Source of the DNA: Gautieria morchelliformis
Taxonomy: Eukaryota; Basidiomycota; Agaricomycetes; Gomphales; Gomphaceae
DNA length: 64,000 nucleotides
Assembly: GCA_015179125.1 (NCBI GenBank)
Contig: WHVA01000076.1
Span: 62,001-126,000 of the forward strand
Direction of reading: 5' to 3'
The position numbers and the translations under genes were made by a program. Positions 1 to 64,000 of the stretch are shown here, piece after piece. The notes below the pieces were generated by a model. That model was not told the DNA's origin, did not search any database, and saw only the letters and a list, made by a program, of their open reading frames with translations. Position 1 is the first letter of the stretch. Every line of letters begins with the position of its first letter.

Positions 1-277
1 GCTTTCTCCTTGGCTGGGACCGGCATGGGCTTCTGTCCCCGGAGAAGCTGGGTGAGTACGCTGATGCCCTTTACGATTTTGGAGCACCCTGTCGCAGCGT
101 CTTCGGCTTCATCGATTGCACGATCCGATGTATCAGGAGCTTGCCTACACCGGTTATAAGAAATGTCATGGGATGAAGTTTCAGGGGGTTGTCATCCTCA
201 ACGGGTTGATTGCGCATCTAGCTGGCCCATACAGGGCCCCACAGAACGACGCTGGAGTCCTGAAGGAGAGCTCACTG
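1..277 (+). pseudogene. Truncated DDE transposase gene (PIF/Harbinger-like)
   Basis: The stretch translates, with one frame change near 110-125, as part of a DDE-type transposase of the kind common in basidiomycetes. Frame 3 gives FGFIDCTIR, containing the first catalytic Asp, and the next frame gives LAYTGYKKCHGMKFQGV, then NGLIAHLAGP and QNDAGVL, which contains the likely second Asp. The order and spacing fit the DDE_Tnp_4-like family. It enters from outside the window, so the N-terminus is unseen, and it is cut at 277 by the Gypsy-1 LTR. The sequence beyond the Gypsy-1 right LTR (9748 onward) does not continue the transposase recognisably. The frameshift and truncation make it a pseudogene. 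Family assignment is inferred from motifs only. Confidence 0.6.
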
Positions 278-492
278 TGTAAAGGGTGTCAATCTTAGGA
301 CCTTGTATCACAAGGGCACTACAGAGCTTGACCAATGAGTGGTATTCTGAATGCTACGTAGTGACAGATAAGAGTAAGATGCGATGGGGACTGCTGGCCG
401 GTTCCCATGCATAAACTATACAGTGCGTCCCTAAGGGGCCCACTGGGATTATGTAATAACTATTGTACATGTAGATACATAGGTTATTTACA
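278..492 (-). repeat. Gypsy-1 3' LTR
   Basis: Direct repeat of 9534-9747. The termini are TGTAAA and TTTACA (read on plus). It is the downstream LTR because the element is transcribed leftwards. It begins directly after the truncated DDE transposase. Confidence 0.9.
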
Positions 493-525
493 CCCTCCCC
501 CTCTATAGACAACTATAAGGATCAA

Positions 526-1851
526 CTACGACTCATAGAGGTCATCCATAATGGAGTCCTCTAGAGTGGCCGATACGATGATGTCGTCGTCGTACGGGGC
601 CGGTGGAGCGTGTGACTCCTCCGGGGGCACCTCCACGTCATCGGCGGTGATGGGGTGAGGCTGGTCGGCCTCGCCACTAGCGGCGGTATCCGCTTGGGTG
701 AGGAGGCCATCGTCCCCGTGGAGCATGGCCTCAACGGCCGGGTCCTCAGTCTGAGGAGGGGGCCGGAAGCGCGCCAGGTCTTGGTCGAGCTGAGCGTGAG
801 TGAGGGGTCGCGGCACCGCGGCCCTCACATGGCTGGTCTCGAGGACCTTTTGTTGGCCCTCACGGGCGGCAGCACTGAATGCCGTGCCGGTGATGCTGCG
901 TTGAACATAGTGTTCAATGCGTGCCACTCGCTCGCGAGTGACCCCTGTGTAGCGGGCCAACCATCTCGCGATCTCGGCGAGGGGGATGTCGGGGCCGGCT
1001 CGGCCCTCCACAGGGAATGGGCCTGTGATGGAGAGCTGCAGGGTGGTGCTCTGAGGTGTCAGCACTTCCCTGGTGTTGACGAGGCTCGACCATTGGTCTG
1101 TTGAGCTGAATAGGTCGAGTAGCCTCGCCCTGAGAGGTGATGCGACCCCTTTGACCCGGGGCGCAAGGGCCTTCAACCACATCCAGACATCCATGTCGTC
1201 TAGGTTGAAGGTGCCATCCGCATTGTCATGGATGGCGGATGGGATTCCTTCAGGGTTGTGTATCCAACCCTTCAGGATGGCCGCGATATCGTGTGGGGTA
1301 CCGCCCGCTATCACGAGACAATCCCTTTTGGGATTGCGAGCGCATTGTTCGGGCTCGATGCGTTTGAATACGCCGATCATCTCGCGTGTACGCGGGAGCT
1401 GTGGCGTTTCTTTTGCCCGCGCTATGAGTTCGACGAAGCGTGGGTCGTCGAGCGGGCAGACGTCATACCATTGAGTACGATGCTGTTGGGCCTTTCCTAC
1501 CGGCCGTGGTAGGAGGCCTGTCTCAGAGATCGGTGGCTCTCCGAGTGGGATGAGCGTCCCCTCCCCCGGGTAGGGAGGGTGAACTGTCCCTGCCGGTGGA
1601 GGCAGGGCCACACCAGGCCCGATGTACTGGGCCTTGATCTGTGCTACCCGCCGTTGAAGGGCGGGGTTGTTGACAGTGTGCGACGATGACGCCGCTAGGT
1701 AAGCGCTAATCGTGCTTTCCCTCGCAATGGCTAGCCCATTGACGGTGTTGGGGGTGCCGCGCAATTTCTTGCGCTTTTTCTTTGGCTGCTCTGCCAGCCG
1801 CTGTGCCCTTTCCGGGTCGTACGTCTTCCAGACGGACGAGTCTGACTCCCA
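526..1851 (-). CDS. Gypsy-1 accessory ORF, second segment, with NLS-like basic run
   Basis: Open frame of about 440 codons between pol and the 3' LTR, in the position an env gene would hold. I do not recognise the family. No ATG lies at its upstream end; it opens after a stop at 1852-1854, so it probably continues the ORF at 2482-1889 through a frameshift or small intron. Just inside is the run PKKKRKK (1765-1785), which matches a classical monopartite nuclear localisation signal. The middle contains CPLDDPRFVELI, GGTPHDIAAILKGW and LDDMDVWMWLKAL, and the tail is acidic and Pro-rich. There are no transmembrane segments, so it is not env-like. Codon integrity over 1.3 kb, while gag and pol are riddled with stops, is notable. 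Confidence 0.6.
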   Translation of the reverse strand, partial: WESDSSVWKTYDPERAQRLAEQPKKKRKKLRGTPNTVNGLAIARESTISAYLAASSSHTVNNPALQRRVAQIKAQYIGPGVALPPPAGTVHPPYPGEGTLIPLGEPPISETGLLPRPVGKAQQHRTQWYDVCPLDDPRFVELIARAKETPQLPRTREMIGVFKRIEPEQCARNPKRDCLVIAGGTPHDIAAILKGWIHNPEGIPSAIHDNADGTFNLDDMDVWMWLKALAPRVKGVASPLRARLLDLFSSTDQWSSLVNTREVLTPQSTTLQLSITGPFPVEGRAGPDIPLAEIARWLARYTGVTRERVARIEHYVQRSITGTAFSAAAREGQQKVLETSHVRAAVPRPLTHAQLDQDLARFRPPPQTEDPAVEAMLHGDDGLLTQADTAASGEADQPHPITADDVEVPPEESHAPPAPYDDDIIVSATLEDSIMDDLYES

Positions 1852-1888
1852 TCAATCTGGGATGCCATACGCAGAGTTGGAAGGCGCG

Positions 1889-2482
1889 CTATGCCCTTCC
1901 GTCGTTGTCGTCATCGGGGTCGGCGCTGACAATCGGGACGCTAGTCCCGATGTTGCGCGCGCCGGTAAAGGCGCCATCGCGTGAGGTGATGATGGCCCGG
2001 CCACTGGGGTCAGTGCCTGGGTCATGGCGCGGCCTTTTTGAGGCTGCGTGGGCGAACTTGAGCTGGAGCTGTGCTGCGCTCAGCTGCTCCTCAAGATCTT
2101 TTATTCTGGCGCGCTCGGTTTCGAGCGTGCGTTCCAATTCCTTGACCTCCTTCTTGAGGTCATGGATGTCCCGGAGGGGCTCCTCCCATGCAATTCCCCT
2201 TGGGAACCATCCCCAGGCTGCATCGACGGTGTCGCCGATGTCTTCGTCCCGCAACTTGACCTTGCGGGTGCCTGTCGCGGCCCTTAAGTGCGCGGCGTAG
2301 TCCACGCATGTTGCGCCATCGTCTGGGTGGACGATGGCAAGGGCGTCCTCCCATCCCACGATCATCCAGTGCTCCTGGTCTATTGGAGCATGGAGAATGT
2401 CTGCGGCCCCCTGTCTCAGGGCCGTTGCTCGTGTTGTGGACGTTGACAGATCAACGTCCATCCCATCTTTGGGGGGCATCAT
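1889..2482 (-). CDS. Gypsy-1 accessory ORF, first segment (coiled coil)
   Basis: A 197-codon ORF starting with ATG-ATG at 2482 and ending at 1889. It lies 119 bp downstream of the end of the pol chromodomain on the same strand. It contains an SIxxW-like globular part (EHWMIVGWEDALAIVH) and then a heptad-like segment, KKEVKELERTLETERARI, typical of a coiled coil. The ORF that follows (1851-526) is in another frame about 37 nt away. Together they probably formed one accessory protein of about 640 residues, now frameshifted. Function unknown; a nuclear, self-associating structural protein is a guess from the coiled coil and the downstream basic run. Confidence 0.55.
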   Translation of the reverse strand: MMPPKDGMDVDLSTSTTRATALRQGAADILHAPIDQEHWMIVGWEDALAIVHPDDGATCVDYAAHLRAATGTRKVKLRDEDIGDTVDAAWGWFPRGIAWEEPLRDIHDLKKEVKELERTLETERARIKDLEEQLSAAQLQLKFAHAASKRPRHDPGTDPSGRAIITSRDGAFTGARNIGTSVPIVSADPDDDNDGRA

Positions 2483-2601
2483 CTTCGTGGGGATGATGGT
2501 GGTTAGCTTCCAAGAAGTGATGCACCCTCGGAAAGATCCGAGGTGAAAATTTAACCGCGCTGTGGCCGGCGCGTCACGTGGTCTGCAAGTGACAGACGCG
2601 T

Positions 2602-3538
2602 CTAGTGGCGTCTGGGGAGGTCGTGTGGCTTGCTCACCCCCTGAAGCTCTAGATAGCTGTCTAGGGCTTCAAGGTCCTTGCAGGACAACATGGGTTCCCA
2701 TGTCACGTCACCTAGGGTCCAACAGACCTGTTACTCCAGGTCCGTCAAGTTTATCCATCAATGTGCGATAATCTCGTCGACGAGCCACTCCTCGTCGTCA
2801 TTCGCTCCGAAGTCATAAAATGACTTGGCCTCACGACGAGGGAACAATTCATCGTTGTTAGCCTCGTATCGCCGTACGAGGCTTGAATGGAAGACCGGTG
2901 AAATGCGACGGCTTTTCAGCTTGTCAGGAAGATCAAGGGTCACCGTCGAGGCGTCGTTGTGAGCCTCGATGACGCGGTACGGTCCGATGTACCGCGGGAC
3001 TAGTTTTCTGGCTCTTCCTTTCGGGGGAGCTAGGTTTTGTGTTGAGAGGTAGACGCGGTCGTTGGCCGCGTACCTGTCGCTCACCATACATTTCTTGTTT
3101 GCATGAAACGTTTGCGTCACTCGATGCTCTATGATTGCATCGTGTGCCGCCATCAGGTTCCATTTTGTCTGATGTGCGAACCGGGCTACCCCCTTGAACG
3201 GGGTGTCCACGGCTATGGGGAGGTCTATCCGCGGCATATAGCCGTGGTTCAGCTCAAAAGGTGTGAACCCTGTGGTCGCACTGACGTTGCTGTTGAGGGC
3301 GACCTCAACCATTGGGCATTTCAATGCCCAATCCTTCTGATCGTCTCTGACGACCGCGCGCAATATCTGGCCGATCGAGCGGTTTGCCCGCTCGGTGGCT
3401 CCATCCATTTGGGGATGGAAGGCAGTTGACATGAGGAGCTTAGTCCCCATGAGTCGCTGTAGTTCACGCCAGAAGATCGACGTGAACTTCGAGTCTCTGT
3501 CCGAGATGATGGAGTCGGGAACTCCGTGGAGTCAAACG
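2602..3538 (-). pseudogene. Gypsy-1 integrase C-half and chromodomain
   Basis: Reads LHGVPDSIISDRDSKF, which contains the second catalytic Asp (SDRD), then AFHPQMDGATERANR with the catalytic Glu, the C-terminal IN domain (DRVYLSTQNL, LVPRYIGPY) and a GPY/F-like module. The ORF stops at 2758, but the same frame continues to 2602 through TGA (2758-2760) and TAA (2731-2733). That extension reads LGDVTWEP and CKDLEALDSYLELQGV, a chromodomain, so the element is a chromovirus. The N-terminal zinc-binding domain and the first catalytic Asp are absent: RNase H sequence joins directly to LHGVP near 3527-3540. It cannot encode a working integrase. Confidence 0.85.
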
Positions 3539-4066
3539 ACCACAGGCAGTCTGCTACCTTGTTCTCTACACCGTCGACATGAACGGTGTTGAAATTGAAC
3601 TGGGAGAGAAACTCCCACCATCTGACCTGGCGGTCAGATAGGCTCTTCTGGGTCTTGAAGTACTCGAGTCCTTTGTGGTCTGTGACGAGGGTGAACCTTC
3701 GCCCCAGCAGTTTGTCCTCCCATTTCATGAGAGCCTCGAGCATCGCGATCGTCTCGTGCTTGTGAGTCCGGTGGTGTTGCTGAGCAACGCTGAACTTCTT
3801 TGACAAGAAGCCGACAGGTCAACAGGTTTTCCAGTCAGGACCTTGGCCGTAGACCACACCGACGCCGGCTTTCGACCCGTAGGTGATCACCCAGATCGGC
3901 TCTGGGCACCTTGCGTCTACTGGACGCAGGATCGGGGCCTTACAGGCCAACGCCTTAATGCTTTGCCAGCATTTGTCTAGTAGTGGAGTCCATTCGAATG
4001 GACGGTTATTACGCGCACAGCCTGATAGTGGGGTGGTATATGCGCTAACATCTGGCATGTAGTGTG
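3539..4066 (-). pseudogene. Gypsy-1 RNase H segment
   Basis: Continues pol after the hAT-type insertion. It reads YLAHYMPDVSAYTTPLSG, then the RNase H start, LGRRFTLVTDHKGLEYF and WEFLSQFNFNTVHVDGVENK. A TGA at 3819-3821 stands where related elements have Arg (DWKTC-stop-PVGFLSKKF). The reading frame ends at VADCL, where pol is deleted through to the middle of integrase. It is non-functional. Confidence 0.8.
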
Positions 4067-4074
4067 CCAGATAC

Positions 4075-5244
4075 CAGGGCTGTCCACGAGTCAACCTGCA
4101 GGTTACCTGGACTTGGACTCGCAGGTTTGCCAGCTTCCAGAAGTGGAACCTGGACTTGACCTGAGTTTTTCTGCAGGTTGACTTGGACCCACAGGTTAAA
4201 CCTGCGGGTGACTTGCAGTGACTTGCCAGATTATTCTGAGCTGACTCATCCTGTGCGAGTGCATGACACGTCTCCTCCCGTGGGGATGGGGGTGAGCTAT
4301 TTCACACATCCTTACATCCTATTTTGACCATGCTCCTCTAGCAACATCCACAGATGTCGAACGTGCATTCAGTCAGGGCCGACTGACTGTATTGTTAGCA
4401 ACTAGGGGCTATGGCAGGGAAGGTTCGGTAGAGTTCTTAGAAAGCTAGAATCAAATATACTCTCTCAGTGAATTTATTGTCACTAATATATTAATACAAT
4501 ACCTAGAATCAAATATACTACATGATTTTCAGTCAACATGCTATGTAAATATGAAAGATACTACTCGCCTCTCTCAGTGAATTTATTGTCACTGAGAGAG
4601 GAGTGTAATCCTGTCTCAGAAGGCATATACTTGCACCCGGCCCTTTAGCGCCCAAGGGCTCGCGCGTCGAAGTCATTTCAAACTCCGCTGGGTGCAGCCG
4701 CCTATGAAAATAGAAATAACAGAATGGAATGGAGAGATAGGGAGTGACTAGAAAATTTCGAAAATAAGCAGAGAAGTGGATGCATAGTACAAGAACAGTA
4801 TGAGAAAATATTGAAACACCACACAATAAATTGAATATATTATGCTTGATTTTGGTGCAGGAGCATAAATGCACCCAACATGTATCACGGATGCGTCGCT
4901 CTCTGAAGGAAGAGTCGACACGTGCCGGAACCATACTCAGCACATGGCTGTCATACAAAGGACTTGTTCCTGAGGAATGTGTTGTAGAGTTGCTGCATGC
5001 TAAGAGTAAGCATGTCAAGAAGGCTGTTGTGCAGAAGGAGGTAATAGTAGTTGAATGACATGAATTCTTGGAATGTAAGGCTTGCAGGTCTGCAAGTCAC
5101 CTGCGGAATTCCAAAGGCCAAACCTGGACTTGGCAGGTTTTTAGGCGCCGGGTCACCTGGACTTGTGGGAGTTGGATCTGCAGGGTAAAATCACAGGTTG
5201 AACTGCGAGTCACCTGCAGGAACCTGGACTCGTGGACAGCCCTG
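4075..5244 (+). mobile_element. Non-autonomous hAT-type transposon nested in Gypsy-1 pol
   Basis: A 1170-bp insertion bounded by 18-bp perfect terminal inverted repeats, CAGGGCTGTCCACGAGTC, and an exact 8-bp target duplication CCAGATAC (4067-4074 and 5245-5252). Both are hAT hallmarks. Removing it rejoins pol at LVQYLA-HYMPD. Each end has many subterminal copies of ACCTGCAGG/AACCTGGACTTG-like motifs, the usual binding sites of hAT transposase. A plus-strand remnant of the C-terminal dimerisation domain remains at 4341-4385 (ATSTDVERAFSQGRL), and a second at 4860-5055 (STWLSYKGLVPEECVVELL). The remainder of the transposase is gone, so it depends on a helper element. Confidence 0.9.
4568..4601. 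repeat. 13-bp-stem hairpin inside the hAT element
   Basis: CCTCTCTCAGTGA and its exact complement are separated by 8 nt. Half of it (CTCTCAGTGAATTTATTG) also occurs at about 4459, where the complement arm is missing. It may be a small insertion footprint. Confidence 0.7.
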
Positions 5245-6223
5245 CCAGATACTGTACCAGCCTGAGGAAACGCTGGACGTCGTTGAACGTCCGTGGCCTG
5301 CGCCACTCGCAGATGCGTTGCATCTTGGCCTCATCGGCATGTACCCCTCGGCCATCGATGATATGGCCGAGACACTCCATTTGGATGGAATAGAGGTCCA
5401 CCTTTTTCTTGCTCAGAAAGAGGTGATTCTTCCTCAGTCTGTCAAAGACGATGTAGAGGTGCTCTTCATGCTCTTGTATTGAGAGCGAGAATATGAAGAT
5501 GTCGTCCATGTATACATGGACGAAGCGACCTATGCAGTTGCGGAAAATGGCTGTCATCAGCTGTTGGAATGTTGACGGGGCGTTACAGTCCCCCATCTGT
5601 ATCACCTTGCTCCTGAAGGTGCCAAGGATCGTGGCAAAGGCAGTCTTTGCTACGTGATCCAGATGGATCCGGATCTGCTCGTATGCTTCTGACATATCGA
5701 GTTTTGTTCGATACCGACAGCGAGCCATGTCGCTGCGAATGATATCCTGATCCGGGAAGGGCGTGACGTCCTTCACTGTGTTCTCGTTCTGCTGGCGCAG
5801 ATCGAAGATGGTTCGCAATGTACCGTTCTTCTTCGGCACACACAGCATGGGCACGGCCTGCTGCGCAACTGCTGGAATCCACCACTTTGCAGTGGTGTAT
5901 TGTTCTATCTTAGCCGACAATTCCTCTCGGAAGTGTTTGGGGCATTTCGATAGTCGATACTGCATGTGCTTGTTGGGATCGATGAGGTTGATCTCATGGT
6001 TGATCTCCCGTAGTGGCGGGAGTTCTAATGGAATTCCACTGACTAAGTCAGTGATTCGTTCCATCCATTCCTCGCGGAGGCGAGGATGGTCATCATCCAT
6101 GAGGATGATGGTGGTGGTTGGCTTAGAAGCCATTAGGCGCTGTGGGCATCTATTAGGTCCCGCGGCGCGTGGAACCACTTTCTCTTCCCCATCGCTTTCA
6201 CCGTTAGGTGAGAGCGCCTCTCC
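5245..6223 (-). pseudogene. Gypsy-1 reverse transcriptase
   Basis: Frame opens at about 6223 in a different phase from gag-protease. It encodes the RT leader LPPLREINHEINLIDP, then PMLCVPKKNGTLRTIFDLR, KLDMSEAYEQIRI, the fingers/palm region and the catalytic box VYMDDIFIF, followed by LGHIIDGRGVHADEAKM. The sequence is nearly complete through the palm and is interrupted only by the hAT insertion at its end. The YMDD core is intact, but the polyprotein it belonged to is broken on both sides. Confidence 0.85.
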
Positions 6224-6279
6224 CTACGGTTGTAGGGTGAGTTCGAGGACGAGTCGTCCCGCGACTCGTCCTCCTGGCT

Positions 6280-9200
6280 TCAATGAGCCAGGTTAGGCTT
6301 CAGTGCCTGGGTGATCCTGCTCACCCGTGGCCCCTTATCCTCGTTCATCGATCCATCATCGTCGAACGATACCTTGCCCGTGGGGATCACTTTGTTCCCC
6401 TTGCGGATCGTCCCTGGGCTCGAGAAGTCCAGGGTTATGCCGAATCTCCTTAGGAACGGTGTCCCTAAGATAGCGTCGTAATATTCGACGTTCGCTACGT
6501 CGAAATATTCGTCGTATGTCTCACGACCAAATTTGATGGTCGTGTTCATTCCATAGTTGATCGTGGAAGGGCTGCCTATGCAGGCTAGCTGCAGTGCGAT
6601 TGGCTGCTCCAGGGAGAATGTCTTCATCCCTGTAGCTCGCGTGAATTCGGGGGATAGCAGTACCCCTTCGCTGCCACTATCTAGCAGGCAGTGGGCTTTT
6701 ACGCCATTTATTTCCCAGTACCCCGATAGGGTACGGTTCTCACTGCGCGGGCGCGTTGGCCGCGTCCTGTGTTTGCTTCGGTGGTGATACACCGGCTCGG
6801 CCGCCTTCTCTGGCATGACCAGCGTGCGTGCCACCATGACTTTCGTGGCGGTTTCGTCCTCCGGCGCGAATCTGATCGCGCTGGACCTGTAGGTGGTGTT
6901 TTCCACCTCCTCGTCCCATTCATAGTATTGGGACGGCTCGGGGTCCCACTCTTCAGTGGGCGCGTCTCCATTGTCCGGAGTGTCGTTGGGTTGGGGATCA
7001 CCCTCCCCCTCTTCATCAATTTGATGGAGAGAATTTTGACCGAGATCCGTCTCCGGATCTTCGGTCTCCTCTTCGTGCCTCGCGGCCGCTGTCCTGATAC
7101 TGGACTTAAGCCGGGGGCATTCCGCCCTCTTGTGGCCAGGTTGGCCGCATTCGAAGCACGTGGTGCTGCTTTGGCTGCTGCTGGGCCGATCGTTAGGTCG
7201 GCCTGACGCCTTCGCCGGTGGGGCAGGTCGCGGGGACAACCCTGATGCTTGAGGCTGTTTAGCTTCAGGTGGGCGTCCAGCTTGTGCTGGGCATGGGCGC
7301 GGCAGCCGTTGTCCTGTTCCGCTTCTTGAGAACAGGCTGGGCCTGGTCAGGCCCGTTTGTGTCAACGGCTTGCTCCCTGTGAGCCGGGCAGTGCTTGCCG
7401 TTGCTGCTGCGCTTTCTGCGTGGCACATCCCCATGTTGTATTGGGATGCCTCCTCGATCATCCGGGCCGTCTTGAAGAGTTGCTCTATTGAGCTGCTCTT
7501 GGCATTATAGCCCTTTTTGAGGACTTCGTTGCGCAGGGTTTCGTGCAGCGCCAACACGAACCGTCTCCGGAACGTGTAATCATCTGGCGGCTGTATCATA
7601 CATGCCGCGTATTTCGTGAGCTCGTTCAGAATATCCTGAACGGTTTTCATGCCCTGCATGACCACGTCGAATTTATTCAATGCGTGATGGTACGTCAGTG
7701 TGTGCAGGAACCTTTTTTGAAGGCCTTGCATCACAGTTTCCAGCGTCCAGCTGCGGACCTGGCGATCGAAGCATTCTACATTTTGAAGGAACCACTCCTG
7801 GGCTTCGCTGGTGAGGCGAGTGCCCACGTAGCCAACCTGCATGTCTATGCTGGTTGGCCCTAGGAGGCAATTCAATTTCATCTATCGTAGGATGGCTGCC
7901 ACGAAGATTGCAAACTCTTCGAGGTCAGATCCCCCAGCATATGGCTCGGGGTGAGCCAATTGCACGCCGGCTTTCGCTAGCACAGACTTCTCCGGGTCTG
8001 TGTCCGCGGCGTCTGCTAACGCCACGCGGATCATCCGTGTGATCCCATCGTACGGCTCCATTGGTACGACGTCGGCCTGGTCAGGGATTCCCTGGCCTTC
8101 CGTTGGGGCCATGGATCGCTCGCACGGCTGTGACGCCGCACGGGGCAGGCTGTTGTATGCCCTGACGGGCCCAGGGTCGGGCTCGGGAGCATTTTGTGCT
8201 CTCGGTTCCGGGGGTGTTTTGTGCCTGGTGTCCCCGGTCAGTCCCGCGTTGCGGATCCGCAGCCTGCTGTTGTAGGCTGCACACGCCTGCCGTGCATCCT
8301 GTACGGCTCGCGTGAGCTGCTCATCGGGCAGCTGAGCGGTGTGGCTGTGGGCCACTGTTTCTTCAGCGTTCTTCACTAGTAGCTCGAGTGCCCGCGTGTG
8401 GCGGCGCGCAGCTGCGGCTTCTTTACGCTGCCAGTGTGCGACTTCGAGCTCTAAGCTCTCGGTCATCGTTTCAGAGTCAGGCTCTGAGGCGACCTGTTCC
8501 CTAACGATCTGTTGGATCGTCTTACGGCTGTCCGTTGGGGAAGCCGGTTGCTCTTGAGGTTCGTTCCTGAACCTTACGTCCTGTTTGACCGGGACGGCTG
8601 GCGGTGGCATTCGCTGCTTGTCCCGCTCCTTTCGGCACGGGTCTTCCGCGTCGTGACTGCGTTCGTTGGCTGCGGACTGTCACGAGCTTGGACGAGTTGT
8701 GTCGCGTTCCCCGCGTGGGCGGAGGGCTTTCTGGACGTCCTCTAGCGTGGCTGCGTCTTGCAGCCCGATCTCCTTCGCCTGGTGGAGTTCCTTGCCGATT
8801 GCCATTAGGGCGGCGGCGGCGTTGTCAAGCTGCGATGCCAGCTGATCGTGCTTGTGGCACGTCAGTGTGCTTCGGTGCAGCGCAGCCTGCACCTGTTTGT
8901 TCAGGGCCTCTGCCGTCTTGTGGTCGATGGCGTGAGCCCTCGAGCTCTTGCGACTAGAGCTCGAGTATTCCGAGCCCTGACTCTCGTCTGGGGCTCGTCT
9001 TTTTTGCCGTCATCCCCCTTCAGGGACGATCGTCGTCGCTCTACTTCGTGAGCGTCGGTTCGAGTCGTGGCTTTGTGCCCGCCTCGACGTTGTTGCTCTA
9101 CTGTCTGACGACGGTGAGACTTCTCTGTCCTTTCCTTTGTCTCTGGGCAGAGAGGAATGGGGGGGCGGCGCCGGTTCGTTGCCTGGCGTCGTCTCTTCCT

Positions 9201-9441
9201 CGGCCACACTCGACAAGATGTGGTCGGGGTTTTCCTCGTCCTCTACTGGGGGGACGAGGGCGGTGAGATCTACGATCTCTCCGTCTTCTATCATCCTGGA
9301 CTCTTGGTCCAGGGTAGGGTCAGCCGTTGTGTCACCTGAGGCGTGGACCTCGAGCTCGTCGCTTGTGTCTGTCTTCAACTGCGTGGAATCATCATGCTCG
9401 CAGCCGACAGTAGAGGGTCTACTGGAGGGTCTCAACGATCT
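6280..9441 (-). pseudogene. Gypsy-1 gag-protease polyprotein with three in-frame stops
   Basis: One reading frame runs from 9441 to the TGA-free end at 6280, about 1050 codons, broken only by TGA (9010-9012), TGA (8680-8682) and TAG (7882-7884). There are no frameshifts. The first in-frame ATG is at 9294. Domains in order: a charged, Ser-rich N-part; a coiled-coil stretch; the capsid-like region (GYVGTRLTSEAQEWF); a CCHC knuckle CFECGQPGHKRAEC at about 7110-7150; and an aspartic protease with active site LLDSGSEG near 6690. Each stop could arise from a single C-to-T change at a CpG or TGG. Before decay this encoded the capsid, nucleocapsid and protease. Confidence 0.85.
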
Positions 9442-9533
9442 TTAGTCGTTGACGCAGCGATCTTTTTCAAGATTGCTTTGAATCCACTATCGGTTGGTCG
9501 TGTGGCAATCAACCGCAGGATAGTTCAAAAAGG

Positions 9534-9747
9534 TGTAAAGATGTCGATCTTAGGACCTTGTATCACAAGGGCACTGCAGAACTTGACCAATGAGTGGTAT
9601 TCTGAATGCTATGTAGTGACAGGTAAGAGTAAGATGCGATGGGAACCGCTGGCCGGTTCCCACGCATAAACTATACAGTGGGTCCCTAAGGGGCCCACTG
9701 GGATTATGTAATAACTATTGTACATGTAGATACATAGGTTATTTACA
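9534..9747 (-). repeat. Gypsy-1 5' LTR
   Basis: 214 bp, TGTAAA to TTTACA on plus. It matches 278-492 over its whole length. It lies upstream of gag on the minus strand, so it held the promoter. I could not identify a convincing tRNA primer-binding site next to it. Confidence 0.9.
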
Positions 9748-10128
9748 CAGTGACCCAAGACCCTTAGACGACGCATCCAACCCGGTGTTCGATGACTCGT
9801 CAGGTGTACTAGGGGGTGCAGCGACAGAGGTAACGAGGGAGGGGGCGACAGCTGGTGGATGGGGCACGTTAGTAGAGCTCGAGAAAAGGGTGGGACTAAT
9901 CCTTTCCTCAATCCCACCTGCTTGTGACGTGATCGGAGTGCTAGGGGTGTTATAAAAGACAGCGGGCGGGATAGGCTGCATACTCACATGCGACGCAGTG
10001 GGTGTGGGCTGGAGTGGATGCGCATGTGATAATATTTCCTCACGTACCTGTAGGATAGGATTAGCAGTTCGGCGTAGTCCGCAACTAATATCTATTACAA
10101 ACTAATATTGTCTAATTATAGAAAGAAG
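9748..10128. other. No gene recognised
   Basis: A Ser/Thr/Pro-rich open frame runs on minus from 9987 into the LTR but matches nothing I know and has no clear context. Otherwise the stretch is unremarkable. Confidence 0.4.
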
Positions 10129-10487
10129 TGAATGAGGCTGCTCATCCAAAACGGCGTGGCAGGGACGTATTTACAGGTGCCTGCGGTTACATGTATTTTG
10201 AAAGTACCGAGAGTTTGAAACCCCTTCTGTAGCTAGAATTGAGTAGACCCTCAGAAACGTTGCTTGTGTAGCAGAGATTCTTTCTAACATCTTGACCTTG
10301 TCCGATTTAAATTCTGCAGAGCTCAAATCTCATTCAACGTCCATGTTGCAGCTACACTGCTGAATGATGAAGCGGTCAGTAAGCTGACAAGAGGCAATTC
10401 AGACTTGTGCAGCACGCCAGGCCACAGGGCCCGATGCGAGTGTGTTTACAAACACCAGGCATCCCCATTGTATGTGAGTCAGAGTCC
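10129..10487. repeat. ~355-bp duplicated block, copy 1
   Basis: Begins TGAATGAGGCTGCTC and ends GAGTCAGAGTCC. It matches 13211-13564 at most positions, with small indels. On the minus strand its first bases hold the stop codon of the zinc-knuckle gene. Confidence 0.9.
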
Positions 10488-11949
10488 CTCGTGGAAGGAG
10501 GCGAGGCAGAACGTGCATCTGTGTGGGGGGTGTTTCGTTGGGTCGGATAAGCAGGTGCCCTGCAGGTTGAACCTGTAGCACACCGCTGCGCCGTCGGAGT
10601 CGTAGACGACTCGTCTGTTTTTGACAGAGACGTTGGTCTTACAATCGGTGTGGTTGGCGAGGTGTTTCGCCGTGCAGTCGGTGGAAATGTGGCCCTCCGA
10701 GACGCCGCAGCGGAGGCAGAGCTTGGAGCGCGGGGGGTGTTGTTCCTTGTTCAGAAAGGGGTCGCCCCCCCCCTGAGTTGGACGTGCTGCTGCCCGATAC
10801 GTGTCTTGAGCTGCTGGGCGCGCTGTAAGGGGTGTAGCGGTTATCTCGGTAAGGATTAGATTGGTTACGCGTAGCTAGCTTAGCTTCGACGAGTTCGGAG
10901 ACGTTTTCGCAGGTGACCTGCCTGTGCGCGATGGCGAAGGCTTTGTTGTACTCTGCACTACCTATGGAAGGAGTGAAAGGTGTGACAACAAGTTGCTGCC
11001 TCATTCTGATGTCCATGTACAGGTTGACTTTGAAGTTTTCTTCGAAGTCCGGGTCTTGCGTGCAGCGTTCGAAGTGTCTTTTCCAGCCGGCGACGAACGC
11101 ACTTCCAGGGTCGGAGCAAGCTTCGAGGCAGCGTAGGAAATTTCCATACGCCTGTGAGAACTGACCGTACTCCAGCCTCCTCTCGTCGATGAAGTTGCTG
11201 TCGTCTATGACGCGAATGCCGGTCATCGACTTGTGGGTTTTGAGGTCGCGCTCTAGCCTGATGCGTTCCATGTTCTTGACCAGGAAGAACGAAAGCGGGA
11301 TGTAGGATCTGTTTTGGAACATGGTGATCAGCTGTATGGGAATGGAATATATCGTTGACTGTTGGACGTTGTACGCTACCAACGCGTCCGTGAACAGTGG
11401 AGTCGCGTTGGGGTTTGCTTTTGTTGTCGCCGGTCAGGCTGGGGGGTGGGGATTGGGTGGGGTTGGGTTAAGGTGGTGCTCCTCGGCGTCCCTCGGGTCG
11501 TTCTCGCCGGGGGCGTTAGGGGTTGGTTGCGGGGGGGGGGGGGGTCCCAGGATCGCGTCCGCTTCCGCCTCGGTCATGAGGTCCTCGTCGGCTGAGACGT
11601 CCTGTTCGAGTTCCCCCCTGTTAGCTCTGATCACGTTCCTGAAGGTCCTGCCACCGTTCACGTCCGCTCTGAGGCGTTCGCGTGCGGATCTGGCGGCCTC
11701 ACCGGAAGTGCTGTGGGGTTGCTCCTGGCGCCCGAGGTCGGGGTATCTCTCGGTGCTGTAACAGCACCGAGAGATACCCCGACCGACACTGCTGTTGCCG
11801 GAGGTGCCTGGGGAGCGCCTGAGGACATCGCTGGTGGTGAGGTGAGATCGTAGAGGCTTGGGAGAAAGAAAATTCTCTTTGCTACTACACGCAGGTGGTG
11901 GTAGCGGAGGAAGAGAATCTCGCAAAAGTCTGACAGCGGTGTCAGACTT
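10479..11949 (-). pseudogene. Degenerate zinc-knuckle (gag-like) gene
   Basis: Reads on minus from about 11949 to a TGA at 10479-10481, with one in-frame TGA (11434-11436) and one frameshift in a run of nine G (about 10770). Restored by eye, it has an acidic/Pro-rich N-part and a helical capsid-like region (FIDERRLEYGQFSQAYGNF, WKRHFERCTQDPDFEENF). The C-terminus has two cysteine clusters: CLRCGVSEGHISTDC and a second module containing VCYRFNLQGTC and HRCTFCLASFHEGL. The layout resembles gag-like proteins of agaricomycete mobile elements, but no RT or recombinase sits beside it. No ATG is visible at the 5' end, so a first exon may be missing. The homopolymer shift could be a sequencing error. 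Confidence 0.55.
11736..11784. repeat. Perfect 24-bp-stem, 1-nt-loop palindrome
   Basis: GGTCGGGGTATCTCTCGGTG... and its exact complement are separated by a single A. It lies inside the N-terminal coding part of the zinc-knuckle gene, so the peptide there is a fold-back artefact of the DNA. Confidence 0.9.
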
Positions 11950-11951
11950 TT
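11924..11951. repeat. 12-bp-stem hairpin at the 5' end of the zinc-knuckle ORF
   Basis: AAAAGTCTGACA, loop GCGG, TGTCAGACTTTT: an exact inverted repeat spanning the start of the open frame. Confidence 0.8.
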
Positions 11952-12198
11952 ATTTGACGGCTTAGCTAATGAACCTTACTCAGCCCGGCTGTAGAGTGTG
12001 ACTCGTGACTGAGCTTGTCACTCTTCAGCACCCACCAGTCACAGGATTGAAGAGCGGCGACGGTCCGTTTTCGGGTTTATCAATGCAAGCCTAGGCCCTT
12101 TCTTTGATTTCCACGTCCTGGATGTGAAATCGGGCGTGCGTGTGCTAATAACACAGCACAGAGCAGTGCCCAGTGGCGGCGCTTACGCCAGGATATGG

Positions 12199-12206
12199 TA
12201 TAAAAG
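12199..12206 (+). promoter_or_regulatory. TATA box of the KNH-like gene
   Basis: TATAAAAG lies 100 bp upstream of the ATG at 12306, on the coding strand. Position and match support a core promoter. Confidence 0.6.
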
Positions 12207-12305
12207 CCGGATCCGCTGGGCAGTTCTGGCGTGGATCTGCCAGTCCTTAGCATCCCGCCAGCCCCCAACAGCACAGAGCCGCCTTCTTTCACGCTTCACG
12301 ACGAT

Positions 12306-12884
12306 ATGCGGTTCACGACCACGTCTGTTTTCTTCGGCCTAGTCGCCGTGCTTTCCACGGCGTGGAGCACTGTGGCGCTGCCTGTTCTGCAGGAGCGGGA
12401 GGTCTTCGATCCGCCCATCACATTCCCCAAGGCCGGCGATGTGTTTACGGCCGGTCAGACCATCACGGTGACCTGGTGCGTATCCACCGCGTTTTGTTTC
12501 CTGCGCGAGGTATCCGATGCTGATGGTCCCGCGACGCAGGGACACCTCGTCTATCCCCGCTGGTACACCCAACCTGGGCGAGCTCGTGCTCAGACTGGAG
12601 ATTAACGGCGGAAGCGTCGGCATCGGTGAGTCGCATGACATGTGTGTGCTCTGGACCACGTGCTGACATCGGTACATGTACAGGCCCGCTGGCCGACGGT
12701 TTCCTGCTCACGGACGGATCCCAGCAAATCACATTCCCCTCCAACCTCACGACATCGCCAAACTACATCCTCAACTGTGAGTATCCTCGTCATGCTGTTC
12801 CCAGCATCCAGCTTAACGCCGTGTTGCACAGTGTTCGGCGACTCTGGCAACCTCTCGCCTGCGTTCACCATCAACGCTGAATGA
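12306..12884 (+). CDS. Small secreted protein with Kre9/KNH-like N-terminal domain
   Basis: Four exons: 12306-12475, 12540-12625, 12684-12776 and 12832-12884, giving 133 aa and a total of 402 nt in frame. The start at 12306 opens a signal peptide (MRFTTTSVFFGLVAVLST, cleavage probably after VALP). The mature part has FPKAGDVFTAGQTITVTWDT, the signature of the Ser-Thr-rich GPI-anchored/Kre9-KNH domain (PF10342), and ends LSPAFTINAE. It lacks the Ser-rich tail and GPI signal of longer family members, so it is likely freely secreted or cell-wall associated. Such proteins are linked to beta-glucan assembly in yeast; that role here is inference. All introns are GT-AG. It stands alone between the zinc-knuckle relic and the homeodomain gene. 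Confidence 0.85.
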
Positions 12885-13210
12885 AGGGCCCCTCACGCAA
12901 CGAACACTGGCCAAGTCCACCTATGGACTGGTTTCATGTCTGATACAACAATGCCACTACGACTGCTTTCTAATAGACACTAGGTACTGAACATTTTCCG
13001 ACTGGATGGACTTTCTGCGCAATATGTATATCCTAAGCTATTTACAATTGCACGTTGCATGCTTCCATATCCCTCACAAGTGCGGTGAGCGCTGCAATGG
13101 AGTTGGCGTGTGATCCGGGTTGGATGACATAATCTGTTCAATTTATCGGCAACCACGGATGCGTGTGGCAGTGTGATCAAGGGACGCAGGTAAGAGATGA
13201 TACTGGCGGC
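12885..13210. other. Intergenic, no gene recognised
   Basis: 3' flank of the KNH-like gene up to the duplicated block. No open frame or repeat stands out. Confidence 0.5.
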
Positions 13211-13564
13211 TGAATGAGGCTGCTCGTCCAAAACGGCGCGGCAGGGACGTATTTATAACAGGTGCCTGGAGGTACATTTTGAAAGTACCGAGAGTTTGAA
13301 ACCTCTTCCGTAGCTAGACTTTAGACCCTCAGAAACGTTGCTTGTGTAGCAGATTCAACCACCAAGTATTTCTGACATCTTGACCGATTTAAATTCTGCA
13401 GAGCTCAAATCTCATTCAATGTCCATCATGTTGCAGCTCCACTGCTGAATGATGAAGCGGTCAGTAAGCTGTAATTCAGACTCGTGCAGCACGCCAGGCC
13501 TCAGGGCCCGATGCGAGCGTGTTTACAAATACCAGGCACCCTCATTGTATGTGAGTCAGAGTCC
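13211..13564. repeat. ~355-bp duplicated block, copy 2
   Basis: Second copy of 10129-10487, same orientation. Its last bases (minus strand) encode the final codons and TGA of the homeodomain gene. The preceding flank (CGGC) differs from that of copy 1 (GAAG). Confidence 0.9.
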
Positions 13565-15030
13565 TTCCTCCATCTCCCTGTTCCACCGCGCCATCATATC
13601 CAGCTCCTCAGTCGTGAATGCCACACTTCCCAGCTCCAAATCCAAATCCAAATCCATATCTGATCCCACGCCCAACCCACGCCCACCCCCCGACTCCTCA
13701 CAAACCGCGCCCTGGCCCTGGCCCTTGAAGTTGTCCGAGCCGCCGCTGACCTCAGTCTGATTGTCCAGCACGTCCAACTTCAATTTCCAGCCGCTATTCT
13801 CCGCAGGCTTGCTGAGTGCCTCAAGGAGCGCCTCCGTTTCCCAGCGCAGTAGTAGCGGAATCGACGAGAGCTGCATCCAGGACTCTGAAGGGAGGACAAA
13901 GACGATGTCGGCGGCACGATAACGACTTTCGTGTATGCTGGGCATCGGGGGACTCCTGCCAGTGGCCCGGGGCATTGCAGCGGTGGACGGAACAAGCTCT
14001 ACAAGGTCAAGTTGGTCGCGGGTTAGCGAACAAGGTGCGTTTCTACGTGTTTCTCACTGTTGATAGCAGCAGGGGCTTTTGAGACGGACGGAGGCCTATG
14101 CGGCCCTTTCTGCGAGGAAACGGGAGCCACGTCGCGGATTAGCACAGAGTCACATTGGCTTGCAGACACAGAAGATCTGGCGCCCCCCGTTGAAGGTGTC
14201 GACTTAGAGACGCTTCCAGGAGAATTAGGCATGTCGTCGTCACCGTCGTCAGATCTATCCCGTGTCTGTAGCCCCGTTGATCCAGCAGCTGACTGAGCTA
14301 TAGCTTCCAGAGGTTCTTCGGATCTCGACAAGCAGACAGACCCGGTGCCCGGCATGCATGACGCCTCGCTCTTGCGACGCTTGCACTCAGAGGTAGACGT
14401 GTCCGCAGTTTCCAACGCTCTTTTCAAGCCGACGGAGGGAACAGACGTTTGATCACAAGGGACGACGGATGCACCAGCGCTGTGAGCATCGGGCGTTTCT
14501 TTCGGATCCTTAAGCCTCTTGGTCGTGTCCGGCCTTGCACGAAACGTAGTCATGTAGCTTTCCTGGGGAATCAGCGCTGCCCCAATTCTCTCTTTCGATA
14601 CCTTATTCTCTTCCGTAGCGCGCGACAGCGGCGCGTCGATCGCAAGCTCGTATTCCCCCTCATGCGGCCGCCCCAGTGCCCGTTCCCGCGCGCGCCTGCG
14701 CGTGAACCACGCGTTGACGCGCACCCTGTCGAGTCCGCGCGCCTTCGCCCACGCCACGCGGGATGCCACTGTCGGCACTGACGGATTGGCGTCCCATATC
14801 CTGTCCAGGTCTCGTATAGTCGGGGCAGCAAGTTGAACTTGGCGATTTCCACAAGGTACGTTGTTAGTCGTTTTAATTTTATTCCTACGATCAGGGCGCG
14901 AGTCGGCCCGGGGCAGCGTGGGGGCTTTAGGTTCGGTTTTGATCTGTGCTTCTGGTATATCAGTTCTGGGTGCGGGTGCGAGCGGTGCAAGCTTGGGGAA
15001 ATGTTTTTTAGCGATACTCGGTGTACTCAT
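13556..15030 (-). CDS. Homeodomain protein
   Basis: Two exons by my model: 15030-14047 and 13996-13556, joined by a 50-nt intron (GTAGAA...TAGAG), giving 474 aa if translation starts at the ATG at 15030. The homeodomain lies around 14690-14850: DLDRIWDANPSVPT, then ARGLDRVRVNAWFTRRRARE, with the recognition-helix WF-x-x-R-R. Spacing suggests a standard 60-residue homeodomain without the TALE insertion. The remainder is Ser/Pro-rich with basic patches, as in many fungal transcription factors. The start is uncertain: the same frame stays open to 15357 with no ATG, so an upstream exon is possible. The C-terminus (MMARWNREMEEGL) ends inside a block duplicated from the zinc-knuckle gene. The HD mating-type family is possible but cannot be decided here. 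Confidence 0.75.
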
Positions 15031-15319
15031 AGCAGAAAGCCCGGAAGCGGAAGTTGCTTCGGCGCTGTGGGTTTTTGTTTTTGCATTAGCATCAGACGCA
15101 AGCAGGGTACGTCCTGGCAGTATGCATCTTCGGTAGGGCGGACAAGGCGACGACACGACGTCCGGCGACGAGGATTTAATGTCCGACCCTCGGTTTGGAG
15201 AAGAGCTGGAAGGGGTAAAGAAACTTTTTTTTTGACCAAGGGTGAGGCGGGAGGAAAAAACACGGCTTGGGGTTAGGAATGGTCGGGGCGGCGGCGTTGA
15301 TGTGCGTGCCACCTTATTG

Positions 15320-15349
<30 letters not shown>
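15320..15349. repeat. Poly(A)30 tract
   Basis: Thirty consecutive A on plus, that is T30 on the coding strand just upstream of the homeodomain open frame and followed by CAATAAG. It could be a polypyrimidine tract of an intron, a retrotransposed tail or a simple repeat. Confidence 0.8.
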
Positions 15350-15351
<2 letters not shown>

Positions 15352-15664
15352 ATAGAGTCAACGTAATATATCGTGAGGGCTCGCGCCGATGACGTGGGAG
15401 TGCGGCGGGGGCGGGCGTACAGTATTTTTATTAATCCTCGAACGAATGTCCAAAAGCGTGCTCTGCGGTCTTGTCGGTTTCGGGGCATATATTCGACACT
15501 GTGATGATGCACCGGCTGAGGAGGCGAATTCGGGAGCTGTCGTGCATGGAGAATGTTTCAGATTCAGATTGTACGTCCCCGATGCGCACCGCGGCACAGG
15601 ATAAAGGAGGCCCTGGCCGTGGGTGTATCCTCGAGGAGGATTAATCGACTGTCGTTGTTGAGCG

Positions 15665-16177
15665 TTATCTGCAATATTGACGTCGGCCAGACCACCCTAA
15701 TAATGCCCCAGATGAGCTCCTGTCTCGAAGGAATGGGAGACGCACCCTGCGGAATGATCCGTTTCGTGTGTCATGATACCCATGGTGACTTATCACCGTA
15801 TTGTTGATGGGGGGTGGACCTGCCTCGATCACGCGCATATACCCAGGCGGGCGCGACGCAGACGGCAGAGGCTGCATATGGACACCAGCGTTGTGATATA
15901 GCATTTGCTGTCCCCACGTCTGAGACAACGAAGCCCAGTGTGGCGCAGCTTGTTGCTTAATCCCCAGCAGCGGCTCCGAGTCAGCGTATGCGCGCAATAA
16001 TGTCGAGACAAAGTTAAGAGAACAAACGTGTTGCTGAGCTCCTACATTCATATTGCCGAAAAGGTAGCTATTTGTTGCAAAGGTTTGGTAGAAAACGCGA
16101 GGGTCTTGACCTTGTAGAGGCTTGTTCTCGTATGGATAGTCAACCTTCAAGCCCGAATATGACTGTCCCGAAAACAT
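15665..16177 (-). CDS. Hypothetical protein, possibly an upstream exon
   Basis: Open frame from ATG 16177 to a stop at 15665, 170 codons. The family is not recognised. Segments such as DYPYENKPLQGQDPRVFYQT and VCSLNFVSTLLRAYADSEP look protein-like, while the last third is less convincing. It lies on the same strand as the homeodomain gene, 350 bp upstream of its open frame, so it might be an N-terminal exon of that gene or a small separate gene. No intron pair connecting them was convincing. Confidence 0.25.
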   Translation of the reverse strand: MFSGQSYSGLKVDYPYENKPLQGQDPRVFYQTFATNSYLFGNMNVGAQQHVCSLNFVSTLLRAYADSEPLLGIKQQAAPHWASLSQTWGQQMLYHNAGVHMQPLPSASRPPGYMRVIEAGPPPINNTVISHHGYHDTRNGSFRRVRLPFLRDRSSSGALLGWSGRRQYCR

Positions 16178-16397
16178 CTCCAGAGGACGCAAAGAAGGTG
16201 GTCTTGGATGTGGGCAGTGATGTTGACTGTTGGACAGAGTTAAAACGTTTTATGTAACACTCACTGCAGAAGGGAAAGAGCGTGACGTCGCGAAGAGTCA
16301 CAACACAAATTCACACAATACGTCTAACAATGAAGTCTACGTACACACTATCTGCGATCTACAGTACTGTATAGTCCATCTAAAGCCCGACAATGCC

Positions 16398-19300
16398 TCA
16401 AGGCGCCTCATCAATAAATATTCTCTCCACGCCCGGCCAGTTTTCCTTCCCCGGCGAAAAGAACGCCTTCTCACGCTCGTCCCAATATTGTATCCTTTCA
16501 CCGCTTCGCAGTGGAGACCAGACCCTCTCCCCCGTGTCCCTATCCGTCTTCGCCTCGAACCACCGAGGCCTGTGCTCCGGAATCTCGCCCTCTTCACGTC
16601 TCCTACGCGTCGCACGCTGGAAGTCCTCCTGCATGCTCTTGAGCTCATTGGCACGGTCATACCGGCCCAGTTCGAACGCGCGCTGGTCTGGCCGCAGACG
16701 GCAGTCCGTGAACGGCAGATACGGCTTCAGCGTTTGCGCCGGGCAGTCATTCAGCGTGACCGCAAAAGGCGTGAGATTGAAAGGCGCCTTGGGTTTCTCG
16801 GTATTTCGCCAAAGCAGGATATATTCCGCGGTTGAGGGGGACGCCGGTCCACCCACGTTGATGTCGGGAAGGAGTGCGCTGCGTCCGTCCTCCGCTTTTC
16901 GGGCCACAAGTTGGCTGTTCCAGCGGCCGGCGATGTCGTAAGTGACGCAACCGGAGGCATCGAACACGTGACCACGGATCTCGAACGCGTCCTTTCCTCT
17001 CCAGCCACGGGGCTTGAAGGTCAAGACGCAGGTATCCTGCGTGCGATGGTTTGTGACCTAGTACAGCAAGGGGATAGATCAGCTAAATCTTGCAAAACCA
17101 AAGATATGACTTACAGTCATTTCGCCGTAGTGGTCGATGGTCGTCGATCCAAGAATGAAACCAGACACGTTCGTCGTAACTTTTTTCCACGTATAATGCT
17201 CATACTGTTCGTCACCGTCATCCGCCATCATGTCATGGGGTATCTTGAGCTCAGCATGCGCCACGCCTGTCGGTCGGATCTCAAACGATTTCCCCATGAA
17301 TTTGTTCTGAGCATCGACCTATAAGCGCGTAAATGAGTAACAGCATAACAAGTACACGAGAATTTGCGCAAGGCACCTCGCCAAAGTAGCGCCAGTTCGG
17401 TGCTTCAGCCCAACAAGCACTAATCGGTGGATGGTGGGAAACTTGTTCCGAGTAATACCGATACATCTTGTCGAGTCGAACATACTCAAAGGTCTCACCC
17501 TGTAAAAAAATCAAACTACATGCCGTACGACTGCCTGACACACTTACCAACATGGGGTTGAATGGCTTTGCAATGCGACCAATCGTGCTAGAATAATTGG
17601 ACATGGCAAAAGCAGCAACGTATGCAATTCTCCTGTGCGGATCTCGCTCGGCCACTGCCGCATCCACTGCTAGGGCGTCAGTAATTAGTGTAGATATGAG
17701 CAACCGAGACCTACAACACTCTGAAAACTCCATGTCCTCGGCCTGCACAGTATTAAGATTACAGGCCAATGGAAAAGAAAGTCGCCACACTCACCATCCG
17801 CTGTAGCATGCTAGTTGGCTCATTGAAGTAGACTGGAAAGCTAATCTTGGTTAGGTCCTTCCCAATGCTACCCTTCAGCACCTGCCAGAGACTAGTGCTC
17901 GGTCTGTCGTCGCTCTCGATTGGAAGTCTATCGCGCAAACAGGCATAACCTTGAAAGGGATTCGACTTTTCAGGAAGTGCACGTAGAGACACTGGCGAAA
18001 CGGGCGATTTAAGGGGCTCGCTGACGGTAAGGTTGGGGAGATGGTTAAATTCGATCGCGTCAAAAAACTCGTCTTCTTCGTCCGTGTCGACCTCGTCCGT
18101 GTCGGGACTACGAGGAGGCTGTGCATCATCTGAGACTGGGAAGAAAGTCGTCGCATCCAAGCGCGGCCGATCGGGAGCGCGCGGCTGCTGGTCGACCAAC
18201 TCATGTGGCCAGGAAGCAGTGGGAGTCGATACTTCTGGGGTAGAAACGATGGGAAGTGGTGGGAGATCTCGTGTCGGTCTTTGGCGGATAGTTTGGGTTC
18301 CAGAGTCAGATATGTTAAGCATGCTTCGCCGCTTCGGCTTCGCACGTCCCCGTTTGCGAAGCTCACGTTCCAGAGCCTCGCCCTCACGGACAACAACGCT
18401 CAAGCTCTCTTCCCATATCGATGTACGATCCCGCTCTTTTTCGAGCTTCTCCTTGTACCATTCCTCACGCTCCTTTGCCATGCGAATGTACTCGCTCACG
18501 AGTTCTTGAAGTTGGGGCAACGATTCATTAAGAGCTTTTTCGACATCATTAGAGCGTTGCGAATCTGACGTAGGTGACGTAACAGCTGTCAACAGTCTGG
18601 ACGTCAGCTCTAGTTGTGCCATCGCCGTGTTGCCTTGCAAATCGATCGTGTCCGTGTGTGGTGGGGACCTTGCAGAACCAGAAGTTGAAGACGGAGCCAA
18701 AGAACGCGTATCCTCGGGGTCAGTACGTTCCCTGCTTGATACCCCTGTTTCTGCAGGGTCCGAGGTGTCATTTTCACCACTGGAGGCCATACTGCCACGT
18801 CGAGCACGGTGGGTACTCTTGCTGCGCGTTCTAAAACTCGATACATCCGATACACTCCCACCTGAGTTCACATGATCTTGGTAAACATCCAGCTCCCCAC
18901 CGGCGCGCGTTCGGTACCACTCGATGCTCTTTTTGATAGCGTGCGTCCACCGGGCAGCTTCGGCTGGGTGGTTGGCTTTCATGTACCACTTCTGGATTCC
19001 GGAATTAGATGGCGGCTGTGGTCCAAGGTGATGGTGTGCGCCCGGACGATGATGTGGAGTCGATTGGACCTCGAAACGTAGCTTCTCACCGGCACTTGAC
19101 GTTTTGAGTACGACAGACTTCATGGAGATAGACCCTCGACATGCCAAATTTTCATCATCTTGGTGCCTGTAATCTGTTGTCTGTGTGAGCAGCAAAGCAA
19201 CGAGGCACGTGAAAATAACTTGCATGACAGTACACCGTCTTTTAAAACAAACCATCGCGTATTGAATCCACGAGCGAGATTGGCATATTTGTTTAAGTAG

Positions 19301-20389
19301 CCTTTGAGCACGGGCGGTTCCCCGCTCAAAGGTGTCTCCATTAGCGTCTTGTCTTGATTTGTGACTGAGGAAATCGCATTAGTATGTCTTCCAGATGAGG
19401 TGTGGCGCACTAACATTGGCGTAAAAAAACCTTGACACGATCGTCTTTTCCCGCAGCATCAGCTACTGGGCGACCTCGCCGATCACGCACGAAAACGTCC
19501 GCTCCTGCCCGCACCGCCAGCTCAACAAGTCTCAAGTCTTTGCGTCGCGCTGCTTCGTGGAGCAATGTAGTCCCAGAAGCGTCGTCTACGTAGGAGAGAT
19601 CAAGGAGAGATGCTCGCGGTGAAGCGAGGTGGGTCAACAGGCTCGGGGGCGGTGGCGCGGTGCGCGGTGAAAGGATATAAGTACGAAGGAGAGAAATGAA
19701 TGATGCGCGGAATAAGGATTGTGAATCTAGGGATTTGAAGATTAAAGGCATGGCAGGATGCATTTAAACCAACTCACCCTGAATTATGTCTCGAATCTCT
19801 TTGGTTCTTGCTACCGCCTTTGCTGTTAACCCCTTAGCGTCGCGGGCCGTGTCATCGATTTCTTCTTGGTCAAGCAATAAGGCTACAACATCCGCTCTGC
19901 CAAGGCTAGCCGCGAGGTGGAGTGCGGTGCACTTGGACTCAGCGGGGTGGATAGCATTCGGGGATATTGAACGATGCTGTAGCAACAACTGTATAGTGTC
20001 GTCTAAATTACAATCAAAAATTATAAGTATTTTCTATTTGAAACCAGAACCAAACGCACATGAAGCACATCGTATGGCCAGGTGAAGCGCTGCGGCCCCT
20101 AATTGAACAGTGCTGTCGGCAGATTTGCTTCGGTCGCGGCTGATTTCGTTAAGGAAGGGATGGATGAGTGCCGGGTCACCTGATAGATGAGATGAAAGGA
20201 TGAGTGAGTCGTGAGTCGTAAGTATGCATTCACTGCGAGATTTACCACTTCGTAAAGCAGCTAGCAGCTTGACTTGATACAAGGGTTGCGACGCTGAAAG
20301 CCGTATCAATATGGAGTCTGGATAAAAAACATAAAAAACATACCAAAATCTGCAGTGGAGCCACTACTAGATGCAACCGGGGAAGGCAT
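16398..20389 (-). CDS. Oxysterol-binding protein homolog (ankyrin-PH-ORD, OSH1/OSH2-like)
   Basis: Twelve exons on minus: 20389-20344, 20317-20246, 20179-20060, 20002-19778, 19726-19415, 19364-19224, 19173-17795, 17742-17715, 17666-17548, 17499-17377, 17318-17115 and 17057-16398. Total 3429 nt, 1142 aa. Residues about 40-250 hold ankyrin repeats ([20 protein letters not shown]). A PH domain spans about 270-390 ([20 protein letters not shown]). A Ser-rich linker with an FFAT-like acidic [10 protein letters not shown] follows. The ORD begins near 735 and has the signature EQVSHHPPI at 832-840. The family moves sterols or phosphoinositides at membrane contacts. Intron 1 is only 26 nt and intron 6 is GC-AG (19223-19174); both are required to keep the conserved frame. 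Confidence 0.9.
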
Positions 20390-21507
20390 GAGTTGCAGTA
20401 GTGACGCAGAGTCCAGGCCGCGGTAAGTTACTTGCGGTCAGAAGTCCTACGCCGAGATGTACGTAAGCACGGAGTATATATAGAACACCCTAAGACAAAG
20501 GATAATAAAAACACCTTAGGTACTCTGCGGGTTCGTCGAGTAAACAAAACGAGGGTGAGTGAAATACCATGTGTACACCGACCCCGGCGCCGATTGCATC
20601 GCTCTGCATCATTGGGTTCTCCTCCGAATCCACTTCTCACTCTGCGACATCTCCGCCTTCCCCACCATTGCCGTCTCCACGCCTCCACACCCGCGTGGCA
20701 TTGCATAGCATGTAGTCCTAAAAGAACTAATCGTCGACGGGCCTCGCCTCGCCCCTACTTCGGATACGTATTTTATCCCAGCCTGCTAGCGACCGCGATG
20801 CACAAAGGTAGTCTTGACCTGGGGGTTGTGTCGTCCTAGGGCCTCAGTCACATTGTTCTGGTCCTATGCCGAGTGTGCACGGCTTCCATGTGCGTATCCG
20901 TCCCTGTGTTCCAAGGACAGTTTAACTTTCGTAACAAGTATAATCCCGCCCTATAGCCATATTCTGGGTCACCCGCTTGTTTTCCTGCTCGTACCCTTCG
21001 CTATTCTCCCCAAGCTGCTCCAATCACCGACACGATATCACGAAATACGAATCCGGGTACATGACCTACCAGGGAACCCGCACACCTCAAGGGGTCATTG
21101 TCTCCTGTCCTATTTCCGGGGTGGAATATTTCACTCACTCAGTCGTCATGTGCGCGGCGCGTGTGCAATATTTTCAAGAAGCAAGGAAAAATACTGCAAC
21201 GAAAGTTAAAGTACTGAGATTTTCAAGTCTGAAATTCTGGACGAGTCAATGCACAAGTAGTACGAATGCAAATCCTATCCTGCAGTTACGTAGGCTTGAG
21301 CAATGCGTGCATCCTTGTTGTCGTATCCATGGCGCCACTTAGTGAGAGCCTCGCGCGAGAACGTGGAGACACTCCAAATGGATCAAATGGAAGTGGTGCT
21401 AGTCCCATGCACAGATATTACTCTTCAATCACAAAGTCAAATTCATCAAGATTCGCGATCGAAGTTACAGTAACGCTATATGAATCACCAGATGGGGGTG
21501 TACGTTC
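20390..21507. other. Intergenic between OSBP start and NLR end
   Basis: Contains the upstream region of the OSBP gene, with a TATATATA run at 20475-20482 about 90 bp from its ATG. The long plus-strand open frames here are Arg/Pro/Cys-rich and look like chance. No other gene seen. Confidence 0.4.
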
Positions 21508-24483
21508 CTAGCCCCTGCCCGCTCCATTGCTTACCAGCAGTTGAACAACCCCATGATGACCCCCAGACTCTGCCGCCTGGAGCGCATTGCAATACTCGCC
21601 GCCTGGCACATTGACGTCCGCCCCCTTGTCCAGGAGCAGTTGAACAATGGCATAATGACCCCTTAATGAAGCCACCTGGAGTGCATTGCCATACTCCCCG
21701 CCTTGCGCACTGATGTCTGCTCCCTTCTCCAGGAGCAGCTGAACAATGGCATGATGGCCCTTTGAGGATGCCGCCTGGAGTGCATTGCCATACTGGCCAC
21801 CCTGTGCATTGACGTCTGCTCCCTTCTCCAGGAGCAGGCAAACAATCACATAATGACCCCATGATGATGCTGCCTGGAGCACATTGCCATAATGGCCGCC
21901 TCGCACATTTACATCAGCTCCCTTCTCCAGGAGGAGCTGAACAATGGCACCATTATCATCCCACGATGCCGCCTGGAGCGCGTTGCCATATGGGCCTTGC
22001 ACATTGATGTCTGCCCCCTTGTCCAGGAGCAGTTGAACAATGGCATGATGACCCCTTAATGAAGCCGCCTGGAGCGCATTGCCATACTCACTGCCTTGCA
22101 CACTGATGTCTGCTCCCTTCTCCAGGAGCAGCTGGACAATGGGGTGATGACCCTCTGACGATGCTGCCTGAAGCGCATTGCCATGCCGGCCACCTTGCAC
22201 ATTGATGTATGCTCCCTTCTCCAGGAGTAGCTGAACAATGCAATGATGACCCCCTGACGATGCCGCCTGGAGTGCATTTCCATACTCCCCACCTTGCACA
22301 TTGGCGTCTGCCCCCTTGTCCAGGAGCAGTTGAACAATGGCATGATGACCCCTTAACGAAGCCACCTGGAGTGCATTGCCATACTCCCCGCCTTGCACAC
22401 TGATGTCTGCTCCCTTCTCCAGGAGCAGCTGAACAATGGGATGGTGACCCCATGATGATGCTGCCTGGAGCGCATTGCCATACTGGCCACCTTGTGCATT
22501 GACATCTGCTCCCTTCTCCAGGAGCAGCTGAACAATTGGATGATGACCCCCTGATGATGCCACCTGAAGTGCATTGCCATACTGGCCGCCTTGCACATTG
22601 ATGTGTGCTCCCTTCTCCAGGAGCAGCTGAACAATGGGATAATGACCCCCTGATGATGCTGCCTGGAGCGCATTGCCATACTGGCCACCTTGTGCATTGA
22701 CATCTGCTCCCTTCTCCAGGAGCAGCTGAACAATTGGATGATGACCCCCTGATGATGCCACCTGAAGTGCATTGCCATACTGGCCGCCTTGCACATTGAT
22801 GTGTGCTCCCTTCTCCAGGAGCAGCTGAACAATGGGATAATGACCCCCTGATGATGCCGCCTGGAGTGCATTTCCATACTCCCCACCTAGCAAATTGGCA
22901 TCTGCTCCCTTGTCCAGGAGCAGTCGAACAATGGCATAATGACCCCTGAATGATGCTGCCTGGAGTGCATTCCCATACTGGCCACCTTGCGCATTCACAT
23001 CTGCTCCCTTGTCCAGGAGCAGCTGGACAATGGGATGATGACCCTCTGACGATGCCACCTGAAGTGCATTGCCATACCGGCCACCTTGCACATTGACATC
23101 TGCTCCCTTCTCCAGGAGCAGCTGAACAATGGGATGATGACCCCCTGATGATGCCACCTGGAGTGCATTGCCATACCAGCCGCCTTGCACATTGATGTCT
23201 GCTCCCTTCTCCAGGAGCAGCTGAACAATTGGATGATGACCCCCCAACAATGCTCCATAGAGTGCATTGCCATAACGGCTGCCTTGCGCATTGACATCTG
23301 CTCCCTTCTCCAGGAGCAGCTGAACAATGGGATGATGACCCCCTGATGATGCTGCCTGGAGTGCATTTCCATACTCCCCACCTTGCACATTGACGTCTGC
23401 TCTCTTGCCCAGGAGCAAGTGGACAATGAGATGATGACCCTCTGACGATGCCGCCTGGAGTGCATTGCCATACCGGCCACCTTGCACATTGATGTCTGCT
23501 CCCTTCTCCAGGAGCAGCTGAACAATGGCATGATGGCCCTTTGAGGATGCCGCCTGGAGCGCATCACAATACATGCCACCTTGTGCATTGACGTCTGCTC
23601 CCTTCTCCAGGAGCAGCTCAATTGTGGCATCATGACCCCATGATGATGCTGCCTGGAGTGCATTGCCATACTGGCCACCTTGTGCATTGACATCTGCTCC
23701 CTTCTCCAGGAGCAGCTGAACAATTGGATGATGACCCCCTGATGATGCTGCCTGAAGCGCATTGCCATACCGGCCACCTTGCACATTGACGCATGCTCCC
23801 TTCTCCAGGAGCAGCTGAACAATGTGATGATGACTCCCTAATGATGCTGCCTGGAGTGCATTTCCATACTCCCCACCTTGCACATTGACATCTGCTCTCT
23901 TGCCCAGGAGCAAGTGGACAATGAGATGATGACCCCCTGACGATGCTGCCTGGAGTGCATTGCCATACCGGCCGCCTTGCACATTGATGTCTGCTCCCTT
24001 CTCCAGGAGCAGCTGAACAATGGCATGATGGCCCTTTGAGGATGCTGCCTGGAGTGCATTGCCATACAAGCCACCTTGTGCATTGACGTCTGCTCTCTTC
24101 TCCAGGAGCAGCTCAATTGTGGCATCGTGACCCTTCAACGATGCCGCCTGGAGCGCATTGCCATACCAGCTGCCTTGCACACTGACATCTGCGCCTTTCT
24201 CCAGGAGCAGCCGGACAATGGCATGATGACCCTTTAACGATGCTGCCCGGAGTGCATTGCCACACTGCCCACCCCGTGCATTGACGTCCGCTCCCTTCTC
24301 CAGGAGCAGCTGAACAATGGCATTATGACCCTGGAATGATGCCGCCTGGAGCGCATTGCCATACTTGCCGCCTTGCGCATTGACGTCCGCTCCATTCTCC
24401 AGAAGATCCCGGGATACTATTGCTAGCCCAGCCTCTGCCATGTAATGGATAGGACCACCCTTCTTCAACCATCGATTTCCGTG
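21508..24483 (-). repeat. Tandem 99-bp ankyrin-coding array (about 30 units)
   Basis: Head-to-tail 99-bp units coding the ankyrin repeats of the NLR. Most differ at only a few sites, and nearly every unit shares the string CTGGAGCAGC/CTCCAGGAGCAG around LLLEK. Because the unit length is a multiple of three, other frames also stay open for hundreds of bases; those are not genes. Copies 17-18 and 19-20 are essentially identical. Confidence 0.95.
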
Positions 24484-26975
24484 ATAAAGCTCGAGCCAAT
24501 TCGAGTACATCACACTTTCGGGTTGTAGAAGACCCATGATCAGTCGGCGCAAAGTCAAATCATAATCGTTAGCGGGTTGAGTATGGCGGATCCAGTAATC
24601 CGCCGCATATGCACATAGTGGATGTAATATCCATATATCTCGGCTCGTGATATGCTGGTTGAACTGCAGTAAGTAGGCCACGCATGTCTTGGCAATGAAC
24701 GTATTAGAGAGTTTCTCGTCGCAGTGATAGATCGACAGCTTGCAGTGGGTGCGGAGGCATTCCGAGACCAAATATTCACGGACGGAGAAATGGGCTAGTC
24801 TGAATTCTGTAAAATTTCCCTGGTCATCCTCAATATATTCAGGGTACCGTGTGTCGTCTTTGACTATAGTAATGGAGACCAGGCTGGAACACAGGGTCAG
24901 GATGTCCCGTGGGTCGTCAAAGCGCCGCTCTGGGTCAAATAGGGGTCCAGTCTTAGCATCAGGATCTGTAGCAAGAATCTCCACAGCCAGCCTTAGTGAA
25001 ACTGGATCGACTGAGAAAGCGAGCCATTGCAACAGTTTCAGAGCATACACTCTATTGCTCTCGTCGATGCCCAGGAGAATCCTATCGTAGGTCTCGTACA
25101 GGGTCTTTGGTAGATTCGTCAGTGCCATCTTGAGCTCGTGGGGGGATCTGCACTTTCGTAGGGCATCCAGCTGACAAACAACCCATCGAAACCTGGTAGT
25201 CCAGTTGGCAACGATCTTCGGAAAGGTCAAAAGACTACATACATTCCATGCGCTCCGTCAATCAACGTAGTCTTAATTGTTTCCTTCTTCTCTGCCGAGT
25301 ATTTACTGAGCTTGTTATCATCCTTAAGTGCTCTGGACACATAGACTCGGATGTCGCTGTCGACGAGACCTTCGTCCATAGATACCTGATGTGAAACCAA
25401 GTCCCGCAGTGTCTTCTCGATGTCTTGCTCGTATCGACTCGTTGCTAGAAGGCGTAATGTGTCAAAGTTCCATCCGTGGATTTCTTTGATCAGTTTCAGA
25501 AATCGATGTCGGTCTGGACATTCATCGAGAGCATCGAAGATAAGGTACACGTTCTTTTCGAAAGTGCCAAGGATGGACTTGAGCGTTGACTTGAGCTCCT
25601 CCAGAGATGGCGATTCTTGACCATTCTTTTTGTCAAATAGTTGGGCCAGGTAATTAAAGGTCGTGGCAGGGGTCTTGGTGATTTTCAAGGACAGCTGTTT
25701 GATCAGAGCACGAAGGAGGCTGGTTGGTTCTGTATCCTTGCTGCGAAAATCGAAATAAAAGAATGCGACTGCGAGTGAGGGGTCTGATATGCATTGATGA
25801 GAGATCTCTCTTATGATGGTAGAGCTTGATGAACGACGTTAGCATGGTACCTAGATATCCAAAGAAATGTGAATTGCTCACCATAAGATAGTCTTTCCGG
25901 CGCCAGCTGTGTGCTTATCAGCGGCGATCATAAAATAAGGAGAGAACATACCCTTGCCGTGAAGCCATAAAAACGACTCGGGCTGGCTTTTCCATTCATG
26001 GAAGCTTTCTCCCTGCAGAAACCACGAGCCGGTGTGTTCCTCCCACTCCCCAGCGGCATTCAAATGTTTCGACTCATAATCAGGAGCTGCCAACCACTTG
26101 TAGATATCCTGACGACGTTGGTTGTCATGCACCTCCAGCACCAAACGTCTGTCCGCATGATAAGGGATCATTGGCCATCGAGGGTAGGCATTTGAACGTA
26201 CGCTTGGTCAATGGATAAGGCCACAACAAGCTGCTGCTGGAACTTTTGCAGGTTGTCGAGAGTCTTGTTAACCTCGCCTTGCTTGAATGCATAGACCAGC
26301 GCTTCCTTGCGAGATGGGCGTACATTCTTCGTTTCTAACTTCTTCGAAAGGCGCTGCAGCTCGGCGTGACAATTCCTGAGAACCCGAGGTAAGTTCATGT
26401 GATCATCTCTGATTTCCGAGGCATTCCCTGCTGTTTTTCCGCCTTCGTCTGTTAAGGAATCACCCGTTGTCGCAGTGGGGGAGGGTATGCTGTCTGTGCG
26501 TTCACACTGAGTGTCGATCATGTTATTGCCTCCTTCGCGCTTGAAGTTCTTCAACAGGCGTTTTAAAAGACCCGTACGCTCACTTGGCATGGATTCATTG
26601 AGCCCATAGCCGGGTCGTGCGTCCTCGCTCTTTGTCACCTCAGGGGGCCCGCCTGTCATTTGATCGCCATGCGATATATCGAGCGCGGTCATCAAAGTCG
26701 GCAATCGAGAGAATGTTTGGGACTCGGCCACCATGAGCTTGTGGAGGTCAAGAAGGACCCCCTGTAGTCCGGAGACCTGGTCGCTGAGTCTGGTCATATC
26801 CTTGGACCCATTCTTGTATGCAACTCGATACGCGGAGCATTTGGTGATAACATCTTCGGTGGTCCGGACGACGGCGATGACACTCGCTGAGTGGGTTGAT
26901 GAGCATCGCAGTTAGAAGGAAGATAAATACAGCCGACTTGCCTGCTACTGCCAGACCTGCCAGAGCTTCAGCCAT
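21508..26975 (-). CDS. NLR/STAND protein: fungal N-terminal domain, NACHT, about 30 ankyrin repeats
   Basis: Six exons: 26975-26942, 26886-26202, 26148-25952, 25906-25882, 25824-25243 and 25192-21508; 5208 nt, 1735 aa. Residues 1-80 (MAEALAGLAVAASVIAVV, then VSGLQGVLLDLHKLM) resemble the HeLo-like/PigL_N domain of fungal STAND proteins. The NACHT starts with WFLQGESFHEWK and FLWLHGKAGAGKT (Walker A, about 303-311). Walker B is VYLIFDALDEC (406-416), sensor LLATSR. A winged-helix-like region ends in FTEFRLAHFSVREYL. From about residue 745 the C-terminus is 30 repeats of 33 residues, consensus YGNALQAASSGGHHPIVQLL. Family role: intracellular recognition triggering incompatibility or defence, here inferred. 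Intron 1 is GC-AG; the Walker A loop is split by introns. Confidence 0.9.
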
Positions 26976-28498
26976 TACGTCGAGTCGATGGTTACGGGGA
27001 AAATTTGACAGTCCAACGCTGCTACCTCATGTTGTGGCACTGCCCTTGTACCTTTTCGGGCCTACCTAAAAAGAAGGTGTGACAGTCAAGGCGATGTGCT
27101 TCGCGTGCCAGGCAAGCCCTCTACGGTTCGCAGACAGTGTCACATTGGAGGCATCCAGACTTGGACCTGGGCTAACCAAGTGGAAACCGACCATCATCAG
27201 TCATCACAGACAAAGAGACATACTTTACGCGCGAGAGTTCGGTCGTTAACTCGAAGTGTTCTCGAACTCCTTTGGCAATTGGCACTTGTCGAAGCCCAAC
27301 GAACACGCGGAGTATCGCAATTCTTGACTACTAGATCCGTGTTGAGAGTTCGTGGACATTTAGAAAACTAGGTGATCTCTCTCTAATAAGTATTTCCGGA
27401 ATCCAGCTCGAAATTTGAAATTTGAGTTCTCGCTCTGATCGATCTCAGCGTTAGCGTTCGAACGAAGTACGAATGCCCGGTGGTGATCGCCACGAGAGCA
27501 TGCGTCTCGAGGAAGTCCCTCAATACTCGATGGCCATTACAATTACTCACACTTGTTCCTTATTTCAGGATATCATGAGTAGGTGGACAAGCTACAGCAG
27601 TACTGAAGCTTGAAGGTGTCTTAACAGCGAGCGAGGAACGACGAGGTAAGAAGCCTGCGATCCGAACCACTTACAGTAAGCTCTGCCACGAATCAGCCTC
27701 ATCTTATTACACTGTTTATCAAGGAAGTTAGGACTGCGGCCCATGCAGACGGGTATACATAGTCCGGCTAGTTGAACGTTGCAATGAGCCGTTTATTTTG
27801 CGTCGAACGCGTCAATGAAGCTTCCTGTAACCCCGAAGATCCATCCTCTCCGAAAGAGGTCCCGCGAGCCTAGTCGACTTGGGTTCAATGGATTAGCCAA
27901 GCTGCCTGCGAGCGAAGCCGCAAGGCCGCCGCGTCCAGCAGAGCGCCGCTGGGCAGACCACAACTTTTGCACCCGCTGCAGGCAGCCGTCTCCGAAGATT
28001 GGGCTCTGTTAGCTAGGGAAGAGGGTTGCTAGGGGAGGTGGATGTGCAGCGGTTTCGAGCCGACGAAAGCTCTCGTCAACCCCTACCGCTCGCCCTTCCA
28101 GTTCTGTTTAGGGTTCGCTACCTCTGAGCCTTATGGCACTAACTGGAGTAAATGGTCCATGTGCATGAACAGTGCCTTTAGCTACCTGAACAGAGGCTAC
28201 TAAGGAGCTCATGACCTGCTAGCTGGAGGTGGACGGGTTGGTGGGTATGCTAGTCAGAGGACGGAAGCTTCGTCCCAAGCTCAGCTCAAGCTGACTAACC
28301 ATGTTACTGTCTCTGGTAGTTTCCAGTCCGGAGACATACATTCTCGCGTCCATGCAGCAAGACGACGCTGGAACGTCACCCTTGCCAAAGCGGAACGCAC
28401 AGCAAGGATGGTTTGGCTTGCCAAGACAGAGGCGATGCTGACTGCCATAGCGCGCTTAGTTCACTGAAAATGAGGGTAGAGACAACAAAGCTTTCGCG
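26976..28498. other. Intergenic, no gene recognised
   Basis: Upstream flank of the NLR gene and a further 1.5 kb without a convincing open frame, RNA or repeat. Several short frames are interrupted and biased in ways that suggest old decayed sequence. Confidence 0.4.
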
Positions 28499-28690
28499 AA
28501 CTATAAGTACCATCTCCTCGCCATTAATGGTGAAGCGGATGATCCTGCACCTCACTTCGAGGAATGGGCCGAGCAATGTGGCCCCGTGTTCTGCGTACCT
28601 ATAGCTCGAGCCGTGTAGTAGTATCGTATAGGCGACCCGAAGACCGTTGCTCACTTCTACGCACGGGAGACCTGAGGCTTCAGATGAAAG
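28499..28690 (+). pseudogene. Cytochrome P450 relic (N-terminal fragment)
   Basis: A single frame reads APHFEEWAEQCGPVFCVP, two stops, then RIGDPKTVAHFYARET, a stop, and GFR. This matches the early part of fungal P450s, where the proline-rich region is followed by a (E/K)xYGPVF segment and then a DPKAVAHFY motif. It has in-frame stops and no haem-binding Cys region nearby, so it is a fragment. Recognition rests on two short motifs only. The minus-strand open frame over the same region is a shadow. Confidence 0.45.
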
Positions 28691-28960
28691 CAGTATCAAA
28701 AACACTGATTGTAGTGAGGAGGGTAGTAGAGCTCCCTTACTAGTCGCATTGCACGGTTCAGCTATGTCTTATGCGAACCGACATCTGAGTTGAAATGAAG
28801 GAAAGCACGCTTTGCAGCTTGGTAGGTTCGAATGATGTCACAACTAGCGGTCATTTACATATGTGACACGTGACGCTAGACAGCCGTCGGCTCCGCCCTA
28901 GTGCGCCCATCCCGCAGGCGCTTGAGTACTCGCCAAAAAGAAAGTAGTGGCGACCTAACC

Positions 28961-31411
28961 ATGGCTCTACCAGAGCCTCTGGAATCGTTACCGGTGGTAC
29001 ACCACTTCTATCCAATCAACCCAGACACGGCTTTGCAGGAGCAATCTGCTGTCTACAATACAGCAGACCACCCTCTCGTTGCTCCTATACATCCAACACC
29101 ATCGCAGCCCATCCGCGAGGCCAATTCCAAAAGTAATAAGAAGAGGAAGATCCAGGAAGTTGATGCAGAAGTCCAATATCTGGCCCGCCGTCTGGTGTGT
29201 TTGTTATATACTGTTTTGAGGTTCCACAATATTGAGTCCACTTCGCCATAGCCAAGAAGGCGAGATTCTCGAGCGGCGGATGACTCAGAGCAACGTCACC
29301 TTGGACTCTCAGCAGCTCTCTCTGAACCTCCCACACTTGGTATTTGTCCTCAACAGCCGCGATGCGTCGCATACGTCGAGCTTCCTGGCTATGGATCTAT
29401 CGACCTTACACCCTACCGGCCACTCTCCCAGACCTCTCCAGCCACTCAATCACTTTTTCGAGAAGGGGCCCAGTACCGTGATCCAAGCCCATCCCCGACG
29501 TCGTCCGGTGAATCCACTCCCTCTGAATACCTGGGTTCGAGACGTTCAATACGCATTGAACCGAAGCGTGGGAGTACCAGAAAACCGAAGGCAGAAAGCG
29601 ACACGGAAGAGGATGCTTTATGGGTTGTTGAAGACGAAGCAACGACTTGCCATCAATGCAGACGAAAGAACACCAGAGAAAAGATGCACTGTCACAGATT
29701 TCAGCTTAATGGGAGAAAGTGCCCTTTTCTCTTTTGCCAGACGTGCATAGAGGTCCGGTGCGTAGTGCTGCATGTTATGCTAGTATGCCTTCTAGCCGGC
29801 TGACCAGCAGCGGGTAGGTACGACGAAAGTTTCGACACCTCTAATCTTAGATGGCACTGTCCACGATGCCGCGGTATCTGCAACTGCTCAATCTGTCTCC
29901 GCAAGGCCGGATTGGGGTACATTCTTGACGGTCCTATGTCTGAGCAGTTGACTGGTATTCAGGGCCGTCTCAGTTGCGCAAGACACGAGAAGAAGCAGCA
30001 GTCACGGCGTGGAGGAGTTAGGGTAGATAAAAACCGTGGTGACAAGCAGCCTCGGGCTAGTGTGCAGACATGGCTCGCCAAGAAGGGTATTGTGCTGGGT
30101 ACGGAGGAATGGCTGATGGAACGACGTCGTCGGGGCGTCAGGTTCGTGGTCGGAAAAACCCCCCCGCCCCTCGATGTTCCATCTCCATACAAGGAAGCGC
30201 GGTTCAACCCCACACTAGCAGCTTGTACTGAGTACTTTGAAGATGACGGGATAGATGACCTGTCTAGCGTGGTGCCTATACGCGAAGGTGATCCCGACAT
30301 CTTAGTAGCATCTGGCCCTCCCGCTCTCAATGACAGTGATGCGACGGCCGTGTCGCGTACCCAAGAGGTGGTCTCGAAACCTCCGCCATTACCAATAGAT
30401 GTGCAACCTAACTCCAGCGCGCTCGTGACCACCACTGAGACTCATGAATCAGGCTTGCACAAGTCCCCCTCGCCACTTCCAGATGCTGGTCCTCTAGCTC
30501 CTTCCACCCCAGGGGAGGACCTTCCAACAATAGAGTCTGCTCGGGCACATGGCCTCAGACTCATCATTGGCGAACCTCTTCGGAACCCGGCACGGAAGAA
30601 TAGACAACTGGAAAACCCGAAGGTCAAGAAACGAAAAGTCATCAAGCGTATAAGAAATACTGAAGTTGACTTCTGGGACTCTGACGATTATGAGCCCAGA
30701 CAGCGAAAGCCCGTTATACGCTTTAAAGGCCTGCAAGTCAAAGCTACACAAGATGACGAAAAAGAGGAAGAAATGGAGTCTGTCGGAGGCTCGTCGACAA
30801 TCTCAGATTCTCGTTCGCCACTTGCTGACGCGCTTTCGGCCGCGCCACCTCCTGAGCCTGTACTGGTGCCAACGGAGTACTATGCGCCGTCCAAGCTTGA
30901 TGCGACGATGGCCAGTGCTTCACAGACACAGCTCGGTCACACATACTGGTCATTGAACACAGTTAGTCCTCACAAGCCCGAACACGAGCACCACGCTGAA
31001 CCTGGCCATGGACCCTCATCGTTATTAATGTCAACGCCTTTATATTCCAATGATGATCAGAACCTTTATTCCCAATTTTCTCTGGATGACGTTTCTCACG
31101 CTGGACCTTCGGTTACGGCGTCTGCATCAAACCCCGTGGGCAGAGATGGTGCTCACTCACCTTCCTTACTAACGTCCTTATCCAGATCACACACCGCCAA
31201 TGATTACCTGAAGTCCCAGATCCATACTCACGCACGTGGTGATGATGCATATTCATCTGGTGGGCTGGCGGCTTTCACTACGATGGATGATACATGGGCC
31301 GTTGACCCAGTCTTTCCCAACCTGGATATGGACATGCCCCCACTGCACATGGAAGGCATTGCTCATGCTGTCAATGCTGCATACTATAAACATCAGGGAG
31401 ACCAACCATAA
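28961..31411 (+). CDS. zf-4CXXC_R1 (CDCA7-like) zinc-finger protein
   Basis: Three exons: 28961-29194, 29252-29757 and 29818-31411; 2334 nt, 777 aa; start ATG in context ACCATGG. Residues 211-273 carry 11 Cys with four CXXC pairs: CHQC (211/214), CQTC (240/243), CPRC (261/264) and CSIC (270/273), with WHCPRCRGICNCSICLRK, the signature of zf-4CXXC_R1. Vertebrate members (CDCA7) activate the HELLS remodeller and sustain DNA methylation. Basic clusters NKKRK (exon 1) and VKKRKVIKRIR (exon 3) suggest nuclear localisation. The C-terminal 450 residues are disordered and Ser/Pro-rich, unlike vertebrate CDCA7. It lies head-to-head with the NLR and tail-to-tail with ALDH. Role in methylation is inference. 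Confidence 0.88.
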
Positions 31412-31618
31412 GCAGGCATTCGAGTAACACATTCGTGTCCTATTATCGCTCCGTGAAAGGGGCTCACTTAGTTCGCTCCGTATCACTGGCATATTCTTGG
31501 CCTTGATATCAATGCCTCGTGGCTTGTAGACAGCAGATATGGTACATTTAAGCGTAGACCTATTGGGTCACTTATACAATGCTTGCATCCGTGCTCGTAA
31601 TTCAAGCCAACTACCTCA

Positions 31619-33570
31619 CTATAGCTTGCCAACCAGGTCAACCTGTACACATTTGACAGATGTATAGCTGCAAACGTGAATCAATTTGCTGTCACTTGAG
31701 ACAGGGAACGTGAGAAGTAAAACTCACTTAGTCAGTGCATATTCGCCGAGTTCGCGACCAATGCCAGATTGCTTGAAGCCGCCAAATGGAAGCTGCGGGT
31801 GAATCTTGTTGCAGCAATTAACCCATACGGTGCCAGCCTTGAGTTTGTGGGCAACCCTTAGCGCGCGGCTGATATTTTGCGAGAACACGGCTGCCGCGAG
31901 GCCATACACGGTGTCATTTGCCACCCGGAGAATATCTGCGCACGAGTCGTGGTCAGCCACGCGCAAGGTACAAGATCCTATGACGCTGTTACGTACCTTC
32001 CTCATCTTCGAATTTGACGAGAACGCCGACAGGTCCGAATATTTCCTCACGCACAATCCTCATATCTGGGGTGGTGTTCGTAAAGATGGTAGGTTCGATG
32101 AAGAACCCTTCGGTTCCGTGACGCTGGCCACCGATGATAGCATGCGCACCAGCCTTCTTGCCATCGTCGATGTATCCCATAATGCGCTGCAACGAAGCCA
32201 TGTGTCATCGTTGTTTCAGGGGTAACGAATACTCACGTCGAACTGCTGCTGTGACACCTGGGGCCCCTGCGTTGTCCCCTCCTCCAGTGGATGGCCAAGC
32301 CTGAGTTTCTTAATGTAATCCATGAACTTCTGCTGAAATTTGTCGTAGATGGACGCCTGAACGTAGATCCGGGAACCGGCACAGCACGTCTGGCCGTGGT
32401 TGAAACTGTGCCATCCAGAGGATATCATGACAGGACACAAAAGAAGACAAACCGGCTTACTAGATTCCATGGCTCGCCCATTTGACTACTTCGTCCAAAT
32501 CCGCATCATCGAAGATGATATTCGGACTTTTCCCGCCAAGTTCGAGGGTAACGTTTTTCAGGTTTGAGGCGGCAGCCTGACGCATAATCTCGCGGCCGAC
32601 AAGGGTGCTACCAGTAAAGGCGACCTTCTCGATGGCTGGGTGTGATGAGATAGCGTTGCCCACGGTCTTGCCGTATCCAGTAACGACATTTACAGCACCT
32701 GGCGGGAAACCAGCCTCCTTGGCGAGCGCTACGACGCGCAGAGCAGAGAGAGGGGTCAATTCAGATGGCTTGATTACAACTGCATTGCCTGTGGCAAGTG
32801 CAGGTCCCACTTTCCACGCGAACATGAGGACTGCCGTAATCCGCTGTTAGTGCCTTGAATTTCTCAGAACAGGTCACGCACGAGGGAAATTCCACGGAAT
32901 AATTTGCCCCACCACACCAAAAGGCTCGTGGCGTGTGTATCCAAGCTTCAAGTCATTGCTTTCAATAACCTTTCCGTGGTTCTTGTCTGCCCAGCCACCA
33001 TAGTAGCGAATGGTCGCGGCCGCTTCCTGCACATCGAATCCTCTTGCATCGGGGAAAATCTTGCCTGCGAAATCCATCAACTGGCGTTCCGTCCATCTGC
33101 TTAACACAGAACCAATGCTGACCATTGTCCAAGCTCTCGATAGCAGCAATTTCGTCGATATGTTCTTCGATAAGCTCCGCCCACCGAATTAGCAGCTTCC
33201 CGCGCACGAACCCGGGCGTGTTCAAACCCCAAACAGTGTCGTAAGCCTTCTGTGCTGCAGCTACTGCAATGTCTACATCCTTGGCAGTACCTTCCGCAAT
33301 GGTCGCAAGTAGCTTTCCCGTAGCTGTTACATCCCAATCGAGTCAGCCATCTTAAGTACAACTGAAGCATGGCTTCCGTACTGGGGTTGATGACGCTGGA
33401 GAAGGTGGTGTCAGCGCCCGAGGAGGTTCAAGCAAACATGGATCAACTGACTCAATTGTGGTCTTATCAGATCCATCCACAAACTCATTGTTGATGAAGA
33501 GACCTGTCGAAAAGGATGTCTTACCCTTGAAGTGATGGTTGTCGAAAGTGTGAGAGAACGTGGGAGGCAT
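31619..33570 (-). CDS. Aldehyde dehydrogenase (NAD(P)+-dependent)
   Basis: Nine exons: 33570-33452, 33395-33382, 33323-33123, 33064-32882, 32830-32461, 32405-32237, 32186-31997, 31935-31728 and 31667-31619; 1503 nt, 500 aa, the usual family length. It starts [20 protein letters not shown] and ends [16 protein letters not shown]. Conserved features: [31 protein letters not shown] (NAD-binding turn), catalytic Glu269 in [10 protein letters not shown], nucleophile Cys303 in [11 protein letters not shown], and [15 protein letters not shown]. All residues needed for catalysis are present, so it should oxidise aldehydes to acids in the cytosol or mitochondria; no clear targeting peptide. Exon 2 is only 14 nt. 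All introns are GT-AG. The last intron before the final 49-nt exon is easily missed. Confidence 0.93.
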
Positions 33571-33602
33571 ATCGTGGGTGTTTCGTCGGTGGGCAACGAA
33601 GT

Positions 33603-33610
33603 CTTTTATA
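33603..33610 (-). promoter_or_regulatory. TATA box of the ALDH gene
   Basis: TATAAAAG on minus, about 33 nt upstream of the ALDH ATG at 33570, implying a very short leader. Confidence 0.55.
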
Positions 33611-34549
33611 CTTATCCCGCAGCTATGACAAAGTGGGCTTGGGATTTATCCGCACGGACCATCATGAAGATCACATGACGAACGACTGCCAATTATGAAA
33701 TATCCCGTGGGAACGATTTCCACTTTCGGGACCCCCGGCCGGAAAATCACAAAATTAAACGACGGCACATAATCGGAGGATTATCGATATCTATCGATCG
33801 CGCTCAGAGCGTGGGATATGGTGAGGCCTGGAAAGGCAGATACCAAATTCTCTTAGTGTGCATTTCCTGAAACTCGAAATACTTTCTCCACAACCAGCGA
33901 CAATCTCAAGAAACATCAAAGAAACACAAGATTTTCTGGAAGAGCATGCATGCACATGAACGCTGCAAATTTGACTTAGGTAAATGGTTTTCTCCAAATC
34001 AAAATCAAGCGAGTCATTTCGAGCCCAAGCTTGCAGTATATATATATTTCGCGCGTCGAGCTTAGGATTCCGTTCCCCCTTCTCTCCGCGTCACTCACAC
34101 GTGCACAACTGCCGCTGGTTCGCTACATTCAAAGTCGCCCATTGTCGCATCCCGCGTTGGATGGTGAGTAGCAGCACATTATAGCATCTCCTGTGCCTTT
34201 TTATTCACATCGTATGCCTCATTCTGCCGATCCTCAAGACCAATATTTGATGAGTCAGGCCTCATCATCAGGAACAATAAACAATATGTGGCCAAAATGC
34301 ATGAAACTCTGTATGCATCTATTTCATCTCAGCTTTTGCTGTCATCTCAGTTCAGCTCAGGCAGACCACACAGCCTTGTCACTCCATTCATCAGCTTCAT
34401 CCCCATTATCCCCATGCCATCAATCAACACTTCAAATTTTATTCCTCTGCAGTCCCTTCTGCAACATCCATTACATATATGCCAAGCTCTACAACATTGT
34501 TCACCCTCAGATATCCCCAGCTGAAGCACCCCTATCTTTATTTTCTGAC
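33611..34549. other. Intergenic; possible truncated 5' gene end near 34040-34290
   Basis: A TATATATATA run at 34037-34047, a pyrimidine-rich leader and ATGs near 34160 and 34207 look like a gene start on plus. The frame then becomes compositionally random and meets the gag relic at about 34550. I could not assign a product. Confidence 0.25.
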
Positions 34550-35853
34550 ATTGTTTGCACTTGAGGAGCAAGCTGCTGGAAACTAACTGTATATTTAGCT
34601 ATTTAGTGAGTTTCCTTCATATGGAGCTTATCGAGTTCATTCTCCGCATCAGCTTCCATGTTGAAAGGTCTGAAACTGTTACAGAGTCCAGAAATGAAGT
34701 TGTGATAGTCATCTGCCCAGTTGATGATGGTGTAGGGTTCCATGGGGGCCAGTTCAAAATAGTTGAGAGCTGTGCCTTGGAGGTAAGAAAGGGCGTAGTT
34801 GACTTTTTGCTCGTCATCAGCAAAGGTGTCGGGACAGTCACAGAAGTTGAGTTGAAGCTGAACCAAAAAGGGCTGAAGCTTTGTCAGATCAGAACCATTG
34901 AATTGGTTGAGTTTGTGGATTTTGGTCTTGCAACGTGGTGCCTGAGCTGGGTGTTGGAGATTGCCAGCTAGCAGGGCAATAGCCTGCACGAGGTCTGGGG
35001 CTTGAGTGAGCAGAACTGGGTTGGTGGGATTCAGAGGTGGAGGACTGTCAGGGGAACCCCAATCACACACTGCTTTACAATACACATTATCGCAATGCAC
35101 ATTATTGCAGTGTGCATTGTCAAGTGTGCATTATCATGATGTCCATTATTGCTGATTGTGCATTATCGCCATGTGCATTATTGCAGCATGTTATTGGTGG
35201 CCCCTGAGCTTCTCCTAGCCTTCGGCATCCTTCTGTCTTGTGTTCTGTTTATTTCCCTTCCTGTTCCATCCCCTTCTGACATCATTCCTTCCTTGTCTGT
35301 CCAGCCCTGTTATCGCCGGTGTGATTGCTTATGTAACTCCAGCATTCGGTGATCGGGCTAGCATGCCTGAGCTTACTTATAGTCGTAGCTAGGTGGTGAA
35401 GGGGTTCCTTAGAGTTTTCTCTTTGGATCCCCCTTCACCAGGTATGTCTGTGTCATGTATATAGTTCTCTATCTTACTTTGGATCCCCCTTCTCCAGTTC
35501 GCTGCTTGAGTGTAGAGCGTCTGCCTAGGTTGCCCTTATAAGGACCACCTGGGGGACTGGTGGGGGGACAGTGCTGGAGGTGCTGGAGGTTGTGCTGAGG
35601 ATCAGGATGGTGCAGCAGTGTGTCTACTACTATCGCTGGGTTGACTTCCATCATTGCCTGGGTCACCGGGATTGACATTGGAGACATCTTCAATGTGGCT
35701 TGGCGGAAGGTCATCAGTAGATGGATCGGCCTTGAAACAGAGGCAGGAAAGGCTGGGGCATCCTGGTGATGCTATGGACCTTTGAGCTCCAAAAGAAGGG
35801 AGAGCTTCAACAGCTCCTGCACGAGATGAGGTAACTGTTGTGCAGGGAGGCAT
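34550..35853 (-). pseudogene. Gypsy gag relic C, split by a solo LTR
   Basis: Gag on minus starts at ATG 35853 (MPPCTTVTSSRAGAVEALPS) and runs to about 35546. It resumes at 35040 as SPPPLNPTNPVLLTQAPDLV, continuing KLNQFNGSDLTKLQPFLVQL and YFELAPMEPYTIINWADD, a Ty3/Gypsy capsid-like domain. It ends in stops near 34603, with weak continuation beyond. The gap is exactly the solo LTR at 35046-35540. No zinc knuckle or pol remains. It is an old fragment. Confidence 0.7.
35046..35540 (+). repeat. Solo LTR, family A, with perfect 5-bp TSD
   Basis: 495 bp beginning TGTCAGGGGAACCCC and ending GTTGCCCTTATA, flanked on both sides by AGGAC (35041-35045, 35541-35545). It is homologous to the LTRs of element B in the opposite orientation. 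Near its end the tract CTTTGGATCCCCCTT-CAG occurs twice, bracketing an intron-like GTATGT...CAG segment (35442-35497). Confidence 0.93.
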
Positions 35854-37288
35854 AGTGATAGTTATCGGGTGGGAATCAGATAATACTGTTATGTATTGAG
35901 AATCCTGGAAATCGGATCTAAAAGGACAGCAGCTTCAACATATGTGTTGCACCCTCAATGAACTATCATCCTAAGTATTTTGGAATGGAAGTCAGAAGTT
36001 GGAAGAGGCTGAGGTAGAGAAGGGTTCAAGAATTGATCTAGGGCAGATGTCAGAAATCGAGTCGGAAGTCAGAGGGCAGGAGGCAGAGGCAGAGGTTGGA
36101 AGGCAGAGAGACAGAGGTCTTGCAGGTACTCGCTGTGCTAAGAACAGGAGACAATGCAAGGGAGTCAAGTATCGAAGTTGATTATTTGATTGTACAGTTG
36201 TGGCTTTAGTGAGCGAATTTTGGACATCACCACAAACGTACTAAAAGGCCACAAGCCATGAAAACATGCACAACTGATTTTTCTGAAGAGGATTCCACAA
36301 GCCGATTTCTGTATTTCGATGATTTTAGGGCTGATAACCCCCAAAATTTGGCCACCCCTGAAAGAAATTCCCTAAAATCATGAAAAATAGTGCAATCGAC
36401 TCCTTTTGGTGAGCAGTGTCTGATTCCATAAAGAAAAAAACCATCCATGACAACTGTCCCTTGAAATAAATTGATTAAATATGCCCTAAAATGGAAATAC
36501 TTTTGTTCCCATGCTCCTCAGATTGCTTTTGCATACAAAACAACATTTTGATTTGCCAAATGTGGTGTATTCCTGACTCACCTCTTGTTCAGATATCTTC
36601 TCTAGGCTCATGACTAATCAGAATGTAACACTATGAATTGTAGACAGGTTAACTCAAGCAGTTGAACTTTTTCTCAGATTGGCCCTTGTCTCAGAGCTTG
36701 GCTAGTGGTGCTATCTGTTGGGTAGACATGCTGCAGAGCGAGGCAAAGTAAGGAAGACCACCACGGGAGACTGTAGTTATGAGCCAGCAAGGGGGTATAA
36801 TGTGATAGGCATCTACACACCTGTGGTTGGAAATATGTATTCATCTTTGAAAGATCTTCGTTTCTGGTGAAAAATTACAGCCCTCCTGGGTGTATGAGAT
36901 GCCATAAAATTATGTTTATCAGGATACCCAAGGCATGTATAATGGTAATAATGGGAATGGAGTGAGGTCCCCTCACAGAATCCTTTATAGATGTGCAGTT
37001 GCAAAGCAGGTGCATGAAGCTTGAAGCTTGAAGGCCCATCTTTACTAGAGTATTTAGCCCAAACCTTCACTTGTGAGTAACCATGGGTTGCATCAGGGAA
37101 ACTGGGCCTCACATCCTTTAGTTAAGGTTGTCATGTCAGACTAGTGGCAGTTCACCACAATTTGGCTACAGTTGACTGATGGTGGGCAAGGACGAGAAAA
37201 CACTATTTCAAATTTGACCACAAAACACTCAAAAAGCATGAAATTTGATGGGTGCACATCATGCAAATATGACAGTCAGCCATACCAA
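35854..37288. other. No gene recognised; AT-rich tract
   Basis: Low-GC sequence with only short open frames. A segment at about 36250-36420 and one at about 37740-37840 share the string AAAATTTGGCCACC and neighbouring matches, suggesting an old direct repeat around the palindrome. Confidence 0.35.
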
Positions 37289-37687
37289 CACTGGAGGCAT
37301 ATAAAGATTTTCTGGTCTGAAAAACTGTTCAAAAAATTGTAAAGATATTCCAAATTTTTTTAGTATTTTTAATGTAAAAAAACTTTGACAAAATTTTGTG
37401 TTTTTGTTAGAATTTGTTGAGCAAGAAAATTGTAAAAAAATTTAAAGTTTTTTGCAGGGTTTTTTATGTCTTTTTATAAGTTTCTTTGTGAAAACACAAA
37501 GAAACTTATAAAAAACCCTGAAAAAAACTTTGAATTTTTTTACAATTTTCTTGCTCAACAAATTCTAATAAAAACACAAAATTTTATTACAGTTTTTTTT
37601 ACATAAAAAACACTACAAATATTTGGAAAATCTTTACATTTTTTTCAACAGTTTTTCAGACTAGAAAACTTTTATGTGCCTGCAGTG
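37289..37687. repeat. 399-bp AT-rich near-perfect palindrome
   Basis: Two arms of about 195 bp face each other across a centre near 37490, where TTTCTTTGTGAAAACACAAAGAAA reads the same on both strands apart from a few bases. Outer ends match as CACTGGAGGCAT and CACTGCAGGCAC (complement). Arms are poly-T/poly-A rich with scattered mismatches. A transcript would fold into a very long hairpin. It could be a foldback element or a small-RNA source; no coding content. Confidence 0.85.
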
Positions 37688-39199
37688 CAATTCCCAATAC
37701 ATCACACCAACCTGAAGTGGCAGGAAACCCTGCAAAGTTGTTGAAAATTTGGCCAAAAAATTTGGCCACCTTGAAAAGTTGTGGGAAAATTCCAGAAAAA
37801 TCAGTTTTCAACATATTCTGAGGTGCTGAATCCATTTCTGAACTCAGTTTGGCAGAGAAAAGCCACAATCTTGAAATACAAAGTTTGTCGTGTTTGGTTG
37901 TCCACAACTGTAGAATAGAATGTATACATGTGTGGGTTTTATACAAAGAGCTGGAGCAACATATAATGTAGAAAGGGATGATATCTCCAGCAGGGTCTTG
38001 TGAGGGGAATGAGGCGGAAGCTGTTCACCTTGGAAGTGGTGCTGGGATAGGAACTGCACCTGTTGAGTGAGTCCTATGAACAACTGGTTCTTCTTGTTGC
38101 ATAGATGACATGAGAAGTAGGTAAAAGAATGCTTTGACTGTAGCTGTTAGTTCAATTATACTGTCAAGATTGGATTTGGGCATTAATATCGCACATTAGT
38201 GAACACGGTGAATGCCCAAATGGCTTGTGTGATAAGGTATGTAGTTTGGCAAATCATGTAAAGCCAATAAAAATTATGAAGTAAGTGTTATTAATGGTGA
38301 GGGTGATTCTAGAGCGAGATCCGAAGCTGCGCTTCAGGTCCCTGACTGAGATGTGAGCACCGGCACATGATAATGTGCCGGTGGCACCTGATTGTCCCAT
38401 GACCCTTCTACATACCCTCACAGTGCTATTCCATTAGTTAAGTAGCTAGTCGTGTATGTAGAAAACTTCAGGCAGTTTAACTCCATTCTTGAGCTATTGT
38501 TCGGGCCCACTGAGGCCAGAGATATCTTTGACTCGAAGGTGTTATGAATCGGTGTGTCTGTTGTTGTCACTGTGAGCGGTGTTAGGGCAAACAACCGTAG
38601 TTGCGTTCTCTTTCCTATTCCCTTTATGATCTTCCATGAACTCCATGATTCCCCATCGCGTACGCAACCCGCCGGCAAGACTTTCTAACAGTAAGGGGCT
38701 ACTTGAACGGAGCTCACCCTGTCTACAGTCAAAGTGAAATAGCCTGCGACACTTGACGATGTAACGTGCAAGGTTTCATGGAAAGGTTGTCTAGTAGTAA
38801 CAATCCTTTCACCGGCGAAGGTACTCCTTTGGAGCCCTTCGCCAACAGCACAGACAAGGGTTTGAAGATGAAAGTGGTGAAGGTGAGATATAGCAACTCA
38901 CCAGTGGTGGCTAAGCTCTACTCTGGTTAAAGGTAGTAGTCTAGAGAAGAGGGCTTAAGATGATGGTCACAGTGTAGTCGGGTTTTGCACAAGATAGATG
39001 TATGATAATTGAACTGCAGAATATACATGTGAATGTAAACTACTTATACCAAATGCTCACATGCTATCAGCAAATAGGAAAGAGGCCATTATGAGTCAGG
39101 GTTGGATAGGGGGTCCACAGTCAGGATACAAATAGATGAAACACATATACAGTAGAACTGAGTAGAAGTCAGTGGAACTAAGTATCAGAAGGTGGGGTT
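37688..39199. other. No gene recognised
   Basis: Contains a 10-bp hairpin (CACCGGCACA, loop TGATAA, at 38358-38383) lying between GTGAGGGT and ACCCTCAC (about 38296-38422). No coding content was supported. Confidence 0.35.
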
Positions 39200-39342
39200 G
39201 GAATGGTTGTAACAGGTAGACTTGGAAGCTGAAGGCTTGGGAGCTTGGCCTTGCCCTTTGGATGGGCTTGGGTCAGATCCAGACCTCTGGTCAGGACTGA
39301 AGCCAAGACTGGAAATAACCTTGGGAGGGGGTTTCCCTGACA
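39200..39342 (-). repeat. LTR fragment, family D
   Basis: On minus it begins TGTCAGGG at 39342 and aligns with the start of the LTR at 53486 (shared CCCTCCCAAGG, TATTTC, CTTGGCTT). It is truncated. Confidence 0.6.
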
Positions 39343-39362
39343 ACTACAAAGTACAGGGTGAG

Positions 39363-39856
39363 TATAAGAGCAACCTAGGCAGACGCTCTACACTCAAGCA
39401 GCGAACTGGCGAAGGGGGATCCAAAGTAAGATAGAGAACTATATACAGGACACAGACATACCTGGTGAAGGGGGATCCAAAGAGAAAACTCTAAGGAACC
39501 CCTTTGCCACCTAACTACGACTATAAGTAAACTCGGGCATGCTAGCCCGATCACTGAATGCCTGAGTTACATAAGCAATCACACCAGCAATAACAGGGCT
39601 GGACGGATAAGGAAGGAATGATGTCGGAAGGGGCCAGAACAGGAAGGGAAATAAACGGAACACAAGACAGAAGGATGCTAAAGGCTAGGAGAAGCTCAAG
39701 GGCCACCAACAACACGCTGCGATAATGCAGTGTGCGATAATGCATGCGATAAAGCATGCGATAATGCACAGTGCGATAATGCATGCAATAAAGCATGCAA
39801 TAATGCGTGTGATAATGTGCACTGTGATAAAGCATGCAATTGGTGTTCCCTTGACA
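39363..39856 (-). repeat. Element B 3' LTR
   Basis: 494 bp, on minus TGTCAAGGGAAC to CCCTTATA-type end (GCTCTTATA). The U3 part (39720-39845) is a string of GATAATGCAT/GATAAAGCAT units. It carries the intron-like segment at 39461-39406 between duplicated acceptor tracts. Confidence 0.92.
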
Positions 39857-41593
39857 TCACCCCCCCTCTAGAATGTGGCGACCCGATGCATGAAGTCCCA
39901 CTGGTGGAACAGGGATGTGATTCTGAAAGGTGACAGCCTCCAAGGAACGAATGCGATGAGGGGCACCTGGATGCGAACTGTAGAAGTCGGCAATGAGGTC
40001 AGGAGCTTGGACATCGCCCTCATTTTCCCAAGAATTCTCCCATACCCCTTCCACTTGATGAGGAACTGGAGGCGATTTGCTCACACGCGACTGTCTAACA
40101 CCTGTTCAACTTCAAAGTGCTCATCGCCCTCTCTAAGGATGGGTGGAGGGGGTGGGGATGGTCGCCGAACCGGAATTGAATCAGATGGGGCAGGAGTGAG
40201 CTTAATGATAGGGAAAATGGGATGGAGGTGACTCAGAGACCTCGGGAGGTGGAGACGGTAGGCTTGTGGCCCAACTTGGCGTTCAACAATGTAGGGGCCA
40301 CGTCGCTGATGAGCTAGCTTTTTCGACGGACAGGTGGTGTGTATATCACTTGCATCAAGGTAAACCTTGTCACCCGGCGAAAATGTAGGTGCTGGCTCGT
40401 GTCGGCCATTATAGTATGTCGCCATATCCTCCTTCGACTTTGCCAGTGCCGACTCCGCTTCTGACAGTGACTCCTCCACACGTTCCTTGAATTCATTGAC
40501 AGACTCAAGGTTCGATGGGGGCTGATGCGGTTCGAAGCCCATTCATGGGTGCCGCCCAGTGTCTAGCATGAAGGGCAATTGACGAGTGGAAGCATGCACA
40601 TGGTTGTTGTAGTGGAACTCAGCCATGGGCAAGAGGTCGTCCCAGTCGTCTTGTCGCTCATTGACAAAGAGTTGAAGGTACTGCTCTAGCTCTTGATTGA
40701 GTCGCTCCGTCTGTCCATCAGTCTGTGGGTGGTACGCTGTGGAGGCTGCGATGCAAATTCCCAGCAGGCAATAAAGCTCCTGAGTGAATTCACGCACGAA
40801 CTGGACCCCACGATCTGACACCACTGTTTGCGGGAGTCCATGCAGCTTCCAGACGTGGTGTAGGAAAAGTCACACTGCTCCAGCTGCAGTGATCGTGGTG
40901 TTGGTGGGGATGAAGTGTGCCTGCTTTGAGACGGAATCCACTACATTCATCACAGCATCATAGCCATGTGCATCAGGCAGTTCCACAATGAAGTCAACAC
41001 TGATCGTGTCCCAGCGTGCTTCAGGGACAGGGAGTGGATGGAGTTCACCGAGGGGTGGCTGCCTTCGTACCTTTGTTTGCAGGCACAAATTGCACGTTTT
41101 GGAGTACTCGCCAACATACCGCAACATATGGGGCCACCAGTAATTTCATGAGACAAGTTCAAGGGTCTTCCATCACCCAGGATGACCAGCAACCCGCAAA
41201 TCGTGGTGCTGGGCGACAATTCATCGCCTGAGGTCCTGGACATCTGGAACATAAACTTTACCTCAGAATGTGAGCAACCCATCCATCTCAACCCACTCTG
41301 CAGACACCAGCGGTTTCCCACCAGACTCTCGCAGCTTCTTTACTGCCCCTGTGACCTCATCCTCCAGTGACCCATCTCCAAATGCCTTCTTCACGTCGCG
41401 AATAATCCCACGTTCTTCCCCCACCAGGGTGAGCCCCTCCAGGGCATGAACAATGAACAGCTCTGGGTGTAGGAGCGTCAAATCGCTGTTGTCACCTGAT
41501 CCTGACCCATGGTCTGAGCGCCACGACAGTGCATCTGACTTTCCCATTGTGACACCAGGCCGATGGTGAAGCTCAAAATCAAAACGCGACAAG
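39857..41593 (-). pseudogene. Element B integrase and chromodomain
   Basis: On minus: the RNase H tail (LSRFDFELHHRPGVTMGKSD), the zinc-binding region (TCNLCLQTKVRRQPPLGELH), the core with first Asp (WDTISVDFIVELPDAHGYD), then VVSDRGVQFVREF with an intact second Asp, AYHPQTDGQTERLNQ with Glu, the C-terminal domain (GDKVYLDASDIHTT, LAHQRRGPYIVE) and a chromodomain (RLQFLIKWKGYG, frameshifted, NSWENEGDVQAPDLIADF). In-frame TGA at 40543 replaces Arg in HPRMGFEP (as in element G), and another TGA lies after DSRV at 40081. Frameshifts near 40860 and 41150-41260 add to the damage. Confidence 0.85.
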
Positions 41594-41595
41594 TA

Positions 41596-42495
41596 AGATA
41601 GAAGTCATCTTAAACTGGCACCCCTTACGTAAGCTGAGCACAGTCCAACGGCGAGCTCAATAACACTCAAAGGCAAACACTTTTTGCCAAATGGCTTCCT
41701 AGAGTCTCTTTGGGACATGTCTACCTACAATCCTTAGGAGAGACTTAGGATATATCTATATTTATTGAGGAGATATATAGCATCCAAAATGTGACATAGA
41801 AAAAATATCAAATTATTTTTCCAATGTCCTAGAATGATTTCCTGCAATTTCGGTTTTTCGACCGATGGAATTTGGCGGTCACGTGATAGGTCACGTGACC
41901 TATTTGTCAGCCTTTCGAACCTTTGGACGACGAAAAAAGCTTCAAACCGCTCTGGGGCCCTTGCTACACATTTCTACTGCTTAAATCAGGGTTTAGGTAG
42001 GTACAACCTTACACTAGGTGAGTTCCACTGCAGGCCGCTTACTTAGTCGTCACTTTGACCACCCGGCAGGTTGTGCTTGACCCCGTTCACACATTCAGGC
42101 CTCAGGGGTCGTGGCTGTCTAGATGATGTCCCCTTGGTACAGATTCAGAGGTGTGTGAGAATTGTTTCAGCAGATTCTAACTCCTCAACAGGTATGCTAA
42201 TAGGTTGGCCCAATTTAGATGCCTACAAAAAAGGGTTGAATGGGGCACAAGCTGTCTGGGCAAACCGTAAATACCATGCCCATCGTACTTTACCTCCAAA
42301 CATTATGTCTGAGTTGGACAAGGAATTCATGTAATATGATTCAATGTCACTAATTATATTATAGAACATGTCATTGCACCAAGGTGCCTTCTGAAAGGGG
42401 AAAAAAAAAAAAAATCCCCAAGGCGAGGATTTGGTGCATCACATGACCTAGGCACCCGCTTACATAAAGGTGCCAGTTTAAGATGACTTCTATCT
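41596..42495. mobile_element. 900-bp TA-flanked TIR element (Tc1/mariner-like MITE)
   Basis: Perfect 27-bp terminal inverted repeats beginning AGATAGAAGTCATCTTAAAC, flanked by TA on both sides (41594-41595, 42496-42497). Excision with one TA restores SLYLSRFDF of element B. A 2-bp TA duplication is the Tc1/mariner signature. Inside, a plus-strand frame (about 42060-42334) reads NLDAYKKGLNGAQAVWANRK, which I cannot place, followed by an A14 tract. No DDE transposase is evident, so it is non-autonomous. Confidence 0.88.
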
Positions 42496-42497
42496 TA

Positions 42498-43224
42498 GAG
42501 GGACCATCTAGCCTGCCTGTGATTAAGCTTCTTTGCAGTGCGAAAATACTCCAGGTTCTTGTGGTCTGTCCAGATCTCAATGCGATGCTTAGTGCCTTCA
42601 AGGAAATGTTGCCATTCCTCTAGGGCATGAATAATCACCAGCATCTCCTTGTCATTAATCTCATAATTTTGCTCCACAGGAGTGAGACTCTTGGAGTAAA
42701 ACACAATGGGATGCCATTTGTCATCATCTGGAGATTGCTGGGACAGGACTGCACCAGTGGCAACATCTGAACTGTCGGCCTCCACCCGTTATGGTTGATT
42801 GTCATCTGCAAAGTGCAGGATCGGCGTTGATGTGAATCACCGCTTTAGCCCATCAAATCCCTGCTGTTAGCGATCACCCCACGACCATTGTACGTCCCTC
42901 TTGGTGATCTCGAACAGGGGTCACACATGATGTGAGAAGCCCTCTACAAACCGGCGATAAAAGTTGGCAAATCCCAGGAAGGCCTGCACTTCTTTGCGAT
43001 TTGCTGGGGTTCACCAGTCCATGACACCTGCGACCTTGATGGGGTCCATCTCTACCTTGCCATGTGACACAATGAGCCCAAGGTACTCAATCTTCGTTTG
43101 CTCAAATTCGCATTTCTCAGGGCGAAGATAGAGCTTGTGCTGCCGTAGGCGCTCAAGGACTATTCGCAGAAGTTGGCGATGCTCCTCAAGGGTGTCAGTG
43201 AAGATCAGGATGTCATCCAGGTAC
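42498..43224 (-). pseudogene. Element B RT C-half and RNase H
   Basis: On minus from the catalytic box YLDDILIFTDTLEEH through LRPEKCEFEQTKIEYLG, the connection domain (LFEITKRDVQWSWGD) and RNase H ([54 protein letters not shown]). It has stops near 42786 and 43010 and is cut by the MITE at its end. Confidence 0.85.
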
Positions 43225-43233
43225 ACACACACC

Positions 43234-45846
43234 AGAAGTTCCGTGCCGCTGGGAGACAGGTCTATGGACCGCGGTCCATAGACCACACCATAGACCTCCC
43301 CACTAGCACCCATCCCCACACAGATAGATACATAACGCGTACACAGATCAATACACTGACATGTATATAATTAGTATACATTGTGGGAACTGGGTAAAAA
43401 AATTTCATTCCCGAAATTCATTACACAAATCGTTGAACCCCTCAATTATGTAAAAAAAAAAGTCAAAACGCACTTCTTATACAGCTGATACGACGAACAA
43501 CGAGACCACCTTAATGTTACAATATCTTTTCAACGCGTCCAAAGCCGTTTCTCGATCTTAACAAACAGACGTTATTACTCTCCCATAGATTTTATAACTT
43601 TATTCAAATAAATGCCTGAACAGAACGACATTTATTTTCTCGTCGCTGGCGGGCACTTGGTCTGTTGGTATTCCACCCGCAATCCAGTGCTATCTGGCTG
43701 CACAAGTTCTTCGCGCTAGGCTTCCCGCATCTCGTGTTCCATCGTGCGCGCGGCAGGAGGTGTAGCCGTGGAGGGTGCAGAGCATTGTACCCTGGACTGA
43801 TGTGGGGCGATGCAACGTGTGGGGGCCGAATGTTGTTTTGCATTTTGTGATGGCGCCATGTGGTTCCTTTTGCGTGCGGCATGCTGCTTGTCGTCTATGA
43901 TGCGTACCTTCTCTTTCCCGTCCTTGCTTCCGTTTCTTCCGTTCCCATCATTCTTCTTCGTCATCTCGCTCTATCATCTCCCTCCTACCTCACAGCCTCG
44001 CCTCCCTAACAGGGCGAACCCGAAGTGGACATAACATTCTCCACTCACGGTTCTGCTTATGGAGAAGGTAAGTGTTGCAGCATTTTTTTTCTTTTTTTTT
44101 CTTTTGTTATGAGGGGGTGGGGACGTGTGTGTTGCGCTGGATGGCGTGGCTTGAGATGTGTCGCGGTCTTTAACCGGTGTTTGCGCCCAAGGAGAGATGA
44201 GTATCCATAACGGGAGCCATGAGAGCAGCGGTGAAGAACTTACTGGATGCGCACACAAACCCCCTCCCCTTCCCACGTTTGGTGTCCCTGGTAGTCCATC
44301 AAGCCGCAGTAAGACTCGCCTGTCTGCCTGTGCCTGATGACCACCTGTCGGCCGTGAAAGTACAAAGAGGAGCTAAACGATACCTCAAGAAGCACTGATT
44401 GCCCCACCATTGAGATGCTGCATGTGTTCAAACTCCAGCCAGAAAGGGTGGAAAAATATGAACAGTGGTATTTGGAACAAAATGGGTCCTGACATTCAAA
44501 GCACAAATCCCTGCCGAACAAAATACGAGCTGGAGAGGAAATCGTCACAGAAACAGCGGACGTCAAAGTTGTCAAAGACGGATCTTGCTTTGAAGCAGCA
44601 GCAGTCCTCTACAGAGATGGTAGGGTGAAACATGTCGTCAACCTGTACATGGGCACCAAGTAGGAACGTAGTTTTCAAGGCCGAGCTAGTAGGCACAGCA
44701 ATGGGCACCAAACTCCTGAACACAGAAAGGGGAACAAGTACGTGATAGCCACCAACAATGAAGTGACTATACAGACCACAAAAGAGAAGGCCATGCCGGG
44801 CCAGTACCTGGTCATTGCTCTCCACAGGCAGGTCTAAGGCATCGCTATGCAGCAGCGAAGCATTGCTGTGCTCATGTGATAGGTGCCAGGACATGCAGAA
44901 ATAGCAGGCAATGAGAGAGCAAACAATGAAGCAAAGAGAGCAGCAAAAGGTGGCTTGGGCAAGGAAAGATTCATACCCATTGAGTGCAGGGGGACGATGC
45001 CCAATGGTGAATTGGTACCTGTCACACAGCTGTGTCAAGGAATTGTGTTTCGTAACATTTGACCTCCAAAAGTGTGCCCTAATGTAACATCACCTAAAAC
45101 TTACGCATTCATTTAAGAAATTTTAATACGAGGTTACCAAGATGTCTCAACTGGTTGGCTACTTGGTTTGACAATAAAGATCAATTTGCAACTGTGCTAG
45201 ATACAATTACTCACATTTTTCGACAAGTCTGCAATCGTTGCCAATGCCCGAACTAAAAACATAGACTGTGTTCCCTTCCTCACCAATCTCCCCAAGGGTC
45301 ACCTCCAACCAAATCAATTCCATTATCGCAATACCAAAAGTGTAAATACCCACCATATCGTCCCCCCGTGCTTCTACAACGATGTAATGCATCTACCCCT
45401 GTTTCTCGACGGAGCAGGATCCGTTCTACAAAACATATCTCCTAAATTCAACGTCATTATAGAAAAATTCCTGCTTCTGCATAATCACATGTGCAAGCCA
45501 GATTTTTGTACCAAATCTCAGTCAATTGTCCCTTTTCCATCCTACATTCCGATTAATAAATCACAATCCTTTTTCGATACTGATGATATAATTACCAAAA
45601 CTTCGTTCCATGTTAATGTCACTGTGTTTTGTATCGCGTGATTACACGTTCCAAATAATCGACGTATTAGATTTAAACCTAAAATATAATTTTAAAGCTC
45701 CTTCGACAAGGGCTGCACCGGCAACGCCGGTCTCTAGTGGCGCAGCACGTGTGACCTCAATGGTGTGACCTCAGCGTTCCTTCAGCGCCCATAGTGGTCC
45801 AGGTCCACAGGTCTATAGACCTTGCTCCCAGTAACGCCAACGTCCT
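43234..45846. mobile_element. 2.6-kb TIR element in element B RT (MULE-like), carrying a LINE fragment
   Basis: Flanked by the 9-mer CACACACAC (43225-43233 and 45847-45855); on the coding strand, excision leaves GTG-TGT-GTG, restoring HVCVYLDD of RT. The ends form an imperfect inverted repeat of about 45 bp sharing CTGGGAG and AGGTCTATRGACC. A 9-bp duplication with long TIRs fits Mutator-like elements, although the duplicated sequence is a GT repeat, which weakens that inference. No transposase recognised. A LINE-type RNase H relic lies inside. Confidence 0.7.
44403..45010 (+). pseudogene. LINE-type RNase H domain relic
   Basis: Plus-strand reading with stops: LQPERVEKYEQWYLEQNGS, GSCFEAAAVLYRDGRVKHVV, PGQYLVIALHRQV and VPGHAEIAGNERANNEAKRA. 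The last is the conserved (W)xPGHxxxxGNERAD(E)xAK motif of the RNase H domain found at the end of agaricomycete non-LTR retrotransposon ORF2. It is broken by stops after VNLYMGTK, HRQV and IAVLM. The RT and endonuclease parts are absent. Confidence 0.75.
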
Positions 45847-45855
45847 CACACACAC

Positions 45856-46735
45856 ATGCCCTTCCATGATGAGGTCTTGGAAGATGTCATTCATCATGGT
45901 TTGAAATGTCGCAGGACTGTCTGTGAGCCCAAAGAACATGACAAGGGGTTCAAAGAGGCGGTGATTAGTGCGGAATGCAGCCTTCCACTCATTGCCTCCT
46001 TTATCCGCACATTGTTGAAACCCCATCGCACATCTAGCTTGGTGAAGTATTTTGCTCCACGAAGCTGCGTGATGAGCTCGGAAATGATGGGAAGGGGGTA
46101 GCAGTTCTTCACTGTCATGGCATTGAGCACGCAATAATCCTGGACCAGTCGCAGTGACCCATCCTTCTTCTTGATGAAGAACACTGGGCTGGCCATAGGT
46201 GATTTCGAGGGGCGAATGCGACCAGTGCGCAGGTTTTCCTGCAGGAATTCATCCAGCTGCAACTGTTCACTGGGGGCAAGTGGGTAAACCTTGCATGCAG
46301 ATGGCTTGGCTCCTGGCTCGAGCTCAATTGCATGGTCCCATGTCCTGCGTTTGGGAAGTGAATCAAAGGATCTTTAGCGAAAACATCCTCGAAGTCACGG
46401 AGGTACGGAGGGATGAGTTCCTTTTCCGCTGGGGGTAGACTGCGAAGGGCCTTTTCCGCTACCTGCTGCGAAGTGATTGTGGTGGCTGCAATAATGGGTA
46501 CAGGTACATTGGGCATGGACACAGTCACAAACAGGCGGTTGCCTGGCTCCAGAAGGGGCTCAATGTCACCTGGCTGATCTTCTTCGGTGTCACCCTCTTC
46601 CTCTTCCACCATCTGTGGCAGAGGGCCCATGCGGCATGCATGTATCCTTGCCTCCTCTTTCCGCTCTTCCCGCAGTGTCGCTCTGCAGGTGTGACACTGT
46701 GCAGGGCATCGACTCAGTGTCACCTCCTGCATTCA
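45856..46735 (-). pseudogene. Element B RT N-half and linker
   Basis: On minus: VTLSRCPAQCHTCRATLREE, an acidic linker, LPPAEKELIPPYLRDFEDVF, then after a frameshift near 46350 LQENLRTGRIRPSKSPMASP, FFIKKKDGSLRLVQDY, YFTKLDVRWGFNNVRIKE and, after another shift, EWKAAFRTNHRLFEPLVMFF and FQTMMNDIFQDLIMEGHVCV, ending exactly at the 2.6-kb insertion. A TGA at 46733-46735 separates it from protease in the same frame. Confidence 0.85.
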
Positions 46736-47290
46736 CCAGTTAACCTCTGTGTTGTGCTCCCAGAGCCATGGATAGCCGAGGATCATCTTGTGCTTCCCAA
46801 GGTTCATAACGGCGAAGACAGCACGTTCAGAGTGGTCGCAGAATCGCAGGATGACATCAACAACATTGCGAATTGGTCCACCCTCATTGGGGGTGCCATC
46901 AACATTGTACACAGGGGCAGGGCGTGTCAGTGATCGCATAGTTAACTTCTCAGTGGCGACAAATTCACTATCTATAAACAACCCAGTTGCACCACTGTCA
47001 AGGAGTGCAGTCACTCCTTTGACCTCAGCTGTGTCTGTTGTCTGGATCTCTACCTTGAGGTTCAGCGAATTTGGAGAGGGAACAGATGCGACCACGAAGT
47101 GCTTGAAAAGGGCTCGCTCCCAATGCTTCAATCGTGGTGAAGGACTTTTTAGAATGTCGTTGGTTGATGTGTCTTTATCACTTGCTGCGCTCGACCCAGT
47201 TTCCGACACGTGAATTGTATCTTCAGTATCTGGGGCTATTGACAGTGCAGCAAAGCGATTGGACAGGGGCAGTGAGGGCACATCTCTCAC
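46733..47290 (-). CDS. Element B aspartic protease ORF
   Basis: 186 codons opening with GTG at 47290, which overlaps the gag stop as GTGA. It contains VEIQTTDTAEVKGVTALLDS followed by GATGLFID, an intact DSGATG active site, then the flap region (YNVDGTPNEGGPIRNVVDV) and ILGYPWLWEHNTEVNW, the normal end of a Gypsy protease. It is in one frame with the RT but separated by a TGA. No other domain. The protease fold itself looks undamaged. Confidence 0.75.
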   Translation of the reverse strand: MRDVPSLPLSNRFAALSIAPDTEDTIHVSETGSSAASDKDTSTNDILKSPSPRLKHWERALFKHFVVASVPSPNSLNLKVEIQTTDTAEVKGVTALLDSGATGLFIDSEFVATEKLTMRSLTRPAPVYNVDGTPNEGGPIRNVVDVILRFCDHSERAVFAVMNLGKHKMILGYPWLWEHNTEVNW

Positions 47291-48876
47291 TCGCTGCGTG
47301 ACACAAAATCCTCCACGTCATCCTTCTCAACCTCTTCCTCAGTGACATCTCGCACATCTGCAGCGACCATCCAGTGCTCCAGCAGCTCCTCATGCTCATC
47401 AGCTGTCATGTAGCAGACATTGTAGGCCTGGGGGCATTCTTGCATGAAATGTCCGACCTTCCCGCAGCACCGACAGGTGAGTGGCTGTGGGAATCGCTTT
47501 TTCGCAGCGTCCACATCCATCGGAGTGGGTCCAGAGGCAGTTGGAAGGGGTGTGGGCACTGGCATTATCGCTGGCCTCGAAGGGAGTTGACTGGTGAACC
47601 TGGTATGTGATTCACCTGCCTTGCGAAAAACTGGCGGTGGGGGAGGGCCACTGTTTGTCACCCTAGGTCCCTGGAACGCTTCGTTGGCCACATGCATGAG
47701 TGCAACTGTTCTCGCCGCTCCATACCATGCAGAAGGGTCATCGTCCTTTGGCCTGCCATCCAACATCAATGCAATGAGACTCTGGATCGCAGGTTCAAGA
47801 CCTCGATGGAACTTCATCACAATTGATCTACCATCTGTGTATTCAGCCTTCTCAACCAGCTCTTCGAACCCATCAATGTATTCGTTAACTGAACGCTTGC
47901 CCTGGTGGTACTGGCGCGATTCCAGTTGATTCATTGCATCGGTGGCCTCATGTAGGGGATAGAACTGCTGGAGGAATGCTTCAACGAAGTCCTTCCAGGT
48001 CGCATAGAGCGGCGTGCCATGCTTTGCTTCATGAGTGAATGCACGAGTGGCAAAAGTTGCAGCCCTCCCTGTGTTCATGAAGGACATCGCCCAAAGGATC
48101 TGCAACTGCTCGTCCGGGAAGTCGCTCACACACACACCCAGGTAGAGGCTGCATGACTGGATGTGCAAGGGCAACCCTGGCTGGTTGTGGAGATCACACT
48201 ACCACACAACTGACAAGGGGAAATCCAAAGTATGTATAAATGAACAGAGTATACAAGAGAGGGGATTCTCACCTGACAAGGGGAAATCCAAAGAGAAAAG
48301 TCTAAGGACCCCCAATGTCAGCAAGCCCGTATTATACTACGCTGCGCAGCCAGGGACAACACTTGGCACCCACCATCAACCCTGCATCCCCCTGACCTCC
48401 CTGACCCTTGATCAACCCTTGATGCCACCTATTACACGAGTCGCTTGATTTCCGACACTATTCCGAGAGCGGAAGTTGGAAATTGGAGTGGAACTGGCAA
48501 AGCAAACAGAACTGGTGGAAGGTCTCCCAGAAGCGGAATCATTTCCGAAAGCGGAGGCGGAGATGGAATCGGAACCGTAAGCGGAGTCGGAAATGGAGTC
48601 GGAACTGGAAATGGAAAACAGGGTGTCCCCTGACAGGGTGAAGTTGTGACCATTTGCACGATCGCCATCATACTCGGAAGGCTTTGCTGGCTCAGCTGTT
48701 TGCTTTGAGGAGGTGCGAACACGACTAGGGAGTCCAGCCATCAGCCCAGTGGTCATAGCCTGCAGGGTATTCAACCTCGTCTCCAGATCTTGTTTTTCCT
48801 GCCTCTCTCTCATCAACTCTTGCTCTATCGCCACCAAGCGGTCTAAAACTTCAGCAGCAGATGGCAAGTTGTCCAT
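47287..48876 (-). pseudogene. Element B gag, split by a solo LTR
   Basis: N-terminal part from ATG 48876: MDNLPSAAEVLDRLVAIEQE with a coiled coil (LMRERQEKQDLETRLNTLQ) to ANGHNFTL at about 48640. After the solo LTR it resumes as SCSLYLGVCVSDFPDEQLQI with a Ty3/Gypsy capsid (ATFATRAFTHEAKHGTPLYA, QYHQGKRSVNEYIDGFEEL) and a CCHC knuckle CRCCGKVGHFMQEC near 47430-47490. It ends VEDFVSRSE-stop at 47287. Apart from the LTR insertion both halves are open, so this gag was intact when the LTR arrived. Confidence 0.88.
48164..48635 (-). repeat. Solo LTR of family G inside element B gag
   Basis: 472 bp, on minus TGTCAGGGGACACCC to GTTGCCCTTGCA, matching the 5' LTR of element G (56725-57196), including both copies of the acceptor tract. 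TSD GGATG/GGGTG with one mismatch. The Ser-rich frames across it come from TTCCG/TCCGA-type repeats in the LTR and are not genes. Confidence 0.9.
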
Positions 48877-48994
48877 GGTAAGTGTTAGAGGGTGTTGGGG
48901 TATGAGAAAGGATTGCTAAAATCGCTGCTTTCGAAGGGTGTTCAATTCAAAGTCGGGCAATTTCGCAACCGGTGCTCTAGAGAGAGTTTTCTAC

Positions 48995-49477
48995 TATAAG
49001 GGCAACCTAGGCAGACGCTCTACACTCAAGCAGTGAACTGGCGAAGGGGGATCCAAAGTAAGATAGAGAACTATATACAGGACACAGACATACCTGGCGA
49101 AGGGGGATCCAAAGAGAAAACTCTAAGGAAACCCTTTGCCACCTAACTACAACTATAAGTAAACTCGGGCATGCTAGCCCGATCACCGAATGCCCGAGTT
49201 ACATAAGCAATCATGCCAGCGATAACAGGGCTGGATGGATAAGGAAGGAATGATGTCGGAAGGGGCCGGAACAGGAAGGGAAATAAATGGAACACGAGAC
49301 AGAAGGATGCCGAAGGCTAGGAGAAGTTCAGGGGCCACCAACAACATGCATGCGATAATGCACACTCCGATAAGGCATGCTGCGATAAAGCATGCGATAA
49401 TGCATGTGATAATGCACACTGTGATAAAGCATGCGATAATGCGTGCGATAAAGCATGCGATTGGTGTTCCCTTGACA
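48995..49477 (-). repeat. Element B 5' LTR
   Basis: 483 bp, matching 39363-39856 and the solo LTR at 35046-35540. Starts TGTCAAGGGAAC at 49477 on minus, ends CCCTTATA at 48995. Confidence 0.92.
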
Positions 49478-50397
49478 GTGAGGGTGTTCAAGAATGCTTG
49501 GCTCCATCAAAGTCTGAGGGTGTCACAGGCTTGATTCCTGCCCAGCTCGGTCGTGTTGTCACTCTCTCAGCTTCCCCTAAACTGCTGAACTCTCCAAGCT
49601 CTTTGGTTTGCATCTCTTCTCTCTTCAGCTCATCAGCCATTATAGCTGTCAGAACCGTCCACACCGGGTGTAAGATCCCAATGTTGAAGACCCTGCACTA
49701 AAAAGGGGTGCCTGTTCTGGTTGGTTGAAAGAGATAAGAAGAAGGACAAGTCTGAAGTAGACAAGCCTCAAAGTAAGAGCTTGAGAGAAGAGATGATAGA
49801 GTGAGCAAGGTATCCTCAAGTGCTTAAGGACACAGGAGACGGCATAACATATATGATAACCAAACTAGCGAAATACATGGAGCAAGCTCTGGTATTTATC
49901 TACTTTGGAAAAGGGGGATAAGTCAGAAGAAAATAGGAGGGATGAGTCACCATGAGTCAGAGTGAGTCAGAGTGAGTCAGGTGAGTATGAGAAGGAGTCA
50001 GGACAACAAGAGGGATGAGTCACAATGAGTCAGAATGAGTCAGAATGAGTCAAAGTGAGTCAGGTGAGTCATGAAGAAGAGTCAGAACAATAAAGCTGAT
50101 ATGGTACAGAATAGGGGAACTGACTCATAATGAGTCAATGAAAACAAGAGCAAGTCATGAGGAACAAGAGTGACTCATGAAGACAATAATGAGTCGTCCT
50201 TAACCCCTGAGCCAACCAACAATCTAGAACCACACATCTCTACTCCATGCGCACAGCCTCTGAGGCAATGCTTGACCTTCCAAGTCAATTGATGGGGCTG
50301 GTGTATGATTAGGTGGTCGAGAGGGTTGTAGGGAATGATCGAAGCCATATGGGTCATAGCTAGTGCTAACCCTGCTTTCCAGTATCTGAATCTCTAC
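49478..50397. other. Repeat-derived flank with TGAGTCA array
   Basis: No convincing gene. 49943-50185 holds about 13 copies of TGAGTCA or its complement at spacings of about 10 bp. The sequence from about 49669 (TGTAAGATCCC) may be a solo LTR of unknown family. Confidence 0.4.
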
Positions 50398-52744
50398 ACT
50401 TTTCTTGCCCTCATGCACAAAGGGAATACAAAGAAGTGCAAATGGCATCATGATACAGTTGAATACCTTGCCTACATCCTCTCTCCAACTGGCCTCACAA
50501 TGGCAGAGGACAAGGTCAAAGCAATTCAAGAATGGCCAGAACCCTGACGTGTTAAGGATGTGCAGTCTTTCCTTGGCTTCACCAATTTTTACCAATATTT
50601 CATTTATAACTTTTCCGACATTACTGTTTTGCTTACACATCTCACCAGGAAGGGAGCCAATTCTTAGCTTTTGGATTCCTGGTTTTAGATTAAAATGTTA
50701 ATTAGTGCCTTTTTATCAAATGAAATCTGTTGCTTAGTGGTTGAAACCACTATATTCGCCTCCCCTCTGTGTGCTGACTAAGCTCTTCGGGGTGCGTACA
50801 ACACTGATGAATGAGGGTCACGTGACCGTGTCGTCAGAAGAACAGTGTCGATCCAAGGGATAGTCAAATCAAAAGCGTTCGCTTTTAAGGTAGTATAGAG
50901 TAAACAGTGATAGTAGACTCTCAACGAAGATTTGGAATAAACTGTTAAGAACTGAGCTCTGTAACTATCAAACAAGATTACAGCAATTTCAGGAGGCAGA
51001 AAAAATCAATTCTGGATAATTTTGTTCATACATTCGTGCTAGCTATTTATACTATTTTAGTAGTAAGTACTAGTACTCAAGATACTAGATAAATGGGTCG
51101 GGAAGGCTGTTTGTAACTAGGGAGTGACTAATTAATAGTCATAATGTCATGGGGTGATGGGGATGATGTTAGGATTCTCTGGGCTTTGGAGCAAGGGTCT
51201 ATACCTAGTATACAAAGCCCCTGTCAACATAATACTGAGATAATAGCCAGTGAGACGTGTCATGGAGCTAGAATAGAGAATGATACTATATTTGCCCTGC
51301 CTAGCATAAATGCTAGGCTTGGAGATGGGGCCGCTGTCTCTGTGCCTCTCTTGTGTGGCAGCTGATTGAGTATATGTGTTGCAGATGACTTTCTCAGGTC
51401 ATTCCACAACACCCTGTACCCCTGCGCAGTCTACTATTCTCTGCGGCGTTTGGTGCCCGTACCCCTCGGTACCTATGGCCTGGCGCCTGTCGACGTCATG
51501 GCTGATACCATCACCCGATAGGCGCGCCGTCCCTGATCGGCCGCACGTGGCCGACGCTCGAACTCCTGTATACTACCCGATCTATGGGTAATATAGCGTG
51601 TCGTAAGATTCGTGTGATCGTCGTTTGCGCCGACGTCTATCGTGAATGTAGTTTGTGTTTCTTTTGATTTTTTTTTTGTTTTGATTTTCTCTTCTTTTTT
51701 TATTAGTTTCTTTTTATATAAATGATTTGAGTAAGATAATTGCGTTTATCACAACACCTGGCACCCAACTTGTTCTTGAAACTGACACTTCTGACTATGC
51801 GCTAGCCACAATTCTTTTGATCATCTCACCTGACAACAGAGAAATACATCTGATTGCTTTTCATTCCAGCGCCTTTTCTGCCCTGGAACTCAACTACGAC
51901 ATCCACAATAATGAACTACTTGTGATCTTCAAAGCCTTCAAAATTTGGTGACACTACCTTGAAGGTCCAACTTATCCGATTGACATTGTAATGGATCACA
52001 AAAATCTTGAGTATTTTATGACTACTAAGATCTTGACTTGCTGTCAAGTCCACTGGTCTGAATATCTCTCACAGTTCAACATGGTGATCTGCTTCTGCCC
52101 CAGAAAGCTCAGAGAAAAACCCAACGCACTCACTAGATGATGGGATGTCTACCCAAAAGAGGGAAGTAGTGACTATGCCAGTGTTAACCCACACAATTTC
52201 CGCCTGGTATTCTCGACCAAGCAGCTTGCATTGTCCCATGCGTGAAACTGCACTACAACTTCCGCTACTCCCCACCTTGAGCATTATGGACATGAGTCTC
52301 TCCATTCCAATATCATTTCTGCCCTCCTATCCAGACCCATCTCCACAAACCCACCTTGATAACCCAACCAGTCCTGGATGGTCCCTCAATTCCAACAGTT
52401 TCCTCCGCCACAAGGCTTGAATCTAAATTCCAGATATCAATGATCTCTGACTCTGTGTGCTCCAACAAAGCCACAATCATCTGCTCTCAGGACACCAAGG
52501 CCAAAACAAAACCCTTGACATCATTTGATGCACCTACACCTGGCCTCTTCTCTGCACAATGGTCCAAGACTATTGCAAGTCACACACCACCTGTATGCAT
52601 ACCAAGCCTCAGCATCACAAACCCTATGGCCTCCTGAAGCAGCTTCTGATCCCAAAACAACCTTGGAATTCGATATGGATGGACTTCATTGAGAAACTTC
52701 CTAAGTAATCTGGCTATGATACCATTCTTGTTATATGTGTAAGC
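50398..52744 (+). pseudogene. Gypsy relic F (RT end, RNase H, integrase start)
   Basis: Plus-strand reading: WHHDTVEYLAYILSPTGLTM, VQSFLGFTNFYQYFIYNFSD, EPILSFWIPG, then (after a 1074-bp insertion) [53 protein letters not shown], and an integrase piece near 52620-52740 (LLKQLLIPKQPWNSIWMDFI). It has stops and frameshifts throughout, and the integrase is cut by the Copia relic. An old element unrelated to B and G. Confidence 0.75.
50683..51756 (+). mobile_element. ~1.07-kb non-coding element, copy 1 (TSD CCTGG)
   Basis: Flanked by CCTGG (50678-50682, 51757-51761); excision restores EPILSFWIPG-TQLVLETD in the Gypsy relic. It starts TTTTAGATTAAAATGTTA, ends TTTATCACAACA, and shares roughly three quarters of positions with 54293-55349. 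No ORF. Possibly a long solo LTR whose true start is the internal TGTTA, but the TSD places the edge 13 bp earlier. Confidence 0.8.
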
Positions 52745-53482
52745 TGAGTTGATTATGTTGAATGGACTGGTGGAGGTGCATAATTCAATGTTGGGATCCA
52801 TAGGCGAGTTCACCACACATCTGGATGTGATATTGAAGCGGTTGGCGACGGTGGTGATGAATGAGGGTTGTGAAATGTGAATAGTCCCAAGGTCGTGTCT
52901 CCTGATGATTCAAATGCCAAGTAGACATGTCAGATCACCCAAATCCTACATGTCAAACTTCCTCTTATATCTCTGATCATCCTGTCCATCGAAGTTAACA
53001 AGTTCGATGCCAAGAGGCTGTCGTCCATGTACCACCCAGCAATCTCTACATCTCCTCCCTGCCCAAACCTGAGAACACAGTTTTATCTGCCTCCCCCACC
53101 ATGAACCCAATCTTTTCCAACACTCCCTTCAGTGTTGCATGCCACACTCCCTGACGGCTTCAACCCATATATCTCCTTGTTCAACTTGCACACAAGGTTT
53201 TCTTCCCCTGGTTTGATGAATCCTTCAGGCTGGCGCATGTATACCATGTCTTTGAGCTTCCCATTGAGGTACACCCCTTTGATGTCAACGTGTCATAATT
53301 CTAGATTGTATTTGCATGTGAGTGCAAGAATGAGTTGTATGGAGGTAAGTTGAATGGTGGGGGAATGTGTCTCGATAGTCAACTCCTGGAATGGGTGAGT
53401 AGCCCTGCGCAATGAACCTGGCTTTGAACTTATCAATTTGACCCAGGTTGTCACGAGAAAGTGGTGGCCATTCAGCTTGCAT
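52745..53482 (-). pseudogene. Ty1/Copia reverse transcriptase relic
   Basis: On minus: DKFKARFIAQGYSPIPGVDY, then YLNGKLKDMVYMRQPEGFIK and NLVCKLNKEIYGLKPSG, then after shifts LGDLTCLLGIWIIRRHDLG, TIHISQPSFITTVANRF and VVNSPMDPNIEL. This is the order of Copia RT motifs. Frameshifts and stops are frequent and no integrase or LTR is attached. It interrupts the Gypsy relic F integrase. Confidence 0.8.
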
Positions 53483-53485
53483 GGC

Positions 53486-53831
53486 TGTCAGGGGAACACC
53501 CTCCCAAGGATATTTCTAGCCTTGGCTTTGGCTCCGACCCAAGATCCGGGTCTAACCCGAGCACAACCCGAGGTCCCGGCCGAGTTTCTGAAGCCTCGGC
53601 TTGGGGAATCGTCCCTGAATGGCGCCAAGGTAGTGGGTTGAGACGCGCGTAGTAGGCGAGGGCCGCAGGGGCGTGGATGTGTGTCAGGAGTGGAGTGGGC
53701 ATCCCTGACTTCGATCAGGGGTGTGAGGTATATAGGTAGCGCACTGGTAGTGGAGGTCCTTAGCTTTTCCTCTTTGGATCCTCCTCTACCAGGCCATGTG
53801 AGTCCGCCGTCTAGGGAGAGTTGCCCTCACA
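53486..53831 (+). repeat. LTR of relic E (family D)
   Basis: 346 bp, TGTCAGGGGAAC to GTTGCCCTCACA. It has a single CTTTGGATCCTCCTCTACCAG tract and so lacks the intron-like segment found in families A and G. It is followed directly by a gag ORF on the same strand. Confidence 0.75.
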
Positions 53832-54201
53832 GCAGGGAAAGCTCTTCTCCAAGGACCGGTGGTCGGGCCACACAGTAAAGCCATAGGCAATTTCGGCCTT
53901 AGTGATTCCGAGTCAGATTTCGGAACACCCTCAGAGCATACGGCGCCCGACACCCCCTCCTTCAAAGTCATCCCTTCGACCCCGGCACCAACCCCAAGCA
54001 TTCCTTCAAATTCCATGATGATGGACCAGTCCGAACGGATCCGGAATATTGAAGAAGAGCTCCGGGTGAGCCGAGCGAAGAATGAGGAAATAGCAAACTT
54101 GCTGCACGTTATCATGACCAAATTAGACGCGGGGCCGACGGCCCAAGAATCGAGAAGAGAAGAGGCGCAAACCAAAGAGTTCAAGACCTGCCCACACAGG
54201 A
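53832..54201 (+). pseudogene. Relic E gag N-terminus
   Basis: Plus-strand frame with MMMDQSERIRNIEEELRVSR followed by a coiled coil (NEEIANLLHVIMTKLD), homologous to the gag start of element G (MDPDDRLRNMEEELTRNRMK). It is truncated at about 54201, where another LTR fragment in opposite orientation begins. Only the N-terminal region remains. Confidence 0.65.
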
Positions 54202-54292
54202 CTGAGGTAAAGGGGATCCAAAGTAATATATAAGTATCAAGTCAGTAACTACAGTAGCGGTGTACCTGAGGTAAAGGGGATCCAAAGAGAAC
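54202..54292 (-). repeat. LTR fragment with GT-AG intron-like segment
   Basis: On minus it reads CTTTGGATCCCCTTTACCTCAG twice, bracketing GTACACC...TTACTGAC...CAG (54265-54202, 64 nt) with a branch-site-like CTGAC. It is related to LTR families A and G but with different sequence. Confidence 0.6.
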
Positions 54293-55349
54293 TTTTAGAT
54301 TAAGATGTTAGATAGTGCCTTTAGCAAACAGTTTCTATTGCTCAGCAGTTGGGACCGCTATGTCTGTCCCTCTCCTGTGTGCTGACTAAGTCTCTCGAGG
54401 TGCGTCCGGCACTGATGCATGGAGGTCACGTGACCGTGTCGACGAAAGAGTGGTCTCGATCTAAGGGATAACTAAGTCAAAAGGCTTCGCTTTTGAGGTA
54501 GTCTAGAGTAAACAGTAATAGTGAACTCTCAACGAAGAATTGGAGTAAACTATCAAGTTCTAAGTTCTGTAGCTATCAAACAAGACTACAGTGACTTCAA
54601 GGGGTAAAATAATTGATTCTGGATGATTGATTCATACATTCGTAGTAGCTACTTATACTATACTAGTGGTAACTACTAGTGTTCGAGATAGTGAGTTAAT
54701 GGGTTGAAAAACTACTTGTAACTAAAGGGGTGACTAATTATAGTCATAAAGTCATGGGAGTGATGGGGATAGTATCAGGGTTGCTAAGCTTTGGAATAGA
54801 GTCTTGTACCTATTATACAAAGCCCCTGTCTACATAGTGTCAAGATAGTAGTCAGCTGGTCGTGTCATGGAGCTCAATAGAAAATAGAAGTTAAATCTCT
54901 CCTTCCTAACATAAATGCTAGTCTTGGTGATGGGGCCGCTGTCTCTGTGCCTCTTCTGTGGGGCAGCTGATTGAGCACACATATTAGGAATGACATTCTG
55001 AGGTCATTCTGCGATGTCCGATGCTCCTGCACAGTCTACATTCCTCTGCGGCATTTGGTGCCCACACCTCCTCGGTGCCTGTGGCCTGGTGCCTGTCGAT
55101 GTCATGGCCGATGCCATCAGTCGATAGGCGCGCTGTCTCTGATCGGCTGCACGTGGTCGACGCCCGTATCTCTGTATCTTATCTAATCTGTAGATAAGAT
55201 AGCTGTCTGTGATGTCATGTGTCTGTCATCTGTGTCGATGTCCATCGTAAGTATCGTTCCTGTCTTTTTGGTCTTCCTTTTTCTCTTTTCTTCTTTTATT
55301 AGTTTCTTTGTACACATAGATGACTTAGAATAGAATAATTGTGTATACA
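54293..55349 (+). mobile_element. ~1.06-kb non-coding element, copy 2 (TSD AGAAC)
   Basis: Flanked by AGAAC (54288-54292, 55350-55354). Starts TTTTAGATTAAGATGTTA and ends ATTGTGTATACA. Colinear with 50683-51756. No ORF. Confidence 0.8.
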
Positions 55350-56167
55350 AGAACAAGGTAAGGATCCGCTTACCTCAGTGACTAACTATATAGCTGCTGA
55401 GTAGACCAAACTACTGGTCATGGACACAAGTGGGGGAGTATGCCATGTGAACTCAGGAGTAGGAAATGCAAATGGAAGAAGGCAGAGGGTGGAAGGAAGG
55501 AAGACAGGGCCTAAAAGAAATAAAAAGAGACCAATGGGCTGTCCCCTGACAAATGCCTTGCCAAGGCCTCCCAGAAGCATGCCAAAGCTGAGGCCAAAAT
55601 CCCGGAGTACCTGCAAGCATTCGAGGACATATTGTGATGGAGTCCTTCAATGCCCTGCTGACTCAGAAGATTTGGGACCATGCAATCAAGCTTGAACCCA
55701 GGTCCAAGCTGACAAACTGCAAGGTGTACCCACTCTCCCACTGAGCAGACTGAACTCAACACCTTCCTGCAGGAGAATCTCCATACTGGGAAGATCACCC
55801 CATCCAAGTCCCCAATGGCCTCCCCAGTCTTCTTCATCAAAAAGAAGGATAACACCCTCTGGCTTGTACAGTACTACCAGGCCTTGACTGTGATTATGAT
55901 GAAGAACCGGTATCCAATACCGCTCATCTCCAAGCTCATCAACCCTCAAAGATGCAAAGTAGTTCATGAGGCTTGATATTCAGTGGGGTTTCAATAACAT
56001 TAAGATCCAAGAAGTGGATGAGTGGAAGGCTGCTTTTCTGACCAACAAAGGCTTTTTCGAGCCTTGGGTGATCTTCTTTGGCCTTGTGAACAACCCAGTG
56101 ACCTTCCAGACAATGATGAATGATGTCTTCTGAGACATGATCATGGAGGCTGTAGTCTGGGTGTGCC
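55350..56167 (+). pseudogene. Gypsy relic H, RT N-half
   Basis: Plus-strand reading with several stops and shifts: IPEYLQAFEDIL, WDHAIKLEPRSKLTNCKVYP, LNTFLQENLHTGKITPSKSP, MASPVFFIKKKDNTLWLVQY, NRYPIPLISKLI, and a degraded palm ending at MIMEAVVWVC near 56165, just before where YLDD should follow. The YLDD-like continuation is found at 63158. Confidence 0.75.
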
Positions 56168-56724
56168 TGTCATGTTGTGTTTATTTTGGTATCATCACCC
56201 TCCAAGCGTGTCTGTGACCTTCATTCATCATTCAATCGATTATTGAGCCCATTTGACATTCACATCCTTCACCATCGCTCCTACCATGCAGGATCAAGCT
56301 CATGAGTCAGGAGTCAGTGCAGGATAATAAGAGTCATGCATGTCCCCAGGCATGTTGTCTTGATGTGCTCTTCACTAGCTTACCTCTCCATTGTTTCATG
56401 TTCATATCAGCAGGCATGTCTATTGTATATGTTTCTTCCATTATGTATCTCAACTGCGCACCCCCCTGCATTATTCCAATCCATCACAGTGTCTCTCCCA
56501 TTCGCTCATAGCTCATATACCTTCCGTATAAGTAGTTTGTATTCACATGTACATTCATTAGTTCAATTATCATACATCTTCCTTGTGCACTACCTTGCCA
56601 CAACATGATCATCGTCCTGAACCTCCCCTTCTAAACTGTTACCTCTTAGAAAGGACTGGGACTTCACTCATGAGTCTTTGCCTCTTGTTTTCACTGCTTC
56701 ACCCTTCAGGGCTCACCATGCTGT
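56168..56724 (+). repeat. Left part of a putative solo LTR (X) split by element G
   Basis: Starts TGTCATGTTGTG immediately after the RT relic. The right part resumes after element G at 62863 and ends TTGACA at 63157, giving a unit of about 850 bp with TG...CA ends. No coding content. The target duplication is not clear (GTGCC versus CTACC). Confidence 0.5.
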
Positions 56725-57196
56725 TGTCAGGGGACACCCTGATTTCCATTTCCAGTTCCGACTCCATTTCCGACTCCGCTTACGGTTCCGATTCCATCTC
56801 CGCCTCCGCTTTCGGAAATGATTCCGCTTCTGGGAGACCTTCCACCAGTTCTGTTTGCTTTGCCAGTTCCACTCCAATTTCCAACTTCCGCTCTCGGAAT
56901 AGTGTCGGAAATCAAGCGACTCGCGTAATAGGTGGCATCAAGGGTCGATCAAGGGTCAGGGAGGTCAGGGGGATGCAGGGTTGATGGTGGGTGCCAAGTG
57001 TTGTCCCTGGCTGCGCAGCGTAGTATAATACGGGCTCGCTGACATTGGGGGTCCTTAGACTTTTCTCTTTGGATTTCTCCTTGTCAGGTGAGAATCCCCT
57101 CTCTTGTATACTCTGTTCATTTATACATACTTTGGATTTCCCCTTGTCAGTTGTGTGGTAGTGTGATCCCCACAACCAGCCAGGGTTGCCCTTACA
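56725..57196 (+). repeat. Element G 5' LTR
   Basis: TGTCAGGGGACACCC to GTTGCCCTTACA. The first 180 bp are a TTCCGA/TTCCGC-type imperfect repeat. Contains the intron-like segment 57088-57150 (GTGAGA...CAG). Confidence 0.95.
57024..57030 (+). promoter_or_regulatory. TATA-like box in element G LTR
   Basis: TATAATA, about 60 bp upstream of the intron-like segment. It is conserved in the 3' LTR and the solo copy, so the segment would lie in the transcribed leader. Confidence 0.4.
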
Positions 57197-57382
57197 GCAG
57201 AAAAGTCTCTCCCCTAGAGGACCGGCGGTCGTACTACGCGTTGCATTCACCATAGGTGCCTTCGGAATTGGAGACAGCGACTCGGAGATCGCAACGTCTT
57301 CCGCACACACGGTATACGACAGCCCTCTTCTTACGTCGATCTCCCAACCCTGGAAATCCCATCCCATATTTCCCCTTCTGAC

Positions 57383-58556
57383 ATGGATCCGGATGATCGT
57401 CTTCGGAATATGGAGGAGGAATTGACGCGGAACCGGATGAAGACCGACGCGATTGAAACAGCCTTACAAATGATTTTGGCTAAATTAGATATTCCACAAA
57501 GTGGTGGAAATGCAATGCTGGATGAGCCGGATTTCGGAAAAGCAGAACTGGCGGAAGAGAGGATGTCCGCGAAGTTGGCAAAGGTCAAACCCGCAACTCC
57601 GGCGGACTTTGACGGAGATCAGGAGAAGGGACGCGCGTTCTTCAACACATGCGCATCTACTTCGCAATTGTCGGAGACCTCTTTCCAAACGACCAGGCTC
57701 GGATTCACTGGGCATTGTCCTTTTTCAAGTCGGATCGCGCAGCCCATTTTGCAAACAAGGTGATCCGACATGAAGCAAAGGGCAAGGGGAACTACTTCCG
57801 GGACTGGGACGCCTTCAAGAAAACATTTTCCGACCAGTTCTGCCCAAAAAATGAGCAGCTCACAGCCCTTACGAAGCTCGAGGGACCAGCTGGTACCAGG
57901 TCAAGGATCCAGTCGATGACTACATTGACCGCTTCCAGGAGCTCATCGACCTTGCGGAGTATGACGACGACAAGACGATAGTCATCAAATTCCAACGAGG
58001 GCTTGATCCGACACTCCAGAACCAAGTTGTGCTGCTTGGGGATGGAGCTCCGGATTTCGATGACCCGGAAGGGTGGTACCAAGCTGCGCGGAGGGTGTCC
58101 CAAAACAGGGAAGCAAATGAGGCCTTTGTGGAGACAAACCGGAACATGACACGCAGTTCCGCTCGTCCTACTCCACCTGTGCCAAAACCCGGAAGTGCAT
58201 TCATTCCCACACAGAAAATATTTCCAATGGTTGCTCCGCCTGCTCCTATTAGGAACCCTAGCCCCCCTCCCTCGAAGAGTGGACCTGCCCCGATGGATGT
58301 TGACCGCATGCGCAGAAAAGGCCATGGAACCATCACCTGCTTCCGATGCCGACAGCCAGGCCACTATGCCCGCGAGTGCCCCCAAGCCTTTGACATCTGG
58401 CTTATGACCACAGAGGAGAAACTTGAGCTCCTTCCAGAGTTCCTCGCACTCGCAGACATAAGCGGAGTGCCCACTGTGGAAGGAATTTCCAAAAATGCAG
58501 AACATGGTGCATCGGAAGTGGAAGATGCGCCGGATTTTGTGACACGCAGCGGGTGA
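57383..58556 (+). pseudogene. Element G gag with two frameshifts
   Basis: Starts MDPDDRLRNMEEELTRNRMK (coiled coil) at 57383. One base is lost or gained near 57645, after GRAFFNT, and again near 57885, after LTALTKLEG. The capsid reads through all three frames: IHWALSFFKSDRAAHFANKV, FRDWDAFKKTFSDQF, VKDPVDDYIDRFQELIDLAE. Then comes a Pro-rich linker with PAPMDVDRMRRKG and a CCHC knuckle CFRCRQPGHYAREC at about 58340-58380. Ends DAPDFVTRSG-TGA at 58556. Confidence 0.88.
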
Positions 58557-59305
58557 GATGTGTGCCCCTGCTGCCTGTACATAACCGGTTTGCCTGTCTT
58601 GAAGTAGAGAATGAAAAGCCACCACACGCCTCGCTTCGTGCAGACCCACCGGATAAAGTCACACAAAAACCAAATCCGACACCCCATCCATCCCGCATCC
58701 GCCCTTGGGAGAGACGCCTCCCGAAGCACTATGTTGTTCCTGCCACCCCTGGCCCCAAGTCACTAGTCATTAAGGTGGAGATCCAGACGACAGATACGGT
58801 GGAAGTCAAATCCGGACCCGCCCTTGTCGATTGCAGGGCCACTGGTCAGTTTATAGACCGGGACTATGTGGAACGGAACCGACTGACCACGTGGAAGTTG
58901 CAGCATGCAATCCCGGTGTTCAATGTGGATGGAAGCCCCAATCAGGCAGGGTCCATCATGGAGATAGTAGACACAAGTCTCCGCTACGATGGACACTCAG
59001 AACGCACTTCCTTTGCAGTCACCAGCCTGGGGAAGCAAGACGTCATCCTCGGATTTACCTGGCTTCAGGAGCACAACCCGGAGATCAATTGGCAGACTCG
59101 GAAGGTACTTATGAGTCGATACCCAGCCAAGTGTCACATGTGCCGGTTGGAAGTGCGGAAGGAGCGCCAGGAGCAGCGGAAGACCGAACGGCTCCTACAG
59201 ACATGTCATTCTGGCCCCCATCCACTGCTTGCAGAAGAAGACTCGGAAGTGGAATTTGAACCGAGTCCCACTTCCAATTCCAATTCCAATTCCGACATCA
59301 TCTGA
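58553..59305 (+). pseudogene. Element G protease with mutated active site
   Basis: 250-codon ORF opening with GTG that overlaps the gag stop as GTGA, exactly as in element B. Contains VEIQTTDTVEVKSGPALVD followed by CRATGQFID: the family motif DSGATG has become DCRATG, losing the essential Gly, and the protease should be inactive. Followed by FNVDGSPNQAGSIMEIVD and ILGFTWLQEHNPEINW, then CHMCRLEVRKERQEQ and an acidic tail with SNSNSNSD encoded by a TTCCAA repeat. Separated from RT by about 36 nt and a stop. Confidence 0.85.
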
Positions 59306-59341
59306 CTCGGCCCAGGAGACACTCTGGCGGAAGGGGAGCGC

Positions 59342-62300
59342 TTGCTGTACGTAAACCTTCCACCGGAAGCGGAACACATCCGTGCCACCGGAAATATTTC
59401 GCAACGCCTTGCTGAAGCCTCCAAGAAGCATGATAGAGTGGAGGCGGAAATTCCGGAGTACCTGCGGGCGTTCGAGGACGTCTTTGCCAAGGAGTCGTTT
59501 GATGCCCTGCCTCCACGGAAGCTGTGGGACCATGCCATCGAGTTGGAGCCTGGGTCAAAGCCCACCAACTGCAAAGTCTACCCGCTGTCACCCAAGGAGC
59601 AGGTAGAGCTCGATGCATTCCTTGCGGAAAACCTCCGTATAGGGAGGATCCGCCCCTCCAAGTCACCCATGGCATCTCCGGTGTTCTCCATCAAGAAGAA
59701 GGATGGCTCTCTCAGACTTGTGCAGGATTATCGGGCCTTGAATGCGATCACGATCAAGAACCGGTACCCCATTCCACTCATTTCCAAACTAATCACACAA
59801 CTCCGCGGGGCAAGGTACTTCACTAAGCTGGATGTCCGCTGGGGCTTCAATAATGTTCGGATCCGGGAGGGAGACGAGTGGAAGGCCGCATTCCGCACCA
59901 ACCGAGGACTCTTTGAGCCACAGGTCATGTTCTTTGGCCTCACCAACAGTCCCGCCACATTCCAGACGATGATGAATGACATTTTCCGTGACATGATAGC
60001 AGAAGGGGTTGTCTGCATCTACCTCGATGACATCCTCATCTTCACAAAAACAATGTCCGAACATTGGGAAGTCGTGCGGAGAGTGCTGGAACGGCTCCAG
60101 GAATACAACCTGTGTCTCAAGCCGGAAAAGTGCGAATTTGAGCGGACGCGAATAGAGTATCTTGGGGCGATTGTGTCGGAAGGAAAGGTGTAAATGGACC
60201 CAGTCAAAGTTTCCGGTGTATCGGATTGGCCGTGCCGGGAACAAGAAAGAGGTCCAGTCCTTCATTGGGTTTGTCAATTTCTACCGGCGGTTCATCAAGG
60301 ACTTCTCCTGCCACGCTCATGCCCTCTTCGACCTCACCAAGAAGGAGGTTGGATGGCAGTGGGGAGAGCCGGAACAGGCCTCCTTTGACAAACTCAAAGA
60401 GCTGATCACTTCTGCCCCGGTCCTGATCTTTCCCGACGACTCTCGCCCTTATCGAGTCAAGGCAGATTCTTCCGACACAGCTACCAGAGCGGTCTTGTCA
60501 CAACAGTCATTGGAAGATGATGGGGGATGGCATCTGATTGCCTTCTTCTCTAAAAGCCTTAGTCCGGTCAAGCGGAACTATGAGATCCACGACAAGGAGA
60601 TGCTGGCAATCATCCGAGCGCTGGAGGAGTGGCGACACTTCCTCGAGGGTGCTCTATGCCCGTTTGAGATCTGGACAGACCACAAGAACCTCGAGTATTT
60701 CCGCACGTCTAAGAAGTTGAACCGATGACAAGCACGGTGGCCCTACACCTGTCCCAGTTTGACTTCATGCTCCACCACCGCCCCAGCCGCACCATGGGCA
60801 AGCCCGATGCCCTATCCCGCCGTGCGGATCATGGAAGCGGAAGTGGAGACAACGCAGATATGACACTGCTCCGCCCAAGTCTCTTTGCAATCCGCGCCCT
60901 AGAGGGAGTGACTGCAGTTGGGGCGGAAGCGGAAATGCTCCAGGACATCCGGAGGCAGTACCGGAATGGAGAGAAGGAGGAGTGGTGGTGAAGGCGGTGG
61001 AGGAACTTCAGAAAGGGCACTCACGGTCTGTACGAGCAGCGGAATGGTCGGAATGTGATGGACTGCTCCACTTCAGAGGCAAGGTCTATGTTCCAGGCGG
61101 GGCAGACCTCCGCCGCCACATCGTGTCCCAGCACCATGACACACGGGTCGCTGGGCATGCTGGCAGGTGGAAGACGCTGGAGTTAGTGGCTTGGAATTAC
61201 TGGTGGCCTCAGATGTCCCGCTACATTGGACAGTACGTGAAGACATGTGACCTTTGTCTCCAAACCAAAGCGCAACGACATCCGCCCGTCGGAGAACTTG
61301 TTCCGCTCCCGATTCCCGAATCCCGCTGGGACACCATCAGTGTCGACTTCATCGTTGAACTCCCAGAGTCTCATGGCTATGACGCCATCATGAATGTCGT
61401 GGACTCGGTAAGCAAGGTGTCCCACTTCATTCCAACGCACATGACGATCACAGCCCTCGGAGCGGCCCACCTGTTCCTTGCACATGTCTGGAAGTTGCAT
61501 GGGCTCCCGAAGCAAGTTGTTTCCAACCAAGGTCCGCAGTTTGTCGCAGAACTGACTTGGGAGCTCTACCGCCTGCTCGGCATAAAGCTGGCTACCACCA
61601 CAGCGTACCATCTACAGGGTGACGGACAGACGGAACGGGTCAATCAGGAGTTGGAGCAATATCTCTGCCTCTTTGTCAACGAGAGGCAGGATGACTGGGA
61701 TGAGTTACTTCCGCTGGCGGAATTCCAATACAACAACCATGTCCATTCCGCCACGCAACAGACTCCCTTCATGCTTGACTCCGGACGACACCCGCGGATG
61801 GGCTTCGAACCACGCCAGGCTGAGTCCCAACTCGAGACGGTCAATGAGTTCCGAGACCGCATGGACTCCACCCTTTCGGAAGCCAAGTCGGCCCTTGCAA
61901 AGGCCAAGGATGACATGGCAAGGTACTACAACCAACGCCGGGTTCCTGCCCCGGAGTACCAAGTTGGAGACAAGGTGTATCTAGATGCAAGTGACATCCG
62001 CACCACACACCCTTCACAGAAGCTTGCCCACCGCTACCTTGAACCCTTCACAGTGATGCGGAGGGTTGGACGGAATGCATACCGCCTCCGACTTCCAATG
62101 TCCATGTCCCGCCTCCACCCCGTCTTCAACATGGTGAAGTTACTCCCTATGCTTGAGGACCCAATTCCAGGTCGGAAGGCTCGTCCGCCACCTCCACCAG
62201 AAATTGTAGATGGGGAAGAGCACTATGTGGTGGAACGGATCCTGGACAGCCGGTTTGTGTGAGGGCGACTCCAATTCCTCGTGAAATGGGAAGGGTATGG

Positions 62301-62458
62301 GTATGAGGAGAATTCGTGGGTCCCAGAGCAAGATGTTTCCGCTCCAGACAAACTCCGCGAGTTCTATAGGACACACCCTGGTGCCCCTCGCCTAATCCGC
62401 TCACTGGCATTTCAATCCCTCGTGTCCCATGCTTCGAGGACGCAGCACGCTAGAGGGG
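59342..62458 (+). pseudogene. Element G RT-RNase H-integrase-chromodomain
   Basis: RT is nearly intact (FSIKKKDGSLRLVQDYRAL, KLDVRWGFNNVRIREGDE, catalytic VCIYLDDILIFT). A TAA at 60191-60193 is followed by a frameshift, then RNase H ([33 protein letters not shown]). TGA at 60726 stands where element B has Arg (KLNHRQARW). Integrase: zinc-binding DLCLQTKAQRHPPVG, first Asp in DTISVDFIVEL, but VVSNQGPQF has Asn for the second catalytic Asp; Glu is present in GDGQTERVNQ. After TGA at 62260 the chromodomain follows (LQFLVKWEGYGYEENSWV). Overall a recently disabled element. Confidence 0.9.
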
Positions 62459-62464
62459 GGGTGA

Positions 62465-62862
62465 TGTCAGGGGACACCCTGTTTTCCATTTCCAGTTCCG
62501 ACTCCATTTCCGACTCCGCTTACGGTTCCAATTCCATCTCTGCCTCCGCTTTCGGAAATGATTCCGCTTCTGGGAGACCTTCCACCAGTTCTGTTTGCTT
62601 TGCCAGTTCCACTCCAATTTCCGACTTCCGCTCTCGGAATAGTGTCGGAAATCAAGCGACTCGCATAATAGGTGGCATGGGTTGATCAAGGGTCAGGGAG
62701 GTCCGGGGGATGCAGGGTTGATGGTGTGTGCCGAGTGTTGTCCCTGGCTGCGCAGCGTAGTATAATACGGGCATTGGGGGTCCTTAGACTTTTCTCTTTG
62801 GATTTCCCCTTGTCAGTTGTGTGGTAGTGTGATCTCCACAACCAGCCAGGGTTGCCCTTACA
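62465..62862 (+). repeat. Element G 3' LTR lacking the intron-like segment
   Basis: Matches the 5' LTR except that the 63-nt GTGAGA...CAG segment is absent (junction 62816/62817, TTGTCAG-TTGTGTGG), and about 9 nt near 62770 are missing. Confidence 0.95.
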
Positions 62863-63157
62863 GCTGTTGGCAAAGATCTTCAAAGGAGACTGTTCATCAA
62901 CAAAAGGATTATTCATAACTGAACAACCTTTCCACAGAGCCTCACACATCACCTTGTCAAGCTACATGAGCTATTCACCTTGACTGTAGACTAGGGTCCT
63001 TTACTTTGATCACCCTATACCTTGTATATCTTTACCAGTTCAGCTCCCCTTACCGAACCACCTCTTTCACCGCACAAGGCATTTGGGCATTCTCTGTGTT
63101 TGCATATCCATGATTCACTGACACATGATACTAAACACCAAAAAAATAATCTTGACA
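62863..63157 (+). repeat. Right part of putative solo LTR X
   Basis: Continuation of 56168-56724 after element G, ending AATCTTGACA directly before the RT relic resumes. Confidence 0.45.
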
Positions 63158-64000
63158 CTACCTCAACGACATCCTCATCTGCATGAAAATGCTCTCAGAA
63201 CATTGGAAAGTCATTTGGTGAGTTATGAAGCAGCTTCAGGAGTATGAGCTCTACCTCCACCTGCAGTAGTGTGAGCCACCTTCAACAACTCAAGAAGCTG
63301 ATCACATTGGCCCCAATCCTCGTGTTCCCAAACAGCCTCCAGCCTTTCCAAGTTGAAGCTGATATCATGGCTGTGGGTCAAGAGGCGCTCCAGGACATCC
63401 ATCAGGGGTTCTGAGATGGGTAGAACAAGGAATTGGTGGCAAAGGCAGTGGAGGAGCTTTAGACAGGGCATTTTGGCTCAGTATGGGGTGCTTAGTGGTT
63501 AGAAAGAGACAGGTTGTTGCAATTCTGGGGGAAGATATATGTCCAAATGTGCCAGACCTTCAGAATGCATCATGTCACAGCAGCATGACACTCAGGTGGC
63601 CAGACATGCTGGGAGGTGGAAGACACTGGAGCTGATAGCATGGAACTACTGGTGGCCACAGATATCACACTACATCTGTCAGGAGGTGAAGTCCTGTGAC
63701 CCCTGGCTATACACCAAGGCCCAGCGGTTGCCCCCAATGGGCAAAATTGCCCCACTTCTAGTTCCAGAGTCTCAGTGGGACACGGTCAGCATCAACTTCA
63801 TCATCAAACTTCCAGAATTACATGGATATGACATGGTAATGTGCATGGTAGACTTGGTGAGAAAACAGTCCCACTTCATCCTGACAATGACCACCATGGT
63901 GGCCCTTGGGGTGGCATGCCTGTTCCTTGGGAATGTCTTGAAACTGCATGGGCTTCCCTACCAAGTCATTTCTGACTGAGGCCCACATTTCATCACCGAG
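63158..64000 (+). pseudogene. Gypsy relic H, RT end to integrase (runs off the window)
   Basis: Resumes as YLNDILICMKMLSEHWKV, the catalytic box with one Asp replaced by Asn, then a degraded RNase H stretch and, from about 63540, integrase: ARHAGRWKTLELIAWNYWWP, the zinc-binding region (CDPWLYTKAQRLPPMGKIAP), WDTVSINFIIKLPELHGYD with Asn for the first catalytic Asp, and LKLHGLPYQVISD-stop-GPHF. It pairs with 55350-56167 as one element split by 7 kb of insertions. Truncated at the window end. Confidence 0.75.

Follow-up and report, generated by a model that had tools for sequence, protein, structure and literature searches.

The gene on the minus strand between positions 26975 and 21508 ends in a long array of similar ankyrin repeats, and the question it raises is whether this array is a recognition surface renewed by selection and recombination, or an old scaffold whose units stay alike for structural reasons. 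The gene is real and its coordinates are exact. Its spliced frame (six exons, 1735 aa) is free of stops and runs from a helical N-terminus through a NACHT domain to 30 ankyrin units; Pfam matches to NACHT and ankyrin families in that frame agree with the NLR/STAND architecture proposed in the preliminary description. Judged by its sequence it is an intact-looking fungal NOD-like receptor (NLR), one member of a large family in its own genome. The fungus probably belongs to the mushroom class. Every one of the 150 places scored, out of 637 candidates, matches DUF6533, a family regarded as a marker of Agaricomycetes. Table 1 gives the features in coordinates of the window, the whole stretch of 64,000 nucleotides that was analysed.

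Table 1. Features of the NLR gene, in window positions
Feature	Position	Strand	Basis
Whole NLR gene	exons 26975-26942, 26886-26202, 26148-25952, 25906-25882, 25824-25243, 25192-21508	minus	spliced frame without stops; Pfam matches across splice sites
PF17111-like segment, residues 8-73	26702..26954	minus	Pfam scan, E 0.0026, 17.6 bits, below the curated cut-off of 27.2
NACHT domain, residues 300-482	25320..25970	minus	PF05729 44.9 bits, PF24883 136.2 bits
Region after the NACHT domain, associated with the other of the two paralogue clades	24457..25192	minus	sliding identity and max-chi2
Degenerate first ankyrin unit (GPIHYMAEAG...GADVNAQ)	24373..24456	minus	direct reading of the translation
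Remaining 29 ankyrin units, 99 nt each except unit 25 (96 nt) and a shortened final unit	21511..24372	minus	TRF and unit scan
Block duplication within the array (units 16-18 recur as 18-20, an offset of 2 units)	22393..22887	minus	mean identity 96.6%

Splice sites were picked by eye from the sequence, and the exon model is thus a prediction. The five introns are short (45-57 nt). Intron 1 (26941-26887), the one GC-AG intron, interrupts the PF17111-like segment; a pattern-based comparison finds its position in 15 of 20 paralogues, six of which have a GT donor there. Intron 3 (25951-25907, 45 nt) splits the P-loop HGKAGAGKT and contains no in-frame stop, so the reading frame would stay open if it were retained. 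In the spliced product the P-loop (GKAGAGKT) is intact, the PF05729 match is well over its cut-off of 26.7 bits, and an NPHP3_N match (residues 279-444) overlaps the NACHT domain. Compared with 20 paralogues, the stretch 26148-25243 has a median omega of 0.24, which places the NACHT domain under purifying selection.

The N-terminus is predicted to be helical, and its low-confidence single-sequence fold model (pLDDT 42) supports that description and nothing beyond it. PF17111 (PigL_N), which goes by the name Helo_like_N in the part of PMC9815663 considered here, is the top N-terminal family in this gene, in paralogue L028 and in all ten further paralogues scanned. Of the 12 members of the family whose spliced N-termini were scanned, 11 lie below the cut-off (the ten further paralogues at 19.1-27.0 bits), and L028, at 27.7 bits, is the sole passer among the 11 paralogues. 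Pfam scans of the gene and the paralogue N-termini gave no match to the HeLo or MLKL families, and a six-frame genome search with PF17111 gave a single weak hit, C152, which is not among the fetched loci. Because the gene's score is under the profile cut-off, we class its N-terminus as similar to HeLo-like domains and not as a member.

In the TRF output the array spans 21553-24402, with a period of 99, 28.8 copies, 82% matches and a score of 3500, and PF00023 and PF12796 match over their cut-offs in the C-terminal repeats. The structure model of the array (pLDDT 63.9), which served just as fold confirmation, has a DARPin as its best PDB match. The previously given count of 30 units is correct if the degenerate first one is included, and all four motifs quoted as examples (SSGGHHPIV, SLRGHHAIV, SKGHHAIV and SWGHDATI) are found in the array. 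A length of exactly 33 residues holds for 27 units; the others are unit 25 with 32, the final unit with 31, and the degenerate one ahead of unit 1. To call the units almost identical was an overstatement, as the 27 regular units average 76.5% pairwise amino acid identity (range 57.6-100%) and 83.7% nucleotide identity (73.7-100%), and only units 17 and 19 form an identical pair. Local blocks are more alike than this mean, units 16-18 and 18-20 reaching 96.6% in nucleotides.

Variation among units is concentrated, as had been claimed, at a few positions, although codons 10, 13, 17, 18, 21, 25, 30 and 32 vary too. Selection was measured in 338 units from 20 loci of the NLR gene family, a sample with two near-duplicates (L031 and L035) and several loci with stops, by pairwise counts over non-independent unit pairs with no codon model. 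The ratio of pN to array-wide pS is 1.73 at codon 3 (locus bootstrap 1.50-1.91) and 1.71 at codon 14 (1.49-1.89), and pN exceeds pS at both codons in the array of this gene itself as well as family-wide. Taken locus by locus, codon 3 has a pN higher than array-wide pS in all 20 and codon 14 in 19, the exception being L026 with a ratio of 0.98; among the 33 codons, codon 14 ranks in the first five in every one of the 20 loci and codon 3 does so in 19 of them. Codons 3 and 14 also rank highest when the units of four arrays belonging to less close relatives in this genome are pooled. Codon 18 also exceeds 1 against array-wide pS, but its pN of 0.355 is below its own pS of 0.418, and it is doubtful as a third selected site. 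The third base is G in 287 of 338 units at codon 3 and 275 of 338 at codon 14; codons 21 (306) and 25 (236) are mostly G-ending as well, so we reject a special NNG bias and read this as ordinary codon preference.

With the unit register fixed by alignment to DARPins, codons 3 and 14 coincide with positions randomised in DARPin libraries, which are 2, 3, 5, 13, 14 and 33 in the part of PMC8248824 considered here. The earlier suggestion of diversifying selection at a few surface positions is thus supported, and the array is most variable at surface positions where contact with other molecules is expected. The excess of pN at codons 3 and 14 across the loci argues against the view that the units resemble one another through constraint of the ankyrin consensus fold, in an old array that drifts at surface sites with neither recombination nor diversifying selection.

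How the units are passed on bears on the same alternative. In the array of this gene the block duplication has a score reached by 1 of 1000 shuffles of unit order, which speaks against simple scaffold constraint, while the lack of a block duplication at ≤10/1000 shuffles in 15 of 20 arrays fits it. The unit order is not common to the closest paralogue. At synonymous sites r2 is 0.074 in the array and 0.009 family-wide, as against 0.25 and 0.20 in recombination-free simulations at theta 0.6; the within-array four-gamete share of 0.71 is matched by recombination-free simulations at theta 1.2 and so is also what the scaffold explanation could produce. The nearest unit lies in the same locus for 159 of 320 units where 20 are expected, an excess of about 8-fold that this explanation does not predict, but similarity within a locus (83.7%) is barely above that between loci (81.9%, nucleotides), as it would predict. 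Taken together, we regard scaffold constraint as improbable. Recombination within the array, as first proposed, is borne out by the block duplication, the unshared unit order and the low linkage. The homogenisation proposed with it is detectable in the nearest neighbours but weak in mean identity, and we do not favour within-locus homogenisation as the main process. Across the family the units resemble a common pool, in which synonymous sites are only loosely linked. Two pairs of paralogues that are about 99% identical or more retain matching units in order, which counts against rapid turnover.

Exchange is also evident outside the array. By sliding identity and max-chi2 the gene is a mosaic that combines sequence of two paralogue clades, with an abrupt breakpoint between 25198 and 25059, near 25,100. 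Merging of paralogues during assembly could produce such a break, and long arrays are difficult to assemble; however, the open frame persists across 30 units and 1735 aa, and unit scans of paralogues with arrays count 9 to 36 units, with L027 (36) and L040 (35) also long, so we consider an artefact very unlikely.

Repeat-induced point mutation (RIP), which the part of PMC4986451 considered here proposes for conserved NLR repeats, including those of Podospora, is a source of diversity that we reject as highly improbable here. Although they partly reflect the repeated codons of the ankyrin unit, the dinucleotide indices of the array carry no RIP signature: TpA/ApT is 0.19 against 0.63 for the window (products scarce) and (CpA+TpG)/(ApC+GpT) is 2.82 against 1.33 (targets abundant). 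Furthermore, all four bases occur at positions 1 and 2 of the hypervariable codons.

The observed architecture, selection pattern, block duplication and mosaic origin lead us to a reading to which we give a probability of roughly three in four, that of an intracellular fungal NOD-like receptor with a trigger-binding ankyrin surface, a NACHT switch, a HeLo-like output and a specificity altered by selection and recombination. A protein trigger would dock on the open-ended ankyrin solenoid, at a surface to which unit positions 3 and 14 contribute most; this would release the NACHT switch, which would oligomerise, and the N-terminal HeLo-like helical bundle would then signal or execute cell death or defence. 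The trigger might derive from a fusion partner, a bacterium or a virus, or be an altered self protein. Specificity would change in two ways, through selection for diversity at the codons that make contact and through recombination, that is, duplication of unit blocks, shuffling of unit segments and exchange between paralogues. We suggest more tentatively, as a minority possibility, that the more than 20 NACHT-ankyrin paralogues of this one fungus form a combinatorial repertoire, in which dispersed loci trade short ankyrin segments and entire domains from a pool common to the family, while diversity is maintained at two codons of each unit. If so, the result would be comparable to somatic receptor diversification but carried out in the germ line, and about 60 positions per protein would hold the specificity.

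Comparison with known fungal receptors is informative here. In the parts considered, Dyrka et al. (2014; PMC4986451) already describe this regime, with NACHT-ANK NLRs whose ankyrin repeats are highly conserved and positively selected (for example Podospora Pa_3_8560 and Pa_2_8180), and our gene is therefore a further example of a known phenomenon. Shared with those NLRs, as described there, are NACHT plus ankyrin, selection at few, mostly concave binding-side positions, and variable repeat number, seen here among paralogues of one genome. It differs from them in its HeLo-like rather than PNP_UDP N-terminus, its roughly 30 units (7 to above 16 there) and its many close paralogues in one genome; their criterion, assessed with T-reks, is >85% repeat identity over at least 100 aa, and our 76.5%, a lower figure, is a pairwise mean over 27 units.

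The Podospora NWD/HNWD genes (HET-D, HET-E and HET-R) are, in the same account, alike in their similar repeats, their reshuffling within and between paralogues and their contact-position selection, and this likeness suggests that our gene might likewise be a heterokaryon-incompatibility receptor. Those proteins, however, own a WD40 propeller and a HET domain, whereas our gene has an ankyrin array and no HET match in Pfam scans; their allorecognition role is shown genetically, and one for our gene would be a prediction from sequence. The parts of PMC4986451 considered also report repeat-number polymorphism and selection in ANK and TPR NLRs, giving no incompatibility role for these, and a set of more than 20 paralogues is no less compatible with a broad repertoire than with a het locus. 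An allorecognition role is thus possible but rather unlikely. With the HeLo-like and basidiomycete MLKL-like NLRs, as far as described in the part of PMC9815663 considered, our gene has in common its weak PF17111 match and predicted helical N-terminus, and it differs from them in having no HeLo or MLKL Pfam match. What it adds to these systems is a further case in which ankyrin selection in fungal NLRs maps to positions that protein engineers chose for DARPins, and, given that its genome has over 20 close paralogues and its array lacks a RIP signature, a good system for the origin of receptor diversity in fungi.

The NACHT-ankyrin gene (the NLR gene) lies on the minus strand of the window as a single gene running from 26975 to 21508, with a 1735-aa open frame once five introns, four GT-AG and one GC-AG, are taken out. 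The splice sites are predicted, having been picked from reading frame and signals, and removal of intron 3 is not forced by the frame because the intron holds no in-frame stop. Splicing it out forms the P-loop HGKAGAGKT, and Pfam matches span the exon joints: NPHP3_N scores 136.2 bits and NACHT 44.9, and a number of ankyrin models match as well. A pattern search matched the intron 1 position in 15 of 20 paralogues fetched from the same genome (donor GC in nine, GT in six) and found no match in the other five.

Predicted introns of the NLR gene, with other features seen in the window (window coordinates)
Feature	Position	Strand	Remarks
Intron 1	26941-26887	minus	GC donor; from reading frame and splice signals
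Intron 2	26201-26149	minus	from reading frame and splice signals
Intron 3	25951-25907	minus	45 nt; from reading frame and splice signals
Intron 4	25881-25825	minus	from reading frame and splice signals
Intron 5	25242-25193	minus	from reading frame and splice signals
Ty3/gypsy-type frames	46115-48174	minus	resemble gag, protease, reverse transcriptase, integrase (by eye)
Ty3/gypsy-type frames	58553-62262	plus	as preceding row (by eye)
Retrotransposon-like frames	2758-8610	minus	integrase end, reverse transcriptase, zinc-knuckle gag (by eye)
Two separate small arrays	39713-39840, 49345-49461		similar short motifs, TGCGATAATGCA or TGCGATAAAGCA
Similar 30-bp unit	48545-48605, 56755-56825, 62495-62555		two copies each; last two places reverse-oriented
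Adjoining frames	17759-19763	minus	ankyrin unit and start of oxysterol-binding domain; reminiscent of Osh1-type lipid-transfer proteins

The gene belongs to a large family. Searching the genome (122 Mb, 1113 contigs) with its non-repeat 2.5 kb gave at least 54 matching pieces, and at least 23 pieces, the NLR gene counted, align to 2,400 or more of the 2,501 query bases with an identity of 76-100%; the family count is a lower bound because only 40 of 158 candidates were scored. Among the 20 fetched paralogues used for comparison, the aligned non-repeat codons are stop-free in 13 and carry one or two stops in seven (stop codons alone counted). A unit scan found ankyrin units in 19 of them and none in locus L024 (contig C551:26300-35700), whose non-repeat part is 96% identical to that of L022, the likeness ending where the array starts. 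Purifying selection acts on the NACHT-bearing stretch (median omega 0.24 against the 20 paralogues). The N-terminus matches PF17111 (PigL_N, named HeLo-like in a passage of PMC9815663) weakly, at 17.6 bits against a cut-off of 27.2, which that of L028 exceeds (27.7 bits); PF17111 is the top family for all ten other paralogue N-termini scanned, all under the cut-off (19.1-27.0 bits, E 3.4e-6 to 9.3e-4), and a six-frame search of the whole genome found one weak place, not among the fetched loci.

The NLR gene is itself a mosaic of two paralogue clades, with N-terminus and NACHT from one and the post-NACHT region from the other. Sliding identity to L021 is 91-97% up to about 25,200 and 78-86% beyond, where the gene is 86-93% like L029, L030 and L038; max-chi2 with 20 parent pairs places the break between 25198 and 25059, and in each pair 0 of 2000 permutations reach the observed value.

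TRF reports a period of 99 at 21553-24402 (28.8 copies, 82% matches), and 29 ankyrin units can be read in frame, preceded by one degenerate unit. The preliminary description was right about the array but overstated its regularity, calling the units "almost identical" and "exactly 33 residues": twenty-seven units are 33 residues long, unit 25 is 32 and the final one 31, and mean identity among the 27 regular units is 76.5% (aa) and 83.7% (nt), with one identical pair.

Signs of diversifying selection are strongest at two codons of the unit. We computed pN and pS per codon from every within-locus pair among 338 stop-free, well-scoring units (31 of 369 scanned units being left out) at 20 loci: the NLR gene plus 19 paralogues, among them near-duplicates and stop-bearing copies. 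Overall pN/pS is 0.48, and 0.44 in the NLR gene. Relative to array-wide pS, pN is 1.73 at codon 3 (locus bootstrap 1.50-1.91) and 1.71 at codon 14 (1.49-1.89), and relative to the codon's own pS it is 0.489/0.364 and 0.482/0.185; codon 18 (1.26, 1.14-1.38) is a doubtful selected site because its pN of 0.355 stands against an own pS of 0.418. The array-wide ratio exceeds 1 at codon 3 in all 20 loci and at codon 14 in 19 (0.98 in L026), and codon 14 is among the top five of the 33 codons in every locus, codon 3 in all except L038. Four arrays from more distant relatives (20, 7, 14 and 12 units), which share some or all of the post-NACHT region and two of which (L001 and L005) are closely related to each other, also rank codons 3 and 14 highest when pooled (1.96 and 1.68). 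Taken one by one, all four place codon 3 first or second; codon 14 comes first in two of them and fourth and ninth in the others.

Aligned by sequence to designed ankyrin binders (DARPins) in the PDB, unit positions 3 and 14 fall, on our reading, at DARPin positions 3 and 14. Library positions 2, 3, 5, 13, 14 and 33 are given as randomised in a passage of PMC8248824, and the randomised concave-face positions as binding contacts in one of PMC8229355. AlphaFold modelled units 5-14 with modest confidence (pLDDT 63.9), and the top Foldseek match to that model is DARPin 6mol.

The arrays also bear marks of recombination. In the NLR gene array, units 16-18 recur as units 18-20 at 96.6% mean identity, which 1 of 1000 unit-order shuffles reaches, and such block duplication occurs at no more than 10 per 1000 shuffles in 5 of 20 arrays. 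The nearest neighbour of 159 of 320 units lies in the same locus (20.2 expected; maximum 37 in 1000 shuffles), or of 124 with codons 3, 13, 14, 17 and 18 excluded; the excess in mean unit identity is slight, at 83.7% inside the NLR gene against 81.9% to other loci. Unit order is not colinear between the NLR gene and L021, its closest paralogue (~91%), nor in L036/L037, and is apparently partly colinear in L038/L039 (92%). It is kept in the near-identical pairs L023/L031 (9.4 kb aligned at 99.1%) and L034/L035 (units 1-10 common), so turnover becomes visible somewhere between ~1% and 9% divergence. L035 (C189) and L034 (C896) are NLR copies 99.6-99.8% identical, with a several-kb insertion within one ankyrin array, and are either alleles or a recent duplicate.

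Mean r2 at third-position sites is 0.074 in the NLR gene array and 0.009 across 320 units of 18 loci, against 0.25 and 0.20 in recombination-free simulations at theta 0.6 (hand-calculated for pS 0.28) and 0.11 and 0.08 at theta 2.4, the highest tried. Of three further arrays examined, L040 (0.081) and L027 (0.056) are likewise low, and L026, at 0.128, exceeds the theta 2.4 simulation value of 0.11. Low r2 may also stem from a star-like history or from recurrent mutation, and recombination-free simulations at theta 1.2 reach the four-gamete share of 0.71 seen in the NLR gene array.

Architecture, selection and recombination are seen in this gene itself, and ligand binding, oligomerisation and cell death would be carried over from the named families. 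Most likely, by that analogy, the ankyrin surface recognises a protein and the N-terminal bundle triggers a response, with cell death favoured. Allorecognition, which the preliminary description offered beside recognition in general, is one possible use among several. Passages of Dyrka et al. (2014; PMC4986451) describe fungal ANK NLRs whose repeats are highly conserved and differ in number among Podospora strains, with positive selection at five ankyrin positions, all but one of them on the concave face. On that description the NLR gene is the same kind of system, but its N-terminus is different, its array is longer and its close paralogues are many.
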